Assembly (NCBI RefSeq): GCF_039724765.1
Contig: NZ_CP155732.1
Location: 41,819 to 105,818 of the forward strand
Origin: Sagittula stellata E-37
GTDB taxonomy: Bacteria; Pseudomonadota; Alphaproteobacteria; Rhodobacterales; Rhodobacteraceae
Direction: 5' to 3'
Length of the DNA stretch: 64,000 nucleotides
Position 1 is the stretch's first letter, and each line of letters opens with the position of its first letter. The translations under genes and the position numbers were made by a program. The notes under the pieces were generated by a model. It did not search any database and was not told the origin of the DNA. It worked only from the letters and a program-made list of their open reading frames with translations. This document shows, in pieces, positions 1 to 64,000 of the stretch.

Positions 1-957
1 CACGCCCCAGGGCTGCTGCCCAACCTGGACGGACTTGATGGCCTTTTCGGCGGCCACGTCGATCACGGTGATGTCGTTGGAATTGCCGTTGGTGGTCAGC
101 AGGTACTTTTCGTCCGGCGTGAAGGCGAGCTGCCAGACACGCTGGCCGGTCATGATGTAGTCGATCACCTCCAGGCTCTCGCCGTCGATCACCGCCACCC
201 GATTGGCCGGGCCAAGCGCCACGAAGATGCGGCTGCCGTCGCCGGTGACCTTGATGCCCACGGGTTGCAGCCACTCCGGCAGAACGCCCGGCACCTCGAA
301 ACCGATCTTCTTTACGAGGTCGGGCGTGCCGTCCTCCGCGATGTCCATCACAGACACGGTGCCGCCGATCTCGGCTGAAACGAACAGCCGCTTGCCGTCG
401 TCGGTGTACTGGGCATAGCGCGGTCGCTGGTCGACCAGCACGTTGTGCTTGATCTTGTAATCCTCGGTCGAGATGAAGTGCGCCATGTTGGTGGTCTCGG
501 AGGTGTTCACCACCCACTTGGCATCCGGGCTCATGCCCATGCCCTCGGGCTCCACGCCCACCGGCACCTCGGCAATGATCGTATGGGTCGTGGTGTCCGT
601 CACCGTCACCAGGTTGTCGTCCTCGTTCGCGATGTACAGCCGCTTGCCCGACGGCTCGATGATGAACAGCTCCGGGTCGGGGCCGGACGGCAGACTTTCG
701 AGTTCTTCGTAGGTTTCCGTATCGAACACCCTGACAAGGTTGTCGTCGGAGGCGCAGACATACAGCTTCGCGCCATCCGGCGACACGGTGATCCCGCGCG
801 GACGGTTGCCGCCCGGAAACTCGGCCAGCACCTCCCACGTGTCGGTGTCGACGACGGTGATCGTGTTGCCGCGCTCGTTCGACACAAACGCCTTGCCGGC
901 GAGCGCGGGCGCAGAGGACAGGGCGATCAGGGCGGTGGCAAGCATGAGGCGTTTCAT
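1..957 (-). CDS. PQQ-linked YVTN beta-propeller protein (3' end outside window)
   Basis: The start at 957 opens a signal peptide (MKRLMLATALIALSSAPALA) and about 319 codons are visible before the window edge, so only the C-terminal end is missing. The mature part is made of YVTN-type blades, for example GKAFVSNERGNTITVVDT and KLYVCASDDNLVRVFDT, spaced about 40-45 residues apart. It matches the beta-propeller family that accompanies PQQ-dependent dehydrogenases. These are periplasmic; their exact role is not settled, and a scaffold or redox relay role is only inferred. It lies 11 bp downstream of the ABC-type binding protein on the same strand, so the two are probably co-transcribed. A transporter ATPase and permease might follow outside the window. 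Confidence 0.85.
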   Translation of the reverse strand, partial: MKRLMLATALIALSSAPALAGKAFVSNERGNTITVVDTDTWEVLAEFPGGNRPRGITVSPDGAKLYVCASDDNLVRVFDTETYEELESLPSGPDPELFIIEPSGKRLYIANEDDNLVTVTDTTTHTIIAEVPVGVEPEGMGMSPDAKWVVNTSETTNMAHFISTEDYKIKHNVLVDQRPRYAQYTDDGKRLFVSAEIGGTVSVMDIAEDGTPDLVKKIGFEVPGVLPEWLQPVGIKVTGDGSRIFVALGPANRVAVIDGESLEVIDYIMTGQRVWQLAFTPDEKYLLTTNGNSNDITVIDVAAEKAIKSVQVGQQPWGV

Positions 958-968
958 GGCGGTCTCCG

Positions 969-2156
969 TCAGTTGAAGGCGGTACATTGGGATTCGGGAC
1001 GGTCCAGCCCCAGCGTGTCGAGGCTGGAGACCTGATGGAGGAAGCCGTCCTGAGGGCTGACACTCACGGTGATCATGCCGTCGTACAGAAGGATCGGCTG
1101 GCGCAACTGGCCGTTCCAGTCTCGGAAGGTGACCTTCTGCCCCTTGAACGCCGCCAACTCGAACTTGTCCGACAGCGCATAGGCCTTGATCTCCATCGGG
1201 TCCGCGGTGCTGGCGCGGGTCACGGCCTCGCCGATCACCCGCAGGGCCAGCCAGACGTTGTAGTCCGCCGGTTGAACGTACCGGCGTGTCAGCTCTTCGA
1301 AGCGGGTCTGGTACTGGGTGGCGCCCCAAGCCTCGTGCGCGCCGTGGAAGGTCACGGGACGCAAACCGCCGGACCCCATCACCGGTCGCGGGTCCCAGAG
1401 GTTATAGGACAGGTAGCGCGCGAAATAATCGGTAGCATCCGCGGCGATCACCACGTCGTGCCGCGACGCGCCTTGCGTATCCAGCGGCAGTTGACGCTGC
1501 ACCATTGCATGCCCGGTGTCGGTGCGCCGCGCGCCGCCGGTGTCCTCGATGGTCCGTTCGTCGACGATGCGGGCGCCGAACTTGTTGGCCGACCGCCGGT
1601 AGGATTCCGCCAGCGAAAGGTCCGCCGGGTTCGAGCCTGAGATCAGGAACCAGCGGTCCCACTTCTTCCAGATCGCGAACTGCGCGACGGCGTCGGTGGT
1701 CATCTGGTCGGAGGGCGCGATGTGCAGGAGGTTCGACCGGCACGCGCCGCTCCTGAGGACGGTGTCCGGCGCCGTGGCGTTCAGCACCAGCGCCCCCTCT
1801 TCCCCGGCGCGACGGGTCAGACGCAGAAGGTCTTCACGCTCCGCCATCACGACGATAAGCCGCCGCCCGTCCGCAAGGATTTCCTCCAGCGCCGCATCCG
1901 CCTCTTCCGGCGGTACGGCGACCGTGGTGGTGTCGTAGGTGTTGCCCAGGAAACTTCCGGTCGTGTTGTTGTCCTCGTCGGCCAGCATCGCCCCGGCAAA
2001 GCCGAGGTCCGGCGCCCTCAGATCGTAACGCGACACCGGCAGCAGGCGCGGGTAGTCGATCCGCAGCACGGCGGCCCGCACCTCCACGGCCATGGCGCGG
2101 CCCGAGGCCGAAAAGATCATCAGCGCTGCCAGAAGCAGCGTCAGCAGTCGTGCCAT
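969..2156 (-). CDS. ABC-type substrate-binding protein of PQQ-dependent alcohol dehydrogenase loci
   Basis: This 395-residue protein has an N-terminal signal peptide (MARLLTLLLAALMIFSASGRAMA) followed by a type I periplasmic binding fold similar to branched-chain amino acid binding proteins. I chose the ATG at 2156 because GGGAGGA precedes it and the signal peptide starts there; an in-frame start further upstream would add a non-secretory extension. A family of such binding proteins is known from PQQ alcohol dehydrogenase systems, where it travels with a beta-propeller and an ABC ATPase/permease. The ligand is unknown. It is transcribed away from the DUF3280 gene and leads into the propeller gene. 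Confidence 0.83.
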   Translation of the reverse strand: MARLLTLLLAALMIFSASGRAMAVEVRAAVLRIDYPRLLPVSRYDLRAPDLGFAGAMLADEDNNTTGSFLGNTYDTTTVAVPPEEADAALEEILADGRRLIVVMAEREDLLRLTRRAGEEGALVLNATAPDTVLRSGACRSNLLHIAPSDQMTTDAVAQFAIWKKWDRWFLISGSNPADLSLAESYRRSANKFGARIVDERTIEDTGGARRTDTGHAMVQRQLPLDTQGASRHDVVIAADATDYFARYLSYNLWDPRPVMGSGGLRPVTFHGAHEAWGATQYQTRFEELTRRYVQPADYNVWLALRVIGEAVTRASTADPMEIKAYALSDKFELAAFKGQKVTFRDWNGQLRQPILLYDGMITVSVSPQDGFLHQVSSLDTLGLDRPESQCTAFN

Positions 2157-2312
2157 TTGATCCTCCCTTCGCCCGTCTTCGCTGACGGGTCTGTCGGAAA
2201 AAGACCCTTTCAAAACGGGGTCTTTTCGCAACCGATACCTTTGGGCGTGTTGCCAGCCAAACCCTAGCCCAGCCACGATGTCTCTCGACTCTTAATTTCT
2301 AAGAAGGGGGCC
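2157..2312. promoter_or_regulatory. Divergent promoter region with a 9-bp dyad
   Basis: This gap separates the minus-strand binding protein from the plus-strand DUF3280 gene, so it must hold both promoters. A perfect dyad, AAAAGACCC (2199-2207) and GGGTCTTTT (2218-2226), has a 10-base loop and T runs on either strand. It could be an operator or a short bidirectional terminator; the sequence alone does not decide. Confidence 0.5.
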
Positions 2313-2801
2313 ATGCGGCGCTTCGCGATCTTCCTGTGCCTGACATTGGCCGCTCCCTGCGCGGCCGACGAGAAGATTGCGTTCTTCGGAATCACCCTCC
2401 TCGACGGCACGCTTCAGACCGCGACGGGCGGCCACGATGCAGAAGAAGCCCGCATCGGCGCGCTGGAAACCCTCGTCGCCGACCGCTTCCGGAAAGAGGG
2501 ATACGACCTGGTCGATATCGCGCCCGTGGCAGAGAAACTGGATCGGGTGGCAAACCCGGCCAAGTGCTACGGCTGCGACGCCCGGATGGCCAGGGAACTG
2601 GGCGCCGACTACGCGCTGGTCGGAGAGGTTCAGAAGATCTCCAACCTGATCCTGACCATGAACCTGCAATTGCGCGACGCGGACACCGGCGAGACGGTGA
2701 AGGGCCGGGTCGTCGACATTCGCGGCAACACCGACGACTCCTGGATGCGCGGCATGCGCTACATCCTGAAGACGGCATTTTTCGAAAGGGAGGAAAAATG
2801 A
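2313..2801 (+). CDS. DUF3280/DUF2380-like periplasmic protein
   Basis: The product has 162 residues with a short signal peptide (MRRFAIFLCLTLAAPCAA). The mature part opens with a conserved-looking strand, EKIAFFGITLLDGTL, and has an internal CYGCDARMARELGADYALVGEV stretch typical of DUF2380/DUF3280 proteins, a fold related to lipoprotein or TolB-N-like domains. The two cysteines (CYGC) could form a disulfide in the periplasm. It is the first gene of a four-gene plus-strand operon, and its stop overlaps the next start (ATGA at 2798-2801). Members occur beside quinoprotein dehydrogenase genes, but no biochemical role is known to me. Confidence 0.72.
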   Translation: MRRFAIFLCLTLAAPCAADEKIAFFGITLLDGTLQTATGGHDAEEARIGALETLVADRFRKEGYDLVDIAPVAEKLDRVANPAKCYGCDARMARELGADYALVGEVQKISNLILTMNLQLRDADTGETVKGRVVDIRGNTDDSWMRGMRYILKTAFFEREEK

Positions 2802-3346
2802 AAAGACGTCATTTCCTGATGACCGCGGCAGCCGCGGGCCTCGTGCCCGGCATGGCGCTGGCGCACGGACCGACGCGCCAGAAGGTCACCGTGACGACCG
2901 AGGTTGCAGCCGACCCGGCCGAGGTCTGGGCAGCCGTCGGCGATTTCCAGGACATGTCCTGGCACCCCGCGGTCGTGTCCTCGACCGGCGAGAACGGCAA
3001 CGAGATCGACGCGACACGCGACCTCTATCTGTCGGACCAGGGGGCCGACGGCCCGCTCCTGAAGGAAGTGCTCTACAAGTACGACGCCGAAAAGATGACC
3101 TACTCCTACCGCATCCGCGAAGACAATGTGGAGGTCCTGCCGGTCACCAACTACTCGTCCCACCTGACGGTCAAGCCGCGCGACGGCGGTGGCTCCATCG
3201 TCGAATGGCGCGGCGCGTTCTACCGCGGCTACCCCAACAACGATCCGCCGGAAGAGTTGAACGACGAGGCCGCCATCGCTGCAGTCACCGCCGTGTACCA
3301 GGCCGGGCTCGATGCCCTGGTCGAGCGGTTCGGTGCGGCGAGCTAG
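2798..3346 (+). CDS. SRPBCC-family exported protein
   Basis: This 182-residue protein starts at an ATG preceded by GGGAGGAAAA and begins with a Tat-like signal (MKRRHFLMTAAAAGLVPGMALA). The rest reads as a START/SRPBCC ligand-binding fold: VTVTTEVAADPAEVWAAVGDF followed by the W-HP segment and a C-terminal helix (AVYQAGLDALVERF). SRPBCC proteins bind hydrophobic ligands; an exported one in a methanol dehydrogenase locus is a recurring accessory of unknown function. Translation is coupled to the DUF3280 gene upstream and it overlaps the YVTN gene downstream. Confidence 0.8.
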   Translation: MKRRHFLMTAAAAGLVPGMALAHGPTRQKVTVTTEVAADPAEVWAAVGDFQDMSWHPAVVSSTGENGNEIDATRDLYLSDQGADGPLLKEVLYKYDAEKMTYSYRIREDNVEVLPVTNYSSHLTVKPRDGGGSIVEWRGAFYRGYPNNDPPEELNDEAAIAAVTAVYQAGLDALVERFGAAS

Positions 3347-4286
3347 GCGCACCCTGGCCGCGGCCCTCGCCGCTGCGGTGGTCGGAACGGGACCGCTGTC
3401 GGCGGGGGACCGCGCCTTCGTCACCTGTCAGAACGGCGACGCGCTCAGCGTCATCGACCTCGGGACGGGCGAGGAAGTGGCGCGCTGGGACGTGCCGGGC
3501 AAACCGGCCGGGGTTGCCGTGGCCTCCGACGGATCGGTCTACACCGTATCGCCCGACAGCAAGACGGTCCGCCATCTGTCGCCCGACGGCGCTCTTCTGG
3601 CCGAAACCACGCTGGACGGCGGCCCTATAGGCATCGTGCTGGACGAGGCCCGGGGAAGGCTCTTCGTCTCCGACTGGTACAACGCCCGGATCTGGGAGTT
3701 GACAGCCGTCAACCTGTCAACGCTTTCGCAACTTTCGACCGGTGCGGCGCCCGCCGGTCTGACCCTTTCGCCCGATGGCCGCTTCCTTGCCTCTGCCGAC
3801 AAGGACGCCGACCAGGTCTCCGTCTTCGACGCCGCAGCGCTAAAGGTCGCACACCGGATCAAGGTCGGCACCCGCCCCTTCGGCCTGCGTTTCGCCCCGG
3901 ACGGGCGGCTGTTCGTCGGCAACGTGGGTTCGAACGATGTGACCGTGCTCGACCCAGCCAGTGGCGAAACCCTCGCCACAGTGCCGGTGGGCGAACGCCC
4001 TTACGGCGTGGCCTTTGCGCAGGGGCGCGCCTTCGTGACCAACCAGTACGCAAACACCGTCTCGGTGATCGCGCTCGGCGATCTGTCGACCGTCGCCACG
4101 CTCGATGTGGGAGAATACCCCGAAGGCATCGACACCACGCCGGATGGCGCACATGTGGTCGTCGCCAACTGGTTCGAGAACACGGTCGAAGTGATCGACG
4201 CAAAGAGCCTCGAAATCGTCGACGCCATCGAGACAGCCGACGGCCCCCGCGCCTTCGGCCGCTTCATCACGGGAGGAACGGAATGA
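3312..4286 (+). CDS. Second YVTN beta-propeller protein
   Basis: This is an exported beta-propeller with repeated blades such as RAFVTCQNGDALSVIDL and RLFVGNVGSNDVTVLDP about 42 residues apart, nearly filling a seven-blade fold. The ATG at 3312 gives 324 residues; a GTG at 3333 (VRRARRTLAAALAAAVVG) gives a cleaner signal peptide and may be the true start. The 5' end overlaps the SRPBCC gene and the 3' end overlaps the SoxYZ-like gene by 4 bp, so the set is one operon. It is a paralogue of the propeller at the left window edge, and both probably act in the periplasm around the dehydrogenase. Confidence 0.82.
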   Translation: MPWSSGSVRRARRTLAAALAAAVVGTGPLSAGDRAFVTCQNGDALSVIDLGTGEEVARWDVPGKPAGVAVASDGSVYTVSPDSKTVRHLSPDGALLAETTLDGGPIGIVLDEARGRLFVSDWYNARIWELTAVNLSTLSQLSTGAAPAGLTLSPDGRFLASADKDADQVSVFDAAALKVAHRIKVGTRPFGLRFAPDGRLFVGNVGSNDVTVLDPASGETLATVPVGERPYGVAFAQGRAFVTNQYANTVSVIALGDLSTVATLDVGEYPEGIDTTPDGAHVVVANWFENTVEVIDAKSLEIVDAIETADGPRAFGRFITGGTE

Positions 4287-5092
4287 AAGAACTGGTTTTC
4301 GCGGTGCTGCTCGGCACCACTGCCCTGCCCGTCTCGGCCGGGGAAGCGTGGGACTCCATTGCGCTGCAACTCTACGGGGACCGCGCGCTGTTGGACGGCG
4401 GCGACATGATCGCGATCGACGCACCCTACCGGACACAGAACGACAGCCGTACACAGATTGCCGCGATGGTACGCGCACCCGAAGGCCTGAACATCGGCAC
4501 CGTGACGCTGGTGCTGGACGAGAACCCGATGCCGGTCTCGGCGGTCTTCGCACTGGACACACCCCTGCCCTCCTTCTTTTTCGACGTGACCATGCGGGTG
4601 AACGGCCCAACCCCGCTGCACGTGGTCGCCGAAACCACGGACGGCCGCCTCTGGTTGGCCGAAGGCTTCGTGAAGACCTCCGGCCAGGGCGCCTGTGCCG
4701 CGCCGCCGGGGACCGACCCCAAGGAAGCGCTGGCGACGCTGGGCGAAATGGAGCTGGAACTTGCGGACCTTCTGCCCGGTGCCGACACCAGAGGCCGGCT
4801 CGAAGCGCTCGCCAACAGACAGAAGCGGCTCGACGTGGACATCTCGCACCCCTCGCACTCGGGAATGCAGATGGATCAGATATCCTTGTTGTACATTCCC
4901 ATGCGCTATGTCGAGGACGTGCAGATCGACCTCGACGGCGCGGGCTACGTGGATGTCACTGGCTCGATCTCTCTGTCGGAAAACCCGCGCCTCGGCATGT
5001 CCGTCCCCGGCCGCACCCGGTCCGTCGATGTGACGATGACCGACACAGACGGCACGGTTGCCACGGCCCACAAGGACATCGCCGGGTTCTGA
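4283..5092 (+). CDS. Quinoprotein-associated fused SoxYZ-like carrier, copy 1
   Basis: The 269-residue exported protein (signal MKELVFAVLLGTTALPVSA) fuses a SoxY-like N-terminal domain to a SoxZ-like C-terminal domain. In true SoxY the substrate is carried on a Cys in a C-terminal Gly-rich swinging arm; here a single Cys sits in KTSGQGACAAP at the junction of the two domains, so the arm would be an internal linker. The C-terminal half has the SoxZ hallmarks HPSHSGMQ and FIPMRYVEDVQ-like segments. No Sox oxidation genes are nearby, so sulfur oxidation is unlikely; the family is known only from quinoprotein dehydrogenase loci. A second copy lies at 13499-14305. Confidence 0.85.
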   Translation: MKELVFAVLLGTTALPVSAGEAWDSIALQLYGDRALLDGGDMIAIDAPYRTQNDSRTQIAAMVRAPEGLNIGTVTLVLDENPMPVSAVFALDTPLPSFFFDVTMRVNGPTPLHVVAETTDGRLWLAEGFVKTSGQGACAAPPGTDPKEALATLGEMELELADLLPGADTRGRLEALANRQKRLDVDISHPSHSGMQMDQISLLYIPMRYVEDVQIDLDGAGYVDVTGSISLSENPRLGMSVPGRTRSVDVTMTDTDGTVATAHKDIAGF

Positions 5093-5129
5093 AGACTACG
5101 TCGTATCCTGAAAGGTCGTTCGCATGCCA

Positions 5130-5263
5130 AGGGGGCTCCGCCCCCACCGCTCCGTCGGAGCGCCTCCCCCGAGGTATTTTTCGCCAAGATGAAGGGGGCA
5201 GAGACGCTGCTTCATCTTGGTCCAAATACCTCGGGGGGAGCGAAGCGGGGGGCGGAGCCCCCT
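5130..5263. repeat. Long imperfect inverted repeat between convergent genes
   Basis: The arms are about 60 bp each. The left arm runs GGGGGCTCCGCCCCC through CCCCCGAGGTATTTTTCGCC to AAGATGAAG; the right arm mirrors it from CTTCATCTTGG through AAATACCTCGGGGGG to GGGCGGAGCCCCCT. It fills the space between the ends of the SoxYZ-like gene (plus) and the CXXCW gene (minus) and overlaps the stop codon of the latter. The position suggests a bidirectional terminator or a REP-like element. A relative occurs at 26216-26272. Confidence 0.8.
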
Positions 5264-5819
5264 AGTCCGCCTGGGGTTGTCCTTCCATCGGGGTGACGCG
5301 TTCCACCGGGTAATCCATGAAGGTCCAGCCGTCCGTACCTTCGGGCAGCCAGTATACATCGGTGTAGCCCCATTCGTGTGCGCGCTTCGCGGCGTTCCAG
5401 CTCATCCAGCAGTCGTCGAGGCAGAAGAAGACAACCGGATAGGAAAGATCGCCAGATGTCGCCTTCTCCAGGCCGCGGCGAAAATACTGCGCCGTGACGT
5501 CGGCGATCGCGCCGTAGCCGACATTGGGCAGCCAGAGCGCGCCGGGGATCGTGTCGTGGGGTTTGTCGCGCCAGATCGTGCCTTTCGGCAGGTTCGGCGG
5601 GCGCGGGGCCTGTGGCAGCACGTCGATGAAGGCGGCTTCGCCCGCCTGCCACATCCGGTAAGCCTCTTCCGCGTCGAGCACCGTGCCGCCTGACAGCGTC
5701 TCGGGCACCGGCGCGCGGAAGTCTTCCATGCGGTAGCCGTCGGGTTCCGGCACCCCCTTGGCGCCCACCGGCGCGGCGAGGCCCGAAAGGATCAAGACCA
5801 GCGCCGCGACGGGTTTCAT
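5262..5819 (-). CDS. PQQ-dependent catabolism-associated CXXCW-motif protein (rhodanese-like)
   Basis: This 185-residue exported protein (MKPVAALVLILSGLAAPVGA) has a rhodanese-like fold: DAEEAYRMWQAGEAAFIDVLP in the N-terminal half and the family signature FFCLDDCWMSWNAAKRA near residue 140, in which two cysteines precede a Trp. The family is recognised from PQQ-dependent dehydrogenase loci. The two Cys could make it a periplasmic thiol-disulfide or sulfur-handling protein, but the activity is not established. It overlaps the end of xoxJ by 4 bp and is the last gene of the xoxF-G-J run. Confidence 0.85.
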   Translation of the reverse strand: MKPVAALVLILSGLAAPVGAKGVPEPDGYRMEDFRAPVPETLSGGTVLDAEEAYRMWQAGEAAFIDVLPQAPRPPNLPKGTIWRDKPHDTIPGALWLPNVGYGAIADVTAQYFRRGLEKATSGDLSYPVVFFCLDDCWMSWNAAKRAHEWGYTDVYWLPEGTDGWTFMDYPVERVTPMEGQPQAD

Positions 5820-6661
5820 TGCATCACGTCCAGGACCGCATCGCCCATGTCGTTGACCATCGGCACGCCGGCTTCGGCGAGTATCGCGTTGATCTCGTCC
5901 TGGTGGCGGCGGATCAGGGAGTTGAGCTTGCGCTGCCAGACCTTCTCGCCCTGCCGGACGCCCATGGTGATGCGATAGTACATCTTGGGCGGCAGCGTTT
6001 CGTGGATCAGCGGGATGACCTTCAGGTCGGGGTGATCGGACTTCACCAGCGGCCCGCCGATCGGGCCCCAGAGGATCGCCGCGTCGATCGTCCCTTCGTC
6101 GAGGTCGTTCAGCATGTTCTCAGCCGGGCTTTCATAGCGGCGGTCGACCACGAGCGCATAGGGTTTCGCCTTTCCGATCAGGCCGTTGCGGGCCATGTGG
6201 TCGGCCGGGGGCGAGCCCGCGATGATGCCGATCCGCTTGCCCTTCAAGGCCTCGTCGGAGAGTGTGGTCACATCGGCCAGATCGCCCTCCTTCGGCACGA
6301 TCAGCGCGAAGACGGAGGTCAGGTAGTGGTTGGTGTTGAGGACCAGTTCGTGCCCCTGCGCATAGCCCATGATGACATCGCAGGTCTTGGCCTTCAGCGT
6401 GTTGCGCACGAAGCCGGTGGCCATCGGATACCAGGTGTAGGTCACCGGCAGGCCCAGCTTCTCGCCGATCAGGTCGGCCAGCTTGTTCTCGTACCCGGGC
6501 TGTTCCTTGCCGGACATCGGCAGGTTGCCCGGGTCGGCGCAGACGCGCAGGCTCGACGTGGACACGAGGTCCGAGGTCTGCGCCTCTCCGCGCGCGGCCC
6601 AGCCAACGAGGCCGGACAGCGCGAGGGTGAAGCACAGGGTTATCTTAGCCCATGCACGCAT
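5816..6661 (-). CDS. xoxJ: XoxJ, periplasmic partner of the methanol dehydrogenase
   Basis: The 281-residue product is a type II periplasmic solute-binding protein of the MxaJ/XoxJ family. It has a signal peptide and the mature start SLRVCADPGNLPMSG typical of the family, followed by a two-lobe fold without an accompanying transporter. XoxJ proteins are thought to bind and activate or mature apo-XoxF rather than import solutes. I chose the ATG at 6661 (MRAWAKITLCFTLALSG), which overlaps the xoxG end by 17 bp; longer in-frame extensions lack secretion features. The order xoxF-xoxG-xoxJ is the usual arrangement. Confidence 0.9.
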   Translation of the reverse strand: MRAWAKITLCFTLALSGLVGWAARGEAQTSDLVSTSSLRVCADPGNLPMSGKEQPGYENKLADLIGEKLGLPVTYTWYPMATGFVRNTLKAKTCDVIMGYAQGHELVLNTNHYLTSVFALIVPKEGDLADVTTLSDEALKGKRIGIIAGSPPADHMARNGLIGKAKPYALVVDRRYESPAENMLNDLDEGTIDAAILWGPIGGPLVKSDHPDLKVIPLIHETLPPKMYYRITMGVRQGEKVWQRKLNSLIRRHQDEINAILAEAGVPMVNDMGDAVLDVMQ

Positions 6662-7184
6662 CTTCCTGCTCTCTGATGAGGTCGGATTTCGCTTCCTTCT
6701 TCGGCGGGCGGCCACGCGGCACCGCGTCCATACCGCGGGCGGACAGGTAGACATAGATGTCGTTCAGGTAGCACATGACGTTCTGGTTGTCGCCGAAGTG
6801 GGGCATGACGGAGTTGCCGTTCTGCCGTCCGTTCACCACGACATCGTAGAAATCGTAGTATCCCATGTGCACGGCGGAGTTCTTGATCTTCGGTGCATAG
6901 GAAGAGCCTTCGCCATCCGGTCCGTGGCAGACATGGCATTCGGAGTGATAGCGGCGGAAACCGGAGAAGGTCAGCCAGTCGACCGTGCCGTCCTCGGCCA
7001 CGTTGTAGGTCGGGATGTCTTCCTCGTTGTAGTAGATGCCGCCGTCCTCGTAGGACACGGCAAACTCTGCCTCGTGGTCGGCCGGCTTCACCGGCTGGTC
7101 GCTCCAGCTCTGGGCAGCCGCCACGGCGGGAAGCAGCGCCGAGGCGGCCACTGCTGCAAGAATTCGGGATGCGTGGCGCATCAT
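6645..7184 (-). CDS. xoxG: XoxG, c-type cytochrome electron acceptor of XoxF
   Basis: This 179-residue periplasmic class I cytochrome c has a signal peptide ending about AVAAA and one haem-binding motif, CHVCH, near residue 85. The sequence around it (RYHSECHVCHGPDGEGSSYAP) and the downstream MPHFGDNQNVMCYLNDIYVYL region match the methanol-metabolism cytochrome XoxG/MxaG family; the Met in NSVMPHF is the likely distal ligand. It accepts electrons one at a time from PQQ in XoxF. It lies 84 bp after xoxF, with a strong hairpin in between that could set its expression apart from xoxF. Confidence 0.92.
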   Translation of the reverse strand: MMRHASRILAAVAASALLPAVAAAQSWSDQPVKPADHEAEFAVSYEDGGIYYNEEDIPTYNVAEDGTVDWLTFSGFRRYHSECHVCHGPDGEGSSYAPKIKNSAVHMGYYDFYDVVVNGRQNGNSVMPHFGDNQNVMCYLNDIYVYLSARGMDAVPRGRPPKKEAKSDLIREQEDACMG

Positions 7185-7217
7185 GTGGGATCACCTTTCG
7201 GCTGTGTCTTGGAAGGA

Positions 7218-7250
7218 GGGGCCGGCACGCGGCTTTGGCGTGCCGGCCCC
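7218..7250 (-). terminator. 13-bp perfect hairpin between xoxF and xoxG
   Basis: GGGGCCGGCACGC (7218-7230) pairs perfectly with GCGTGCCGGCCCC (7238-7250) around a 7-base loop. No clear T run follows on the minus strand, so it is more likely an attenuator or an mRNA 3'-end stabiliser after xoxF than a full stop. Confidence 0.6.
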
Positions 7251-7268
7251 AGGTGCGGAATGGTCAGA

Positions 7269-9071
7269 TCAATCCGGCAGTGCGAACACGGTCAGCTGGC
7301 CGCCGAGCGCGGTGTAGTCGCTGAGGGCCGCGTAGCCGCCCACGGCACCCAGACCGTCGTTCGGGTTCGTCAGACCGGCCGCGAGACCGATGCCGGCCCA
7401 GCCACCGATACCCGAGAGGATGCCGATGTACTGCTTGCCGCCCTGCTCGTAGGTCATCACGTTGCCGATGATGCCCGAGGGGGTCTTGAACCGGTAAAGC
7501 TCGTCACCCGTCTCGGAGTCGATGGCCTTCAGGTAGCCTTCGAGCGTGCCGTAGAAGACCACGTCCCCCGCGGTTGCCAGGGCACCGGACCACACGGAAA
7601 ACTGCTCAGGCAGCGACCACTTGATCTCGCCGTTGATGTTGTCCCATGCGATGAAGTTGCCCATGCCGCCGTGGCTGTCCGGCGCCGGGTACATCGCAAG
7701 GGTCGCACCCACGTAGGGCTGACCTGCGGTGTAGGACACGCGGAACGGTTCGTAGTCCATGCAGACGTGGTTGGTGGGGACGTAGAACAGCTCGGTCTTC
7801 GGGCTGTAGGCCGCCGGCTGCTGGTCCTTGGAACCGAGCGCCGCCGGGCAGATGCCGGTGGAGTTGACGTCCTCGCCGTTCTGCTCAGTCGAGTACTGCG
7901 CCACCACGGCCGGACGGCCATAGGTGTCGGAGTCCGGGTCCATGTCGACGCCGGTGGTCCAGTTCACCGCCGGGTCGTACTTTTCGGCCACCAGCAGTTC
8001 ACCGGTCACGCGGTCGAGGGTGTAGCCCAGACCGTTCCGGTCGAAGTGGGTCAGCAGCTTGCGCTGTTCGCCGTCGACTTCCTGCTCGGTCAGGATCATC
8101 TCGTTGACGCCGTCGAAGTCCCATTCGTCATGCGGGGTCATCTGGTAGACCCACTTGGCCATGCCGCTGTCGATGTCGCGGGCCATGATCGTCATGGACC
8201 AGCGGTTGTCGCCGGGACGCTGCGACGGGTTCCACGTCGACGGGTTGCCGGTGCCGTAGTAGATCAGGTTCTCTTCCATATCGACCGAGTACCAGCCCCA
8301 GGTGGTGCCGCCGCCGATCATCCACTGGTCGCCTTCCCAGGTGTTGGTGCCGGAATCGGCGCCCACGGGTTCGCCCAGGTTGGTGGTGTTTTCCGGATCC
8401 ATCAGGATGTCTTCGTCCGGACCCATGGAGTAGGCGCGCCATTCCTGCTCGCCGGTTTCCATGTTGTAGGCCGTAACGGAGCCGCGGACACCGAATTCGC
8501 CGCCGGAGATGCCGACGATGACCTTGTCCTTGACCGGCAGCACGGTGGCGGTGTTGGTCTCGCCGATGGACGGGTCGCCGTTCTGCACTTCCCAGACCAC
8601 TTCACCGGTGTTCGCATCGAGCGCGACAACCTTGGTGTCGGCCTGGTGCAGGAAGATCTTACCGTCGGCATAGGCCACACCGCGGTTCACGGTGTCACAG
8701 CACATCACCGGGATGACGTCCGGATTCTGCTTCGGCTCGTACTTCCAGATGATCTTGCCTTCCTGCGTCAGATCGAGCGCGTAGACAATGTTCGGGAACG
8801 GCGTGTGCACGTACATCACGTCGCCAATCACCAGCGGCGAGCCCTCGTGCCCGCGCAGAACGCCGGTTGAGAAGGTCCATGCCACCTGCAGGTCGCTGAC
8901 GTTGTCCTTGTTGATCTGATCAAGTTCGGAATAGCGCTGGTTCTTGTAGTCGCCGGTCTGGATCGCCCACTGAGCGGGGTTATCCATCTGCTCAATCAGA
9001 TCGCTGTTTGCCATCGCCGTGGTGGCGCAGCAAAGGGCGATGCCCGATGTGAGAAGCTTTAACGATTTCAT
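7269..9071 (-). CDS. xoxF: XoxF, lanthanide- and PQQ-dependent methanol dehydrogenase
   Basis: The 600-residue product has a 21-residue signal peptide and an eight-bladed quinoprotein propeller. Adjacent Cys124-Cys125 ([10 protein letters not shown]) form the vicinal disulfide found next to PQQ. The active-site segment HDEWDFDG has the catalytic Asp318 and, two residues on, Asp320; this extra Asp is the lanthanide-binding hallmark of XoxF, where calcium enzymes (MxaF) have Ala. It oxidises methanol to formaldehyde or formate in the periplasm and passes electrons to XoxG. The ATG at 9071 starts the signal peptide. The overall sequence resembles the XoxF5 clade common in alphaproteobacteria, though the clade needs a tree. 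No mxaF or mxaI is seen. Confidence 0.95.
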
Positions 9072-9139
9072 TGTCTTCCTCCCGATGTGGCGTGTTTCGC
9101 CGTTTTCTGGCCGGGTCTTTGGGACCCTGCCGGTTGACA

Positions 9140-9174
9140 CCGTGCCGCCGGTTCTCTCCCTCCCGGCGGCACGG
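9140..9174 (-). terminator. 12-bp hairpin between the cytochrome gene and xoxF
   Basis: CCGTGCCGCCGG (9140-9151) and CCGGCGGCACGG (9163-9174) pair perfectly around an 11-base loop. It sits just after the cytochrome c stop codon and upstream of xoxF, so it may end or stabilise the upstream transcript and leave xoxF to its own promoter. No T run is present. Confidence 0.55.
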
Positions 9175-9183
9175 CGAATTCTT

Positions 9184-9588
9184 TTATTCCCCCATCTTGT
9201 GGGTCATGAGGAACGCGATCACGTCGGCGCGCTCTTCTTCCTTGCGCAGGCCGGCAAAGGCCATCTTGGTGCCCTTGGCATAGTCGCGCGGCTTCTCAAG
9301 GAAAGCGGCGAGGTCTTCGGGCGTCCAGGTCTTGCCCTCCGCGCCCATCTCCTTGAGCGTGTCGGAATAGGCGAAGTCTTCGACGCTTGCGACCGGGCGG
9401 CCAACGACCCCGTTCAGGACAGGACCGACCTTGTTCTTTGCGTCCTCGCCCACGGCATGGCAGGCTTGGCACTTGCGGAACACGCGCTCGCCCTTCTTGG
9501 CGTCGCCGTCCATGCCGCCATGGCTTTCTGCCGCGGCAAGAACGGGAAGCAGGGTCAGTATCGATGCGCCGATGAGATGTTTGATCAT
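9184..9588 (-). CDS. Class I cytochrome c of the formaldehyde/methanol locus
   Basis: This 134-residue exported protein ([20 protein letters not shown]) has one haem site, CQACH at about residues 40-44, and a likely distal Met in [21 protein letters not shown], the standard small mitochondrial-type cytochrome c layout. It probably takes electrons from XoxG or XoxF to the terminal oxidase. Rhodobacter relatives have a comparable cytochrome gene (cycI) beside the formaldehyde dehydrogenase gene adhI, which supports that role here, but the exact orthology is inferred. It sits between the formylglutathione hydrolase gene and xoxF. Confidence 0.88.
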
Positions 9589-9615
9589 AGTTTTTCCTTG
9601 GTGGTCTGGATTGCT

Positions 9616-10440
9616 CTAGTTGAGCCGCTCTGCATGCCACGCGATGTGGTCTCCGGCGAACGAGTTAACGAAGAAGTACGAATGGTCGTATCCCTTCTGC
9701 ATCCGGAACGTGCCGGGTTGGCGGCAGCGGGTCATCATGCCCGCCAGGGCATCGGGCTTCAACAATTCTAGAAACTGATCGGCCCCTCCCTGATCGACCA
9801 AGATATCTCCTTTCCAGCCTTTGTCTTCTAGTAACAAGGTCGCATCGTGATCCGACCAGGCCGCCTCGTCGTCACCAAGGTAAGCCGAGAGTTGTTTGCG
9901 GCCCCAATCGCTCTGCGTCGGATTGGCGATCGGAGCGAAAGCGGACAGGCTATCGAACAGGTCCGGGTTGCGCATCGCAATGGTCAGGGCGCCGTGCCCG
10001 CCCATCGAGTGTCCGGTGATCCCGTGCCGGTCGAGGACGGGAAATCCCTTGGTCACGATGTCCCGCAACTCGTTCACGACATAATCGTACATCCTGAAAT
10101 GCGGCTTCCACGGGCTGCGCGTCGCGTTCACGTAGAACCCGGCGCCCTGCCCCAGGTCATAGGCATCGTCGTCGGCAACGCCTTCGCCGCGCGGCGAGGT
10201 GTCGGGGAAGACCACCGCAAGACCGTGACGCGCGGCGTGTTCCTGAAGGCCGCCCTTGGTCATGGCATTCTCATGCGTGCAGGTCAGTCCCGACAAGTAC
10301 CACAGGACCGGCACCGGCGACTCCTCGGCCTGCGGCGGCAGATAGACGGCAAACGTCATCTCGCATCCGCAGGTGTTGGAGTCGTGCTTGTAGACGCCCT
10401 GCACGCCTCCGAAGCAGCGATTTTCGGAGATGGTTTCCAT
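9616..10440 (-). CDS. fghA: S-formylglutathione hydrolase
   Basis: The 274-residue cytosolic esterase-D family enzyme hydrolyses S-formylglutathione to formate and glutathione, the second step of glutathione-linked formaldehyde oxidation. The alpha/beta-hydrolase nucleophile elbow GHSMGGHGA carries the catalytic Ser near residue 147; the Asp and His are in DQGGADQFL and GYDHSYFF. The start METISENRCFGG matches the family. It lies 6 bp downstream of the formaldehyde dehydrogenase gene, so the two consecutive pathway enzymes are co-transcribed. Confidence 0.95.
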   Translation of the reverse strand: METISENRCFGGVQGVYKHDSNTCGCEMTFAVYLPPQAEESPVPVLWYLSGLTCTHENAMTKGGLQEHAARHGLAVVFPDTSPRGEGVADDDAYDLGQGAGFYVNATRSPWKPHFRMYDYVVNELRDIVTKGFPVLDRHGITGHSMGGHGALTIAMRNPDLFDSLSAFAPIANPTQSDWGRKQLSAYLGDDEAAWSDHDATLLLEDKGWKGDILVDQGGADQFLELLKPDALAGMMTRCRQPGTFRMQKGYDHSYFFVNSFAGDHIAWHAERLN

Positions 10441-10446
10441 GACGCC

Positions 10447-11559
10447 TCAGAACTCCACGACTGCGCGGATGGACTTGCCCTCGTGCATCAGTTCGAAGCC
10501 GTGGTTGATCTCCTCCAGCTTCAGCTTGTGGGTGATCATCGGGTCGATCTCGATCTTGCCCTGCATGTACCAGTCGACGATCTTTGGGACATCCGTGCGC
10601 CCCTTGGCGCCGCCGAAGGCCGTGCCACGCCAGACGCGACCGGTGACAAGCTGGAAAGGACGGGTGGCAATCTCGGCACCCGCGGGCGCCACGCCGATGA
10701 TGATCGACTCGCCCCAGCCCTTGTGCGCGCATTCCAGCGCCTGCCGCATGACCTTCACATTGCCCGTGGCGTCAAAGGTGTAGTCCGCGCCGCCTTTTGT
10801 CAGTTCGACCAGATGCGCAACCACGTCGCCGTCGATCTTCGACGGGTTCACGAAATCGGTCATGCCGAAGTGGCGGCCCATCTCTTCCTTGTCGTCGTTC
10901 AGGTCGACGCCGACGATCTGGTCCGCACCCGCCAGCCGCAGGCCCTGGATCACGTTCAGACCGATACCGCCCAGACCGAACACCACGGCGCGGCTGCCAA
11001 TTTCAACCTTGGCGGTATTTATGACGGCGCCGATGCCTGTCGTCACGCCGCAGCCGATGTAGCAGACCTTGTCGAACGGCGCGTTCTTGTCGATCTTCGC
11101 CAACGCGATTTCCGGCACGACCGTGTGGTTCGCGAAGGTCGAACAGCCCATGTAATGGTGAATCGGCGTGCCATCGAGCATCTTGAAACGGGTAGTTCCG
11201 TCCGGCAGCAGACCCTGACCCTGCGTCGACCGGATGGACTGGCAGAGGTTGGTCTTCGGATGCAGGCAGTATTCGCATTCGCGGCACTCGGGCGTGTAGA
11301 GCGGGATCACGTGGTCGCCGACCTCAAGGCTGGTCACACCCTCGCCGACTTCGATCACCACGCCCGCGCCTTCGTGGCCGAGGATCGCCGGGAAGATGCC
11401 CTCAGGATCGTCGCCCGAGCGGGTAAATTCGTCGGTGTGACAAAGACCTGTCGCCTTTATCTCGACCAGAACCTCTCCCTTCTTCGGGCCTTCCAGTTCC
11501 ACTTCCATGATCTCGAGGGGTTTGCCGGCCGCAACGGCCACGGCAGCGCGTGTTCTCAT
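10447..11559 (-). CDS. S-(hydroxymethyl)glutathione dehydrogenase / class III alcohol dehydrogenase
   Basis: The 370-residue NAD-dependent, zinc-containing enzyme oxidises S-hydroxymethylglutathione, formed from formaldehyde and GSH, to S-formylglutathione. Catalytic zinc ligands are visible in ATGLCHTDE (Cys40) and GHEGAG; the structural zinc site is [15 protein letters not shown]; the nucleotide-binding glycine motif is GLGGIGLNV. The length matches class III enzymes (adhC, adhI, flhA or frmA in other species). The ATG at 11559 gives the standard N-terminus [15 protein letters not shown]. It is followed by fghA. A divergent promoter region with a dyad lies upstream. Confidence 0.96.
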
Positions 11560-11632
11560 CTCTGTCTTCCTCCCTGGCCCGGGCGTCAATGCGCCCGGAC
11601 TGTTTGATCCGAGTATGGTGGGCTGCGGTATA

Positions 11633-11668
11633 CCGACACAATGCAGACCATCGGATGCATTCGGTCGG
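11633..11668. promoter_or_regulatory. Imperfect 13-bp inverted repeat in the divergent adh promoter region
   Basis: The arms CCGACACAATGCA (11633-11645) and TGCATTCGGTCGG (11656-11668) match as an inverted repeat at 11 of 13 positions around a 10-base spacer. It lies between the formaldehyde dehydrogenase gene and the divergent gene at 11726. An operator for the LuxR-type regulator of this locus is a reasonable guess, not shown. Confidence 0.5.
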
Positions 11669-11725
11669 CATGGACAGCCGGGGGTGCGCTTTGGCATCCT
11701 TGTGCATCAAGGGAGGACTTCCACC

Positions 11726-12334
11726 ATGCTGACACGCAAGGCACTTTTTGCGCTGGCCTTATGTGCCGCCACACCGCTTGCCGCCGCCGACTACTCCGAC
11801 CCGACCTGGCCCTGCATTCAACGAAAGGTAGAGCGCCTGTCGGAGGGCCTGATGTGGCCGCACCCGATTCCCGAAACCATGCCGGAAGACCCGGCGCTGA
11901 GACGGGAGATCGAACAGCTCGCCGCGAAACTCGCCATCCGCCGTATCGAGGTGCCCGACCTTCAGGCCGACGTCACGGCCTTTGCCGAGCGCAACGGAGG
12001 CGATCCCGCGCTTCTGGGGCTGGTCTTCGAGGAGACCTTTGCAAGTCTGAACGGCCGCCGCTCCCGGATCATCGGCGGCATCGGGGATTTCTCGCTAAGC
12101 CAGATTTCCCTGTCCGAACGCATCGAGGCCGCCCGGCAAGAGATGGACACGGAGATGGCGCTGGACGACCCGGATTTCGACAAGGTCGACGCGCTGGAGG
12201 AACAGCTGGACTGGGACCAGACGATCTACACCGACCGCCAGCAGTCCATCACCTACCTCTGCGAAACGCCGGTGCTGCTGGAAAAGCGGCTCTACGCGAT
12301 TTCGCAACTGTTGCAGGGCGTGGTGTCCGGCTGA
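11726..12334 (+). CDS. Exported protein of unknown function
   Basis: The 202-residue product starts at an ATG preceded by GGGAGGACTTCCACC and has a clear signal peptide (MLTRKALFALALCAATPLAAA). The mature part is helical, has Cys at WPCIQRK and TYLCETP that could pair, and ends in EKRLYAISQLLQGVVSG. I recognise no domain. It is transcribed divergently from the formaldehyde dehydrogenase gene and ends one base before the convergent metallohydrolase gene. Its location suggests a periplasmic helper of the methanol system. Confidence 0.75.
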   Translation: MLTRKALFALALCAATPLAAADYSDPTWPCIQRKVERLSEGLMWPHPIPETMPEDPALRREIEQLAAKLAIRRIEVPDLQADVTAFAERNGGDPALLGLVFEETFASLNGRRSRIIGGIGDFSLSQISLSERIEAARQEMDTEMALDDPDFDKVDALEEQLDWDQTIYTDRQQSITYLCETPVLLEKRLYAISQLLQGVVSG

Positions 12335-13375
12335 TCACTCCCATTCGAGTTCCGTAAAGGCGACGGTGGCGTTGCGGGCGTTATAGGCATCGAACAGATC
12401 CCATGCGTCGCGCTCGCTTTGAGCGATATGCGTCACGGCCTCGCCCAGCCGGTCGCCCGCATCGATGGCCGCGCGCGTGTCGCGCGCCAGCGTGTCGAGG
12501 TAGCGCTTCAAAGGCGCGGCGCCCTCGGGCCAGAGCAGGATGGGTCCGCCATGCCCGGGCACCGCTTGCGTCCCCTGCCCTTCCAGTTCGGCAAGGACCG
12601 ATTGCCAGCCGCGCAGACTGCCGTCCAGCGCGGGTGTGTGAAGGTCGAACAGCAGGTCTCCCGCCAGAAGCGTTCCGGTCGTTTCGTCGAAGACCGTCAG
12701 GTCCACGGTGGTATGCGCGGCGGGCCATGCGTGCAGCCGCAGGACGCGCCCGCCGAGGTCGATCCGGTCGGCCTCGGCAACCGTCCGCGTCACCTTTGGC
12801 GTCTCCGTCCCGAGCATGCGCTGCGCGCCCACCAACCTGTCGAGGCTGTCGAGGTAGTTCTCTTCCCGGTCCGCCAAAGCGCGCGGCAGCCCTTGATGAC
12901 CGACGATCTCTGCCCCGGCCTCTGCGAAAACGGCCGCGCCAAAGACGTGATCGGGATGCACATGTGTCAGGATGACATGGCTGACCGGCAACGGGGTCTT
13001 CGCCCGGATCGCCCGCCAGAGCGATTCGCCGATCCAGCGCGCCGACCCGCTGTCGATCACGGCAACGCTGTCCCTACCGATCACGATCGCGAGATTTGAG
13101 ACATCGCCGCCGTTCTCTGCGTCCGGCTCCTCGATCAGCCCTTCGTGGACCCATACGCCCGGCGCCACCTCTTCGAGGTCCAACACCGGCCCGGCCGGCA
13201 CGCAAGTCGGGACGCCCTTCACAACGCCACGGGAAAACACCGGTCCGTCAGGCGGTTGCGCCGCGATCTTCGCCTCGCATTCCAGCTGCGTCCCGGCCTC
13301 GTATCCCGGCAACAGCACATTGCGGCAGGTGTCGCCCCCCGCTGTCAGGCACAGCATGACAACCGCTTCGAACAT
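12335..13375 (-). CDS. Quinoprotein relay system zinc metallohydrolase (metallo-beta-lactamase fold)
   Basis: This 346-residue MBL-fold protein contains the zinc-binding motif HVHPDH (ILTHVHPDHVFGA) at about residues 154-159 and the later ligands AAHTT, GDLLFD and PGHGG. It matches the metallohydrolase family found next to SoxYZ-like carriers in quinoprotein dehydrogenase loci. A CRNVLLPGY segment and Cys near the N-terminus suggest export, but the leader is weak. The substrate is unknown; a thioester or persulfide on the SoxYZ-like arm is a possible inference. It is divergent from SoxYZ copy 2, with 123 bp between them. Confidence 0.85.
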   Translation of the reverse strand: MFEAVVMLCLTAGGDTCRNVLLPGYEAGTQLECEAKIAAQPPDGPVFSRGVVKGVPTCVPAGPVLDLEEVAPGVWVHEGLIEEPDAENGGDVSNLAIVIGRDSVAVIDSGSARWIGESLWRAIRAKTPLPVSHVILTHVHPDHVFGAAVFAEAGAEIVGHQGLPRALADREENYLDSLDRLVGAQRMLGTETPKVTRTVAEADRIDLGGRVLRLHAWPAAHTTVDLTVFDETTGTLLAGDLLFDLHTPALDGSLRGWQSVLAELEGQGTQAVPGHGGPILLWPEGAAPLKRYLDTLARDTRAAIDAGDRLGEAVTHIAQSERDAWDLFDAYNARNATVAFTELEWE

Positions 13376-13498
13376 GGACCTTCCTCCCTCGGACAGCCTG
13401 CCACAGCCACGGTGGCAAACCACACAGACTTATTGCCCGCTATCGCGATGCCGGTCCGCGTGTCACGCTTCGCGACACACCATGCAAAAGGAGGAGGT

Positions 13499-14305
13499 AT
13501 GGCACACACTTTCAGACTGGCCACCGCGCTGGCCCTGTTGATGGCCGCTCCCGCCGTGGCAGGGACGGTGGAGAACCCGCTCGTCCCGGGCCAAACCTGG
13601 GAGGATCTGCGCTTCGACGTGATCGGCGACGCCGTGATCTCCGACGCCGAGAGCCCGCTTTCCATCGACGCCCCCTATCGCGCGCACGATGCGGCGACGG
13701 TGCCGATTGTCCTTAAGCAGACCAACCTGACGGCCGAGATCGACAAGGCGACGGTGGTGATCGACGAGAACCCGGCGCCGGTGGCGGCAGAACTGACCTT
13801 CGGCGCCGCGATGGCACCGGTGGATTTCGAACTGCGTGTCAGGGTGAACCAGTATTCCAACGTTCGCGTGCTGACGGAAACGCCGGAGGGCACATTCATG
13901 TCAGGCCGGTTCGTAAAGGCGTCGGGCGGCTGCTCTGCCCCTGCCTCCCGCGATCCGTCCGAGATGATGGCCAACCTCGGCCAGATGAAGCTGCGCCTTT
14001 TCGGTGAGCCGGAGATGTCGACGGCCCGTCGCGAGGCACAGATCATGTTGCGCCATCCGAATTATTCCGGCTTGCAGCGCAATCAGGTGACGCAACTGTT
14101 CATCCCCGCCCACTTCATCGACCACATGGAGGTCTGGCAGGGCGAGGAAATGCTGTTCACCATGGACGGCGGCATCTCGATTTCCGAAAACCCTGCGTTC
14201 CGTTTCTCCTACACCGACAACGGCGCACCCGCCCTGACGGTGAAGGCGACCGACACCGAGGGCAACGTGTTCGAACAGAGCCTGCCGAAGGACGCGCAGG
14301 GCTAG
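13499..14305 (+). CDS. Quinoprotein-associated fused SoxYZ-like carrier, copy 2
   Basis: The 268-residue exported protein is preceded by an excellent GGAGGAGGT site and a signal peptide ending PAVA. Like copy 1 it joins SoxY-like and SoxZ-like domains, with a Cys in VKASGGCSAPAS at the linker, close to the GGCGG arm of true SoxY. The SoxZ half has RHPNYSGLQ and QLFIPAHFIDHMEV. The two copies share architecture but differ clearly in sequence, so they are old paralogues rather than a recent duplication. This copy pairs with the metallohydrolase gene, the arrangement usually seen for this family. Confidence 0.87.
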   Translation: MAHTFRLATALALLMAAPAVAGTVENPLVPGQTWEDLRFDVIGDAVISDAESPLSIDAPYRAHDAATVPIVLKQTNLTAEIDKATVVIDENPAPVAAELTFGAAMAPVDFELRVRVNQYSNVRVLTETPEGTFMSGRFVKASGGCSAPASRDPSEMMANLGQMKLRLFGEPEMSTARREAQIMLRHPNYSGLQRNQVTQLFIPAHFIDHMEVWQGEEMLFTMDGGISISENPAFRFSYTDNGAPALTVKATDTEGNVFEQSLPKDAQG

Positions 14306-14309
14306 CGGA

Positions 14310-14669
14310 TCAGAAGCAGACCACCTCGGCCTCGGCCTGCGCCCGGCGCAGGTCGGTCACGAGGTTCTGCGCCGCGACCGCACTGTTGAACACGGCCATG
14401 CGCTCCCCCCCTGTGCGGCGCATCGACAGCACCGTTTCAGCCTGCAGGTACTTCTCGTAGGGCAGAATGGAGGCGATCTCGTCGATCGAGCAGGAGCATT
14501 TTTCGAGCGTCAGCCGGGACCGGCCATTGGTCGCCATGCAGGCAAAGACGTAGTCCGCCCGTGCTGCCGTGGGGTAATCGTTGTAGCGCTGCGCCATGTC
14601 CTGCGCCTGCACGCCGCCCGGCATGACAGTCAGCGCGACCGCACAGAGCGTGGCGCTCACCCGAACCAT
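14310..14669 (-). CDS. Small exported protein of unknown function
   Basis: The ATG at 14669 gives a 119-residue protein with a signal peptide (MVRVSATLCAVALTVMPGGVQA) and a mature part with four Cys (VFACMATNG, EKCSCSIDE, EVVCF), suggesting disulfides. An alternative ATG at 14837 overlaps the stop of the upstream gene (ATGA), has a good GGAGG site and would add 56 residues ahead of the signal, so coupled translation from there is possible. I recognise no domain. It lies convergent to SoxYZ copy 2. Confidence 0.65.
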   Translation of the reverse strand: MVRVSATLCAVALTVMPGGVQAQDMAQRYNDYPTAARADYVFACMATNGRSRLTLEKCSCSIDEIASILPYEKYLQAETVLSMRRTGGERMAVFNSAVAAQNLVTDLRRAQAEAEVVCF

Positions 14670-14833
14670 CCCCGATAGCCCGGATTGCCCGAGAACCGCC
14701 GCACGGCGGAAACCGGTTCTTAACCCTTCTGTTCCGAAGATAGGGGAGGGAAGACGGGGCAATAACCGCTTGTTTGCGACGCGGAGCGTCTGTGCACCAC
14801 GGGACGGCCTTGCGTGGTCAGTTAGCGCATGGG

Positions 14834-15508
14834 TCATTCCGAACCCTCCGCCTCCAGGCTTTCGAAGTCGATCTCCGACCGGTAGACTGGCGCGCCCTCT
14901 TCGCCCGGCACCTCCGCCACGAGGCTCAGATACCAGCCCGGCACGTCCTCGGACATGGTGACCGCCAAAGCAAGGTCCCCGAAGCCCTGCATGCGGTCAC
15001 GGTTCGGATCGTTCTCGAAAGGATGCAGCACCACCGTCTGCGTCGATACCGAGCGGCCATCCAGCATGGCCTCGCCCTCGACCACTTCGCTGGGGCGGAT
15101 CAGCGCCTCCTTCACGCGGTTGCGGATGTAGAACGGGCTGCCGCCCGCAGCCTCGGCCATGTCCCGCACCACGGTTTCGTAGAAGTACATGATCATCGGG
15201 TTGCCGACGCTGGCCGGGAACTTGCCCAGGCCCCGGTGTTTGCCGTTCTGGCGAAACTCCAACTCCGCCATCAGGGCTTGCTGCTGCTCGAACGACATGC
15301 GGATCGTACCGGTGTCGCGCACTGCGGCTTCCGGTTTCAGCGCGTTCACCACCTCGCGCGTGTAGCTCAGCGCCTTGTCCTTTCCCACCGGATCGAGCGT
15401 GCCCGAGCGGAACAGCAGGTCGTAGGTCTCCTGTCCGCCCAGGGTCTCTGCCGCAGCCGGTCCGGCCAGCCCGAGACAGAGCGCGGCGAAAAGCATCGTC
15501 TTGCGCAT
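14834..15508 (-). CDS. Exported protein of unknown function
   Basis: The 224-residue product has GGAGGATTTCGAC before the ATG at 15508 and a signal peptide (MRKTMLFAALCLGLAGPAAA). The mature protein has LDPVGKDKALSYTREV and a C-terminal beta-rich region (GWYLSLVAEVPGEEGAPVYRSEI). I recognise no family, though it looks like a single soluble periplasmic domain. It follows the hybrid kinase gene by 14 bp and so may be part of the regulator operon or the last part of the methanol accessory set. Confidence 0.7.
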   Translation of the reverse strand: MRKTMLFAALCLGLAGPAAAETLGGQETYDLLFRSGTLDPVGKDKALSYTREVVNALKPEAAVRDTGTIRMSFEQQQALMAELEFRQNGKHRGLGKFPASVGNPMIMYFYETVVRDMAEAAGGSPFYIRNRVKEALIRPSEVVEGEAMLDGRSVSTQTVVLHPFENDPNRDRMQGFGDLALAVTMSEDVPGWYLSLVAEVPGEEGAPVYRSEIDFESLEAEGSE

Positions 15509-15522
15509 GTCGAAATCCTCCC

Positions 15523-17781
15523 TCACCCGAGACTAGCTGCAGGCCCGGCCCTGTCATTGCCGACTTTCGGCTCGGTCCCTGTTGCCCCGCCCCGGATCTT
15601 CCAGTCGATCAGCGGGCGCAGGCGCGACACCTGCACCGGCTTCGTCATGACGGAAAAGTCCTGTTCGGCGCCTGCCCGCAGCAGCCGGTCGCGCCGGTCG
15701 GCGGTGATCATGATCGCGGGAACAAGCGTGCCGAATTCGGCCCTGACCCGCGCGATGGTCGACAGGCCGGTGTCGTCGCCGTCCAGCTGATAGTCCACCA
15801 GCATGATGTCGGGCGGGATGCCCATGTCGCGCAGGTGGCCGATCGCCTCCTCCGTAGAGCGCGCGCCCAGCACGCTGGCGCCCCAGGTCTCAAGTGTCTG
15901 GCACGTCGCGAACAGCACGTTCTCATCGTTCTCCACCACCAGTGCGATGAAGCCCTCAAGACTTTCTTCGCTTTGCGGCGGTACCTTGGGAGCGGACAGC
16001 GCCGTATCGGCTTCGACCACGTCGAACTCGATACAGAACTTCGACCCGACGCCCACCTCGGACGACATCCACAGGCGATGGCCGAGGTGTCGGCAGGTGC
16101 GCTCCACGATGGACAGGCCCAGCCCGACACCCGACCCGACAGGCACGTTGCCCGCGCGGGCGAACTCCTCGAAGATGCGGCACTGGTCCTCCGGCCCGAT
16201 GCCGATGCCCGTGTCCAGCACCTGAAGCTCGATCTTGTCCCCCCGCCTGCGGCACCCCAGCACGACCTTGCCGCCCGGCTCGGTGTACTGGATCGCGTTC
16301 ACCACCAGGTTCTGGATCGAGCGCAACAGGTACACCGGATCGGACCTGACCCAGCACATGCAGGGCACCATGCGAAGCGCCACGTTCCGCTTCTGCGCCA
16401 GCGGCATCTGGTCCTCAAAGATCGTTTGCATGATCTGGCCAAGACAAAGCGTCGTCGGATGCACCGTGTCGTGGTCGGCGCTGTCCAGCCGCGAAATGTC
16501 CAGAAGCGCGTGCAGAAGCTGTTCGATAGAGGTGAACGCCCCTTTAAGCCGGTCCACCATGGGCTCGTGAACCGATCCGGCCGAGTTCGTTTGCAGGGTG
16601 GCGATCAGCAGTTTGGCGGCGTTGATCGGTTGCAGCAGGTCATGGCTGGCTGCGGCCAGGAAGCGCGTCTTGGACGAGACCGCCGCCTCGGCCCGTTCCT
16701 TGGCGACGCGCAGCTCTTCCTCGACGCGGGCCTTTTCCTCGTATTGCTGGGTGAGGCGTGCATTGGTTTCGGTCAGTTCGCGGGTGCGTTCCAGCACGCG
16801 TTTTTCCAGCGTCTCGGTGGCCCGGATCTCAAGCGTCACGTCCTTCAGTTCCACGAGGAAGCCGCCATCCGGCAAACGGTTGCCCTGCAGGTCGAACACC
16901 TGCCCGGTGCGGCTGCGCACCTGCCGCCGCAGCCGTCCCTGCCGCAAGAGCTGCCTCCGCCATTCGTCCACCTGGAGCAGCGAATGGTCCGCGATGAAGC
17001 CCCGTATCGACATGAGCTGCAGCAGCCGCGCCATGTTCATGCCCTTCCGCAACACCGTCATCGGCAGCCCGGTCAGCTTTCGGAATTGCTGGTTGTGCAT
17101 CACCACGTCGCCGTTGGCCGAAAAGCTGCACACCCCGCTGGTCATGTTCTCGAACACCGCTTGCAGGTAGTCGGCCTGCCGGTCGATCAGGTGTTCCTTT
17201 TCACTCCGGTTCTGGCGGACCACGGCGGTGATGTCGCTCAGCAGCAGAACGGTGTTGTCCATCGACGTGCGCTGCGTGGAAAGCTGGTAGAAACGGTCCT
17301 CGGTCACCTCGATGACCATGGAGGCACCGGGCAGCGGTCCGTCTTTCGCGCCGATCTGGCGGTCGGTGGAGATCACGAAGCGGCTTTGCGCCAAAAGTTC
17401 GAAGTACTCCGGCAGTGGCAGCCCCGGCACGATCCGGTCCGATACGTCCGGCAGCAGATGCTGAAACAGGTCGTTGCAGATGCCAAGCTGGCCCTCTGTG
17501 AACAGGGCAAAGCCCTCGCCCATGGCGGCCAGCGCCTCGTCCAGATTGCGCCGCGTGCGTTCGCGCTCGAAACGGGTGGTCTCAAGCTCGTCGGCGGCGC
17601 GTTCCAGATCCCGGGTCTTGGCCGCCACCTGCGCCTGCAACTCGATGGCCGACTGGAAGGCGCTGTAGGCCGTCTGTCCGACATCGTTCTGCCGCATGGC
17701 CCGGCGCACCAGAGCCTCGATGATCCTGTCCTGCCGCAGAAGCTGGAGTTCGGGCGGTTCCAGCGGGTCGATCAGGTTCAC
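15523..17781 (-). CDS. PAS-containing hybrid sensor histidine kinase (partner of the FIST protein)
   Basis: This is a soluble 752-residue kinase: N-terminal coiled coil (residues 40-85), two PAS-like regions (about 85-330), a second coiled coil, a dimerisation/phosphoacceptor segment AASHDLLQPINAAKLL with His near 380, an HATPase with DTGIGI and GVGLGLSIV, and a C-terminal receiver with VDYQLDG. No membrane segment is seen. The SHDLLQP box is typical of kinases partnered with FIST proteins, such as NahK of Pseudomonas. Its start overlaps the FIST gene end (ATGA). By position it corresponds to kinases such as AfdS/FlhS that control formaldehyde dehydrogenase in Rhodobacter and Paracoccus; that link is inferred. 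Confidence 0.88.
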   Translation of the reverse strand: MNLIDPLEPPELQLLRQDRIIEALVRRAMRQNDVGQTAYSAFQSAIELQAQVAAKTRDLERAADELETTRFERERTRRNLDEALAAMGEGFALFTEGQLGICNDLFQHLLPDVSDRIVPGLPLPEYFELLAQSRFVISTDRQIGAKDGPLPGASMVIEVTEDRFYQLSTQRTSMDNTVLLLSDITAVVRQNRSEKEHLIDRQADYLQAVFENMTSGVCSFSANGDVVMHNQQFRKLTGLPMTVLRKGMNMARLLQLMSIRGFIADHSLLQVDEWRRQLLRQGRLRRQVRSRTGQVFDLQGNRLPDGGFLVELKDVTLEIRATETLEKRVLERTRELTETNARLTQQYEEKARVEEELRVAKERAEAAVSSKTRFLAAASHDLLQPINAAKLLIATLQTNSAGSVHEPMVDRLKGAFTSIEQLLHALLDISRLDSADHDTVHPTTLCLGQIMQTIFEDQMPLAQKRNVALRMVPCMCWVRSDPVYLLRSIQNLVVNAIQYTEPGGKVVLGCRRRGDKIELQVLDTGIGIGPEDQCRIFEEFARAGNVPVGSGVGLGLSIVERTCRHLGHRLWMSSEVGVGSKFCIEFDVVEADTALSAPKVPPQSEESLEGFIALVVENDENVLFATCQTLETWGASVLGARSTEEAIGHLRDMGIPPDIMLVDYQLDGDDTGLSTIARVRAEFGTLVPAIMITADRRDRLLRAGAEQDFSVMTKPVQVSRLRPLIDWKIRGGATGTEPKVGNDRAGPAASLG

Positions 17782-18944
17782 GGCAGAAGGCTCCCCCTCG
17801 GACCGTAGAAGGCGACGCCCACGAAGGTCTGGTTCATGTGGAGCCCGCAGTGCTGTTCGCCATAGGTATTGAACCCAAGGACCTTGCGGCGCCGGAAGAT
17901 CTCCGACACCTGTTCGTCCAGCTTCTTCTCCTCGATTTCAAGCTTCCGCAACACGCAGTCGAAGGCGAGGATGAAGTCAGGCTGCCGACCCATCGCATCG
18001 GTCAGGTTCAGTTCGGCCTCGAGCGTCTCGATGATTTCCTTGCCGCGGCCCATGACCATGATCAACCCATCGTCGATGGCGGCGAGGAAGGACAGCGTGT
18101 TGCCTTCCAGCACGTCGGCGATGGCCCGGACGTAATGCGCCTGCTTGTGGCAGACCAGCATCGGGTTCTCGGCAAAAACCTGCGGCGTCAGCTCTGCCAC
18201 GGTGCAGCCGACGAGCCGGGCATATTCCTTGGCCGCCGGCGCTCCATTGATCTCCGTGACCAGCCGCTCTTCGGTGTTGGCCTCGGTGATGACCAACTCG
18301 TGGCCCTCGGGCAGGAAGTGGTCGAAGCTTACCCCCTGGAAATAAAGGTCTGTCTCGACCAGCAGGACCAGCGCGGCGTTATCGTGGAACCGGCCCTTGT
18401 GCAGGATCTGCGTCCGCTCGAAGGCCATGCCGTCGCCGGCCGACCCGCCGAACACCGGCACACCTTCCAGCACGCTTTCCAGCACCGACGCCAGCAGATC
18501 CTCCTGCTTCGACAACCCGTCGGCAAAGACCAGCGCCAGTCGGTTCCACCCTGCGGTATGGATGAACTTGCCGTTTTGGCGAGTCATCGTCTCGAAGATA
18601 TGGGCGATGGACAGCGGCTTCAGCGGCGTGATCAGCGTGGACGCACAGCGAAAGTGTTCCTTGCGGAAGCCGATCAGCAGAAGCGCGTCGTTCTCGTACC
18701 CGAAGGGCGTGATCTGCCCCGCGGTGGTGCAGCCGAAGACCGGTACGCTTTCGAGCTCCTCGGCGAAAACCTCGGCCACCACATCGGAATCCATCGCTGC
18801 CGGAATCAGGGCAATGACGAAACACAGCTCATGCGCGCTGACATTCCGCGCGGCCTCTCGGGCTGCGCACGCCGGGTCCGCATTTTCGGACCGTCCAACG
18901 GTAACATAGGCCGGAAGATCCGGCCCGGTCTCATCGCGCGCCAT
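17778..18944 (-). CDS. FIST N- and C-domain sensory protein
   Basis: The 388-residue cytosolic protein has FIST-N features (VTVGRSENADP, PVFGCTTAGQITPFGY, PVFGGSAGDGM) and a FIST-C domain ending GFNTYGEQHCGLHMNQT, the usual signature GxxxYGExxxxxxNQT. FIST proteins bind small ligands, and NosP members bind haem and nitric oxide and inhibit a partner kinase. Here the gene lies between a response regulator and a hybrid kinase with 3-4 bp junctions, so it probably modulates that kinase. Rhodobacter sphaeroides has a comparable set (AfdR, AfdS, AfdT) for formaldehyde metabolism. The ligand here is unknown. Confidence 0.9.
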   Translation of the reverse strand: MARDETGPDLPAYVTVGRSENADPACAAREAARNVSAHELCFVIALIPAAMDSDVVAEVFAEELESVPVFGCTTAGQITPFGYENDALLLIGFRKEHFRCASTLITPLKPLSIAHIFETMTRQNGKFIHTAGWNRLALVFADGLSKQEDLLASVLESVLEGVPVFGGSAGDGMAFERTQILHKGRFHDNAALVLLVETDLYFQGVSFDHFLPEGHELVITEANTEERLVTEINGAPAAKEYARLVGCTVAELTPQVFAENPMLVCHKQAHYVRAIADVLEGNTLSFLAAIDDGLIMVMGRGKEIIETLEAELNLTDAMGRQPDFILAFDCVLRKLEIEEKKLDEQVSEIFRRRKVLGFNTYGEQHCGLHMNQTFVGVAFYGPRGSLLP

Positions 18945-18947
18945 GCT

Positions 18948-19676
18948 TCAGCGACACAGGAAGTTGCGCGCTTCCGGTTCCACCTCGACATCGGGCGCGA
19001 CGGCCTTGTTGGCAGCCTCGACCATCAGCGCCGCCTGGGTCCGGTTGTTGACCCCCAGCCGCCGCAGAAGCGCCGTGATATGGGCCTTGACCGTCGCCTC
19101 GGCCAATTGAAGCTCATAGGCGATCTGCTTGTTCGGCTTGCCCGCGCAGATCAGCTTGATGACCTTCTTCTGCTGCGGTGTCAGTGCCGCCAGCTTGGCA
19201 TTCATGTCGCTGCCATCGGCCTCCGACACCTCGGCCACAGGGTTCTGGCGGTACTCCATCGGAACATGCTTGCGACCGTTGGCGATCTCCTGAAGGGCGT
19301 GCTGAAGGTCCTCCACCGGCGTGTCCTTCGTCAGGAAGCCAGAGGCGCCCTCTTCCATCAGCGCGTGTACCAGCGCCCGGGAGGTCAGTGAGGAAATCAC
19401 CAGGACCGGCGTGTCCGGCAGGCGCCCGCGCAATGTCACGAAACCGGAGATGCCCTGAACGTCGGGCAGTTTCAGGTCGAACATGACCAGATCGGGTGCA
19501 AAGCCGTCGTCCAGAACCTTTAAAGCGTGTTTGAGAGAACGCGCTTTCTCGAAGCGGCAGAGCGGGAACACCCCCTCCAGCGCCGAGGCCAACGCGTCAC
19601 TGAATAGTGGATGGTCGTCCACAATCAGCACGGACGAAATCCCTTCGTCACGCGCTGCAACCTTGAAGTGTTGCAT
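18948..19676 (-). CDS. LuxR/NarL-family response regulator
   Basis: The 242-residue regulator has a receiver (VLIVDDHPLFSDALA, phosphoacceptor Asp67 in VMFDLKLPD) and a C-terminal LuxR helix-turn-helix (LTPQQKKVIKLICAGKPNKQIAYEL, then ATVKAHITALLRRLGVNNRTQA). I chose the ATG at 19676 because GGGAGGCTTCG precedes it. It is first in the regulator-FIST-kinase operon, and Rhodobacter relatives of this arrangement (AfdR, FlhR) activate formaldehyde and methanol oxidation genes. A dyad in the adh promoter region at 11633-11668 is a candidate target. Confidence 0.9.
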   Translation of the reverse strand: MQHFKVAARDEGISSVLIVDDHPLFSDALASALEGVFPLCRFEKARSLKHALKVLDDGFAPDLVMFDLKLPDVQGISGFVTLRGRLPDTPVLVISSLTSRALVHALMEEGASGFLTKDTPVEDLQHALQEIANGRKHVPMEYRQNPVAEVSEADGSDMNAKLAALTPQQKKVIKLICAGKPNKQIAYELQLAEATVKAHITALLRRLGVNNRTQAALMVEAANKAVAPDVEVEPEARNFLCR

Positions 19677-20148
19677 ATCGAAGCCTCCCTGACGAAAGGC
19701 TAGACCACGCACACCGATTTGCAACAGTTTCCGCGCGAAAGAAGTTAGGCAGAGGCAACGCCGCGCGCAACAATGTTGCGAAGGCCTTTTTTGAAAGGCG
19801 CTAACGGGCGTCGCGCCGTTAGCGGAAAAACTCCGCCGCGCCGCAGAAAACAATGACAATTTTCAGCAGCGCCCCAAGAGACCCTCCCGAAGTGATTCGC
19901 GGACCGGTCCTTTGGGTCCCGAAAGCGCCGCACCTCGACGTCATCGCAAGGCGATACCGACAGGCGCAGGTGATCCGGGAGCACACCACACCAAAAAGGA
20001 GAGCTACGGCGCCCCGCGGCACACGAACGGAGCCGGTATGGGAGAGACGGTCCCGGACGGGGCCGCGAGGCGTCAGGAAGACAAGGGGCCCAAACGGACC
20101 CCGATGTCCGCACCCTGCCCCGCAGCAACCGGAAACGGAATTCTTAAT
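19677..20148. other. Intergenic region upstream of the LuxR-FIST-kinase operon
   Basis: About 470 bp with no supported gene. It contains a 9-bp perfect hairpin, CGCTAACGG (19799-19807) and CCGTTAGCG (19816-19824), and must hold the regulator operon promoter and the end of the OmpR-type regulator transcript. Short reading frames across it have no ribosome site or known homologues. Confidence 0.5.
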
Positions 20149-20841
20149 TTATGAGAGGACTTGCGGCGCAATCCCTTCGATACAGAACCCCTTGTTCCGC
20201 ACCGTGCGAATGCCGAACCCGAAATCCTGCCTGGCCAGCTTCTTGCGGACATAGCCGATGTAGACGTCGACGACGTTCTCGCTCCCCGGTGCATCCGCCG
20301 CGCCGTCAGCCCCCCAGAGCGCATCGAAGATGTCGCCCCGTGCCAGTGGCTCGGACCCCTGCCCCACCAGAAGCAACAGCAGGTCCGCTTCGCGCTCTGT
20401 CAACGTGACCTCGGCAGGTCCGAGACAAAGCAGCCGGATGGATTTCCGGAAGGTGGCGGGCTGAGGACGGCGCGCCTCCGCACGTTTCTCCTGCACGCGA
20501 AGCCGCGCCACCAGCTCGTCCAGCGAGAAGGGCTTGACGACGTAATCGTCGGCCCCGGCTTCCAGCCCTGCGGCGCGCTGCTCGACCTCGGACAGCGCGG
20601 ACAGCATCAGGACCGGGACGTCCACTCCCGCGGCGCGCGCCTCCCGCACAAGGTCGATGCCGCTGTCCTCGCCCAGCATCACGTCGACGATCGCCGCGGA
20701 GAACCCGCCGCCCAGCAAGTGCGCCAGCGCGGTATCGGCCCGCATCTCGGTCTGGGCCTCGTACCCGTGAATTGCCATTCCCCGTGCAAGGGCGGAGGCA
20801 ATGCCGGGGTCGTCGTCCACGATGAGAAGGCGCAAGGTCAT
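20149..20841 (-). CDS. OmpR/PhoB-family response regulator
   Basis: The 230-residue regulator has a receiver (LLIVDDDPGIASALA, phosphoacceptor Asp53 in AAIVDVMLG, Lys in VVKPFSLDEL) and a C-terminal winged helix (LTEREADLLLLLV, NVVDVYIGYVRKKL, IRTVRNKGFCIE). It is 9 bp downstream of its cognate kinase gene. The target genes are unknown; position between methanol and formate modules suggests control of one of them. Confidence 0.92.
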   Translation of the reverse strand: MTLRLLIVDDDPGIASALARGMAIHGYEAQTEMRADTALAHLLGGGFSAAIVDVMLGEDSGIDLVREARAAGVDVPVLMLSALSEVEQRAAGLEAGADDYVVKPFSLDELVARLRVQEKRAEARRPQPATFRKSIRLLCLGPAEVTLTEREADLLLLLVGQGSEPLARGDIFDALWGADGAADAPGSENVVDVYIGYVRKKLARQDFGFGIRTVRNKGFCIEGIAPQVLS

Positions 20842-20850
20842 CGCCGCACC

Positions 20851-22422
20851 CTACCCCTCTGCAACCGGCAAGCGAACCGAAACTTTCGTCCCCGGCGCGC
20901 GACCCAGCCGCTCCCCATCCGGCACCGGGCTTGTCACGGCAATCTCTCCGCCCTGCGCTTCGATCACCCACTTCGCCAGCGCAAGGCCAAGACCGAAGCC
21001 GGCGGAATCCTTCCGACCCTGTGCGAAGCGGTCAAAGATCCGGGACTGCGCCTCTGCCGGGATGCCGGGACCGTTGTCGATCACCGCCGCCGTGTCGCCT
21101 GCCGCCACAATCCGAACCTTGCCGCCGTCCCGCGCGTGGCGGATGGCGTTGCGCACCAGCCCGACCAGCACCTGCCGCAGCCAGTTCGGATCGGCAAGGA
21201 CGGTGCCTTCCCCTGCCTCCGTTTCCAGCGTGATGCCGGCACTGCGGCACTCCGCCCCGACTTCATCGACCACCGCGCGCAGCGTTTCAGCCAAGGCGAC
21301 CGGTCCCGGGTCCAGCGCCAGTTCGCCGCTGTCCGACCGCGCGACGCGCAGCAGATCGTCGATACGGCGATTGAGCCGAGCCGCCCGGCTTTCGATTGTA
21401 CCGAAGATCTCCGCCCCGTCCGCAAGGGTCTGCCGCCCGATCTGTGCCTCCATCAGGATGACCGTCAACGGTGTGCGCAGCTCGTGGCTGACATCGGCAA
21501 AGAACCTGCGGCGCCGGGCATCCACGGCCTCGAGCTGGGCGTTGGCGGCGCGCAGCTCGGCGGTGCGCTGCGCGATCTCCTCCTCCAGCCGGCCCCACTC
21601 TGCCTGCACGTGGGCCTGTCGGGCAGCCAGCGCAGCGGCCATGCGGTTGGTTTCCGAAAAAAGCGCGCCGATCTCGTCGCCCCGCGTTTCCGGCAGCGCG
21701 ACGTCGAAGTCCGCCTGCCCGATCCGCCGGGCGGTGCCGCGCAATTGTTCGAGCCGCCGGAACTGCGGACGGACCAGACCCAGCGTGAACCCCGCCACCA
21801 TCAGAAGCGAGAGGACAACCATGGCTGCCGCCGCCCAGATCATCTGCCTTCGCAGCGTCTCGATCCCCTTGAGTGTCTCGCGGCGAAACATCGCCTCGCC
21901 ATTGACCGCCTCGTTCAGGAGCGGGTCGAAACTGCTGGCGAAGGCGTCGATGTGGGCGCGCAGGACCGGCACGTCCTGACCGCCACGATCCAGCCCGGTC
22001 AACGTGGACCGAAGCTGCGCCTCCATCCGCGCCAGAGTGATCGACTGCGTCGCATGCCGCGACTGCCGGTCGATGCCGGAGGCCTCGGCTTCTCCGACCG
22101 CGCGTTCGAGATCGCTGCGGATCAGGATGAAGGTGGCGCCGATGTTCTCTGCCACCGGTTCAAGCCTTTGCATCCGCTCCTCGCGGGGCACCCCGCGCTG
22201 CACCGCCTCCGTGGCGATGACGAGGAAGGTGGACACCTGCGACGACAAGGTCCCGTAACGGGTCATCCGGGCTTCGGCGTTCAGGGCCGCCTGCATCCGG
22301 TCGCCCACCCGCTCCATCCCCAGAAACAGGGTCAGGGCGGTCATCAGGGTGACCGCGCTCAGCGCCACGGCACCGGCCGTCAGCCGCGCACGCAGCGACC
22401 AAGGCTGGCCAAAACGGGTCAT
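20851..22422 (-). CDS. Membrane-bound sensor histidine kinase
   Basis: This 523-residue kinase has two membrane segments (residues about 17-37 and 190-212) flanking a roughly 150-residue periplasmic helical sensor domain, then HAMP (LVRPQFRRLEQLRGTARRIG), a coiled coil, the His box FADVSHELRTPLTV (His near 313) and an HATPase with NGPGIP and GFGLGLALAKWV. The ATG at 22422 (MTRFGQPWSLRARL) places the first membrane segment at the N-terminus. It is upstream of and co-transcribed with the OmpR-type regulator. The signal is unknown. Confidence 0.9.
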   Translation of the reverse strand: MTRFGQPWSLRARLTAGAVALSAVTLMTALTLFLGMERVGDRMQAALNAEARMTRYGTLSSQVSTFLVIATEAVQRGVPREERMQRLEPVAENIGATFILIRSDLERAVGEAEASGIDRQSRHATQSITLARMEAQLRSTLTGLDRGGQDVPVLRAHIDAFASSFDPLLNEAVNGEAMFRRETLKGIETLRRQMIWAAAAMVVLSLLMVAGFTLGLVRPQFRRLEQLRGTARRIGQADFDVALPETRGDEIGALFSETNRMAAALAARQAHVQAEWGRLEEEIAQRTAELRAANAQLEAVDARRRRFFADVSHELRTPLTVILMEAQIGRQTLADGAEIFGTIESRAARLNRRIDDLLRVARSDSGELALDPGPVALAETLRAVVDEVGAECRSAGITLETEAGEGTVLADPNWLRQVLVGLVRNAIRHARDGGKVRIVAAGDTAAVIDNGPGIPAEAQSRIFDRFAQGRKDSAGFGLGLALAKWVIEAQGGEIAVTSPVPDGERLGRAPGTKVSVRLPVAEG

Positions 22423-22587
22423 TGCCCCAAATACGTGATGAAAAGGCGGGCAATCATGGCAGTACTGAGCATTCCTTGGGCTGTTTTTCCGGACAATTCG
22501 AGCCACCGCCCGGTCGGTTAACACTGTTTTCCCTTAGCGTGCGCATAGTGGAACTACGACTAAAGGATGTATTGATAGAGGCCCCCG

Positions 22588-22800
22588 ATGATCGAACTGC
22601 TTTTCGTGACCTGCATGGCGGCAGCCCCCGGCGACATGGACATGTGCCGCGAGCGTAGCCTTGTGTTCACCGATGTCACCCCCATGGCCTGCATGATGGG
22701 CGCGCAACCGCAACTGGCGCGCTGGGTGAACGAGCACCCCAACGAACGGATCCAGAGCTGGAAATGCCGTGCCGTCGACCACTCCGAACGCGACGCGTGA
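22588..22800 (+). CDS. Small conserved roseobacter protein
   Basis: This 70-residue product (MIELLFVTCMAAAPGDMDMCRERSL) has four Cys and a short hydrophobic start that could be a minimal signal peptide. I recall similar small proteins annotated as hypothetical in Roseobacter-group genomes, with the same TDVTPMACMMGAQPQLARW region. It is divergent from the kinase gene at 22422, and nothing about its function can be deduced. Confidence 0.65.
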   Translation: MIELLFVTCMAAAPGDMDMCRERSLVFTDVTPMACMMGAQPQLARWVNEHPNERIQSWKCRAVDHSERDA

Positions 22801-22981
22801 TCACTCAGCACAACAAGCGCTCCGCATAATCCTGCAAATCTTCCCAAACCGCTCACCCTCCCTGCCAATCTGTCCGCGCTCACCATAGCCCACAGCAGGC
22901 GCCCGGACATCGTTACCCTTGCCGCCCCGCCTGCCTGAAACCTAAAATGGCACGTGGGAAGACGGGAGGCGTGCGGAAATC

Positions 22982-23692
22982 ATGCAGGACTTTGGGGAGG
23001 CATTCTCTCTGGCTTTCGGGCTGGTGCTGCATCCGTCCGCGGACCTGCTGGAAATCGTGCTTCTGTCGCTGCGCGTCAGCCTGACGGCCACCGCCCTCGC
23101 CTGCCTGTTCGGCCTGACGTTGGGCGCGGTGCTGGCCATCGCCCGCTTTCCCGGGCGCGCCGCCGTGCTGATCGTTCTCAACGCATTGATGGGCCTGCCG
23201 CCGGTTGTCGTGGGCCTGCTTGTCTATCTCGGTCTGTCCCGCGCCGGGCCGCTTGGCTTTCTTGGCCTGCTCTATACGCCCGCCGCGATGATCGTGGCAC
23301 AGACCATCCTGATCACTCCCATCGTGGCCGCCTTGTCGCGGCAGGTGCTGGAAGATCTGCACGACGAATACCGCGACCAGTTCCGATCCCTGTGCCTGAC
23401 GCGCCTGCAGGTGATTCAGGCGCTTCTCTGGGACGCACGCATCGCCCTGACGACAGTGGCGCTGGCCGGTTTCGGCCGTGCCGTGGCCGAGGTCGGTGCC
23501 GTGATGATCGTCGGCGGCAACATCGACCACCTGACCCGGGTCATGACCACGGCCATCGCGCTGGAGACGTCGAAGGGCGAGTTGGCGCTGGCACTGGCTC
23601 TCGGCATCGTGCTGATGGCCATCGCGCTTGGCGTCAACGCTCTGGTCCAGACGCTGCGGCTTTCGTCGGAAGGACAGCATGCCCATGCGTGA
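22982..23692 (+). CDS. tupB: Tungstate-type ABC transporter permease
   Basis: The 236-residue inner-membrane protein has about five to six hydrophobic helices and the permease (EAA-like) loop EYRDQFRSLCLTRLQVIQALLWDARIAL followed by GFGRAVAEVGAVMIVGGNI, as in the TupB/ModB family. It starts an operon with the ATPase and binding-protein genes, overlapping the ATPase gene by 14 bp. Its binding protein has the TupA signature, so tungstate is the best substrate call; molybdate is possible. Confidence 0.87.
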   Translation: MQDFGEAFSLAFGLVLHPSADLLEIVLLSLRVSLTATALACLFGLTLGAVLAIARFPGRAAVLIVLNALMGLPPVVVGLLVYLGLSRAGPLGFLGLLYTPAAMIVAQTILITPIVAALSRQVLEDLHDEYRDQFRSLCLTRLQVIQALLWDARIALTTVALAGFGRAVAEVGAVMIVGGNIDHLTRVMTTAIALETSKGELALALALGIVLMAIALGVNALVQTLRLSSEGQHAHA

Positions 23693-24428
23693 TCTGACCG
23701 ATCAGGACCTGAAGACACCGCAGGGGGCCGATGCGCCCCACCTGCGCCTCGATAACGTGACGGTTCGGCTTGGCGGTCGTCCCGTTCTGGACTGGCTCGA
23801 CCTCTCGCTCGACGGCCCCGGACTGACGGTGATCCTTGGACCGAACGGTGCCGGTAAGAGCCAGCTGCTGAAGGTCATGCACGGTCTGACCGAGCCCGAA
23901 GAGGGCCATGTCACATGGAACGGCCGCCCGGCCAGGCAGGCCACGCGCGAGCAGGCCCTCGTTTTCCAGAAACCCATCCTGTTGCGCCGCTCTGTCGCTG
24001 CGAACATCGACTTCGTGCTGAAGGCGCGCGGGCTCGACAGGTCGAAATGCGCCACGCTGCTGAAACACGTGGGTCTGCTGGACAAGGCCCGCCAGCCGGC
24101 CCGCGCGCTGTCGGGCGGGGAGGCCCAGCGGCTTGCGCTGGCCCGCGCCCTCGCACTCGACCCAAAGGTGCTTTTCCTGGATGAGCCGACCGCGAGCCTC
24201 GACCCCGGCTCCGTCCTCGCCATCGAACGGATCATCCAGGGCGCCCATGATCGGGGCGTGAAGGTGATCCTCATCACCCACGACATCGGGCAAGCGCGGC
24301 GGCTCGCGGACGAGGTCGTGTTCCTGCACCGTGGCCGCGTTGCCGAACAGGCCTCTGCACATCACTTTTTTGCAACCCAGGGCAGCGCCGCTGCCCGCGA
24401 CTTCCTGCAACACCGGATCGTCGTCTGA
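23679..24428 (+). CDS. tupC: Tungstate-type ABC transporter ATP-binding protein
   Basis: The 249-residue ATPase has Walker A GPNGAGKS, Q-loop VFQKP, signature LSGGEAQRLALARAL, Walker B VLFLDEPTASLD and switch His THD. The ATG at 23679 has GGAAGGA six bases upstream and overlaps the permease gene. It energises uptake of the oxyanion delivered by the binding protein encoded 27 bp downstream. Its place beside the formate dehydrogenase locus suggests supply of W (or Mo) for that enzyme. Confidence 0.88.
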   Translation: MPMRDLTDQDLKTPQGADAPHLRLDNVTVRLGGRPVLDWLDLSLDGPGLTVILGPNGAGKSQLLKVMHGLTEPEEGHVTWNGRPARQATREQALVFQKPILLRRSVAANIDFVLKARGLDRSKCATLLKHVGLLDKARQPARALSGGEAQRLALARALALDPKVLFLDEPTASLDPGSVLAIERIIQGAHDRGVKVILITHDIGQARRLADEVVFLHRGRVAEQASAHHFFATQGSAAARDFLQHRIVV

Positions 24429-24455
24429 ACTGACTTCATGACATAGGGAGAACTC

Positions 24456-25277
24456 ATGAAACCCGTAAACTTCACGCTGGCCGCGCTGCTGGCGCTGGCT
24501 CCGTTCGCTGTGTCGGCAGAGGAATCGATCATCGTCCAGTCGACCACCTCCACCGCCAATTCGGGACTATACGACTACCTGCTGCCGCTGTTCTCGGACA
24601 AGACCGGCATCACGGTGAACGTTGTGGCCGTGGGCACCGGACAGGCGATCAAGAACGCCGCAAACTGCGACGGTGACGTGCTGCTGGTGCACGCCAAGCC
24701 CGCAGAGGAGAAATTCGTGGCCGACGGCGGCGGCACCTCGCGCACCGACCTGATGTACAACGACTTCGTCATCGTGGGCCCCGCCGGCGATCCGGCGGGC
24801 GTGGCCGGCACCTCGGACGTCGAAGCGGCCCTGAAGGCGATTGCCGACAAGGGCGCGATCTTCGCGTCGCGCGGGGACGATTCCGGCACCCACAAGAAAG
24901 AAAAAGCGCTGTGGCAGGCGGCCGGCGTCGATCCCGCAGCCGGGTCCGGCGACTGGTATCGCGAAACCGGGTCCGGCATGGGTGCGACACTGAACGCGGG
25001 CATCGGCATGGGCGCCTATGTGATGACCGACCGCGCCACCTGGATCAGCTTTGCCAACAAGCAGGACTACAAGATCGCGGTCGAAGGCGACGACGACCTG
25101 TTCAACCAGTACGGCGTGATCCCGGTGAACCCCGAGAAGTGCCCGGCGGTTAAGGTCGAAGCGGCCAAGGCGTTCTCGGACTGGCTGGTCTCGGACGAGG
25201 GGCAGAAGGCCATCGCCGGTTACACGGTGGACGGACAGCAGCTGTTCTTCCCCAATGCGCCCGAACAGGGTAGCTGA
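24456..25277 (+). CDS. tupA: Tungstate-binding periplasmic protein TupA
   Basis: The 273-residue protein has a signal peptide (ends AVSA) and the oxyanion-binding motif VQSTTSTANSGLYDYLLP at about residues 27-44. The two-lobe fold has a middle GSGMGATLNAGIGMGAYVMTD segment and the C-terminal closing strand DWLVSDEGQKAIAGY. TTTS-type motifs at the N-terminus distinguish TupA from ModA. Parts of this sequence are echoed in the cytochrome at 38542-39279. Confidence 0.9.
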   Translation: MKPVNFTLAALLALAPFAVSAEESIIVQSTTSTANSGLYDYLLPLFSDKTGITVNVVAVGTGQAIKNAANCDGDVLLVHAKPAEEKFVADGGGTSRTDLMYNDFVIVGPAGDPAGVAGTSDVEAALKAIADKGAIFASRGDDSGTHKKEKALWQAAGVDPAAGSGDWYRETGSGMGATLNAGIGMGAYVMTDRATWISFANKQDYKIAVEGDDDLFNQYGVIPVNPEKCPAVKVEAAKAFSDWLVSDEGQKAIAGYTVDGQQLFFPNAPEQGS

Positions 25278-25315
25278 AGAGAGGGGCACGGTCTGCCCCG
25301 CAAAGGGGCAGAGCG

Positions 25316-26185
25316 ATGCATGAGCCGGAATTCCTGACGGTCCCCGAACTGGCGGATCTGTTGCGGATCAAGGAACGCAAGGTCTACGACCTCGCCGCGT
25401 CCGGCGAGGTCCCCTGCACACGCGCCACCGGCAAGCTGCTTTTCCCGTCGATCGCCGTGCGCGACTGGCTGGAGGCGCATTCCTCCGGTCACGTCGTCAA
25501 GACGCCGAGGCCGCCGGTCGTTCTGGGCAGCCACGATCCGCTTCTGGACTGGGCGATCCGCGAAAGCCGCTGCGGTCTGGCAAGCTACTTCGACGGCTCC
25601 GCGGACGGGTTAGCGCGCTTCAACCGGCGCGAGGGCGTGGCCGCTGGTCTGCACCTGCACGACGCGGACGGTCGGGAGTGGAACATTCCCAGCGTGGCGC
25701 GCAGCTCTGCCAACCAGAACGCCGTGCTGGTGCGTTTCGCCACCCGCGCGCGCGGGCTGGTGTTGCGGCGCGATCTGACGGGCGTCAGCGGCATGCAGGA
25801 CCTGGCCGGGCGACGCGTGGTGCCCCGGCAGGGCGGGTCGGGCAGCGACGTGCTGTTCCGCCAGCTGGCCGCAAAGGCGGGGCTGGACGCCGCCGCGCTG
25901 GACCTGGCCGAGGTCGCGCGGACGGAGACCGAGGCCGTGCAGGCCCTCTCCCGTGGCGACGCCGATGCAACGCTGGGGCTGGAAACCGTCGCACGGGATT
26001 TCGGCCTGCCCTTCGTGCCGCTGGTGGAGGAGCGCTTTGACCTGCTGGTAAACCGGCGGGCTTGGTTCGACACGCCGATGCAGCGGCTGATGGTCTTCTG
26101 CCAGTCGGAGGCCACGCTGGCCCGGGCGGAAAAGATGGGCGGTTACGATCTGACGGGACTGGGCACGGTGCGCTGGAACGCGTGA
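25316..26185 (+). CDS. HTH regulator with periplasmic-binding-like effector domain
   Basis: This 289-residue cytosolic protein has an excisionase-type helix-turn-helix at the N-terminus (EFLTVPELADLLRIKERKVYDLAASGEVPCTRATGKLLF) and a type II binding-protein-like domain from about residue 65 (DPLLDWAIRESRCGLA, then GSGSDVLFRQL, DADATLGLETVARDFGL). This layout is known for regulators that sense molybdate or tungstate. It follows tupA by 38 bp, so it is likely part of the operon and could sense W or Mo. The ligand is inferred from context. Confidence 0.85.
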   Translation: MHEPEFLTVPELADLLRIKERKVYDLAASGEVPCTRATGKLLFPSIAVRDWLEAHSSGHVVKTPRPPVVLGSHDPLLDWAIRESRCGLASYFDGSADGLARFNRREGVAAGLHLHDADGREWNIPSVARSSANQNAVLVRFATRARGLVLRRDLTGVSGMQDLAGRRVVPRQGGSGSDVLFRQLAAKAGLDAAALDLAEVARTETEAVQALSRGDADATLGLETVARDFGLPFVPLVEERFDLLVNRRAWFDTPMQRLMVFCQSEATLARAEKMGGYDLTGLGTVRWNA

Positions 26186-26215
26186 GCGGTTTCGCGGCGC
26201 TGACGCGCCCCGACC

Positions 26216-26272
26216 CGCCGGGGGACTTCGCCCCCCCGGACCCCCCGAGAGTATTTGGGAAGCAAAGAAGCA
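26216..26272. repeat. Half-copy of the convergent-end repeat
   Basis: CCGGGGGACTTCGCCCCCCCGG-like hairpin bases are followed by CCCCCCGAGAGTATTTGGG and AAGCAAAGAAG, the same order as in the left arm of the repeat at 5130-5263 (CCCCCGAGGTATTTTT then AAGATGAAG). It again lies between convergent genes, here the HTH regulator and the NtrC-type regulator. Confidence 0.65.
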
Positions 26273-26310
26273 TCGGGACGGGACCGGCTTCGGTCCAGTT
26301 GTTGCGGTGC

Positions 26311-27642
26311 CTAGCCGTCCCAAGCGGCGACGCGACGGTCGATGGTCTTGCGTGAGACACCGAGGCGGCGCGCGGCCTCGGCCCGGTTGCCGTCGCAAAG
26401 ATCCAGCACGTGCAGGATGTGGCGCTGCATGACCTGTTCGAGGTTTTCGATGGCCCGTGCGCCGGTCACCCTGGCATCGCCGGAAAATTCCTGCGGGAAC
26501 CGGCCGAGGATCACCGAGCGTTCGATCATGTTCTTCAGCTCGCGCACATTGCCCGGCCAGTTGTAGCGGCGCATCTTCAGCAGGGTGTCGGCGGAGAGTT
26601 CGAGCCCCGGCAGGCCCAGGACGCAGGCGAAGTGTTCCATGAAGTAGGCGGCGAGTTCGGTGATGTCCTCGCTGCGCTCGTTTAGGGGCGGCATGTGGAT
26701 GCGCACGACGTTCATGCGGTGGTAGAGATCGGCCCGGAAGCGGCCCTGCGCCACCGCCGCGTCGAGGTCGGCATTGGTGGCGAAGAGCAGGCGAAGATTG
26801 AGGGGGAATTCCCGTTCGGCGCCGATGGGGCGGACACGCTGGTCCTCCAGCACGCGCAGGAGCGCGGCCTGCACCTGGATCGGCATCTGCGCCACCTCGT
26901 CGAGGAAAAGCGTGCCCCCGTCGGCCAGCAGGAAAAGACCCGGTTTCAGCGCCCCGTCCCCACCACCGTTGTCGCCGAAGAGCTCCTCGGCGATGCGGTC
27001 GGGGGTCACGGCGGCGCAGTTGACCGCGACGAAAGGCCGGTCCGCACGGTCGGACAGGGCATGAAGCTGGCGCGCGGCCAGTTCCTTGCCGGTGCCGCTC
27101 TCACCGGTGAACAGGACTGGCGTCGGCAGCGGCGCGAGTTTCTTCAGCATGGCGCGCACCTCGCCGAGCGTGTCGGAGGTGCCCAGCATCTTGACCCCAT
27201 TGGAGTCGCTGTTGAGTTCGTGCCGCAGGAGCGTGTTGTCGCGGCGCAGGTACTTGCGGTCCAACGTGCGCGCAACGGCGCCCAGGATCTGGTTGGCGCG
27301 GAAGGGTTTGAGCACGAAGTCGGAGACACCGGCCCGCAGCGCGGCGATGGCGGTTTCGAGGTCGGCATAGGCGGTGATCAGGATGGTTTCGGCCATGAAG
27401 CCGAGCCGCTTCTGTTCGGTCACCCATTCCAGCCCGGTCTTGCGCGGCATCACGTTGTCGAGGATCACGAGGTCGAAGTGGTTCTCGTCCAGTTTCGCGG
27501 TCGCCTCTTCCGGCGAGGCGGCGAGGTCGATCCTTTTCACCCTGGGCTGCAACGTCTTGTAGAGGAAATTGCGCATGCCGGGTTCGTCGTCGATCACCAG
27601 GATCGACGCCCCCGCTAGGTCGCTGCCGTAGTCCTCTGCCAC
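26311..27642 (-). CDS. NtrC-type response regulator lacking the GAFTGA loop
   Basis: The 443-residue regulator has a receiver (ILVIDDEPGMRNFL; phosphoacceptor Asp62 in VILDNVMPRKTG), an AAA+ domain with Walker A TGESGTGKE (179-187) and Walker B GGTLFLDEV (242-250), and a C-terminal Fis-type helix-turn-helix (NRAEAARRLGVSRKTIDRRV). Where sigma-54 activators have GAFTGA between ELFG and the Walker B region, this one has ELFGDNGGGDGALKPGLF, so the sigma-54 contact loop is missing. It may regulate by another polymerase contact, as NtrC of Rhodobacter capsulatus does. Its probable kinase is at 41751-43727, at the other end of the formate locus. Confidence 0.9.
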   Translation of the reverse strand: MAEDYGSDLAGASILVIDDEPGMRNFLYKTLQPRVKRIDLAASPEEATAKLDENHFDLVILDNVMPRKTGLEWVTEQKRLGFMAETILITAYADLETAIAALRAGVSDFVLKPFRANQILGAVARTLDRKYLRRDNTLLRHELNSDSNGVKMLGTSDTLGEVRAMLKKLAPLPTPVLFTGESGTGKELAARQLHALSDRADRPFVAVNCAAVTPDRIAEELFGDNGGGDGALKPGLFLLADGGTLFLDEVAQMPIQVQAALLRVLEDQRVRPIGAEREFPLNLRLLFATNADLDAAVAQGRFRADLYHRMNVVRIHMPPLNERSEDITELAAYFMEHFACVLGLPGLELSADTLLKMRRYNWPGNVRELKNMIERSVILGRFPQEFSGDARVTGARAIENLEQVMQRHILHVLDLCDGNRAEAARRLGVSRKTIDRRVAAWDG

Positions 27643-27643
27643 G

Positions 27644-27772
27644 TCAGTCGAGCCGGACGCTTTCGCCGGTCGTCTGGCGCGCTGCGGTGGTGTCGCCCAA
27701 CGCCTCCAGCCCGTAGTGCGCCGCCACGCCGATCACGGCCACCGCGACAAATCCCATCAGCATTGCCTTCAT
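27644..27772 (-). CDS. Small single-helix membrane protein in the formate dehydrogenase operon
   Basis: A 42-residue reading frame starts at 27772, overlapping the end of the WD40-cytochrome gene by 4 bp (ATGA). It has one hydrophobic helix (MKAMLMGFVAVAVIGVAAHYGLEALG) and a short polar tail. It ends one base before the NtrC-type regulator stop-side gene on the same strand. The coupling and the clean membrane helix make it a likely real gene. A role as a small anchor or assembly subunit of the dehydrogenase is a guess. Confidence 0.7.
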   Translation of the reverse strand: MKAMLMGFVAVAVIGVAAHYGLEALGDTTAARQTTGESVRLD

Positions 27773-29049
27773 TTGCCAGCCTCCTTGCCGGATGTGTCGT
27801 TGGCCGATTTCAGGAATGCGATGAGGTCGGCCCGGTCGTCCGCCCCCGCGATCACCTGCATCGGCATCTTGGAGCCGGGAATATAGTGATCCGGCCCCTG
27901 ATCGAACAGCGCATCTATGGTGTCGTCCGTCCAGACGATGTCGGACCCGTCGAGCGTGTCGGAATAGGTGTAGCCCGGCACAGTGCCCGCCTGCCGTCCG
28001 AACACGCCGTGCAGCGTCGGCCCCGCCTTGCGCGACGGACCCGGCTCCAGCGCGTGGCAGATCGAGCATTTTCGCATGAATTGCCGTTCGCCGTTCGACA
28101 TGGTCGCCGCGTCGCGCAGGAAGCTGCGGTCGCCGCTGATGCCCGGATCGAAGGCGTCGAGCGCCTCGACCGGCCAGCCGAAAGCCACATCGTCGAGGCC
28201 GCCGGCCCATATCCTTGTCCCGTCGTCCGAGAACGCCAGCGCCCAGACCGGCCCTTCGCGGGTGGCGCGGAAGTCGCGTGTGATCTGCCAATCGGCGGTG
28301 TCGACCATCATGATGTAGCCGTGGCCGTCGCCGACGGCGAGCTGATCGGTCCCGGCGTGGTAGGCCATGGCGAGGATCGGGCGGCGGTCGAGGGTGAAAT
28401 CGGCGATCTGCCCGCCTTCGTGGTCGATCACGCGCGTCACCCCGTCGACCGCGCCGTAGGCGATCCAGTCAGGGGTCACGACGATCTCGTTGATGCCGAA
28501 GCCGTGGCTCACGATCTGGTCGGCGGTCTGCTCGATCAGGTCGTAACGCACAAGGAAGCCATTCGACGTCGCGGCCCAGAGGCGCGCCTTGTCGTCCATT
28601 GCAACGGCGTTCACCCCGCCGGGCGCGTCCAGGAACCGCCCGTCCGTATCGCCGGACAAAGACCAAAGCCCGACGGTCCCGTCCCAGCTGGCGCTGGCGA
28701 CAAGGCGCGCGTCGGGGGACACGGCCAGCGCCGTGACCTTGCCCTTGTGGGTGCCGAGGACGCGGGACGTGCCGTCCTGGCCCCAAAGCCGAACGGTGAA
28801 GTCGTCCGCGCCGGAGATCACCGCGCCATCCGGCCCGAAGGCAACCGCGTTGACCGCCGCCTCGTGGCCTTCCTTCCAGTCGGGCACGCCACCGGTCCAG
28901 ACACCGACGGAGTTGTCGAAGCTGGCGGTGACCACGCGGTCACCGGAGGCGGCGATGCCCATGATCGGGCCGCCGTGCCCCTTCAGGGTGGTGAACTCCT
29001 GCGCCCCTGCAGCCGAGGCACAAAGGCACAGGATGGCCAGCCAGCGCAT
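27769..29049 (-). CDS. WD40-repeat and cytochrome c fusion protein
   Basis: The 426-residue exported protein (MRWLAILCLCASAAGA) has about 300 residues of WD40-type repeats (TTLKGHGGPIMGIAASGDRVV, GADDFTVRLWGQDG, SASWDGTVGLWSL) and a C-terminal class I cytochrome c with haem motif CSICH near residue 334 and a distal Met in GSKMPMQVIAG. The start overlaps the cytochrome b stop (TGATG). It is probably a periplasmic electron carrier attached to the formate dehydrogenase, with the propeller for docking; that role is inferred from the fusion and operon. Confidence 0.9.
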   Translation of the reverse strand: MRWLAILCLCASAAGAQEFTTLKGHGGPIMGIAASGDRVVTASFDNSVGVWTGGVPDWKEGHEAAVNAVAFGPDGAVISGADDFTVRLWGQDGTSRVLGTHKGKVTALAVSPDARLVASASWDGTVGLWSLSGDTDGRFLDAPGGVNAVAMDDKARLWAATSNGFLVRYDLIEQTADQIVSHGFGINEIVVTPDWIAYGAVDGVTRVIDHEGGQIADFTLDRRPILAMAYHAGTDQLAVGDGHGYIMMVDTADWQITRDFRATREGPVWALAFSDDGTRIWAGGLDDVAFGWPVEALDAFDPGISGDRSFLRDAATMSNGERQFMRKCSICHALEPGPSRKAGPTLHGVFGRQAGTVPGYTYSDTLDGSDIVWTDDTIDALFDQGPDHYIPGSKMPMQVIAGADDRADLIAFLKSANDTSGKEAGK

Positions 29050-30293
29050 CACTCCGCCGGGGTCGCCCGTTCGGGCGCCCTGCCCTCGCGCGCGGCTTCG
29101 CGTTCCTTCACCTTCTCGTACCAGATGGAGTGGTGCTGTTCGGCCCAGTTTTCGTCCACCTGGCCGGACCCCATGGCGTCGTAGGCGCCCTCCATCCCGA
29201 TAGAGCCGATGTAGATGTGGCCGATGATGATCGCCATCAGGACAAAGGCAACGATGGCGTGCCAAAGCTGGGCAAGCTGCATCTCTTCCTGCGGAGCAAG
29301 TGCCACGGGCAGCGCGTCCATCCCGAAAAGGCCGGGAACACCGAGGTCGTTCAGCAGCAGGAAGGTCTTCGAGAACAGCGGCAGGTCGAAGGGGAACAGC
29401 AGCGAAAGCCCGGAAACGGAGATCGACGCACCGAACAGGATCACCGACCAGAAGATCAGCTTCTGACCCGCGTTGAACTTCTTCGCCGGGGGGTGCTTGT
29501 CGCCGACGATGCCGCCCGCCTGCTTGAACCAGATGATGTCCAGCTTGTTGGGAATGTTGTGCGCGACCCACAGGATGAAGACCAAGACGATCCCCAGCAT
29601 GAAAGCCCAGCTCACGTTGTTGTGGATGTACTTCGACACGGTCAGCCATGTCGCGTTCGCGTCGTGGCCCAGAACCGGGATCAGGAACTTGCGCCCGAAC
29701 AGAGTGAAAAGCCCGGTGAACGCCAGCAGCACGAAGGACCCGGCGGTCATCCAGTGCGTGAAGCGTTCGAAGGCGTGAAACCGGGTAACCGTCTTGCCGG
29801 TTTTGCCCCCCTCGATCCGGATACGGCCGCGGAACAGGAAAAACACGGCGAGAAGGCCGATGGTCCCAAGCAGCAGCCAGCCGCCATACGTGCGCAGCGG
29901 CCCGTCGCGCAGGCTCAGCCATCTCATGCCGCCGTCCTGCATCAGCACTTCGCCCACCGGCCGGTGCGTCGATACGGTCACGTCCGCCTTGTTGTAGCGC
30001 AGCGCGCGCCACAGGTCCGGATCGGACGAGGTGCCGAGCGGTGCGAGGTTCGGCGGCGGCACGGCATCGCCCCCGGTGTTGTTCGACCGGAAGTCGTCGT
30101 TGATCGGCAGGCCCTCCTGCCGCCGCAGGATGTCCTCCAGCGTCTGCGCGCCGCCGGTATCCTGCCGGGCCGCGGCCAGCTCTGCCTCGGTTTCGTCGAT
30201 GCGCGGACCCGGTGCCATCCAGAACGAGAAGATCGTTATGGCCAGCAGCACGAGTATGAAGGCGACGAAGCCGCTCGAACGTTCAGTCGTCAT
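29049..30293 (-). CDS. Formate dehydrogenase cytochrome b (gamma) subunit
   Basis: The 414-residue membrane subunit has an N-terminal helix (FVAFILVLLAITIFSFWMAPG), a periplasmic stretch of about 100 residues, and then four core helices of the FdnI/FdoI type with histidines for two b haems (RFHAFERFTHWMTAGSF, SKYIHNNVSWAFM, LWHAIVAFVLMAIIIGHIYIG). The N-terminal extension is longer than in E. coli FdnI. It anchors the enzyme and passes electrons to quinone. The ATG at 30293 is preferred over one 12 bases upstream because GGGG sits at the right distance. It is followed directly by the WD40-cytochrome gene. Confidence 0.92.
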   Translation of the reverse strand: MTTERSSGFVAFILVLLAITIFSFWMAPGPRIDETEAELAAARQDTGGAQTLEDILRRQEGLPINDDFRSNNTGGDAVPPPNLAPLGTSSDPDLWRALRYNKADVTVSTHRPVGEVLMQDGGMRWLSLRDGPLRTYGGWLLLGTIGLLAVFFLFRGRIRIEGGKTGKTVTRFHAFERFTHWMTAGSFVLLAFTGLFTLFGRKFLIPVLGHDANATWLTVSKYIHNNVSWAFMLGIVLVFILWVAHNIPNKLDIIWFKQAGGIVGDKHPPAKKFNAGQKLIFWSVILFGASISVSGLSLLFPFDLPLFSKTFLLLNDLGVPGLFGMDALPVALAPQEEMQLAQLWHAIVAFVLMAIIIGHIYIGSIGMEGAYDAMGSGQVDENWAEQHHSIWYEKVKEREAAREGRAPERATPAE

Positions 30294-30380
30294 GTCAAAC
30301 CCCATCGGCCACGGGACCGCCTGCGGTACGTGGCAAAAAGGGCGAGGCCGCGAGGGCCCCGCCGTAATGGTGCAGATGTA

Positions 30381-30400
30381 GGCCGGACATTGGTCCGGCC
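30381..30400 (-). promoter_or_regulatory. Perfect 8-bp hairpin between the Fe-S and cytochrome b genes
   Basis: GGCCGGAC (30381-30388) and GTCCGGCC (30393-30400) pair around a four-base loop in the 152-bp gap between these two genes. It lies within an otherwise tight operon, so it may adjust transcript stability or subunit ratio. Confidence 0.5.
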
Positions 30401-30445
30401 CACGCATGAAAGGGCGTCACCCGCCCTTCCCTTTGGCCGGCGGTA

Positions 30446-31039
30446 TCAGCCGCCCTTCTGGTCGTAGGCCGTGCCCCAGCCCCAGGCGCCAGAGCCGAAG
30501 CCCCGGGCCACCACGCGCTCGCGGTAGATGGCCGACACGACGTCGCCATCGCCCGCCAGCAGGGCCTTGGTGGAACACATCTCGGCGCAGATCGGCAGCT
30601 TGCCTTCCGCGATCCGGTTACGGCCGTACTTCTGGAACTCCGCCTGGGAGTTGTTCTCCTCGGGACCACCGGCGCAGAAGGTGCACTTGTCCATCTTGCC
30701 GCGCGACCCGAAGTTGCCCGCCTGCGGATACTGCGGCGCACCGAAGGGGCACGCGTAGAAGCAATAGCCGCAGCCGATGCACAGGTCCTTGGAGTGCAGG
30801 ACGACGCCTTCCTCGTTCTGGTAGAAGCAGTCGACCGGGCACACCGCCATGCAGGGCGCGTCCGAGCAGTGCATGCAGGCGACCGAGATCGAGCGTTCGC
30901 CCGGCTGGCCGTCCTGAATGGTCACCACGCGGCGACGGTTGATGCCCCACGGCACTTCGTGCTCGTTCTTGCAGGCGGTGACGCAGGCGTTGCATTCGAT
31001 GCAGCGTTCGGCGTCACAGAGGAACTTCGCTCTTGCCAT
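30446..31039 (-). CDS. Formate dehydrogenase iron-sulfur (beta) subunit
   Basis: The 197-residue ferredoxin-type subunit has four cysteine clusters for [4Fe-4S] centres: CIECNACVTAC, CMHCSDAPCMAVCP, CIGCGYCFYACP and CTFCAGG with a later CAEMC. It lacks the C-terminal membrane helix of E. coli FdnH, so it depends on other subunits for membrane attachment. It moves electrons from the alpha subunit to cytochrome b. It follows the alpha gene by 12 bp. Confidence 0.94.
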   Translation of the reverse strand: MARAKFLCDAERCIECNACVTACKNEHEVPWGINRRRVVTIQDGQPGERSISVACMHCSDAPCMAVCPVDCFYQNEEGVVLHSKDLCIGCGYCFYACPFGAPQYPQAGNFGSRGKMDKCTFCAGGPEENNSQAEFQKYGRNRIAEGKLPICAEMCSTKALLAGDGDVVSAIYRERVVARGFGSGAWGWGTAYDQKGG

Positions 31040-31051
31040 GTTTCTCTCTCC

Positions 31052-33949
31052 TTATGCCGGCATGATCTTGCAGAGGGTGGCCTTGGTCTCCTGCATCTGC
31101 GTGACGGAGTCGTAGCCGTAGGTCTGCGCCGTGTTGGTGGATTCACCCAGGACGATGGGGTCCGCCCCTTCGGGGTACTTCGACCTCAGATCCTCGCCCT
31201 GATACCAGCCGCCGAAGTGGAAGGGCATGAAGGCCACGCCCTCGCCCACCCGTTCGGTGACCATCGCCTTGACCTTGACCTTGCCGCCTTCGGGACCTTC
31301 GACCCAGACCATGGCCGCGTCACGCACACCGAGGTTGTTGGCGTCGCGCGGGTTGATCTCGACGAACATGTCCTGCTGCAGCTCGGCGAGCCACGGGTTG
31401 GACCGGGTTTCGTCCCCGCCGCCCTCGTATTCGACCAACCGGCCGGAGGTGAGGATCATCGGGTAGTCCTTGGAGAAGTCCTGCTTCTGGATCGACGCAT
31501 ACATGGTCGGCAGACGGTAGAACTTCCGGTCGTCGTAGGTGGGATAGTCGGCCACCAGGTCGCGCCGGTTGGTATACAGCGCCTCGCGGTGGATCGGCAC
31601 GGGATCGGGGAATTCCCAGACCACGCAGCGCGCCTTGGCGTTGCCGTAGGGCGCGCAGCCATGCTCGATCGCGACCCGCTGGATGCCGCCCGAAAGGTCG
31701 GTCTTCCAGTTGGTCTTCGGTCCGGCAATCGCTTCGATGGTGGACTTTTCCTCGTCCGTCAGGTCCGCGTCCCAACCAAGGTCCATCAGCATCTGCATGG
31801 TGAACTCCGGATACCCGTCCTGGATTTCCGAGCCCGGGTTGAAGACGCCTTCCGCCAGCAGGTTGTCGCCGTTGCGCTCCACACCGTAGCGGGCCCGGAA
31901 CGGCAGGCCGCCGTCCTTCACCGCAAGGTCGATGTTGTAGAGGTTGGGCGAACCGGGATGGTTCATCTCGGCTGTGCCCCAGCACGGCCACGGCAGACCG
32001 TAATAGTCGCCGTCGGCAGGCCCGCCCACCGCGCGCAGCGTGGTGCGGTCGAAGGTGTGCTGGTTCTCCATGTGAAGCTTCAGGCGCTCCGGAGACTGGC
32101 CGGTGTAGCCGACCGTCCACATGCCGCGATTGATCTCGCGCAGCGTGTCCTCGATGTTCGGGGTCACACCGTCTTCTTCAATCGCGATGTTGCGGAACAG
32201 ACGGTCATGGTAACCGAACTTCTTGGCGAACAGGCCCATGATCTCGTGATCGGGCTTCGATTCGAAGATCGGCTTCACGACGCGCTGGCGCCACTGGATC
32301 GAGCGGTTCGACGCGGTGACCGAACCGTAGGTCTCGAACTGGGTCGCCGCCGGCAACAGGTAGACGCCATCCGTCCGGTCGTGCAGCACGGCGGACACGG
32401 TCGGATAGGGGTCCACCACCACAAGGAGGTCCAGAAGCTCCATCGCCTTCTTCATCTCGACCATGCGGGTCTGAGAGTTCGGCGCGTGGCCCCACAAGAC
32501 CATGCCACGGACCTTGTTGGGCTGGTCCATGTTCTCGGCGTCTTCAAGGACACCGTCGATCCAGCGCGACACCGGAATACCGGTCTCGTACATCAGATCC
32601 TTGTCCTTGCCGTCGGCGCCGGGCATCTTGGCGAACTGACCGTTCAGCCAGTCGAAGTCCTCGCCCCAGACGCGGGTCCAGTGCTGCCACGAGCCCTTGG
32701 CCAGACCGTAATAGCCTGCCAGCGTGTGCGACAGGACGCCAAGGTCGGTCGCCCCCTGCACGTTGTCGTGGCCGCGGAAGATGTTGGTGCCGCCGCCGGA
32801 CACACCCATGTTCCCAAGCGCAAGCTGAAGGATGCAGTAGGCCCGGGTGTTGTTGTTGCCGGTGGTGTGCTGGGTGCCGCCCATGCACCAGATCACGGTG
32901 CCGGGACGGTTGTTCGCCAGCGTCCGCGCCACCCGCTCAAGCTGGGAACCTGGCACGCCGGTCACGCGCTCGACTTCCTCGGGGTTCCACTTGGCCACTT
33001 CCTCGCGGATCTGGTCCATGCCCCAGACACGGGTGCGGATGAATTCGCGGTCTTCCCAGCCGTTCTCGAAGATGTGGTACAGGATGCCCCAGACCAGCGC
33101 CACGTCGGTGCCGGGACGGAAGCGCACGTATTCGTCCGCGTGGGCCGCCGTCCGGGTAAATCGCGGATCACAGACGATCAGCGGGGCGTTGTTCTGCTCC
33201 TTGGCGCGCAGCACGTGCAACAGCGAGACGGGGTGCGCCTCGGCCGGGTTGCCGCCGATGATGAAGATCGCCTTGGAGTTATGGATGTCGTTGTAGGAGT
33301 TCGTCATCGCGCCGTAGCCCCAGGTGTTGGCAACACCCGCGACCGTGGTCGAGTGACAGATCCGCGCCTGGTGGTCGACGTTGTTCGTCCCCCAGTAACG
33401 CGCGAATTTCTGGAACAGGTAGGCCTGTTCGTTGTTGTGCTTCGCCGAGCCCAACCAGTAGACGGAATCCGGTCCGCTTTCCTCGCGGATCGTCATCATC
33501 TGGTCGCCGATCTCGTTGATCGCGTCTTCCCAGCTGATACGGACCCATTCTCCCCCGACTTTCTTCATCGGGTACTTGAGGCGGCGTTCGCCGTGGGTGT
33601 GCTCGCGCACGGAGGCGCCCTTCGCACAGTGGGAGCCCAGGTTGAACGGGCTGTCCCAGCCGGGCTCCTGCCCGGTCCAGACGCCATCCTGCACCTCAGC
33701 CATGACGGTACATCCGACCGAACAGTGGGTGCATACGGTTTTCTTCAGGTCCACCTTGCCGGTTGCCGCGGTCTGGGCACTGGCCTGCTGGACGGTTCCT
33801 CCGGTCGCTGCAATCGCGGCAAGGCCGCCGATCGCCAGACCGGACCCGCGGAGGAATCCGCGCCGGTCAACCGAGGTCTTTGCCACCTCGGACAGGATCG
33901 AAGTCCGCTGGGGGCGTCGCGCAACCCCGTTGGTCTTTTTCCTAAGCAT
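31052..33949 (-). CDS. Formate dehydrogenase alpha subunit, Mo/W-bis-MGD, Tat-exported
   Basis: The 965-residue catalytic subunit oxidises formate to CO2. A twin-arginine signal (SVDRRGFLRGSGLAIGG, Arg29-Arg30) sends it to the periplasm. The N-terminal [4Fe-4S] site uses Cys73, Cys76, Cys80 and Cys108 (CTHCSVGC and SHCAKG). The metal ligand is Cys198 with His199 in ARICHST, so no selenocysteine is used. The C-terminal molybdopterin dinucleotide-binding domain covers about residues 820-965. Start at 33949 is set by the Tat signal. The adjacent tungstate transporter makes a tungsten enzyme possible; Mo cannot be excluded. Confidence 0.95.
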   Translation of the reverse strand: MLRKKTNGVARRPQRTSILSEVAKTSVDRRGFLRGSGLAIGGLAAIAATGGTVQQASAQTAATGKVDLKKTVCTHCSVGCTVMAEVQDGVWTGQEPGWDSPFNLGSHCAKGASVREHTHGERRLKYPMKKVGGEWVRISWEDAINEIGDQMMTIREESGPDSVYWLGSAKHNNEQAYLFQKFARYWGTNNVDHQARICHSTTVAGVANTWGYGAMTNSYNDIHNSKAIFIIGGNPAEAHPVSLLHVLRAKEQNNAPLIVCDPRFTRTAAHADEYVRFRPGTDVALVWGILYHIFENGWEDREFIRTRVWGMDQIREEVAKWNPEEVERVTGVPGSQLERVARTLANNRPGTVIWCMGGTQHTTGNNNTRAYCILQLALGNMGVSGGGTNIFRGHDNVQGATDLGVLSHTLAGYYGLAKGSWQHWTRVWGEDFDWLNGQFAKMPGADGKDKDLMYETGIPVSRWIDGVLEDAENMDQPNKVRGMVLWGHAPNSQTRMVEMKKAMELLDLLVVVDPYPTVSAVLHDRTDGVYLLPAATQFETYGSVTASNRSIQWRQRVVKPIFESKPDHEIMGLFAKKFGYHDRLFRNIAIEEDGVTPNIEDTLREINRGMWTVGYTGQSPERLKLHMENQHTFDRTTLRAVGGPADGDYYGLPWPCWGTAEMNHPGSPNLYNIDLAVKDGGLPFRARYGVERNGDNLLAEGVFNPGSEIQDGYPEFTMQMLMDLGWDADLTDEEKSTIEAIAGPKTNWKTDLSGGIQRVAIEHGCAPYGNAKARCVVWEFPDPVPIHREALYTNRRDLVADYPTYDDRKFYRLPTMYASIQKQDFSKDYPMILTSGRLVEYEGGGDETRSNPWLAELQQDMFVEINPRDANNLGVRDAAMVWVEGPEGGKVKVKAMVTERVGEGVAFMPFHFGGWYQGEDLRSKYPEGADPIVLGESTNTAQTYGYDSVTQMQETKATLCKIMPA

Positions 33950-34126
33950 GTGTCTCTCTCCCTCAACGCACCTTCCGGTGCGAAAGACAGTGCCCGGCGC
34001 AAGAGGCGCAGAGCGGTGAAGGCGGAACGGTCGGGCCTCACGCAACCAGTTGTTCCACCAGCGGGGTGCCACGCCCGGCGGGGGCGTCAGCGGGGCGCAT
34101 GGCCGGGGCCAGCGCAGGGGCGCGGA

Positions 34127-34309
34127 TCAGAACCGCGCGGCGTCGAAGTAGGCGCGGGTGTGCACCGTGTCCTGCATCCGGTCGGACGACAGATCCGGCT
34201 CGGCTGCTTCGGCCTGCGTGCCGGCGGTGGCGACCGCCACGGCGGCAGCGGGCGCGGCGGTTCCGGCCAGTTTCAGGAAGTCGCGCCGGGACGCTGCTTT
34301 CTCTGACAT
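34127..34309 (-). CDS. Formate dehydrogenase-region TAT-signal small protein
   Basis: The 60-residue protein is mostly a Tat signal (SRRDFLKLAGTAAPAAAVAVATAG) followed by a mature tail of about 25 residues (EPDLSSDRMQDTVHTRAYFDAARF). Such small Tat targets are a known companion of periplasmic formate dehydrogenases. It lies between the TorD-like chaperone and the alpha subunit, 177 bp before the latter. Its job is unknown; a third small subunit or Tat escort is possible. Confidence 0.85.
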   Translation of the reverse strand: MSEKAASRRDFLKLAGTAAPAAAVAVATAGTQAEAAEPDLSSDRMQDTVHTRAYFDAARF

Positions 34310-34381
34310 GTCTTGCTCCTCTGTGGGTTCCGGCGCGTCCCCCGCGCCGCTCGTCTGACGGGACCCGCAGGCCCCGCCGGC

Positions 34382-34981
34382 TCAGCCAAGGCGGAAGGCT
34401 TCCGCCTCGATCTCCATGAAAGTGCGCCCGATGGTGCCAACGGGGGCGTAGAACACCGATCCCTTGGCGTTTTCGAGGTCACCGAAAAAGTGTCCGGCCC
34501 AAGACGCGATGTGCTTGTTGAAGAAGGTCTTCTGCGCGTCCAGCGAGGCAGGCGCACCAAAGCGGCCGACGATCAGCGCGCCCATCATCTCCATCAGGCT
34601 GGCGATGTTGTCTTCCGGCTCGAACACGTTCTCGGCCCGGGCCAGCCCGTGCGCCGTCATGTCCTGCCGCAACAGCGCCAGCGGCTTCTCGTTCAGAAAG
34701 CCGGTCATGTAGTAAGAGGCATAAGGCAGCAACTCGCCACGTCCGAGGCCGATGAACAGCTTGTTGTACTCGGTCACGACACTGCGGGGCTTCGTCACCT
34801 TCGCCATCTTCGACAGGGTAGAGATCGCTTCGCCAAGCGGCGTCGCATCGCCGGACAGCGACGCGGTCTGCGCCAGCAGCATCTCGTCCGGCGGCCCGGA
34901 AAGGATGACCCCGAGGAAATTGTAGAGGTCCGCGCGCAGGCGATCCTCCTCGGCGATCTTCGGGGCGGGTGCTGCGGTCAT
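34382..34981 (-). CDS. TorD-family formate dehydrogenase chaperone
   Basis: The 199-residue all-helical cytosolic protein fits the TorD/DmsD family of redox enzyme maturation proteins: LRADLYNFLGVILSGPPD at the start, then YNKLFIGLGRGELLPYASYY and the family segment EPEDNIASLMEMMGALI (E-PDH-like). Such chaperones bind Tat signals and guide cofactor insertion, here most likely for the formate dehydrogenase alpha subunit. Its start overlaps the DUF3306 stop. Confidence 0.9.
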   Translation of the reverse strand: MTAAPAPKIAEEDRLRADLYNFLGVILSGPPDEMLLAQTASLSGDATPLGEAISTLSKMAKVTKPRSVVTEYNKLFIGLGRGELLPYASYYMTGFLNEKPLALLRQDMTAHGLARAENVFEPEDNIASLMEMMGALIVGRFGAPASLDAQKTFFNKHIASWAGHFFGDLENAKGSVFYAPVGTIGRTFMEIEAEAFRLG

Positions 34982-35628
34982 GCCTGTCCTTCCGTCTCTG
35001 CGAATACGAAACGCATGCGCCGCGCAGTGGCGGGCAAGGCGTCTTCGCTGTCATGTGTTTCCGCCCCGGTCTCCGCTTCCGCGGCGTCGCTTTCCGGTTC
35101 TGCCATCGCAAGCTGCGTCGGCGGGTCCGGCAGTGGCGCGGGTTCGCGGACGGAGACAAGCTCCGGCGCGGGCGTGTCATCCTCTTCCTCGGCGGGCTCC
35201 GCCGTCCCGGCGGTCTGTGCGGCCTTGGCTTCGGCCTCCTTCGCGGCCTCGACCACCTTGTCGAACATGCCCTTGCCCACCTGATAGACGGTCTTCATGT
35301 CCGGCACGCAACGGGCGGCGTCGGTGTAGTCCTCGCCGTAGTCCACAAGGCCGTCGAGATTCGCCAGCACAGGGTTGGTGCGCCAAAGCTTGCGCAGGGC
35401 GCGTGTCTTCAGCCGCTGCGGCAGCGCCGACTTCATGAAGTCGCGCACCTGTTCGGCGGTTTCGAGGTCTTCCGGCAACGGCTGCCCGGCTTCCGCCAGA
35501 AGCTCCTCGTCGGTCTTCTCCGCCAGCGCCTGCTCCTCGGCGGCGCGCTCCGCGTCGAGGCGCGCCTCCGCCTCGGCGCGGGCCTCTGCCGCAACGGCGG
35601 CACGGCGCTTTTCCCAGAACCCGCTCAT
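34978..35628 (-). CDS. DUF3306 protein of the formate dehydrogenase locus
   Basis: The 216-residue cytosolic protein has an Ala/Glu-rich N-terminus (MSGFWEKRRAAVAAEARAEAE), a conserved middle with LPQRLKTRALRKLWRTNPVLANLDGLVDYGEDYTD, and an acidic low-complexity tail. The LKTRALRKLWRTNPVLAN-GLVDY signature is DUF3306, which is found only with DUF3305 and TorD-like genes in formate dehydrogenase loci. It likely helps maturation; the mechanism is unknown. Confidence 0.9.
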   Translation of the reverse strand: MSGFWEKRRAAVAAEARAEAEARLDAERAAEEQALAEKTDEELLAEAGQPLPEDLETAEQVRDFMKSALPQRLKTRALRKLWRTNPVLANLDGLVDYGEDYTDAARCVPDMKTVYQVGKGMFDKVVEAAKEAEAKAAQTAGTAEPAEEEDDTPAPELVSVREPAPLPDPPTQLAMAEPESDAAEAETGAETHDSEDALPATARRMRFVFAETEGQA

Positions 35629-35683
35629 GACAGATCCCCGCGCCTGCGGGCGGGCAACCGATGCCCAAGTGTCCTGAACGCGC

Positions 35684-36220
35684 TCATTGCAACCGCCTCC
35701 GCTTCAGCGTCGGCGAGGCATAGATGTCGCCCGGCTTCGCGATCCGCGCGTCCCCGATCCCGTCCTCGACAAGGTCGATCCGCTTCTTGTCGCGCTTGCG
35801 TTTCACAAAGACCTCGTCCTGGTGATGCGCCTCGATGAACTCGCGGATCCAGGCCACCAGCCCGTGCGGCATCGGCACCTTCTCCACCAGTTCGTTACCG
35901 CTGTCGGTGTAATCCTGCGCCTCGTAGGGCGAGGCCGTCACTTTCAGCACCTCGTAGGGCTGCGGCCCGCCGCCCGCCTCGCGCATCACCACGTAAAGGC
36001 TCGGCACTTCGTCGCTGAGGGCCTGAAGGTAGGCTTCGGTTTCCGCGCCATGCAGTTCCAGAACCGGGGTCGCGGCGTGGTATTCCACCGCCTCGCCCTC
36101 GCGGCGCATTTCCTTCCACTCCGCCGGTCCGGCCCCGGGCAACACGGCAGCCGCCGTCCAGTGCCACTTTGCCCAACGCGTCACACCCGGAGTCCGTCTC
36201 AGGACGACCCCGACCGGCAT
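35684..36220 (-). CDS. DUF3305 protein of the formate dehydrogenase locus
   Basis: The 178-residue protein begins MPVGVVLRRTPGVTRWAKWHW, the usual DUF3305 N-terminus, followed by AAVLPGAGPAEWKEM and a C-terminal IREFIEAHHQDEVFVKRKRDKKRIDL. An upstream in-frame ATG at 36343 would add 41 residues without family support, so I prefer 36220, although its ribosome site is weak. It heads the minus-strand formate dehydrogenase operon. Function is unknown beyond genomic association. Confidence 0.82.
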   Translation of the reverse strand: MPVGVVLRRTPGVTRWAKWHWTAAAVLPGAGPAEWKEMRREGEAVEYHAATPVLELHGAETEAYLQALSDEVPSLYVVMREAGGGPQPYEVLKVTASPYEAQDYTDSGNELVEKVPMPHGLVAWIREFIEAHHQDEVFVKRKRDKKRIDLVEDGIGDARIAKPGDIYASPTLKRRRLQ

Positions 36221-36589
36221 CGTTAGGTAGGCATTCGGATTGTGGATCAATGTGAAATCTCCCTGCCTCCACCCTCGCGCAGCTTCGCGGATCGGTGAAG
36301 CGATTTCGTGCACAACAGTATCCCAAACCCCTGTCCCGGTCATTTTGACCAGCCCTCCGGGTGGCGGGAAACGCGCTTGGCCAACTAGTCCATCTTGAGT
36401 GTTTTGCTAAGAAAAGTGGCAATCCGTGAACGCGCGAATCACCCCGCACAAATCGTGGCCCGAGGCGCACGACCCTGCCCCGAAGCGCGCCGGGAAAACG
36501 GTTGTGGGCGCCTTCGAATCATGTGTAGCTACCGGCTGCGGCGACGTTCGGGCAGGCCCGGAACCGGCCCCCGCCACGGGAGGAAAACC
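36221..36589. promoter_or_regulatory. Divergent promoter region of the formate dehydrogenase locus
   Basis: This 370-bp gap separates DUF3305 (minus) from the polyferredoxin gene (plus) and must hold both promoters. I see no clear -24/-12 sigma-54 site, which agrees with the missing GAFTGA in the local NtrC-type regulator. No gene is supported in it. Confidence 0.5.
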
Positions 36590-38539
36590 ATGATCAAGTC
36601 CTTGATTACATGCGATTGTCTCGGCACACAGCAGATCGACGCAGAGGCCCTGTCGCGCACCACCGGGCTGGACGTACGCCGCCCCTGTTCGGCGCTCTGC
36701 ACGACCGAGCTGCCCCGTGCCGCAGAAGCCTTGACGCAGGGTGACACAATTTTCTGCTGCACCCAGGAGGCCCGGGTGTTCGAGGCCCTCGCAGAGGACT
36801 TGGACCTGCCCGCGCCGCCCACGCTCGACCTGCGTGACCGGGTGGGATGGAGCGCCGATCCGGCCTCCAAGGTGGCCAAAATGTCCGCGCTGGTGGCAGA
36901 GGCCATGCTGCCCGCCGCGCCGGAAAAGACCATCGACGTGATCTCAGAGGGGCTGTGCCTGATCGTCGGCCCGGCAGACGCCGCGCTGGCCGCCGCAGAA
37001 CAGCTCAAGGATCACCTTGGCGTCACCGTCCTGCTGCCGCCCGGGTCGGACATCCCCGACACCCGCGCCTTCGACGTCATCACCGGCCGGCTGCGCCGGG
37101 CCAAGGGGGCGCTCGGACATTTCGAGGTGGTGATCGACGCGTTGCGCATGATCGAACCCGGCGGGCGCGGCGGTTTCACCCTGACCGAACCGCGCGACGG
37201 CGGTGCCTCTCAGTGCGATATCCTGCTGGACCTGCGCGGCGACACGCCCCTTTTCCCGGCGCACGAGAAGCGCGAAGGCTACCTGCGCGCCGATCCCGGC
37301 CATGCCCCTGCCGTCTCTGCCGCGATCCTCGCCGCGTCGCACCTGACCGGCACCTTCGAGAAGACGATGCACGTCCGGATGGAGCCGCTGCTCTGCGCCC
37401 ATTCCCGGGCCGAGCAGACCGGCTGCACGCGATGCCTCGACCTCTGCCCGACAGGGGCGATCACGCCGGACGGCGAACATGTTTCCGTCGATCCGCTGAT
37501 CTGCGCCGGGTGCGGTGCCTGTTCGGCGGTCTGCCCGTCCGGGGCGATCAGCTACGACGCTCCGCCGGTGGACTTGACCATGCGTCGCGTCCAGACGCTG
37601 GCGAAGGCCTTCCTCGACGCGGGCGGCAGCGCGCCGCGCCTGCTGGTCCACGACGACCACGGCGCCGAGATGATCCGCCTCGCCGCGCGCCACCACACCG
37701 GCCTGCCCGCCGACGTGATCCCGCTGGAGCTGCCCAAGGTCGGCGTCTTCGGTCATGCCGAGATCGTGGCGGCCCTGGCCGCCGGTTTCGCATCCGTCGC
37801 ACTGCTGCCGGGTCCGAAGGCGGACATGGAGGCAATCGGCCCGCAGGTCTCGCTGGCCGGTGCCATCGGCGGCGCGACCCGCGTGACGGTGATCGACACG
37901 CCGGACCCCGAAGTCCTCTCCGATACGCTCTATAGGGCCGAAGCCCCTGCCCCGCTCGACACCGCGCACGTCCGGCCCATGGGCACCCGCCGCCAGATCA
38001 CCCGGCAGGCGGCGCGGGCGCTGAACCCGGTGGCCGAGACCCTGCCGCTGCCCGAAGGCGCGCCCTACGGTGCCGTGCTGGTCGATCAGGACGCCTGCAC
38101 ACTCTGCCTGTCCTGCGTGTCGCTTTGCCCGTCCGGCGCGCTTGGCGACAACCCCGACCGGCCCGAGTTGCGCTTTCAGGAAGACGCCTGCCTGCAATGC
38201 GGCCTCTGCGCCAACGTCTGCCCGGAGGAGGCGATCAGCCTTCAGCCGCAACTCGACCTGACGCCCGCCGCCCTGACGCAGCGTGTCCTCAAGGAAGAGG
38301 AGCCCTTTGCCTGCATCGAATGCGGCAAGCTCTTCGGCGTGAAGTCGACGGTGGAGAAGATCACCGAAAAGCTGCAGTCGCATTCGATGTTCGCGGGCGA
38401 CCGCCTGCGCATGGTGCAGATGTGCGACGACTGCCGGATCAACGCGCAGTACCACTCCGACGAAAATCCCTTCGCCAGCAAGCCGCGCCCGCGTCCGCGT
38501 ACCACCGAAGACTACCTGTCAAAGCGGCGCGACCATTGA
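36590..38539 (+). CDS. Polyferredoxin-like 4Fe-4S protein of the formate dehydrogenase locus
   Basis: The 649-residue cytosolic protein starts at an ATG preceded by GGGAGGAAAACC. It carries at least four ferredoxin-type clusters: CTRCLDLCP, CAGCGACSAVCP, CTLCLSCVSLCP and CLQCGLCANVCP, with extra Cys near the N-terminus (CDCLG, CSALC, CCTQ) and C-terminus (CIECGK, CDDC). It matches the large 4Fe-4S protein found divergently next to DUF3305/DUF3306 in proteobacteria. It may deliver electrons or sulfur during cofactor assembly; this is inferred. It converges with the cytochrome gene at 38542. Confidence 0.88.
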   Translation: MIKSLITCDCLGTQQIDAEALSRTTGLDVRRPCSALCTTELPRAAEALTQGDTIFCCTQEARVFEALAEDLDLPAPPTLDLRDRVGWSADPASKVAKMSALVAEAMLPAAPEKTIDVISEGLCLIVGPADAALAAAEQLKDHLGVTVLLPPGSDIPDTRAFDVITGRLRRAKGALGHFEVVIDALRMIEPGGRGGFTLTEPRDGGASQCDILLDLRGDTPLFPAHEKREGYLRADPGHAPAVSAAILAASHLTGTFEKTMHVRMEPLLCAHSRAEQTGCTRCLDLCPTGAITPDGEHVSVDPLICAGCGACSAVCPSGAISYDAPPVDLTMRRVQTLAKAFLDAGGSAPRLLVHDDHGAEMIRLAARHHTGLPADVIPLELPKVGVFGHAEIVAALAAGFASVALLPGPKADMEAIGPQVSLAGAIGGATRVTVIDTPDPEVLSDTLYRAEAPAPLDTAHVRPMGTRRQITRQAARALNPVAETLPLPEGAPYGAVLVDQDACTLCLSCVSLCPSGALGDNPDRPELRFQEDACLQCGLCANVCPEEAISLQPQLDLTPAALTQRVLKEEEPFACIECGKLFGVKSTVEKITEKLQSHSMFAGDRLRMVQMCDDCRINAQYHSDENPFASKPRPRPRTTEDYLSKRRDH

Positions 38540-38541
38540 TG

Positions 38542-39279
38542 TCAGCGGGAATCCAGCGGCGCGCCAAGGTCGGCGGCCTGCATCGTCGACACATAGGCCA
38601 GCACGGCGTCGATCTCGTCCAGCGTCATCTCGACCGGGACGATCGGGCTTGGCCGCGCCTCGTCAAATGGCGGCGAGACACCCTCGATCTGGGTGAAGGC
38701 CGGGTGCGGGTTCAGGGCATAGAACCCCATGAAACGGTCGACCCAGTCCGGAAAGGCGCGCATGACCATGAAACTGGGGGTAGAGCCGATACTGCGGAAC
38801 GCGCCGCCCTCTTCGACCGCGTGGCAGCGCCCGCATTTCACCCGCGAGATTTCCAGCCCCTGTGCGGCGTCGCCGTCGGGGACGAAGGCCGCGACCTCGC
38901 GTTCCTTCTGCTTGGGCAGGGTAAACAGCGCCTCGCCCTCCGGCGCATAGGCGGTCACCGTGTTGCGCCCGACCTCTCCGGTCAGCCAGTCCGTCAGCTT
39001 CGCGGTCCACTCCGTCTGATCGGTGACCTGCATCGACCAGACCGCACCCGCGCCCTCGAACAGCGGCGTGCCGTCCGCACCCAGCACGACCTGCGCGGCG
39101 GCCGGGTCATCGACGACCTCCACCTTCACCTGCGTCTTCAGCTTGAAGCGCGGAAGGATGTAATCCAGCAGGCCGGAGGCCACCAGCGGCTCCGGCGCGA
39201 AAAGACGAACGGCACGATCCTGTGCGACCGCCTTGAAGGGCAGCACGGCAAGGGCCAGTATCAACAACCAGACACGCAT
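38542..39279 (-). CDS. Cytochrome c with an N-terminal TupA-like half-domain
   Basis: This 245-residue exported protein (signal MRVWLLILALAVLPFKAVA) has a class I cytochrome c from about residue 135, with haem motif CGRCH (149-153), and a distal-Met candidate in PVEMTLDEIDAVLAYVS. The 110 residues before it echo the TupA protein of this window: SGLLDYILPRFKLKT against SGLYDYLLPLFSDKT, and DWLTGEVGRNTVTAYAPEGEALF against DWLVSDEGQKAIAGYTVDGQQLF. Those two TupA parts are its N- and C-terminal ends, which together build one lobe, so the middle lobe seems to be missing. The TTTS oxyanion motif is not kept. It is convergent with the polyferredoxin gene. Confidence 0.85.
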   Translation of the reverse strand: MRVWLLILALAVLPFKAVAQDRAVRLFAPEPLVASGLLDYILPRFKLKTQVKVEVVDDPAAAQVVLGADGTPLFEGAGAVWSMQVTDQTEWTAKLTDWLTGEVGRNTVTAYAPEGEALFTLPKQKEREVAAFVPDGDAAQGLEISRVKCGRCHAVEEGGAFRSIGSTPSFMVMRAFPDWVDRFMGFYALNPHPAFTQIEGVSPPFDEARPSPIVPVEMTLDEIDAVLAYVSTMQAADLGAPLDSR

Positions 39280-39335
39280 GAAGTCCAGCCTATGGGCCGG
39301 GCGCGCCATGCGTCAACAACTCAGGGAGCGATCCA

Positions 39336-39527
39336 ATGAGCGACGAATTCAACATGTCCATGCGCAAATTCCTCAAGCAGGTCGGCGTGACCTCGCAGCA
39401 GGCCATCGAAGAGGCGATGCGCGACGCCGATACCGCCGGAAAATCCTTCCCGGTCAAGGCCGTCATCACCATTCCCGAGCTTGGCCTGACCCACGAGGTC
39501 ACGGGCGAGATCAAGGGGCAGGAGTAA
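39336..39527 (+). CDS. DUF6494 small protein
   Basis: The 63-residue acidic protein (MSDEFNMSMRKFLKQVGVTSQQ) has a helix-strand layout with a C-terminal VKAVITIPELGLTHEVTGEI. It matches the small DUF6494 family found with Mrp-type ATPases near formate dehydrogenase genes. It leads a five-gene operon with the ATPase, DUF4444, DUF6505 and kinase genes. The role is unknown. Confidence 0.85.
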   Translation: MSDEFNMSMRKFLKQVGVTSQQAIEEAMRDADTAGKSFPVKAVITIPELGLTHEVTGEIKGQE

Positions 39528-39530
39528 ACC

Positions 39531-40580
39531 TTGGCCTCGCGTGAAGAGATCCTGGAGATCCTGAAGACCGTCTCCGCCCCCTCGGGCGAGGACATCGTGG
39601 CCGCCGGCGTGGTCCGTGCGCTTGGCGTGGCCGACAGCGGCGTGCGCTTCGTGCTGGAGGTGCCGCCGGGACAGGCCGACAAGTGGCAGCCGGTCAAAAC
39701 GAAGGCCGAAGAGGCGCTGGCCGCCGCCGGCGTGGGCAACGTCCATATCGCGGTGACCGCCGATGCCCCGCCCCCCGGCCTCGGCGCCAAGCCGAAACCG
39801 AAGCCGCAGGGCCCGCAGAAGATCCCCGGCGTCGACCACCTGATCGCCATCGCCTCCGGCAAGGGCGGCGTGGGCAAGTCCACGGTGTCCGCCAACCTCG
39901 CCTGCGCGCTGGCGCAGCAGGGCAAACGCGTGGGCCTGCTGGACGCCGACGTCTACGGCCCGTCCCAGCCACGGATGCTGGGGGTGTCCGGGCGCCCCGC
40001 CTCGCCCGATGGCAAGACGATCCTGCCGCTCCGCAACCACGGCGTCACGATGATGTCCATCGGCCTCATGACCAACGAGGACCAGGCCGTCGTGTGGCGC
40101 GGCCCGATGCTGATGGGCGCGCTGCAGCAGATGATGATGCAGGTGCAATGGGGCGCGCTCGACGTGCTGATCGTCGACCTGCCGCCCGGCACCGGCGACG
40201 TGCAGATGACCCTGGCCCAGAAGGCGCAGGTGGACGGCGCGGTGATCGTCTCCACCCCGCAGGACGTGGCGCTTCTGGACGCGCGCAAGGGCATCGACAT
40301 GTTCAAGCAGTTGAACGTCCCGATCCTCGGGATGATCGAGAACATGTCGACCCACATCTGTTCGAAGTGCGGGCACGAGGAACACGTCTTCGGCCATGGC
40401 GGCGTCGCGGCAGAGGCCGCCAAACTGGGCGTGCCGCTGCTGGCCGAGGTGCCGCTCGACCTGCAGATCCGGCTGGCGTCGGACGGCGGGGCGCCCATCG
40501 TGGTCAGCCAGCCCGACAGCCCGCAGGCGCAGGCCTTCCACGCGGTGGCGACCGCGCTCATCAAGGGCGCGCTGGCATGA
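39531..40580 (+). CDS. apbC: Mrp/ApbC-family Fe-S carrier P-loop ATPase
   Basis: The 349-residue protein has an N-terminal MIP18-like domain (EEILEILKTVSAPSGEDIV), a Pro/Lys linker, and a deviant P-loop SGKGGVGKST near residue 110, Walker B DVLIVDLPPGTGD and the Fe-S ligand pair CSKC (THICSKCGHEEH). Such ATPases carry and insert [4Fe-4S] clusters. It begins with TTG, just 3 bp after the DUF6494 stop; no closer ATG is in frame. A chromosomal housekeeping copy likely also exists, so this one probably serves the formate dehydrogenase. Confidence 0.9.
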   Translation: MASREEILEILKTVSAPSGEDIVAAGVVRALGVADSGVRFVLEVPPGQADKWQPVKTKAEEALAAAGVGNVHIAVTADAPPPGLGAKPKPKPQGPQKIPGVDHLIAIASGKGGVGKSTVSANLACALAQQGKRVGLLDADVYGPSQPRMLGVSGRPASPDGKTILPLRNHGVTMMSIGLMTNEDQAVVWRGPMLMGALQQMMMQVQWGALDVLIVDLPPGTGDVQMTLAQKAQVDGAVIVSTPQDVALLDARKGIDMFKQLNVPILGMIENMSTHICSKCGHEEHVFGHGGVAAEAAKLGVPLLAEVPLDLQIRLASDGGAPIVVSQPDSPQAQAFHAVATALIKGALA

Positions 40581-41278
40581 GCGACCTCGCGTTCCCCCCG
40601 GCCATGTTCGGCGAGAAGGTCGACGGCGACCCGGCAGAGACGGCGATCCTGCGGGCGATCCAGGGGGTGGACGCGGGCCTCATCACCTACCGCGTCGCGT
40701 CGGACCAGGTGGGCGCCGCGCTGGTCTTTGCCCCCGAGGTGCCTTTGGCGCAGGCGATGACCATGCTGCCCCTTTGCGGTGTGGGTTTCCAGAACGCGCT
40801 TGGCGCTCTCGCCCCGCCCGAGGTGGCGGTGCACCTTGGTTGGGACAGCGGGCTGCGGGTCAATGGCGCGCTCTGCGGTCAGATGCGCGCCTTCGCCTCC
40901 GGTACCGATCCGGAGTCCGTGCCCGACTGGCTGGTGATCGCCTGGCAACTGGTGCTCCTGCCATTGACGGAGGACACGGGCACCGACCCCGACCGCACCG
41001 CCCTGTACGCGGAAGGCTGCGCCGACGTCGATCCCGGCATGCTGGTCGAGGCCTGGGCCCGCCACACGCTCAATTGGATCGCCAAGTGGGAAGACGCAGG
41101 TCCCCGCGCGCTGGCCGCCGAATGGCGCGGGCTGGCGCATGGCGTCGGCGACGAGACGGCGCAGGACGGCCGCACCGGCACCTTCCTCGGTGTCGACGAA
41201 GACTTCGGGATGCTCCTGCGGGACGCGGACGGCACCCACCTGATCCCCCTCACCACCCTGCTGGAGGACACGCCATGA
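40577..41278 (+). CDS. Biotin/lipoate ligase-like protein with DUF4444
   Basis: The 233-residue protein has the N-terminal part of a biotin/lipoate ligase-like fold (ETAILRAIQGVDAGLITYRV, then GVGFQNALGALAPPEVAVHLGW) and a DUF4444 C-terminus (EWRGLAHGVGDETAQDGRTGTFLGVDEDFGMLL). The usual ligase lysine and GRGRxG-type biotinyl-AMP loop are not seen, so it may not be a real biotin ligase. It overlaps the ATPase stop and the DUF6505 start by 4 bp each, so it acts in this module. Confidence 0.8.
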   Translation: MSDLAFPPAMFGEKVDGDPAETAILRAIQGVDAGLITYRVASDQVGAALVFAPEVPLAQAMTMLPLCGVGFQNALGALAPPEVAVHLGWDSGLRVNGALCGQMRAFASGTDPESVPDWLVIAWQLVLLPLTEDTGTDPDRTALYAEGCADVDPGMLVEAWARHTLNWIAKWEDAGPRALAAEWRGLAHGVGDETAQDGRTGTFLGVDEDFGMLLRDADGTHLIPLTTLLEDTP

Positions 41279-41754
41279 ACCTCGCCCGCGCGATCCATGT
41301 GGACGAAAGCGACCAATACGTCTTTGCCAACCCCGCGCGCACCGGGGAATGGTGCGTCTCGGGCGGGTTCGAGTTCTCCGACTGGACGGAGGCAGACCTG
41401 ACCGGCAAGCAGCGGCAGGCCTTCACCAACGGCTGGCTGGGGCTGGAAACCGGCGGGCGCGTGACCTTCGTCGCCGTCACCCCCGTCACCCCCGAAGAGA
41501 TCGCGGACCTGGAGGTGAAGCTGGCACAGCACTTCGTCACCTACTACGGCGCGCCCTCGGTCGATGCCGCCCGCCCCGTCGCCCGCGAAGAGATCTTCCA
41601 CATGGCCGACCTCTGCGAGGAACACGCGCCAAACACCCTGCTGACGGTCATGCGCGACCTGACCGACGCCGGCGTGCGCGAGGTCTTTCGCGTGATCGAC
41701 CCGGAGGACGCCGACCTCGACCAGTTCGCCGTGCACGGCTCTCTGGACGAGTGA
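41275..41754 (+). CDS. DUF6505 protein
   Basis: The 159-residue cytosolic protein (MNLARAIHVDESDQYVFANPARTGEW) matches the DUF6505 family, known beside DUF4444, DUF6494 and Mrp genes. It has a GGFEFSDWTEADLTGKQRQAF core and a C-terminal alpha-beta segment. The ATGA and GTGA overlaps with both neighbours show translational coupling in the operon. No function is known. Confidence 0.82.
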   Translation: MNLARAIHVDESDQYVFANPARTGEWCVSGGFEFSDWTEADLTGKQRQAFTNGWLGLETGGRVTFVAVTPVTPEEIADLEVKLAQHFVTYYGAPSVDAARPVAREEIFHMADLCEEHAPNTLLTVMRDLTDAGVREVFRVIDPEDADLDQFAVHGSLDE

Positions 41755-43727
41755 CTCGGGCCGCCGCCCCCCGGCGCAGCCCGCTGCGTTCCATCCGGGT
41801 GCGGTTGCTGTTCCTTGCGCTGGCGCCGCTGGTCGTCCTGACGCCGCTCCTGCTGCTGTTCGGCATGACGCGCTGGACGGCGGATTATGACAAGGTCCTG
41901 ATCGCAAACGTCGAATCCGACCTGCGCATCGCCGAGCAATACCTGGCCCGGATCATGACCACGACCGGAGAGGACCTGTCCGGCGTGGCGGACAGCGTCG
42001 GCTTCGCCGAGGTACTGAACGCCTCCGAAGATGCGTTCGCGGCTTACCTCGACGACACGCGGCGGACGCTCGGGCTCGATATCCTGTATTACCTGCCCGG
42101 CGGGCAGTCCTCCGACTGGCCGGTGATCGACAGTGCGCTGAAGGGCAAGCCCGCCACCGCCATAGACCTGTTCGACGCCGAGACCTTGGCCGCCTTCTCG
42201 CCGGATCTCGCCGCCCGCGCCCGGATCGAGCTGATCCCGACCCGCGCCGCCGTGCCGACCGATCGCACGGTGGAGGACCGCGGCATGGTCGTCCACGCCG
42301 CCACCCCCGTCCGCCTGCCCGGCCACGACGGCGCGCTGGTGGGCGGCATCCTCCTGAACCGCAACCTGCAATTCATCGACACGATCAACGCGCTGGTCTA
42401 CCTCAACGCCGTCACCGGCGGCGACCGGCAGGGCACCGCGACGCTGTTCCTCGACGACGTGCGGGTGTCCACCAACGTGCGGCTTTTCGAAGACGTGCGC
42501 GCGCTTGGCACGCGGGTGTCTGCCGTGGTCCGCCGGCAGGTGCTGGACGCGCAGGAGACATGGCTCGACCGCGCCTTCGTCGTGAACGACTGGTACATCT
42601 CGGGCTACCTGCCGCTGCACGACAGCTTTGGCGAGGCGGTGGGGATGCTTTATGTCGGGTTCCTCGAAGCGCCTTTCACCCATGCCAAGCGCACTGCCTT
42701 TGCCATCATGCTGGGCGCCTTCGCTGCCGTGGTGCTGCTGTCGGCGCCGCTGTTCCTGTGGCTGGCCAAGGGCGTCTTCGCTCCGCTGGAACAGATGACC
42801 CGGACCATGCGCCGGGTGCAGGACGGCGACCTGTCGGCCCGCAACGCCGTGCCCCGCTCCGGCGACGAGATCGGGCAGGTTGCGGGGCACCTCGACGACC
42901 TCCTCGATCAGGTGCAGGAGCGCGACACACAGCTCCGCGCATGGGCGTCCGAGCTGAACCAGAGGGTGGAGGACCGCACCGCCGAGCTGCGCGAGGCCAA
43001 CGCCAAGCTGGAGGACACCTGGCGCCAACTGGTGATGAGCGAAAAGCTTGCCTCCATCGGCGAAATCACCGCCGGCGTCGCGCATGAGATCAACAACCCG
43101 GTGGCCGTCATCCAGGGCAACCTCGACGTCCTGCGCGAGACGCTGGGCGACGCCGCGCAACCCGTGCAGACAGAAATCGACCTGATCGACGGGCAGGTCG
43201 GACGGATCAACGCCATCGTCGGCAAGCTGCTGCAGTTCGCCCGGCCCGACGACTTCTCGGGCACCGAGCGCGCGGTGGATCTTGCGCCGGTGGTGCGCGA
43301 CTGCCTCGTTTTGGTGGAACACGTCCTGACCCGCGCCGACATCCGCGTGGAAACCGAGCTGGACGAGGCCCCCCGCGTGGCCATCGGCGGCGGCGAGATG
43401 CAGCAGGTGGTCATCAACCTGGTGGTGAACGCAGTGCACGCCATGGAGCACAGCGGCACGATCTTCCTGACGCTGAACGCCGAACCCCGAGACGGCCGTC
43501 CCGGCGCGGCGCTGCGGGTGCGCGACACCGGTCCGGGCGTGCCGGACAAGCTGCTCGACACCGTGTTCGACCCGTTCTTCACCACCAAGCAGGCAGAGGG
43601 CACCGGGCTCGGGCTTTCGATCTCGCAAACGCTGATCCAGCGCGCCGGGGGGCGGATCAGTTACCGCAACCCGCCAGAGGGCGGCGCGGAATTCCTCGTC
43701 TGGCTGCCCGCGGCGGAAGACACCTGA
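41751..43727 (+). CDS. Cache-type sensor histidine kinase
   Basis: This 658-residue kinase starts with GTG at 41751, overlapping the DUF6505 stop (GTGA). Membrane helices are at about residues 14-35 and 305-328, enclosing a Cache-like periplasmic sensor of about 270 residues. HAMP (RTMRRVQDGDLSARNAVP), a coiled coil, the His box GVAHEINNPVAVIQGN (His near 445), and an HATPase with DTGPGVP and GTGLGLSISQ follow. The HEINNP box is usual in kinases that pair with NtrC-type regulators, so the regulator at 26311-27642 is its likely partner, although it lies 14 kb away on the other side of the formate locus. Confidence 0.9.
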   Translation: MTRAAAPRRSPLRSIRVRLLFLALAPLVVLTPLLLLFGMTRWTADYDKVLIANVESDLRIAEQYLARIMTTTGEDLSGVADSVGFAEVLNASEDAFAAYLDDTRRTLGLDILYYLPGGQSSDWPVIDSALKGKPATAIDLFDAETLAAFSPDLAARARIELIPTRAAVPTDRTVEDRGMVVHAATPVRLPGHDGALVGGILLNRNLQFIDTINALVYLNAVTGGDRQGTATLFLDDVRVSTNVRLFEDVRALGTRVSAVVRRQVLDAQETWLDRAFVVNDWYISGYLPLHDSFGEAVGMLYVGFLEAPFTHAKRTAFAIMLGAFAAVVLLSAPLFLWLAKGVFAPLEQMTRTMRRVQDGDLSARNAVPRSGDEIGQVAGHLDDLLDQVQERDTQLRAWASELNQRVEDRTAELREANAKLEDTWRQLVMSEKLASIGEITAGVAHEINNPVAVIQGNLDVLRETLGDAAQPVQTEIDLIDGQVGRINAIVGKLLQFARPDDFSGTERAVDLAPVVRDCLVLVEHVLTRADIRVETELDEAPRVAIGGGEMQQVVINLVVNAVHAMEHSGTIFLTLNAEPRDGRPGAALRVRDTGPGVPDKLLDTVFDPFFTTKQAEGTGLGLSISQTLIQRAGGRISYRNPPEGGAEFLVWLPAAEDT

Positions 43728-43866
43728 TCCGCGGACCGGGACGGTCGTGGCCGGAATTCGCATCGGTGGGGTATTGAATAAATGACTTCAAGAATCCGCG
43801 CGCGTGCTCATATGCTGTTGGTGACTGGGAATGTCATTGAAGATGGACGCCCGCCAGCAGCCGGTT

Positions 43867-43895
43867 TTGACGTTGCGCCGTGGGTTGTCTAAGGT
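43867..43895 (+). promoter_or_regulatory. Candidate sigma-70 promoter of the VgrG operon
   Basis: TTGACG (43867-43872), a 17-base spacer and TAAGGT (43890-43895) precede vgrG by 32 bp, in a 200-bp gap after the sensor kinase gene. The -10 match is moderate. Confidence 0.45.
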
Positions 43896-43927
43896 ACTAT
43901 CACTTTGGATTTAATCAGGTTCGAACC

Positions 43928-46264
43928 ATGGCTTTGAAACAAGATTCCCGAATGGGGAAGCTGTCGACCGTGCTCGGCAAGGACGTATTGGTCCTCCAGC
44001 GGTTCGAAGGCTTGGACCGGATGAACGGGCTCTTCGAGTATCACGTGGCGTGCCTGTCCGAGGACGAGAACGTCGATTTCGACAGCCTGATGGGGACCAA
44101 CGCAACGGTTTCGATCAAGGCGCGCGACGGCTCCGACAAGTACTTCAACGGCCTCGTGACCGAAGCCCGCTGGCTTGGCGCAGGTGAAAACGGCATCCGG
44201 TACGAACTGACGCTGAAGCCGTGGTTCTGGCTGGCCACCCTGCGGCGCAACCAGCGCATCTTCCACGAAAAGACCGTGATCGAGATCCTGCAGGAACTGC
44301 TGGCCCCCTACGGCTCGGGCGGCAACCTGACGGTGCAGACGCAGGGCACCTACCCGACCCTCGAATACACCGTGCAGTTCAACGAAAGCGACTTCGACTT
44401 TGCCGTTCGGATGATGGAACGCCACGGCATCAGCTACTTCTTCAAGATGAGCGACGGCGCGCACGAGATGGTGCTGACCGATTCCGTCGAAAGCCACGAG
44501 GTGCTGGGCGCCTTCCCGGTGAAGCCCTACGTCGGCCACCACCAGGAAGACACGGAACACCTGTGGGAATGGCGCCCGGAACGCCGGATGACCACCGGTG
44601 CGATCCGGATGACCGACTACAACTTCAAGACGCCCACCACCGTGATGGAGAAGGACCAGACCGGCAGCGCCTCCTACGCGCACGGGCAGATCGAAAGTTT
44701 CGACTGGCCGGGCGATTACCTCGATCCCGGCCGCGGCACCGAGATGGTTTCGCTCGGGCTTGACCGGGCGCAGGGGCACGACAAGCGTTACGAGGCGATG
44801 GGCGACATCGTCGGGCTGTTCTCCGGTCTGAAGATCAGCATCGCGGGCGACAGTTCCGAGGTGCCGGGCAAGGGCGACGAATTCCTCTGCCTCGTCGCGC
44901 ACCACTCCTACACCTCCGACAACTACGGCTCGGGCGGCACGTCGGGCGACGGGTTCGCCTTTACCGCGCGCTTCGTGATGATGCCGTCGAACGCCCCGCT
45001 GATCCCCGAGAAGAAAAGCCGCCGCGCCGATGTGCGCGGGCCGATGACCGCGGTTGTCGTGGGCGCCGAGGGCGAAGAGATCGACTGCGACGAATACGGT
45101 CGCATCCTCGTCCGCTTCCCCTGGGACCTCAGCGATGCGCGGTCCATGCGCTGCCGTGTGTCGCAGAACTGGGGCGGCGGAAGCTGGGGCGGCATGATCA
45201 TCCCCCGGATCGGCATGGAAGTGGTCGTCGAATTCCTTGACGGCGACCCGGACAAGCCGCTGGTGACGGGCTGCGTCTACAACGGCAAGAACATGGTCGC
45301 CTACCCCCTGCCCGCCCACAAGACGAAGTCGGTCTTCCGCACCGACAGCCACAAGGCCACCGGCTTCAACGAGATGGTCTTCGAGGATGAGCCGGGCCAG
45401 GAAAACATCGCGTTCAAGGCGCAGCAGGACTGGTCGCGGCTGGTGCTCAACGACTCGATCAGCCGGGTCAAGCGGCACGACATCGAAAGCGTCGGCATGA
45501 ACAAGATGGTCGAGGTCGGCAACAACCTGAAGATGGAGGCCGGCGGTTCGGTCAACATCTCCTCGGGCGGCACGGGTCCCGACATTAAAAGCCTGCTGGG
45601 CGGGCTCGGCGGCCTGATGGGCAAGTCCAAGTCGCTGGTCAAGAAAGGCGCTTCCGAGGGCGGCGGATCGTCGGGCGGCGATCTGGGCAAGTTCGCCGGC
45701 ACCCTCGGCGCCAAGGATCTCGGCTTCATCTCCGGCACCGGCGGGGCGGGGCGGTCGGGCATGCACAGTGCCGACGAGGAAGGCAAGGACGCCAACCACA
45801 AGCTGCGCGAGGACGGGACCAAGTACGGCGAAAGCGGCTACTCCCTGTTCGAGAGCCCCGGCGTGGTGAACACCTTCGCGTCGAACTTCCGGTCGGACAC
45901 CACTGGCGTCGCATCGGTTGAATCGGTCGGCCTGACGAAGATCCTCAACGTCGGCGGCGCGGTGAAGGAAAACGTCGGCAAGAAGATGACCACCGACGTC
46001 GGCGAAGACATCGAGATGACCTCCGGCAAGACGATCCTGAACAAGACGATGAAGCACACGCTGATCGCGACGCAGAAGTTCACCATCGCGGCCCCCGGTG
46101 CCACGATCGAGATGGACGCCTCCGGGATCACCATCAAGGCGTTCACCATGAAGGTTCAGTGCCCGTCGGTGGACTTCAACATGGGCGCGCCCAGTCAGGC
46201 GACAGTGTTGCAGGCACCCCAGGCGTTCTGCGAAGAATGCCAGGGCACGGCAGGGGGCGATTGA
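43928..46264 (+). CDS. vgrG: Type VI secretion VgrG spike protein
   Basis: The 778-residue protein has the gp27-like part (SRMGKLSTVLGKDVLVLQRFEGLDRMNGLFEYHV through RFVMMPSN), the gp5-OB part (GPMTAVVVGAEGEEIDCDEYGRILVRFPWD, RVSQNWGGGSWGGMIIPRIGMEVVVEFLDGDPDKP) and a beta-helical tail. The tail carries a Gly/Ser/Lys-rich insertion at about residues 560-620 (SSGGTGPDIKSLLGG, GASEGGGSSGGDLG), unlike a plain VgrG, and ends in CEECQGTAGGD. It forms the spike tip of a T6SS; the core genes are not in the window. A six-gene cargo operon follows. Confidence 0.93.
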   Translation: MALKQDSRMGKLSTVLGKDVLVLQRFEGLDRMNGLFEYHVACLSEDENVDFDSLMGTNATVSIKARDGSDKYFNGLVTEARWLGAGENGIRYELTLKPWFWLATLRRNQRIFHEKTVIEILQELLAPYGSGGNLTVQTQGTYPTLEYTVQFNESDFDFAVRMMERHGISYFFKMSDGAHEMVLTDSVESHEVLGAFPVKPYVGHHQEDTEHLWEWRPERRMTTGAIRMTDYNFKTPTTVMEKDQTGSASYAHGQIESFDWPGDYLDPGRGTEMVSLGLDRAQGHDKRYEAMGDIVGLFSGLKISIAGDSSEVPGKGDEFLCLVAHHSYTSDNYGSGGTSGDGFAFTARFVMMPSNAPLIPEKKSRRADVRGPMTAVVVGAEGEEIDCDEYGRILVRFPWDLSDARSMRCRVSQNWGGGSWGGMIIPRIGMEVVVEFLDGDPDKPLVTGCVYNGKNMVAYPLPAHKTKSVFRTDSHKATGFNEMVFEDEPGQENIAFKAQQDWSRLVLNDSISRVKRHDIESVGMNKMVEVGNNLKMEAGGSVNISSGGTGPDIKSLLGGLGGLMGKSKSLVKKGASEGGGSSGGDLGKFAGTLGAKDLGFISGTGGAGRSGMHSADEEGKDANHKLREDGTKYGESGYSLFESPGVVNTFASNFRSDTTGVASVESVGLTKILNVGGAVKENVGKKMTTDVGEDIEMTSGKTILNKTMKHTLIATQKFTIAAPGATIEMDASGITIKAFTMKVQCPSVDFNMGAPSQATVLQAPQAFCEECQGTAGGD

Positions 46265-46851
46265 TGAACGACGTGGTCATCCACATGTCGGACCCCGCCG
46301 ACAGCGCCGACGAGGCGCTGGCGATGGCGTTGGAAAAGGCCTGCGGCCCGGACCAGACGGCCTATCTGCTGATCGACGCCAGCAAGTCGCCGGCGACCCA
46401 GTGCATCATCGAGACCATGACCGACGACGCGTTGTGCCTGTTCGACGGACAGGCCTTCGACGATCTGGCGGCCTATGCGCCTTGGCTCGTGCCCCTGACC
46501 GGCTCGGGCCTTCGGGTGTTCGAGTGGTTCATGGAGGAAGGCTGGAACAAGGACTGGGGCCTTTTCCTGATCGCCGGACAGGATGCGAAAAAGGTGAAGA
46601 CCTCGCTCAAGCGGTCTCTGCGGGTCAAGACGGAGGACGACAAGGAGCTGTTCTTCAAGTTCTACCGTCCCAGCGTGTTCAACACCTACCTGCCCGCCAT
46701 GGAGCCGGAGCAATGCGCCTACGTGCTGCGTGATCTCGCGCAGGTCTGGGCCGAGGATTCCGACAACCCGCAGCTTGTGCACCGCTACGCGATCCGCGAA
46801 GGCACCCTGCGCCGCGCCGACCTCAGCCTGACCGTGGCCGAGGATGCCTGA
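46264..46851 (+). CDS. DUF4123 T6SS effector adaptor
   Basis: The 195-residue cytosolic protein has the DUF4123 pattern: AYLLIDASKSPAT near the N-terminus, the APWLVPL motif and WFMEEGWNKDWGLFLIAGQD, then LKRSLRVKTEDDKELFFKFYRPSVFNTYLP. DUF4123 proteins load effectors on VgrG. Overlaps on both sides (TGATG) couple it to vgrG and the next gene. It presumably brings the WHH-type effector or the next protein to the spike. Confidence 0.9.
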   Translation: MNDVVIHMSDPADSADEALAMALEKACGPDQTAYLLIDASKSPATQCIIETMTDDALCLFDGQAFDDLAAYAPWLVPLTGSGLRVFEWFMEEGWNKDWGLFLIAGQDAKKVKTSLKRSLRVKTEDDKELFFKFYRPSVFNTYLPAMEPEQCAYVLRDLAQVWAEDSDNPQLVHRYAIREGTLRRADLSLTVAEDA

Positions 46852-47267
46852 TGCCCCCACGGCTCACCCTCGACACCGGCCAGCGGTCGGCGCCGCTCAA
46901 TGACGACCGGGCCTTCGCCAGGGCATACGTCGAAGAAGTGATGAAGACCCACCTGCCGCAGGACTACTGGTCGCTCTCGCCCGAGGGCCGGATCGAGATG
47001 ACCATGAACGGCCGCCGTTACGCGCGGCATTTCGGCATCACGGACGTGAAGTCGCAGATGATGTTCATCACGCTCATGTGGGAGGTCGGAGCAAATTTCT
47101 TCATGTTTTCAGGGTTTAAGGAGATCGCGGTCAGTGCGGTCGACGGGCCTTCCAAGATAGATGCCTTCTTCGAGGTCGACAGCGATCTCGCGGCAGAGGC
47201 CATCATGAACGCGGATTCCAGGTATTGGTATCCGGACATGGCCGGGATCACCGGCCTGAACGGATGA
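46851..47267 (+). CDS. Unknown protein in the VgrG-DUF4123 operon
   Basis: The 138-residue protein (MPPRLTLDTGQRSAPLNDDRAF) is coupled to the DUF4123 gene by a TGATG junction. It has a middle hydrophobic strand-rich region (MMFITLMWEVGANFFMFSGF), no signal peptide and no motif I recognise. It could be an adaptor, a small effector fragment, or an Eag-like chaperone of the downstream toxin. A 24-bp gap separates it from the WHH nuclease. Confidence 0.75.
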   Translation: MPPRLTLDTGQRSAPLNDDRAFARAYVEEVMKTHLPQDYWSLSPEGRIEMTMNGRRYARHFGITDVKSQMMFITLMWEVGANFFMFSGFKEIAVSAVDGPSKIDAFFEVDSDLAAEAIMNADSRYWYPDMAGITGLNG

Positions 47268-47291
47268 AGCACCCGATGTGAGTACCGCGTC

Positions 47292-48131
47292 ATGAGCAAG
47301 TACCTGAAGGACGAAGGAGTCGATCCCGCGGCCGTGCGCGCCCAGCACAAGCAGGTCGACGACATGTACAAGGACATCGCGACCGAAATCGGCTTTGCCG
47401 TAGGTGGCGCTGTGCCGGTTGCGGGCGTGGTGGTCGATGCCGCATCGGCGGTCCGCTCGGCATGGCAGGGCGACTGGTTCGGGGCCGCCGTCGACGTCTT
47501 TGGCATGATCCCCGGCTGGGGCGACGCCGCGAAGGCGGCAAAGGTCACCGACAAGGTCAACACCATCCGCCGCACCATCGACGTCGCCAGGGTCGGACTG
47601 AAGGCGTCTTACCGGCAGACCAAGGAAGCCGCGGCGAAATACTGGGACGACGTCATCAAGAAGCAGAAGGCCGCCTACGAGGCAGCCGCCAAGAAGTGCA
47701 ACGGCACGAAGGAGTGCCTCGAAAAGCTCGAAAAGATGAAGAACCCGCCGCATTACGACCAGGTGCCGACCAACGGCACATGGACCAGCGGCAGCCGGGG
47801 GGACGGCTGGTTTCAGCCCGCCGACACTTCGAAACCGCCAATAAGGTACAAGAACGGATTTCCGGATCTATATCCGCATTCGAAGGGCAACGTCGACATC
47901 CCGATGAAGGGCAACCATACGTCGGATTTCACTAATGCCGACAAGGCGATGCGCGAAAAGCTGGGCAACGACAACTGGACCCGTCCCGAAGGGTACACCT
48001 GGCACCACAACGAAAACGGCACGACGATGCAGCTTGTACCGCAAAGCATCCATTCGACCAGCAAGGGCGGCTATGCCACGCACACCGGCGGCGCCGCGCT
48101 CTACAAAGGCAGTCACAAGTCCGAATTCTAG
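47292..48131 (+). CDS. WHH-motif HNH/EndoVII nuclease T6SS effector
   Basis: The 279-residue protein has an N-terminal Gly/Ala-rich hydrophobic region (residues 33-85, IGFAVGGAVPVAGVVVDAAS, FGMIPGWGDAAKAAK) like pre-toxin domains, a charged linker, and a C-terminal toxin with WHH at 237-239 (EGYTWHHNENGTTMQLVP), followed by His254 and His264 (IHSTSKGGYATHTGG). That is the WHH family of HNH/EndoVII-fold DNases. It lacks a VgrG or PAAR domain of its own and thus needs the upstream adaptor. The next gene is its presumed immunity gene. Confidence 0.88.
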   Translation: MSKYLKDEGVDPAAVRAQHKQVDDMYKDIATEIGFAVGGAVPVAGVVVDAASAVRSAWQGDWFGAAVDVFGMIPGWGDAAKAAKVTDKVNTIRRTIDVARVGLKASYRQTKEAAAKYWDDVIKKQKAAYEAAAKKCNGTKECLEKLEKMKNPPHYDQVPTNGTWTSGSRGDGWFQPADTSKPPIRYKNGFPDLYPHSKGNVDIPMKGNHTSDFTNADKAMREKLGNDNWTRPEGYTWHHNENGTTMQLVPQSIHSTSKGGYATHTGGAALYKGSHKSEF

Positions 48132-48163
48132 TCCCCGTCGCACCGGGGCAAGGGAGACCCGCC

Positions 48164-48706
48164 ATGTCACAAGATCCGATAATCGCCCCCGAAGGCAGCG
48201 CCTGGCCCGATCCGGCTGCTCTGGCAGATGCCGTGGCCGAGCTTGAGACCGCGCTCGGCACCGCCCTGCCCGAGCCCTACCGCAGCTTTCTGCTGACCTA
48301 TGGCGGCGGCGCGCCCTATCCGCTGATCTTCGATTACGCCCCGGACGAGGACGATCCGGAGCGGTTCCTCGACCGGCTGAACCGCCCCGCCCGCGTGCAG
48401 GAACTGGCCAATGGCAAGACCTTCGGCGACGGCACCCCGCAAGGGTTCGCCCCCATCGGCGAAGACCCCGGCGGGCTGATCGTGCTCCTGTCGCTGCATC
48501 CGGGCGATTTCGGCGCGATCTACGCCTGGTCCGCCACCGCCGAACCCTGGGGCGGGCCGAACAACGCACCGGACATGCTGGTGCCGCTGGGGGCCGATTT
48601 CGGCGCCTTCATGGCCACGCTCTATGAAACCGAGGACCTGATGGGCTACGAACACTGGAGCACGCCGCAGCGCCGCGCCCTCCAGCGGGAACTGGTTCTG
48701 CCGTGA
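48164..48706 (+). CDS. SMI1/KNR4-family immunity protein
   Basis: The 180-residue cytosolic protein has the SMI1/KNR4 pattern, LADAVAELETALGTALPEPYRSFLLTYGGG near the N-terminus, then FAPIGEDPGGLIVLLSL and GAIYAWSATAEPWGGPNNAPDMLVPLGADFGAFM. SUKH/SMI1 proteins are widely used immunity proteins against nuclease toxins. Its place directly after the WHH nuclease gene fits that role. It is coupled to the next gene by GTGA. Confidence 0.9.
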   Translation: MSQDPIIAPEGSAWPDPAALADAVAELETALGTALPEPYRSFLLTYGGGAPYPLIFDYAPDEDDPERFLDRLNRPARVQELANGKTFGDGTPQGFAPIGEDPGGLIVLLSLHPGDFGAIYAWSATAEPWGGPNNAPDMLVPLGADFGAFMATLYETEDLMGYEHWSTPQRRALQRELVLP

Positions 48707-49452
48707 TTCCCGAAATGCTCGCCCTGACCTTCCCGGAGAACTGGCCGCCGACGCTGACGCTCGCGTCGCTGCCGGCTGTATCCGTGACCCTGTCGGACGG
48801 CGATGCAGAGACGCTGGGCAGCCAGTCCGCGCTTTACCGGGAGGTCGCGGGCGACGCCCGGCGGATCGGCTTCGGCCCTGACTTCGAGAAGACCATCGCC
48901 AAGGCGCTGGAGACGTTCCCCGAAGGCCTTATGCCGCGCATCGGGATGTGCAGCTGGAAGGCCTCGACCGTGGTACACGCCCCCTGCCACAGCGTGGCGG
49001 ACGTGATGCGCGTCATAACCGCCAACGACCCGCGTGTCGCGCAGGCGATCCTGGACCACCGCATCAGCAAGCGGCCCGTCGTCCTGCACCTGCGCGCCTG
49101 GCGCGACATCCCGGATTGGGCCGAATTCCGGCTGTTCGTAAAGCGCCGGGGTCTCCTCGGCGTGTCGCAATACGCCTGGCAAGAGACCTTCCCCCAAATC
49201 GCCGCGCAGCACAGCGCCATCGTGACGGCTGTCAACGCGCTGCTGAAGGACATCTGGGAGGATCTGCACATGGACGACGTCGTGATCGACGTCTGCGTGC
49301 TGCCCGAAGGCGACGGGCTGAAGGCCTGGCTGATCGAACTGAACCCTCTGGACCCGCGCAGCGACGCCTGTCTCTACAGCTGGGAAAACGGCGGAGACTT
49401 CGACGGCAGTTTCAGGTACAATAGACCATACAGAGCGGAGGCCTTTGGATAG
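48703..49452 (+). CDS. CDC123-family (R2K clade) ATP-grasp protein of a T6SS locus
   Basis: The 249-residue protein starts at GTG in a GTGA overlap. It matches CDC123/D123 closely: PRIGMCSWKASTVVHAP (SWSAPKDA in eukaryotes), RPVVLHLRAWRDI (LVLRKW), WAEFRLFVKRRGLLGVSQY (WREFRCFV--LIAISQ), and the metal/ATP segment LIELNPLDPRSDACLYSWE (DFNPF-TDSLLFTW). CDC123 proteins are ATP-grasp enzymes; a bacterial type linked to type VI secretion has been described and proposed to modify proteins by ligation. Target and toxicity here are unknown: it may be an effector, a modifier of the toxin, or part of immunity. Confidence 0.85.
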   Translation: MIPEMLALTFPENWPPTLTLASLPAVSVTLSDGDAETLGSQSALYREVAGDARRIGFGPDFEKTIAKALETFPEGLMPRIGMCSWKASTVVHAPCHSVADVMRVITANDPRVAQAILDHRISKRPVVLHLRAWRDIPDWAEFRLFVKRRGLLGVSQYAWQETFPQIAAQHSAIVTAVNALLKDIWEDLHMDDVVIDVCVLPEGDGLKAWLIELNPLDPRSDACLYSWENGGDFDGSFRYNRPYRAEAFG

Positions 49453-49551
49453 GCGCCGTAAAACGGGTTCGCGTCCGGGTCGTATTCCGGACCTGAGGAA
49501 GGGCTGGACCCGGGACATTTCGAAGACGTTTTTGAGAGAAAGGATTTCAGA

Positions 49552-49896
49552 ATGGGACAACCGATTTGCTGTGTGGGCGACATGCACGTCTGCAACATCA
49601 CGATCCCTGCCACCCCGGCCAGCCCCGCGGTCAAGCACCTTGGCGGACCGGTCGTGCAGCCGGGCCAGTTCCAGGTCCGCGTGATGGGGCGCCCTGTCGC
49701 GGTCGTCACCGGTCAGACGATCTGCATGAACCTCATCATCCCACCCGGCGCGCCGCCGGTGCCGACTCCCGACCCGATGGTCAAGGGCTCCATGATTGTG
49801 CGGATCAACAACCTGCCGGTCATGCGGATCACCGATCTTTGTTCCCACGGCGGCCAGATGTCGACCGGCAACCCGATGGTCAAGATCGCCATGTGA
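49552..49896 (+). CDS. PAAR-domain spike tip protein
   Basis: The 114-residue protein (MGQPICCVGDMHVCNITIPATPASP) has PAAR repeats: GQPICCVGDMHVC, VKGSMIVRINNLPVMRITDLCSHGG and a closing TGNPMVKIAM. Cys and His residues fit zinc binding at the tip of VgrG. It is preceded by AGGATTTCAG. No C-terminal effector domain is attached. It closes the spike operon; 100 bp separate it from the CDC123-type gene. Confidence 0.88.
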   Translation: MGQPICCVGDMHVCNITIPATPASPAVKHLGGPVVQPGQFQVRVMGRPVAVVTGQTICMNLIIPPGAPPVPTPDPMVKGSMIVRINNLPVMRITDLCSHGGQMSTGNPMVKIAM

Positions 49897-49948
49897 TCGG
49901 CCACGGCGGTTCGCTGCGGGCAAGGGCGTCACGATCGACCCGACCTAC

Positions 49949-49966
49949 GGTTGACAGCTGTCAACC
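49949..49966. repeat. parS-like palindrome, copy 1
   Basis: GGTTGACAGCTGTCAACC is a perfect 18-bp palindrome between the PAAR and IalB genes. Its 16-bp core is identical to copies at 50561-50584 and 51847-51862. It fits the role of a RepB centromere site. Confidence 0.75.
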
Positions 49967-49984
49967 AACCCGATCTACCTGCGG

Positions 49985-50007
49985 ACGCCGGCCCTTTCGG
50001 CCGGCGT
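49985..50007 (+). terminator. Hairpin after the T6SS operon
   Basis: ACGCCGGCC (49985-49993), loop CTTTC, and GGCCGGCGT (49999-50007) form a perfect 9-bp stem followed by TTG. It is a weak Rho-independent terminator shortly before the IalB gene. Confidence 0.55.
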
Positions 50008-50030
50008 TTGAATGAAAGAGGTTCGTATCC

Positions 50031-50555
50031 ATGTCCTTGCGCACACTCGCCTGTCTTGCCGCCTTTGCCTGCCCGTCGCTCTCGGCGCCCGTCAGCGCGC
50101 AGGAGGATGTCGTCAACGGCCAGAAATTCGGCGCCTGGACGGTCTCCTGCGAGGCGCTCGGCAAGAACCGGACCACCTGCATCCTGAGTCAGAGCCTGAG
50201 CCGCGACACCGACAACGCCTTCATCGCGCAGATGATGGCCTTCTGGTCGTCGGACGGCAGCAAGCGTTTCATCGCCGCGCGCGTACCGTTGGGCGCCTAC
50301 CTGCCCTCGGGCTTCGCGATCCGGGCCGAGGAATCCGACGAGGCGATCCCCTTCGTCTGGCAGTCCTGCTTTGGCAAGGTGTGCGAAGCCATGCGCGAAA
50401 TCGATCCGGAGCAGATGGACACCGTCGCTTTGGAGAAGGGCACCGTTCTGGGCAGCTTCCGCCCCCGGCTTGGCATGGACCCGTTCATCTTCCGCTTCTC
50501 GATGGAAGGTCTGGACGCCGGTCTCGAAGCGCTGCGTCCCACCGCCGCCGAGTGA
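50031..50555 (+). CDS. Invasion-associated locus B (IalB) family protein
   Basis: The 174-residue exported protein (signal MSLRTLACLAAFACPSLSAPVSA) opens with GQKFGAWTVSCEALGKNRTTCILSQS and has QSCFGKVCEAM with paired Cys, the usual IalB-family layout. The name comes from Bartonella, but the family is common in free-living alphaproteobacteria and the function is general or unknown. It lies between two parS-like palindromes, so it is part of the plasmid backbone neighbourhood. Confidence 0.88.
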   Translation: MSLRTLACLAAFACPSLSAPVSAQEDVVNGQKFGAWTVSCEALGKNRTTCILSQSLSRDTDNAFIAQMMAFWSSDGSKRFIAARVPLGAYLPSGFAIRAEESDEAIPFVWQSCFGKVCEAMREIDPEQMDTVALEKGTVLGSFRPRLGMDPFIFRFSMEGLDAGLEALRPTAAE

Positions 50556-50560
50556 CGTGG

Positions 50561-50584
50561 TGAGGTTGACAGCTGTCAACCTCA
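50561..50584. repeat. parS-like palindrome, copy 2, at the repC stop
   Basis: A perfect 24-bp palindrome with core GGTTGACAGCTGTCAACC overlaps the repC stop codon (50582-50584) and lies 5 bp past the IalB stop. It is the longest of the three copies. Confidence 0.78.
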
Positions 50585-51799
50585 TGCCGCCCGCCGCCCG
50601 TTGCCATTGAGCAGCGCCATCACCATCGGCCCGGTCGAGAACGCCCCTTCCGCGCCGCGCATCGTCAGGCTGCGCAGGTAGCCGCCCGGGCTCTGGATCT
50701 GGTCGGCGCGTTGCAGGATACAGGCCACGGTCACCGCAGCGTTGCAGGCCCCAAGATGCGTGACCGCCTCGACCCAGGCGCTGGGGCTGATGCCCAGCAT
50801 CCCGCGCAGGAAGTCAGCCGTGTCGACAAGATCGCCCCAAGTCTCGATGGGCCTTCGGGCATAATCCAGAACATCAGGGCAGGCCTTCAGAACCAGCACT
50901 AACGGGATGGGTGGCGCGCTGTCGGACCCGCCGCCCCTGCCCTTTTCTGGGCTAAGTTCAGAAACAGAGGTTTCTGGATTTGAAGTCTGAAGGTGCCGCC
51001 CGGAATCGCTGTCTTTGCCGCTCATTTCTTCCGTTTCCTGCGGAATGTCCTGCGTCTTCTCCACAGCGTCAGACACAGCCTCCGACACAGGCACGACCGC
51101 TTCTTTCAGCGCGCTCAGAACCTCCGTCGCCTGATCCTCGATCACCTGTAGGTCACCGAACCCCAGCTTGCGGCGCAGGGCACGCTGCATCAGCCGCAGC
51201 GCATCGTCCCAGGCATCCCACGTGCCGGACAGCCCCGCATCGCGGCCATAGACCAGCAGCTTGACCGCATCCCGGACGATCAGCACGACACGCTCTCTGA
51301 GAGTGCGAAGCGCCTCTGCCTCGGCCCGGGCCTGTTCGGCGGCATCGACGATGTCGGGCGCACGGACGAGCAGGGGGCGCAGGTCGAAGCCGAAGGCGGT
51401 CACGACCTCGCCGGTTCCGTCACGACGCACGTAGCGCTTGCCGTTGGGGCTGTCGTGGCGCAGCAGCAGACCGGCGCCCACAAGGGCCGCGAGGTGACGG
51501 CGCAGCGTGCTTTCCGCCATGCCATGCGCGCGTTCCGCCAGCATCCGGTTGGACGGGTAGACGATCAGGTTCTCGCCGTCCTCCAGGTGGTCCGCTTTGT
51601 GGAAGCTCAGCAGCGCGTTCAGCACCGTGAGATCCCGGTCGGATACGCCGAAGGCACCACGCGCCACGCATAGCGCGCGGAACAGTTCCCATTTGGCAAA
51701 GCGCTGCCATGCGGCAGGCCGCGCGGCCTCCGCCTGCGATGCCAGCAGACCAGCCGTCACCGCCCGCCCACCGAAGGGCGTCACTGTCAGTCGTTCCAT
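50582..51799 (-). CDS. repC: RepC replication initiator
   Basis: The 405-residue protein begins MERLTVTPFGGRAVTAGLLAS, the typical RepC start, with the conserved KWELFRALCVARGAFGVSDRDLTVLNALLSFH and a winged helix-turn-helix region (YPSNRMLAERAHGMAESTLRRHLAALV). RepC initiates replication of repABC replicons; the origin is usually inside repC. The start at ATG 51799 is preferred; a TTG at 51817 would add six residues. The intervening 244 bp to repB hold the ctRNA. Confidence 0.95.
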   Translation of the reverse strand: MERLTVTPFGGRAVTAGLLASQAEAARPAAWQRFAKWELFRALCVARGAFGVSDRDLTVLNALLSFHKADHLEDGENLIVYPSNRMLAERAHGMAESTLRRHLAALVGAGLLLRHDSPNGKRYVRRDGTGEVVTAFGFDLRPLLVRAPDIVDAAEQARAEAEALRTLRERVVLIVRDAVKLLVYGRDAGLSGTWDAWDDALRLMQRALRRKLGFGDLQVIEDQATEVLSALKEAVVPVSEAVSDAVEKTQDIPQETEEMSGKDSDSGRHLQTSNPETSVSELSPEKGRGGGSDSAPPIPLVLVLKACPDVLDYARRPIETWGDLVDTADFLRGMLGISPSAWVEAVTHLGACNAAVTVACILQRADQIQSPGGYLRSLTMRGAEGAFSTGPMVMALLNGNGRRAA

Positions 51800-51846
51800 T
51801 TTCCTGTCACGAGACAAAAGAATTTCCGCCCGCCGAATCGGCAGTT

Positions 51847-51862
51847 GTTGACAGCTGTCAAC
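51847..51862. repeat. parS-like palindrome, copy 3, in the repB-repC gap
   Basis: GTTGACAGCTGTCAAC is a perfect 16-bp palindrome, 47 bp upstream of the repC start. Its left half contains the TTGACA -35 box of the ctRNA promoter. Confidence 0.78.
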
Positions 51863-51877
51863 GTCCGCGGCTATCCT
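51848..51877 (+). promoter_or_regulatory. ctRNA promoter
   Basis: TTGACA (51848-51853), an 18-base spacer and TATCCT (51872-51877) form a good sigma-70 promoter, antisense to repC, whose -35 box is inside the palindrome. Confidence 0.65.
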
Positions 51878-51883
51878 GAGATT

Positions 51884-51936
51884 GCTACATCAGAGGGAAG
51901 CCTTCCGGGACCACGTCTTGGGGGGCTTTTCTTTTT
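51884..51936 (+). ncRNA. repABC counter-transcript RNA (incompatibility RNA)
   Basis: The promoter at 51848-51877 would start an RNA near 51884. It ends in a terminator: AAGCCTTCC (51898-51906) pairs with GGGGGGCTT (51920-51928, two G-U pairs) around a 13-base loop, and a T-rich tail runs to 51936. A short RNA of about 53 bases antisense to the repB-repC leader is the standard negative regulator of RepC in repABC replicons. Ends are estimated. Confidence 0.75.
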
Positions 51937-52043
51937 CCTTCTGCCTGTTCGTGCCTCCTTGTTCCTGTCTGCTCGGTGTCTTCGGGGCGGGTCACGTTCC
52001 GCCCGTCGGGGTCTTGCGGGGCAGGGGGGGCGCCCCCGTCCCG

Positions 52044-53015
52044 TCACTCTCCGCGTTTGGCTTGCCAGTCGCGGAAGATCTCTTCGATGTTCTCTTCGAG
52101 CCACGTGTCGAAGCCGTCGGCATGGGCCGTGCGGACCTCGACCGTCAGCTTGTCCTTGCCGCGCGTGACCTTGCCCAGCACCTTGCCGGGCGCGGCCTGA
52201 AGCGTCTTCGGGCGCGGCTTGTCGGCTTTCGGCGCGGCGGGGGCCTTGGGCTTGTGGTGCTTCTCCATCCACGCCAGAAGCGCCTCGAACCGGGCGTCGG
52301 AGGTGTCGTGAAGCTGCGCGTCCGCCATGGCGATGCCGTGGTCGGTGTCCCAACCGGTCTGGGTCCAGGCCCTGGAAAAGGCCAGCCAGCGGTCGCGGCC
52401 GATCCCCGGGGCGGAGCCGATGCGTTCGATCACCTCCACCGGCACCGCTTCCGCCACCTGCAACATGCGCGAGATCAGCGTCTTGTCGGTCGACAGCGCG
52501 TCGCCGATCACCTTGCGGTCATAGCCCGCGTCGACCATCTGCCGGGCGAAGTTCACCCGCTCGATGAACGACAGATCCCGCCGGGCAGAGTTCTCCTGCC
52601 CCTGCGCAAGGATCGCCGCCTCGTCGTCGAGGTCGCGGATCAGCGCCTTGACCGGCATCTTGAGGTCGCGCATCGCAAGCACGCGGCGGCGACCGTAGAC
52701 GATCTGGTAGGCGCCGTCCTCTTCGGGGTCGGGCCGGACGAGGACCGGCACCTGCTGGCCGTATTCCTTCAGCGAAGCCATCAGCACCTGATGCGACTTC
52801 TCGTCGAAATCCAGCCGATCCTTCAGGCCGCCCGCCTTGATCGTGAAGGGGTCGAGTTCGACCACCGAGCGGCTTTTCAGTTCGGCGATCTGCTGGGACA
52901 CCGCCCCGATCGCGCCCTTGGAATAGCGCGGCTCGACCCTCGGCTTGTCGTCCGGTTCGGTCTTCTTGGTGGCGGCCTCTTCCATGAGGCCCTTCAACAG
53001 GTTCTTGCGTGCCAT
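52044..53015 (-). CDS. repB: RepB/ParB-family partition protein
   Basis: The 323-residue protein begins MARKNLLKGLMEEAATKK, has the ParB box (VLVRPDPEEDGAYQIVYGRRRVLAMRDL) and a central helix-turn-helix (YDRKVIGDALSTDKTLISRMLQVAEAV), and ends with a dimerisation region. It binds centromere sites, most likely the three palindromes here. It follows repA by 13 bp in the usual operon order. Confidence 0.95.
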   Translation of the reverse strand: MARKNLLKGLMEEAATKKTEPDDKPRVEPRYSKGAIGAVSQQIAELKSRSVVELDPFTIKAGGLKDRLDFDEKSHQVLMASLKEYGQQVPVLVRPDPEEDGAYQIVYGRRRVLAMRDLKMPVKALIRDLDDEAAILAQGQENSARRDLSFIERVNFARQMVDAGYDRKVIGDALSTDKTLISRMLQVAEAVPVEVIERIGSAPGIGRDRWLAFSRAWTQTGWDTDHGIAMADAQLHDTSDARFEALLAWMEKHHKPKAPAAPKADKPRPKTLQAAPGKVLGKVTRGKDKLTVEVRTAHADGFDTWLEENIEEIFRDWQAKRGE

Positions 53016-53028
53016 CCGTGCCTCCCGC

Positions 53029-54234
53029 TTACCGGCCCCATGCCGCTTGAATAAGGCCTTCGATCTCCTCGTTGACGAGGTTCAGGCTTTCCATCGCGCG
53101 GTCGTAGGTCGCGCGGGTGAACTGGCTGCGCTCCACCTCGTAGAGCGTCTGCTTGGTCAGCCCGGCATCGCTGATCGCGGTGGACTTCAGCACGGGGTGA
53201 TTCAGGACGTGTTCGCCGAACATCGCGCGCATGAAACTGACCATCTGGTTCTGCGGCCCGTCGCCGGGTTCGTAACGGGTGACCACGTAGCGCAGCCAGT
53301 CGTAGGACATGTCGCCCCCGGCCTCGGCCACGACGCCCAGCAGGTTGGAGGTCATCAGCAGGAACTGGCACATCGACATGACGTCGAGCATCTGCGGGTG
53401 CACCGTCACCAGAACGGCGGTCGCGGCGGACAGCGCCGACATGGTCAGGAAGCCAAGCTGCGGCGGACAGTCGAAGACGACGATGTCGTAGTCGTCGGCC
53501 ACCTCGGACAGCTTGTTGCCGACGCGTGTGAAGAACATGTCGCCGGCGCCGGAGACCAGCGCGCGCGGCGTCTCGTGCTCGAACTCCATGAGATCGAGGT
53601 TGCCGGGCACGATGTCGAGGTTGGGGAAGTACGTCCGCTGGATCACGTCGCGCAGAGGGACGGGGTCGTCGTAGCGGATCGCGTCGTAAAGCGTGCCGCC
53701 GTCGAGCAGGTCGAACTCCGGCTGGTAGCCGTGCAGAGCAGAAAGCGAGGCCTGCGGGTCGAGGTCGATGACCAGCGTCCGATAGCCGTCCAGCGCCAGT
53801 TTCTGCGCGAGATGGGCCGAGGTCGTGGTCTTGCCCGAGCCGCCCTTGAAGTTGATGACGGAGATCACCTGAAGGTGGTCGATGTACTTTTCGGAGTTGC
53901 CCTCCGGGGCGGCGCGCCGCCCGGGCAGGTAGGTGCCCTGCGCCTTGGCCCCCTTTTCAAGCACATGGCGCAGGTCGACGATATCCTGCGGGGAATAAAG
54001 CCTGCGCCCGCCCGGCCCGGTTTCAGGCTGCGGCCCCTTGCCGTCGAGCGACAGCTTGCGCAGGTAGGCGTCCTTCACCCCCAAAAGCTTTGCGACCTCG
54101 CCAGAGGTGAACTTGCGCAGCGACTTGCGCGCGTGCGGGGGGAAAAGCTGTTCCCGGTGCGCCTGGAGCCGCTCTGAAAGCTTGTGTGCGTGTTCGCCCA
54201 CAAGCAGGTCGATCCGATGCTTGACCTGCGTCAC
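53029..54234 (-). CDS. repA: RepA/ParA-family partition ATPase
   Basis: The 401-residue protein has an N-terminal helix-turn-helix region (KFTSGEVAKLLGVKDAYLRKLSLDGKGPQPE, then GGRRLYSPQDI) and the ParA ATPase with deviant Walker A NFKGGSGKTTTSAH, Walker A' VIDLDPQASLSAL and FDCPPQLGFL. I prefer the GTG at 54234 (VTQVKHRIDLLVGEHAHKL), which matches other RepA starts; an ATG at 54294 would add 20 residues. RepA with RepB segregates the plasmid and represses the operon. Confidence 0.95.
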   Translation of the reverse strand: MTQVKHRIDLLVGEHAHKLSERLQAHREQLFPPHARKSLRKFTSGEVAKLLGVKDAYLRKLSLDGKGPQPETGPGGRRLYSPQDIVDLRHVLEKGAKAQGTYLPGRRAAPEGNSEKYIDHLQVISVINFKGGSGKTTTSAHLAQKLALDGYRTLVIDLDPQASLSALHGYQPEFDLLDGGTLYDAIRYDDPVPLRDVIQRTYFPNLDIVPGNLDLMEFEHETPRALVSGAGDMFFTRVGNKLSEVADDYDIVVFDCPPQLGFLTMSALSAATAVLVTVHPQMLDVMSMCQFLLMTSNLLGVVAEAGGDMSYDWLRYVVTRYEPGDGPQNQMVSFMRAMFGEHVLNHPVLKSTAISDAGLTKQTLYEVERSQFTRATYDRAMESLNLVNEEIEGLIQAAWGR

Positions 54235-54337
54235 TGTCTTCTGCCCTTCTGGACACCGCCGACCCCCGTCACGGGCCGCGAGGGTCCCTGACATCCGCTT
54301 CGCCCGGCGATCTGTCGCACCGATGTCGAAGCGTTAG

Positions 54338-54355
54338 TTACGCCCGGCGGCGTAA
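54338..54355. promoter_or_regulatory. Candidate RepA operator
   Basis: TTACGCC and GGCGTAA form a perfect 7-bp dyad around CGGC, about 100 bp upstream of repA. A direct repeat of CGTAATT follows (54351 and 54370) in an AT-rich stretch, as expected of an autoregulated repABC promoter. Confidence 0.5.
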
Positions 54356-54912
54356 TTTTCACTCAATTTCGTAATTAAATGCCGCCAAGCCCGGATTCGC
54401 ACAAGCGTTTTTTCCACATCTCGCCCCGGGGCACAGGCGCGGGCCCCAGATATGTGGCGCGGGGCAGGGGGTCTGCACAGGAGCGCGCGCGGGGGAGACA
54501 CCCTGCGTTCACGCTGGGTTCACGCGCGACGCAACGGAAAACGGGCAACGTGACGGATCGGCAACAATGACGCCGCGAGAACGCGCGCACTGACACAGTA
54601 CTGCAAAATTTTTTGACAGGTGCCGTGCCGGCATCGCATACCGACAGACGGATAATTAATCTTTTGGTCAGTCTCGCGAACAGAAGTTGCACAGCCCGAT
54701 TGCCGAACCCCAGACGCCCCTCCGGTTCATGATCCGTATCGGGGAGAGAGGCACCCGCCTCGCCGACACAGTCCGGCGAGGACCGGCCCCGGTTTTCGTG
54801 CATGTCTGTTCGAAAGTCCCCTGTCCGAAAGACCAGTCGTTTCACGCATCCCCGCGTGTCCGTATGCCCTTTTCAGCGTCCCGCACATACGCCCTTAAAG
54901 AAAGTCGCCCTC
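54356..54912. other. Intergenic region between repA and the adhesin gene
   Basis: This roughly 560-bp span holds the divergent promoters of repABC and the adhesin. TTGACA at 54613-54618 and nearby T runs could be part of an adhesin promoter. Short reading frames here lack support. Confidence 0.5.
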
Positions 54913-57900
54913 ATGCTTGATCTCATCCGTTCGCACCGTCAGGTCGGTATCCGTCAGCGTTCGCTGGTACGTCACTGCAAACTGGGCCGCGCCACGGAGC
55001 TGGTCTTTGTCCTGGCGACCGGCGCGACGCTGGTGATCGGGGGCGGCGCCGAGGCAGCGACCTTCGCAGTCACCAACGAGGCCGAGCTGGCCGCGGCGAT
55101 CGACAGCGCCAACGCCAATGCCGAGGCGGACACCATCACGCTGTCCAACGACATCACGCTGACCGACTTCCTGCCGACGCTCGAAGATGCGGACGGCGTG
55201 ACGGTCGACCTGGGCGGCAACACGCTGTCGGGCGACAACGTGACACGCATCTTCTTTGTCGGCTCGGGCACCGCCACAATCGAGAACGGCACGCTGGCCG
55301 ACGGCCTCGCCGAGGGCGGCGACGGCGGTGACGGTGACGACGACACCGACAACGGCGCGGGCGGCGGCGGCATGGGGGCAGGGGGCGCACTGTACGTGCG
55401 CGGCGATACCGCTCCGACCGTGACGGTGTCCAATGTGAGCTTTTCGAACAACGACGCGATCGGCGGTGACGGCGGCGCACTCGGTTCTAACGACAGCGCA
55501 AGCGGAGGCGGCGGCGGCCTTGGCGGTGACGGTGGTATCACGAACTTCAACAGCTTCTCTGACAATGGCGGCGGTGGCGGCGGTGGTGCGTTCGAAGACG
55601 GCACAAACGGTTCCGGCAACACTGGCGGTGACGGCGGCGGCCCGAACGGTGGCGCAGGCGGTGTCTTCGCCGACGGATCTGACGGTGGTGACTACACAGG
55701 CGGCGGTGCCGGCGGTAGTTTCGGAAACGTAGGCGGTGCGGGTGGTTATGGCGGTGGTGGCGGCGGCGGCGGCGACTTCGGCAACGGCGGTGCTGGCGGC
55801 TTCGGCGGTGGCGGCGGCGGTGGTGACACTGCTGCTGGCGAAGGAGGTTTTGGCGGTGGCGGCGGCGGCGTCGACTCAGGCAACGTCGGTGGTGACGGCG
55901 GCTTCGGTGGCGGAAGCGGCTCCGGCACCGTCGGCGGCGGCGGCGGCGCGGGTTTTGGCGGCGCGGTCTTTGTGCAGGACGGCGCAACACTGACTTTCAC
56001 AGGCACGACAGGCCTCAGCGGCGGTTCCGTCACGGCTGGTTCGGGCCAATCCGGCGGCGGCGACGGCAACGCGGCGGGTTCGGGCCTTTTCCTGCAGAAC
56101 GCGGGCGTGACGCTGGCCCCCGGCGCGGGCGAGACGCTCACCGTAAGTGACGACATCGCCGACGACACCGGCAACGGCGGCAACTCCGGTTCCGTGACGC
56201 ACAACGGCGCGGGCACCGTGGCCCTGTCGGGCACGAACACCTACACCGGCGCGACGAACATCACCGGCGGTGGGACCCTGTCCGCGTCGGGCGGGAGCGC
56301 GATTGCCGACACCGGGCTGGTGAATGCCTCCAGCGGCACCTTCGACGTCGTGAACAGCGAGACCGTCGGCGCGCTGACCGGAGCCGGCGGCGTGACGCTT
56401 GCCAGCGGTCAGACCCTGACCGTCGCGGGCACGGGCGCCGCTGCCCCGACGACCTTCTCGGGTGTGGTGTCGGGCGACGGCGGTCTGGCCGTTGACGGCG
56501 CGACGGCCGACCTGACGCTGTCGGGGGCGAACACCTACACCGGGGCAACGACCGTGTCCGCAGGGACGCTGACGGCGGCGAACAACAGTGCGCTTGGCAC
56601 GACCGATGCCGGCACCACCGTGAACAGCGGCGCTACGCTGGCGCTCGACGGCACGAGCAACATGCAGGAGGCGCTGACCCTCAACGGCACGGGTGCGTCG
56701 AACTCCGGCGCGCTGCGTTTCCTGTCGGAAAGCACCCAGAACGGCGCGATCGCCCTGGGCAGCGATACGCGGATCAACGCGGATACAGGTACGTCCACCA
56801 TCTCGGGCAGCATCACCGGCACCAACACCAATCTCACGCTGGGGGGCGCGGGCCAAGCGTTCATTGGCGGAAACATCAACATCGGCACCGGAACGATCAC
56901 GAAGGACGGCGCTGGCCAATTCGCCCTGGCCGGGAACAACACGACCGGTGATGTCACGATCAACGCCGGGACGCTTCAGGTGAACGGAACAGGGATTTCC
57001 GACACCTCCGCCGTCACGGTGAATGCGGGCGGAGGTCTTCTCACCACCTTCTCCGAGACGATCGGAAGTCTCGCAGGCGCAGGCACCGTGTTCATCGATC
57101 CCGGCCAAACCCTGACGGCAGGGGGCGACGATTCCTCGACCACCTATTCCGGCAGCATGGGGGGCCCAGGCGCCTTCACCAAGGATGGCACCGGCACGAT
57201 GACCATGAGCGGGATCAGCACCCACTCTGGCGCGACAACGGTTCTGGACGGCACACTTCTGGTGACGGGCCAGTTGACGAATTCCAGTGTTTCCGTGCTT
57301 GGCGGTGAGGTGACCAACTCCGGCACCATCAACAACACCATCACGGTGACCACCGGGACGCTGAACAACTCCGGCACGCTGGGCACCGTGGACGTTGCCA
57401 GCGGCGGCATGTTCTCGATGACAGGCGGTTCGGCAACGACGGTGAACTCGGCGGGGACGTCGGAGATTGCCGGGACCGTGGGCGCGCTGAACGTCAACGG
57501 CAGCACGACCACCGTTACGGGTGGTTTGACGTATGGTTCTTTGACGGTTTCGGACGGAGGGACGTTTACGACGACCGGTGCGGGCGGGGTTGCCATTGTG
57601 GGGACGTCGAACACTACGACGATCAACGGCGCGGCGATCTACAACGACGGCGACACGCTGGACGACAACGGGGGGATCGACATCGGCGCGACCGGGTCGG
57701 TGACCTTCAACACCGGCGCGACCGGCATCCGGTTCAACGCCGACGACGATGAGAACAACACCGGCACGATCACCAACGACGGTTCGATCACGGTCACTGG
57801 TGGCGGCGCGGGTGGCGTCAGCGTGGCCAACGACGACGGCGCGGGCGACGACAACCTGACCAACCAGGGCACCGGCACCATCGACGTGCAGGCGAACAAC

Positions 57901-60900
57901 ACGCTGAACGGCATCGACACGCTGACCAACAGCTCGACCTCGGCGACCGCGATCCAGGTCGGCAGCGGCGCGACGCTGGGCTTTGCCACGCTGAACTCCT
58001 CGGCGGGGACGGTCACCAGCGCGGGCACGCTCGACGGCAACGTCGCGCTTTCGGGCACGGGGACGCTGGTGCAGAACGCCGGCGGCTCGGTCGACGGCAC
58101 CCTGTCGACCGCGGGCAGCGCGACGTTCGACATCAACGGCACCACCGGCGATGCGACGACCGAGGTGACGGGGACGGTGTCGCAGGGCTCGACCGGGTCC
58201 TCGACCTTCGCGGGCGACGCGGGCGGGCTGGTGACGGTCAGCGCGGGCACGCTGACCGTTGATGGCGCCTCGGCCTTCAACGACGGTCTGTCCGTGACCG
58301 GCGGCGCGGCCGTGGTGGATGCGGATCTGTCCGTAACCGGCAACACGCTGGTCGATACCGGTTCGCTGACCGTGAATGCGGGCGACACGCTGACCTCCCC
58401 GGTCAGGGCCGGCAGCCTCGGCGGCGGCGGCAGCGTGATCGTGAACGGCGTCATCGACGGCGCGCTGGACGTCGAAAACACGTCTACCTTCGACATCAAT
58501 GCGGGCGGCTCCGTCACCGGGACGGCGACCCACGCCAGCACGGGGACCTCGACGCTTGCGGGCACCGTCGGCAACCTCAACATCACGGCTGCGGGCACCG
58601 TTCAGGTGGACGGCGCGGCGGTGTCCAACGGTCTGAGCTTCGTCGACGGCGGCGGCACGCTGGCCGTTCAGGCCGGCGCGTCCTACACCGCCACCGGCGG
58701 CCCCGTGAACGTGGGCTTCGACGCCGGCAACACCGGCAGCGGCACGCTGAGCGTGGCCGACACCGGCAGCGTGATCGGCAATATCTTTGTCCACAACGCG
58801 GGCACCGTCGACATCAACGGCACCTCCGGCGACGCGACGACCGAGGTGACCGGCGCCCTGGTCCTCTTTGCCACGGCCACTGGCAATTCGACCGTGGCCG
58901 GCGATATCGGCGGTGCGGTCACGGTGAACGCCGGCACGCTGACGGTGGACGGCGTCTCGGAGTTCCAGTCGAGCCTCGACGTGAACGCCGGCAGCCTCGT
59001 CGTAAGCGCCGACCTCGGCGTGACCGGCGCCGCCGAAGCGTCTGGCGGCGATGTCACCGTCGACGCGGGCGCGACGCTGACCACCGCGACCCTGACCATG
59101 TCGGGCGACGGCGCGCTGACGCTGAACGGCGATCTCGACGGCGATCTGAACATCACCGACACCAACAACACGGTTGCGGTCACGCATGCGCTGAACACCC
59201 CGGGCGGGGTGACGGGCACCGTGACGCAGAACAACGCCAATTCCACGATCACCACGGGCGACGCGGGCAACACCCAGTTCGGCACGCTGGTCAACACGCT
59301 GGGCACCGTGACGGTGAACACGGGCACGCTGCAACTGAACAACGCGTCGTCCAACGCCGGCACGATGAACGTGAATTCCGGTACGGCGGTGATCCTGAAC
59401 ACGGCCGACTTCACCAACACCGGCACGTTCGACCTGAACGGACAGATGGGCAACGTCTCGCTGGCCGACACCTTTACCAACGACGGCGGCGTCGTCACCC
59501 TGGCCAACAACCTCGCGGCGCAATACGTCCAGACCGGCGCCGGGGCGCAGACCACCATCGACGGCAACACGCTGGTCGGCACCGGCACCACCGGCGCGAC
59601 CATGGCGATCAACGCTGGCGCGCTGACAATCGATGCAGGGCAAACGCTGACCTACGGTGCGCTGACCCTGGCCGATGGCGCGACGATGACGGTGAACGGC
59701 AGCATGGCCGCCTTGACCGACACCACGACCAACATCAACGGTGCGGCGACGTACAACGACGGCTCGGCGCTGAACGACAACGGGTCGATCAACATCGGGG
59801 CGACCGGCAGCGTGACGTTCAACACCGGCGGCACGGGCATCGTGTTCGACGCCGACCAGGACAACAACGCGGTCGGCACGATCACCAGCGACGGCGCGAT
59901 CACGGTGAACGGCACCGGCAACGTCAGCTTCGGCACCGACGGCGACGACAACTTCACCAACCAGGGGTCCGCCACGGTGGCGCTGCTGAACACGTCGTCC
60001 GTCTCCGACATCGACGTGCTGACCAACAGCTCGACGGCGAACGGCGCGACGGCGGGCACGACGGCGATCTTCCTGGCCAGCGGCACCTCGCTGGGCTTCA
60101 CCACGCTGGATTCCTCGGCGGGGACGATCGTGTCCGCGGGGACGCTGGACGGTGACGTGAACCTGACCGGCACCGCCGGGCTGGACCTGAACGACGGCAC
60201 GATCACCGGGACGCTGGACAACCAGTCGGGCACGGCGATCACTCTCGACGGCACCATCACCGGCGCCTTCACCCAGCAGGGCGCGGGCACGCAGACCACG
60301 GTCGACGGCACCTCCAGCTTCGGCAGCACGGTGGATGTCGACAGCGGCACCCTGACGGTCGACGCCGACACCACGGTGACCGGCGCGACCACCGTCGACG
60401 ACGCGACGCTGACCGTCAACGCCGGCGACACGCTCACCGCCACCGGCAACGTGCTGGCCGGCGGATCGGGCGGCGCGGGCACGGTGGTCGTGGACGGCAC
60501 CATCGACGGCGACGTGACGGCGCAGAACACCGCGACCGTGACGGTCAACGGCTCCGTCGACGGCAACCTCCAGACCCAGAACACCGCCTCCTTCGACATC
60601 AACGGCACCTCGGGCGCGGCCCCGGCAGAGGTCACCGGCAACGTCACCCAGGCGGGCACCAGCGCGCTCAACACCCTGGCGGGCGACATCGCGGGCTTCC
60701 TGCAGCAGACCGGCGCGGGCACGATCACCGTCGACGGAGACGCGATCGTCACCGGCCTGGTGAACATCGACGCGGGCACGCTGACGGTCGCGGGCGGCGC
60801 GACGCTGGACGCCACCGGCGCCGGTGTCGACGTGGCCGCGGGCGCCTTCGGCAACGTCAACGCCACCGGCGAGATCGACGGGTCCACCACCAACGCCGGC

Positions 60901-63900
60901 ACCTTCCAGAACGACGGCACGATGGACGGGGTGACCAACTCCGGCGGGTTCACCAACACCGGCACCACCGCAGGCGTGACCAACTCCGGCACCTTCACCA
61001 ACAACGGCGGCACCGGCACGGTCGGCAACTCCGGCACGTTCGACAACAACGGCTCGACGCTGGCCTTCAGCAACACCGGCACGCTGACGACCTCCGGCAC
61101 GATCACCGGCGATCTCGACCAGACGGCGGGATCGACCACCGCGGACGGCAACGCCACGGTGACCGGCGAGCTGGACATCGACGGCGGCACGCTGACCGTC
61201 GATCCCGGCATCGTCCTGAGCGCGGGCAGCGCCGACATCGAGGACGCCGGCGGCGTCACGGTGGGCGCGGGCTCCACCCTGCAGACCACCACCGGGACCC
61301 TCGCCAACGACGACCAGATCGCGGTGGGTGCAGGCGGCAACCTGATCGCGGCCACCACCCTGACCAACGAGTCGAACGGCACCATCACCTTTGCCAACGG
61401 CGGCACGCTGAGCGCCGGCGGCGCGGGTCAGGGCACGATCACCAACGAAGGCCAGATCGTCGTCAACGCCGGCACCGTGACGGCCACCGGCAACGACAAC
61501 TTCGTCGCCAGCGGCATGGGCACGGGCCTGCAGATCCTCGGAGGCCACCTCGACCTCGGCACCGGCACGGTGACCGACACCGGCACCGGCACGCTGACCG
61601 CGGTCACGCTCACCGCCGATGCCAGCGGCGGCGCGATGCTGACCACCGGCGGCGTGACCTTCGACGAGGCCGAGATCGAGCTGAACGCCAACGCCTCCGG
61701 CGACGCGACGGTGACCGGCCCGGTGACCGTGGGCGGCACCGGCTTCTTCGACCTCAACAGCGCGGGCGGCAGCACCGCGACGATCACCGGAGACGTGATC
61801 CAGCAGGCGGGCAGCACCGCGACCTCGACGCTGGCGGGCACCCTCGGCGGCATCCTCGACATCAACGGCGGCACCGTGACGGTGGACGGCACGGGCGGGG
61901 GCGGCACATCGGTCGTGACCGGCGCGCTGACCGTGGACGGCGGCACGCTGAACGTGAACGCCAACACCGACGCCGCCGCGGGCACCACCGTGGGCGCGAC
62001 AGGCACGGTCAGCAACACCGCCACCTTCGCCACCAACGTCACCAACGCCGGCGGCTTTACCAACGACGGCACCGTCAGTGGCGGCGTGGGCAACTCCGGC
62101 ACCCTCGACAACAACGGCACGGTCACCGGCAACGTCACCAACACCGGCACGCTGACCGACTCCGGCAGCATCGGCGGCAGCCTCACCCAGACGGCGGGGT
62201 CGACCACCGTGGACGGCAACGCCACCGTGACGGGCCTGTTCGACATGAACGGCGGCACGCTGGCCATCGACCCCGGCTTCACCTTCGCGGTCGGCAGCGC
62301 CGACATCGAGGATGCCGGCGGCGTCACCCTGGGGGCGGGTTCCACCCTGCAAACCACCAGCGGCGCCCTCGACAACGACGACCAGGTGGCAATCGGCAAC
62401 GGCGGCACGCTGCTCTCCTTCGCGGCGCTGAGCAACGAGACGAACGGCGTGATGGACTTCCTCGGCGCCACCGGCGCGCTGACCGCCGGGGCCGGGTCGG
62501 ACATCACCAACACCGGGCGGTTCAACATCAACTCCGCCGTGGGCCAGACCGTGACGCTGACCACCAGCGGCGCGGGCACGTTCACCAACACCGGCCTGAT
62601 CGACATGGTCGACGGCGAGACCGCCGACCGCCTGGTGATCAATGGCGATGCGGTGCTGAACGGCATCATCGGCATGGACGTCAACGTCTCCGGCGCGCTG
62701 GTGGGCACCTCGCCCGCCGACACCGCCGACCAGGTCAACGTGACGGGCACCGCCTCGGGCGCGCCGACGCTGGCCTTCTCCAACGTCAACGGCGTGTTCT
62801 CCAACGTCGCGGTCCCGATCGACCTGATCACCGCGGCCAACACCGGCGGCGTCTCGGCCACCCAGACCGGCCTGCCGACCAACGGCGCCTTCATCTACAA
62901 CCTGCAGAACACCGGCACCGCGGTGCAGCTGACCGCCACCCCCAACCTCGCCTTCGGCGGCGTGGCCTCCGGCGTGGCGGCCACCCAGAGCCTGATCTCC
63001 ACCGTGGTCAACCGGCCGTCCTCGGCGCTGGTGACCCCGCTGGTGGCCCCGGGCGACGACCCCTGCGCCATTGGCTCCTGGAGCCGGATCACCGGCGGGA
63101 AGGCCTCGGCCGGCCTGTCGACCTCGGCCGCGAGCCTGCCCGGCTCGCTGTCCAACCAGATCGACCTGCGTTACCGCGGCATTCAGGTGGGCCTCGACCG
63201 GTCCTGCTCGGGCGGCTACTACAACGGCTGGGACCTGGCCTACGGCGCGATGCTCGGCACCAACGGCGGCGACACCTCCCTGCCGGTCAACTTCGGCGGC
63301 ACGGTCACCACGCTCAGCACCGAGTTCGACCAGACCTTCGGCGGCTTCTACCTGAGCGCCGCCAAGGGCCAGTGGTTCGGCGACCTGTCGATCCGCGCCG
63401 ACAAGACCACCTACTCGATCCAGGAGAGCAACAGCTTCGCCAACGGCGGTCTGGGCATCAACACCCAGGACTTCGACAGCCGCGGCAAGACCGTCTCCGG
63501 CTCGCTCAGCTACTCGCATACCCTGAACGAACAGCTCGGCCTGCGCCTCGTGCCCACCGCCGGCTTCTCGTTCAGCCACATCGAGAGCGACAGCATCGCC
63601 ATCGAGAACGATCCCTCCACCGCCGCCGACAACGCGACCCTGCAGATCGGCGACATCGACCAGAGGATCGGCTACCTCGGCGCAACCCTGGCACGGACCC
63701 AGGTCGCGGAAAGCGGCACGGCGGCGACCACCTACTTCGTCACCGGAACCTACTTCAACGACTTCGGAGACGACCTCGAAAGCACCTTCACCGTCGACAG
63801 CAACGGATCCTCGCAGGTGCTTACGTCCGAGACCCTCGGCGGCTTCGGAGAACTCAGCTTCGGCTTCAACTACACCGCAATCCTCGACGCAGGATCCGCC

Positions 63901-64000
63901 GTCCCGGCAAGACAGGTCGACGCTTCCCTGCGCGCAGACACAAGGTTCTCCGACAATCTCGACTCTTGGGGATTGACCGCTCAGGTCAGACTGCAGTTCT
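54913..64000 (+). CDS. Giant Gly-rich autotransporter adhesin (type Va), 3' end at window edge
   Basis: The frame from ATG 54913 is open for 3029 codons to the window end; base 64000 would be the first base of the stop. It begins with an extended signal peptide (LVFVLATGATLVIGGGAEAA). Residues about 134-355 are strongly Gly-rich (GGGGGGGGDFGNGGAGGFGG). Then come PATR-type beta-strand repeats (LSGTNTYTGATNITGG, LSGANTYTGATTVSAG) and a long Thr/Gly/Asn/Asp beta-helix passenger with internal duplications. The last 310 residues are an autotransporter beta-barrel (WSRITGGKASAGLS, RYRGIQVGLDRS) ending VRLQF, with the terminal Phe of outer membrane proteins. Likely an adhesin or biofilm protein. Confidence 0.93.
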   Translation, partial: MLDLIRSHRQVGIRQRSLVRHCKLGRATELVFVLATGATLVIGGGAEAATFAVTNEAELAAAIDSANANAEADTITLSNDITLTDFLPTLEDADGVTVDLGGNTLSGDNVTRIFFVGSGTATIENGTLADGLAEGGDGGDGDDDTDNGAGGGGMGAGGALYVRGDTAPTVTVSNVSFSNNDAIGGDGGALGSNDSASGGGGGLGGDGGITNFNSFSDNGGGGGGGAFEDGTNGSGNTGGDGGGPNGGAGGVFADGSDGGDYTGGGAGGSFGNVGGAGGYGGGGGGGGDFGNGGAGGFGGGGGGGDTAAGEGGFGGGGGGVDSGNVGGDGGFGGGSGSGTVGGGGGAGFGGAVFVQDGATLTFTGTTGLSGGSVTAGSGQSGGGDGNAAGSGLFLQNAGVTLAPGAGETLTVSDDIADDTGNGGNSGSVTHNGAGTVALSGTNTYTGATNITGGGTLSASGGSAIADTGLVNASSGTFDVVNSETVGALTGAGGVTLASGQTLTVAGTGAAAPTTFSGVVSGDGGLAVDGATADLTLSGANTYTGATTVSAGTLTAANNSALGTTDAGTTVNSGATLALDGTSNMQEALTLNGTGASNSGALRFLSESTQNGAIALGSDTRINADTGTSTISGSITGTNTNLTLGGAGQAFIGGNINIGTGTITKDGAGQFALAGNNTTGDVTINAGTLQVNGTGISDTSAVTVNAGGGLLTTFSETIGSLAGAGTVFIDPGQTLTAGGDDSSTTYSGSMGGPGAFTKDGTGTMTMSGISTHSGATTVLDGTLLVTGQLTNSSVSVLGGEVTNSGTINNTITVTTGTLNNSGTLGTVDVASGGMFSMTGGSATTVNSAGTSEIAGTVGALNVNGSTTTVTGGLTYGSLTVSDGGTFTTTGAGGVAIVGTSNTTTINGAAIYNDGDTLDDNGGIDIGATGSVTFNTGATGIRFNADDDENNTGTITNDGSITVTGGGAGGVSVANDDGAGDDNLTNQGTGTIDVQANNTLNGIDTLTNSSTSATAIQVGSGATLGFATLNSSAGTVTSAGTLDGNVALSGTGTLVQNAGGSVDGTLSTAGSATFDINGTTGDATTEVTGTVSQGSTGSSTFAGDAGGLVTVSAGTLTVDGASAFNDGLSVTGGAAVVDADLSVTGNTLVDTGSLTVNAGDTLTSPVRAGSLGGGGSVIVNGVIDGALDVENTSTFDINAGGSVTGTATHASTGTSTLAGTVGNLNITAAGTVQVDGAAVSNGLSFVDGGGTLAVQAGASYTATGGPVNVGFDAGNTGSGTLSVADTGSVIGNIFVHNAGTVDINGTSGDATTEVTGALVLFATATGNSTVAGDIGGAVTVNAGTLTVDGVSEFQSSLDVNAGSLVVSADLGVTGAAEASGGDVTVDAGATLTTATLTMSGDGALTLNGDLDGDLNITDTNNTVAVTHALNTPGGVTGTVTQNNANSTITTGDAGNTQFGTLVNTLGTVTVNTGTLQLNNASSNAGTMNVNSGTAVILNTADFTNTGTFDLNGQMGNVSLADTFTNDGGVVTLANNLAAQYVQTGAGAQTTIDGNTLVGTGTTGATMAINAGALTIDAGQTLTYGALTLADGATMTVNGSMAALTDTTTNINGAATYNDGSALNDNGSINIGATGSVTFNTGGTGIVFDADQDNNAVGTITSDGAITVNGTGNVSFGTDGDDNFTNQGSATVALLNTSSVSDIDVLTNSSTANGATAGTTAIFLASGTSLGFTTLDSSAGTIVSAGTLDGDVNLTGTAGLDLNDGTITGTLDNQSGTAITLDGTITGAFTQQGAGTQTTVDGTSSFGSTVDVDSGTLTVDADTTVTGATTVDDATLTVNAGDTLTATGNVLAGGSGGAGTVVVDGTIDGDVTAQNTATVTVNGSVDGNLQTQNTASFDINGTSGAAPAEVTGNVTQAGTSALNTLAGDIAGFLQQTGAGTITVDGDAIVTGLVNIDAGTLTVAGGATLDATGAGVDVAAGAFGNVNATGEIDGSTTNAGTFQNDGTMDGVTNSGGFTNTGTTAGVTNSGTFTNNGGTGTVGNSGTFDNNGSTLAFSNTGTLTTSGTITGDLDQTAGSTTADGNATVTGELDIDGGTLTVDPGIVLSAGSADIEDAGGVTVGAGSTLQTTTGTLANDDQIAVGAGGNLIAATTLTNESNGTITFANGGTLSAGGAGQGTITNEGQIVVNAGTVTATGNDNFVASGMGTGLQILGGHLDLGTGTVTDTGTGTLTAVTLTADASGGAMLTTGGVTFDEAEIELNANASGDATVTGPVTVGGTGFFDLNSAGGSTATITGDVIQQAGSTATSTLAGTLGGILDINGGTVTVDGTGGGGTSVVTGALTVDGGTLNVNANTDAAAGTTVGATGTVSNTATFATNVTNAGGFTNDGTVSGGVGNSGTLDNNGTVTGNVTNTGTLTDSGSIGGSLTQTAGSTTVDGNATVTGLFDMNGGTLAIDPGFTFAVGSADIEDAGGVTLGAGSTLQTTSGALDNDDQVAIGNGGTLLSFAALSNETNGVMDFLGATGALTAGAGSDITNTGRFNINSAVGQTVTLTTSGAGTFTNTGLIDMVDGETADRLVINGDAVLNGIIGMDVNVSGALVGTSPADTADQVNVTGTASGAPTLAFSNVNGVFSNVAVPIDLITAANTGGVSATQTGLPTNGAFIYNLQNTGTAVQLTATPNLAFGGVASGVAATQSLISTVVNRPSSALVTPLVAPGDDPCAIGSWSRITGGKASAGLSTSAASLPGSLSNQIDLRYRGIQVGLDRSCSGGYYNGWDLAYGAMLGTNGGDTSLPVNFGGTVTTLSTEFDQTFGGFYLSAAKGQWFGDLSIRADKTTYSIQESNSFANGGLGINTQDFDSRGKTVSGSLSYSHTLNEQLGLRLVPTAGFSFSHIESDSIAIENDPSTAADNATLQIGDIDQRIGYLGATLARTQVAESGTAATTYFVTGTYFNDFGDDLESTFTVDSNGSSQVLTSETLGGFGELSFGFNYTAILDAGSAVPARQVDASLRADTRFSDNLDSWGLTAQVRLQF
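57616..58060 (+). repeat. Adhesin internal repeat A1
   Basis: This segment encodes INGAAIYNDGDTLDDNGG, IDIGATGSVTFNTGATGI and a LGFATLNSSAGTVTSAGTLDG block. It is duplicated in frame at 59728-60175, about 2.1 kb further on. Confidence 0.8.
59728..60175 (+). repeat. Adhesin internal repeat A2
   Basis: The second copy of the A1 module encodes INGAATYNDGSALNDNGS, INIGATGSVTFNTGGTGI and LGFTTLDSSAGTIVSAGTLDG, with scattered substitutions, so the duplication is not recent. Confidence 0.8.
61111..61350 (+). repeat. Adhesin internal repeat B1
   Basis: The segment encodes DQTAGSTTADGNATVTGEL and ADIEDAGGVTVGAGSTLQTT. Its copy lies at 62179-62420, 1068 bp (356 codons) away in frame. Confidence 0.8.
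62179..62420 (+). repeat. Adhesin internal repeat B2
   Basis: The copy of B1 encodes TQTAGSTTVDGNATVTGLF and ADIEDAGGVTLGAGSTLQTT and is closer in sequence than the A pair. Confidence 0.8.

Follow-up and report, generated by a model that had tools for sequence, protein, structure and literature searches.

A cytochrome c joined in one chain to part of a binding protein, and encoded in a dehydrogenase cluster, is known from Methylacidiphilum, whose XoxG:J (cytochrome cGJ) was reportedly characterised as an electron acceptor in a paper of 2019. XoxJ represents a binding-protein family other than TupA, and the enzyme of XoxG:J is PQQ- and lanthanide-dependent. In this fusion, encoded in a methanol dehydrogenase operon, the XoxJ part is truncated and an unfused XoxJ is also kept (PMC6688271, PMC8170126); a speculative role for the XoxJ part is to attach the cytochrome to methanol dehydrogenase (PMC6688271). 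Formate dehydrogenase (FDH) operons with DUF3305 and DUF3306 genes are known from a chaperone survey, in passages of which the cytochrome considered here is not mentioned (PMC4464133).

Within a 64,000-nucleotide stretch of the Sagittula stellata E-37 genome (hereafter the window), we identified a gene encoding a signal peptide, lobe I of a TupA-type tungstate-binding protein and a one-haem cytochrome c (Table 1). Its likeness to XoxG:J is one of published descriptions as opposed to sequence or structure, and it differs in that its lobe is of TupA type and its dehydrogenase oxidises formate. With XoxG:J as precedent, the claim of the initial annotation that no protein of such type had been described falls. 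As fusions of cytochromes with binding proteins are already known, what appears to be new is the TupA-derived, single-lobe, FDH-linked version, for which no published description was found in a search of titles and abstract openings, mostly outside subscription journals.

Table 1. Features of the fusion gene and its surroundings (positions in the window)
Feature	Position	Strand	Basis or remark
Whole fusion gene: signal peptide, TupA-type lobe I, one-haem cytochrome c; 245 aa	38542..39279	-	
Sec-type signal peptide, residues 1-19	39223..39279	-	by eye
Lobe I domain, residues 21-125	38905..39219	-	
Lobe I, first part, residues 22-67	39079..39216	-	matches N-terminal part of TupA
Lobe I, second part, residues 79-123	38911..39045	-	matches C-terminal part of TupA
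Cytochrome c domain, residues 129-245	38545..38895	-	PF00034 below cutoff; 24-row alignment
Haem-binding motif CGRCH, residues 149-153	38821..38835	-	C, C and H invariant in 24 sequences
His192 of PHP motif, candidate distal haem ligand	38704..38706	-	invariant in 40-row and 24-row alignments
TupB and TupC, permease and ATPase adjoining TupA	22982..24428	+	named by eye and position
TupA, complete two-lobed tungstate-binding protein	24456..25277	+	TupA model 224 bits, cutoff 400
Putative regulator adjoining TupA	25316..26185	+	by eye
WD40-cytochrome c protein	27772..29052	-	
FDH gamma subunit (cytochrome b)	29049..30293	-	TIGR01583 152 bits, cutoff 116
FDH beta subunit, FDH3 type	30446..31039	-	NF038355 344 bits, cutoff 240
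FDH alpha subunit (FdhA)	31052..33946	-	Fdh-alpha 490 bits, below cutoff 666
Protein with several [4Fe-4S] domains, convergent neighbour	36590..38539	+	family search
DUF6494 gene, divergent neighbour	39336..39527	+	PF20104
Mrp/ApbC-type iron-sulfur carrier	39531..40580	+	PF10609
VgrG-like ORF, then small genes and possible effector	43880..48131	+	by eye

A single TupA-type lobe joined to a cytochrome c

Behind a signal peptide that is helical in the predicted structure and variable in sequence among relatives, the protein comprises an N-terminal domain of about 105 residues and a one-haem cytochrome c domain, separated by a variable linker. The initial annotation correctly placed a lobe before the haem domain, although its length of 110 residues is revised here to about 105. 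Homologues of the fusion protein numbered 1,572 at E <= 0.001, of which 120 were listed and 40, including the window's own, were aligned; where names and organisms were given for those listed, the proteins are called either "hypothetical protein" or a "cytochrome c" of one kind or another, and the genera are of Rhodobacterales type. The fused reading frame was found in all 40 aligned relatives, and no internal stops occur in the fusion gene or in 14 related coding sequences (15 checked).

TupA is the family from which the lobe derives. BLASTP comparison with the window's TupA aligned 43 residues of the N-terminal part at 40% identity (E 5e-6, in a single comparison) and a C-terminal part at E 1.8, which by itself is not significant; the latter match extends beyond the stretch quoted earlier, to GEALFTLPKQ/GQQLFFPNAPEQ. 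A profile of the 40 relatives, searched at E <= 0.001 against all 5.29 Mb of the host genome, recovered only the protein itself (1.8e-120) and TupA twice, at model positions 6-61 (E 5.7e-4) and 92-128 (E 2.2e-4). Against 385 genomes of the class, the same profile matched TupA-like proteins at model positions 5-73 (best E 7.0e-9) and in a second region at about 88-130. In a profile-profile comparison with 61 TupA rows, the N-terminal domain matched both ends collinearly (E 5.1e-7 and 4.2e-7), and 18 TupA proteins from the loci of other families matched the window's TupA over most of its length (E <= 1e-20). The resemblance at two separate places reported in the initial annotation is thus upheld far beyond chance, and since the profile finds TupA in the host and class genomes, rather than cytochrome families alone, we ruled out that the protein is only a member of a cytochrome family. 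The NCBIfam TupA model NF041772 gave no match to the fusion protein at E <= 10. Two other candidates were dropped, namely DUF5300 for the lobe (a weak Pfam match, E 0.014, below cutoff) and QcrC, the sole NCBIfam match of the fusion protein (18 bits against a cutoff of 200).

In the predicted structure (pTM 0.51 for the whole protein, with residues 154-166 poor), the N-terminal domain has the fold of a TupA-type lobe I. Predicted structure and sequence signature agree that both chain ends build this lobe, as they do in TupA (5my5, 3lr1, 3muq); unlike TupA, the fusion is devoid of lobe II, TTTS and the VGTGQ loop, and has a cytochrome c appended.

About 11 residues separate the two matched parts, compared to well over 100 in TupA, and lobe II is absent. 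TTST of the window's TupA corresponds to PEPL in the fusion. Among the 40 fusion-family rows, the Thr, Thr and Ser of TTS are kept in 0, 1 and 1, the residues of GTGQ in 6, 2, 2 and 0, and the oxyanion-site histidine of lobe I in 2, alignment gaps making this row-by-row count uncertain around the histidine; in TupA the same site residues are kept in 40-41 of 41 rows. Therefore no row possesses the whole site, which in TupA includes further residues in lobe II (PMC5517513). These losses, proposed in the initial annotation for lobe II and the TTTS site, rule out a plain two-lobed relative of TupA and imply that the half-TupA no longer serves transport. The accompanying idea that a cytochrome replaced lobe II needs amendment: lobe II was lost, but the cytochrome is appended after lobe I and not inserted.

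The C-terminal domain bears a single CxxCH haem site, as in class I cytochromes c. PF00034 falls short of its gathering threshold (21.3 bits) with the whole protein (16.9 bits, E 0.017) and with the domain alone (19.5 bits, E 0.0025), and matches 16 of the 24 members of the haem alignment at E <= 0.01. Across these 24 sequences, some fused and others unfused, the columns that never vary are a Gly and an Arg, together with the motifs C..CH, S.PSF and PH. No Met that might serve as distal ligand is invariant among them and, the haem-motif histidine apart, the PH histidine (His192) alone qualifies as an invariant candidate sixth ligand, a pattern that suggests His/His ligation.

Gene neighbourhood and co-occurrence with formate dehydrogenase

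The fusion gene resides in an FDH3-type cluster, as identified by a beta subunit scoring above the NF038355 cutoff. Neighbourhoods were compared among the best 80 of 403 relatives found in genome contigs (83 loci were collected and the window's own 3 excluded), so that the counts are biased to close relatives. The [4Fe-4S] protein gene is convergent with the fusion gene and within 198 bases in all 80 loci; Mrp is present in 78, DUF3305 in 76, DUF3306 in 75 and DUF6494 in 68. FdhA was found in 74; each of the remaining six is cut off by the end of its contig.

A number of further features were observed in and around the cluster. For the large [4Fe-4S] protein, none of the 25 NCBIfam models listed (of 56 matched) reaches its cutoff, and in the FDH gamma subunit about 168 residues precede the cytochrome b domain. 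A second odd cytochrome fusion, comprising a WD40 beta-propeller and a C-terminal cytochrome c, occurs within the fetched flanks of 54 of the 80 related loci; like the present protein it joins a cytochrome c to a non-redox domain in the same cluster, that domain being a beta-propeller and not a binding-protein lobe. The gene adjoining TupA has helix-turn-helix and binding-protein-like parts, and possibly encodes a tungstate-responsive regulator. Two TupA lineages are found near the fusion, one 71-84% identical to the window's and accompanied by the putative regulator gene, the other about 46-54% identical (loci L010, L023, L041 and L062 versus L004 and others). A roseobacter-like locus (L001; 71% identity, same gene order) comes from a record titled Enemella evansiae, which is possibly mislabelled. 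Elsewhere in the window, an ORF resembling a type VI secretion VgrG precedes small genes and what may be a secreted effector.

We surveyed 149 genomes of the host's taxonomic family, scoring FdhA at 75% identity or more; the FdhA counts include partial matches (G504, G452, G515, G392 and G408), and four genomes with a best match of 59-62% (G414, G419, G421 and G449) were counted as without. The fusion was detected in 56 genomes, the unfused form in 2 and FdhA in 72. The initial annotation had raised the question of whether the fusion always accompanies FDH and tup genes. FdhA is present in 55 of the 56 fusion genomes, the exception (G403) being a draft in 210 contigs, and tup genes are present in all 56; conversely, 15 of the 72 FdhA genomes carry neither the fused nor the unfused form at the threshold used. 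As the gene is also missing between conserved neighbours at two loci (L158 and L159), it is dispensable. Given that the fusion tracks FdhA yet is missing from some genomes, it belongs with FDH, as an accessory.

Unfused cytochromes and the history of the fusion

The cytochrome half alone was identified at ten loci from other alphaproteobacterial families (L113-L122); two further unfused cytochromes were found in genomes G763 and G567. These proteins share with the fusion the haem domain with its CxxCH, S.PSF and PH motifs and, unlike it, have no lobe. At seven of the ten loci the unfused cytochrome lies beside FDH-cluster genes, with FdhA seen in six: it adjoins DUF6494 and Mrp, with FdhA near, in L113, L114 and L116, and lies elsewhere within the FDH cluster in L115, L118 and L122. 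L117 has the [4Fe-4S] gene, DUF6494, DUF3305 and tup genes close by, but no FdhA in the fetched stretch. No FDH-cluster gene was found within the stretches fetched around L119, L120 and L121. Within the host family, the two unfused genes (genomes G388 and G438) are situated away from the FDH genes of their genomes, and no FDH gene was found in the stretches fetched around them (L167 and L168). Loci of this kind indicate that the partner of the cytochrome need not be FDH.

G366 and G288, two genomes from a different family of the class, also contain the full fusion, which was not seen outside Alphaproteobacteria in a sparse sample of 398 genomes from the phylum (E <= 1e-6). A tree with 25 lobe rows unites the fused lobes in a single clade (100/100), which stands on a long branch apart from all TupA rows used; the tree-building program cautions that long branches can attract each other. 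A tree of 54 of 100 fused cytochrome rows and 12 unfused, built from few columns, needs two changes between fused and unfused forms; it allows a single fusion followed by a loss, without singling out that course.

Proposed role of the lobe

We propose that the lobe I half of a TupA was joined, possibly in a single event, to a periplasmic one-haem cytochrome c of an FDH3-type cluster; this half kept its predicted fold, lost its oxyanion site and would have left transport. Conservation of the lobe despite the loss of its ligand site points most readily to a protein-binding surface. Most likely the lobe works in docking and tethers the cytochrome to a protein partner, for which the FDH complex is our first choice, and electrons from formate could then pass to soluble cytochrome carriers of the periplasm, in addition to the quinone route that the gamma subunit offers; that this subunit already provides a route to quinone counts against the scheme. 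We regard the overall reading, of an FDH3-cluster cytochrome with a domesticated TupA lobe I that docks on a partner for formate electrons, as evenly balanced between right and wrong. The initial annotation had likewise envisaged docking, on FDH or the transporter; its single lobe I, with lobe II and site lost, is retained as an observation, and docking as a proposal.

Conservation bears on whether the lobe has a specific partner. Mean pairwise identity over the 40 rows is 54% in the lobe, 29% in the linker and 64% in the haem domain, and pN/pS is 0.53 in the lobe and 0.43 in the haem domain, with silent sites nearly saturated. The greater variability of the lobe relative to the haem domain, and the fact that unfused relatives manage without a lobe, might suggest a structural or dimerising appendage with no specific partner, the cytochrome working alone. 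However, 56 of the 58 host-family genomes with the cytochrome have the lobe, and P43, R44, F45, L47, K48 and W81 are invariant in all 40 rows, and we consider an appendage of this kind unlikely.

The lobe derives from a protein that binds a permease, as binding-protein lobes do in docking. TupA and TupB are each present in all 56 fusion genomes, and TupA lies within the fetched flanks of 40 of the 80 loci (discounting a match at L061 that is the fusion itself), consistent with a lobe that docks on the TupB permease, where the haem would make tungstate import redox-dependent, for example by blocking TupB against TupA. Nevertheless, each of the 72 FdhA genomes likewise has TupA and TupB, whose presence is therefore not specific to the fusion. 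Moreover, among TupA-positive genomes the fusion was detected in only 1 of 33 without FdhA, against 55 of 72 with it, which lowers the transporter as sole partner and leaves docking on TupB rather improbable.

Cofactor insertion of Tat-exported molybdoenzymes is cytoplasmic. The fusion, with its Sec-type signal (assigned by eye) and haem c site, would function elsewhere, which makes it very unlikely to be a maturation factor assisting cofactor insertion into the dehydrogenase, despite neighbours that include maturation-type proteins (TorD-like and Mrp) and the proposal that XoxJ helps PQQ insertion (PMC8170126). A chance resemblance to TupA, for which nothing speaks beyond the weak pairwise C-terminal match, or an accident of frame, is of negligible probability, being contradicted by the profile, class-genome, profile-profile and predicted-fold evidence and by intact fused frames among the relatives.

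With docking on the FDH complex as the preferred reading, a broader view can be advanced more tentatively, and with somewhat less than even confidence: that half a binding protein acts as the docking arm of an FDH3 electron acceptor, independent of and parallel to XoxG:J, in what would be a recurrent way to aim cytochromes at dehydrogenases. If true, the fusion would offer a clear example of a binding protein pared from two lobes to one that stands by itself and serves a purpose other than transport; together with XoxG:J, it suggests a repeated design rule. It would also name a testable electron acceptor for FDH3-type enzymes, among which the activity of Fdh3 of Methylobacterium extorquens could not yet be assayed in 2010 (PMC2991311). 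A large family, whose members with a name listed are currently called hypothetical or just cytochrome c, would thereby become annotatable, probably as a repurposed docking module that aids the exit of electrons from a formate-oxidising enzyme in marine bacteria.
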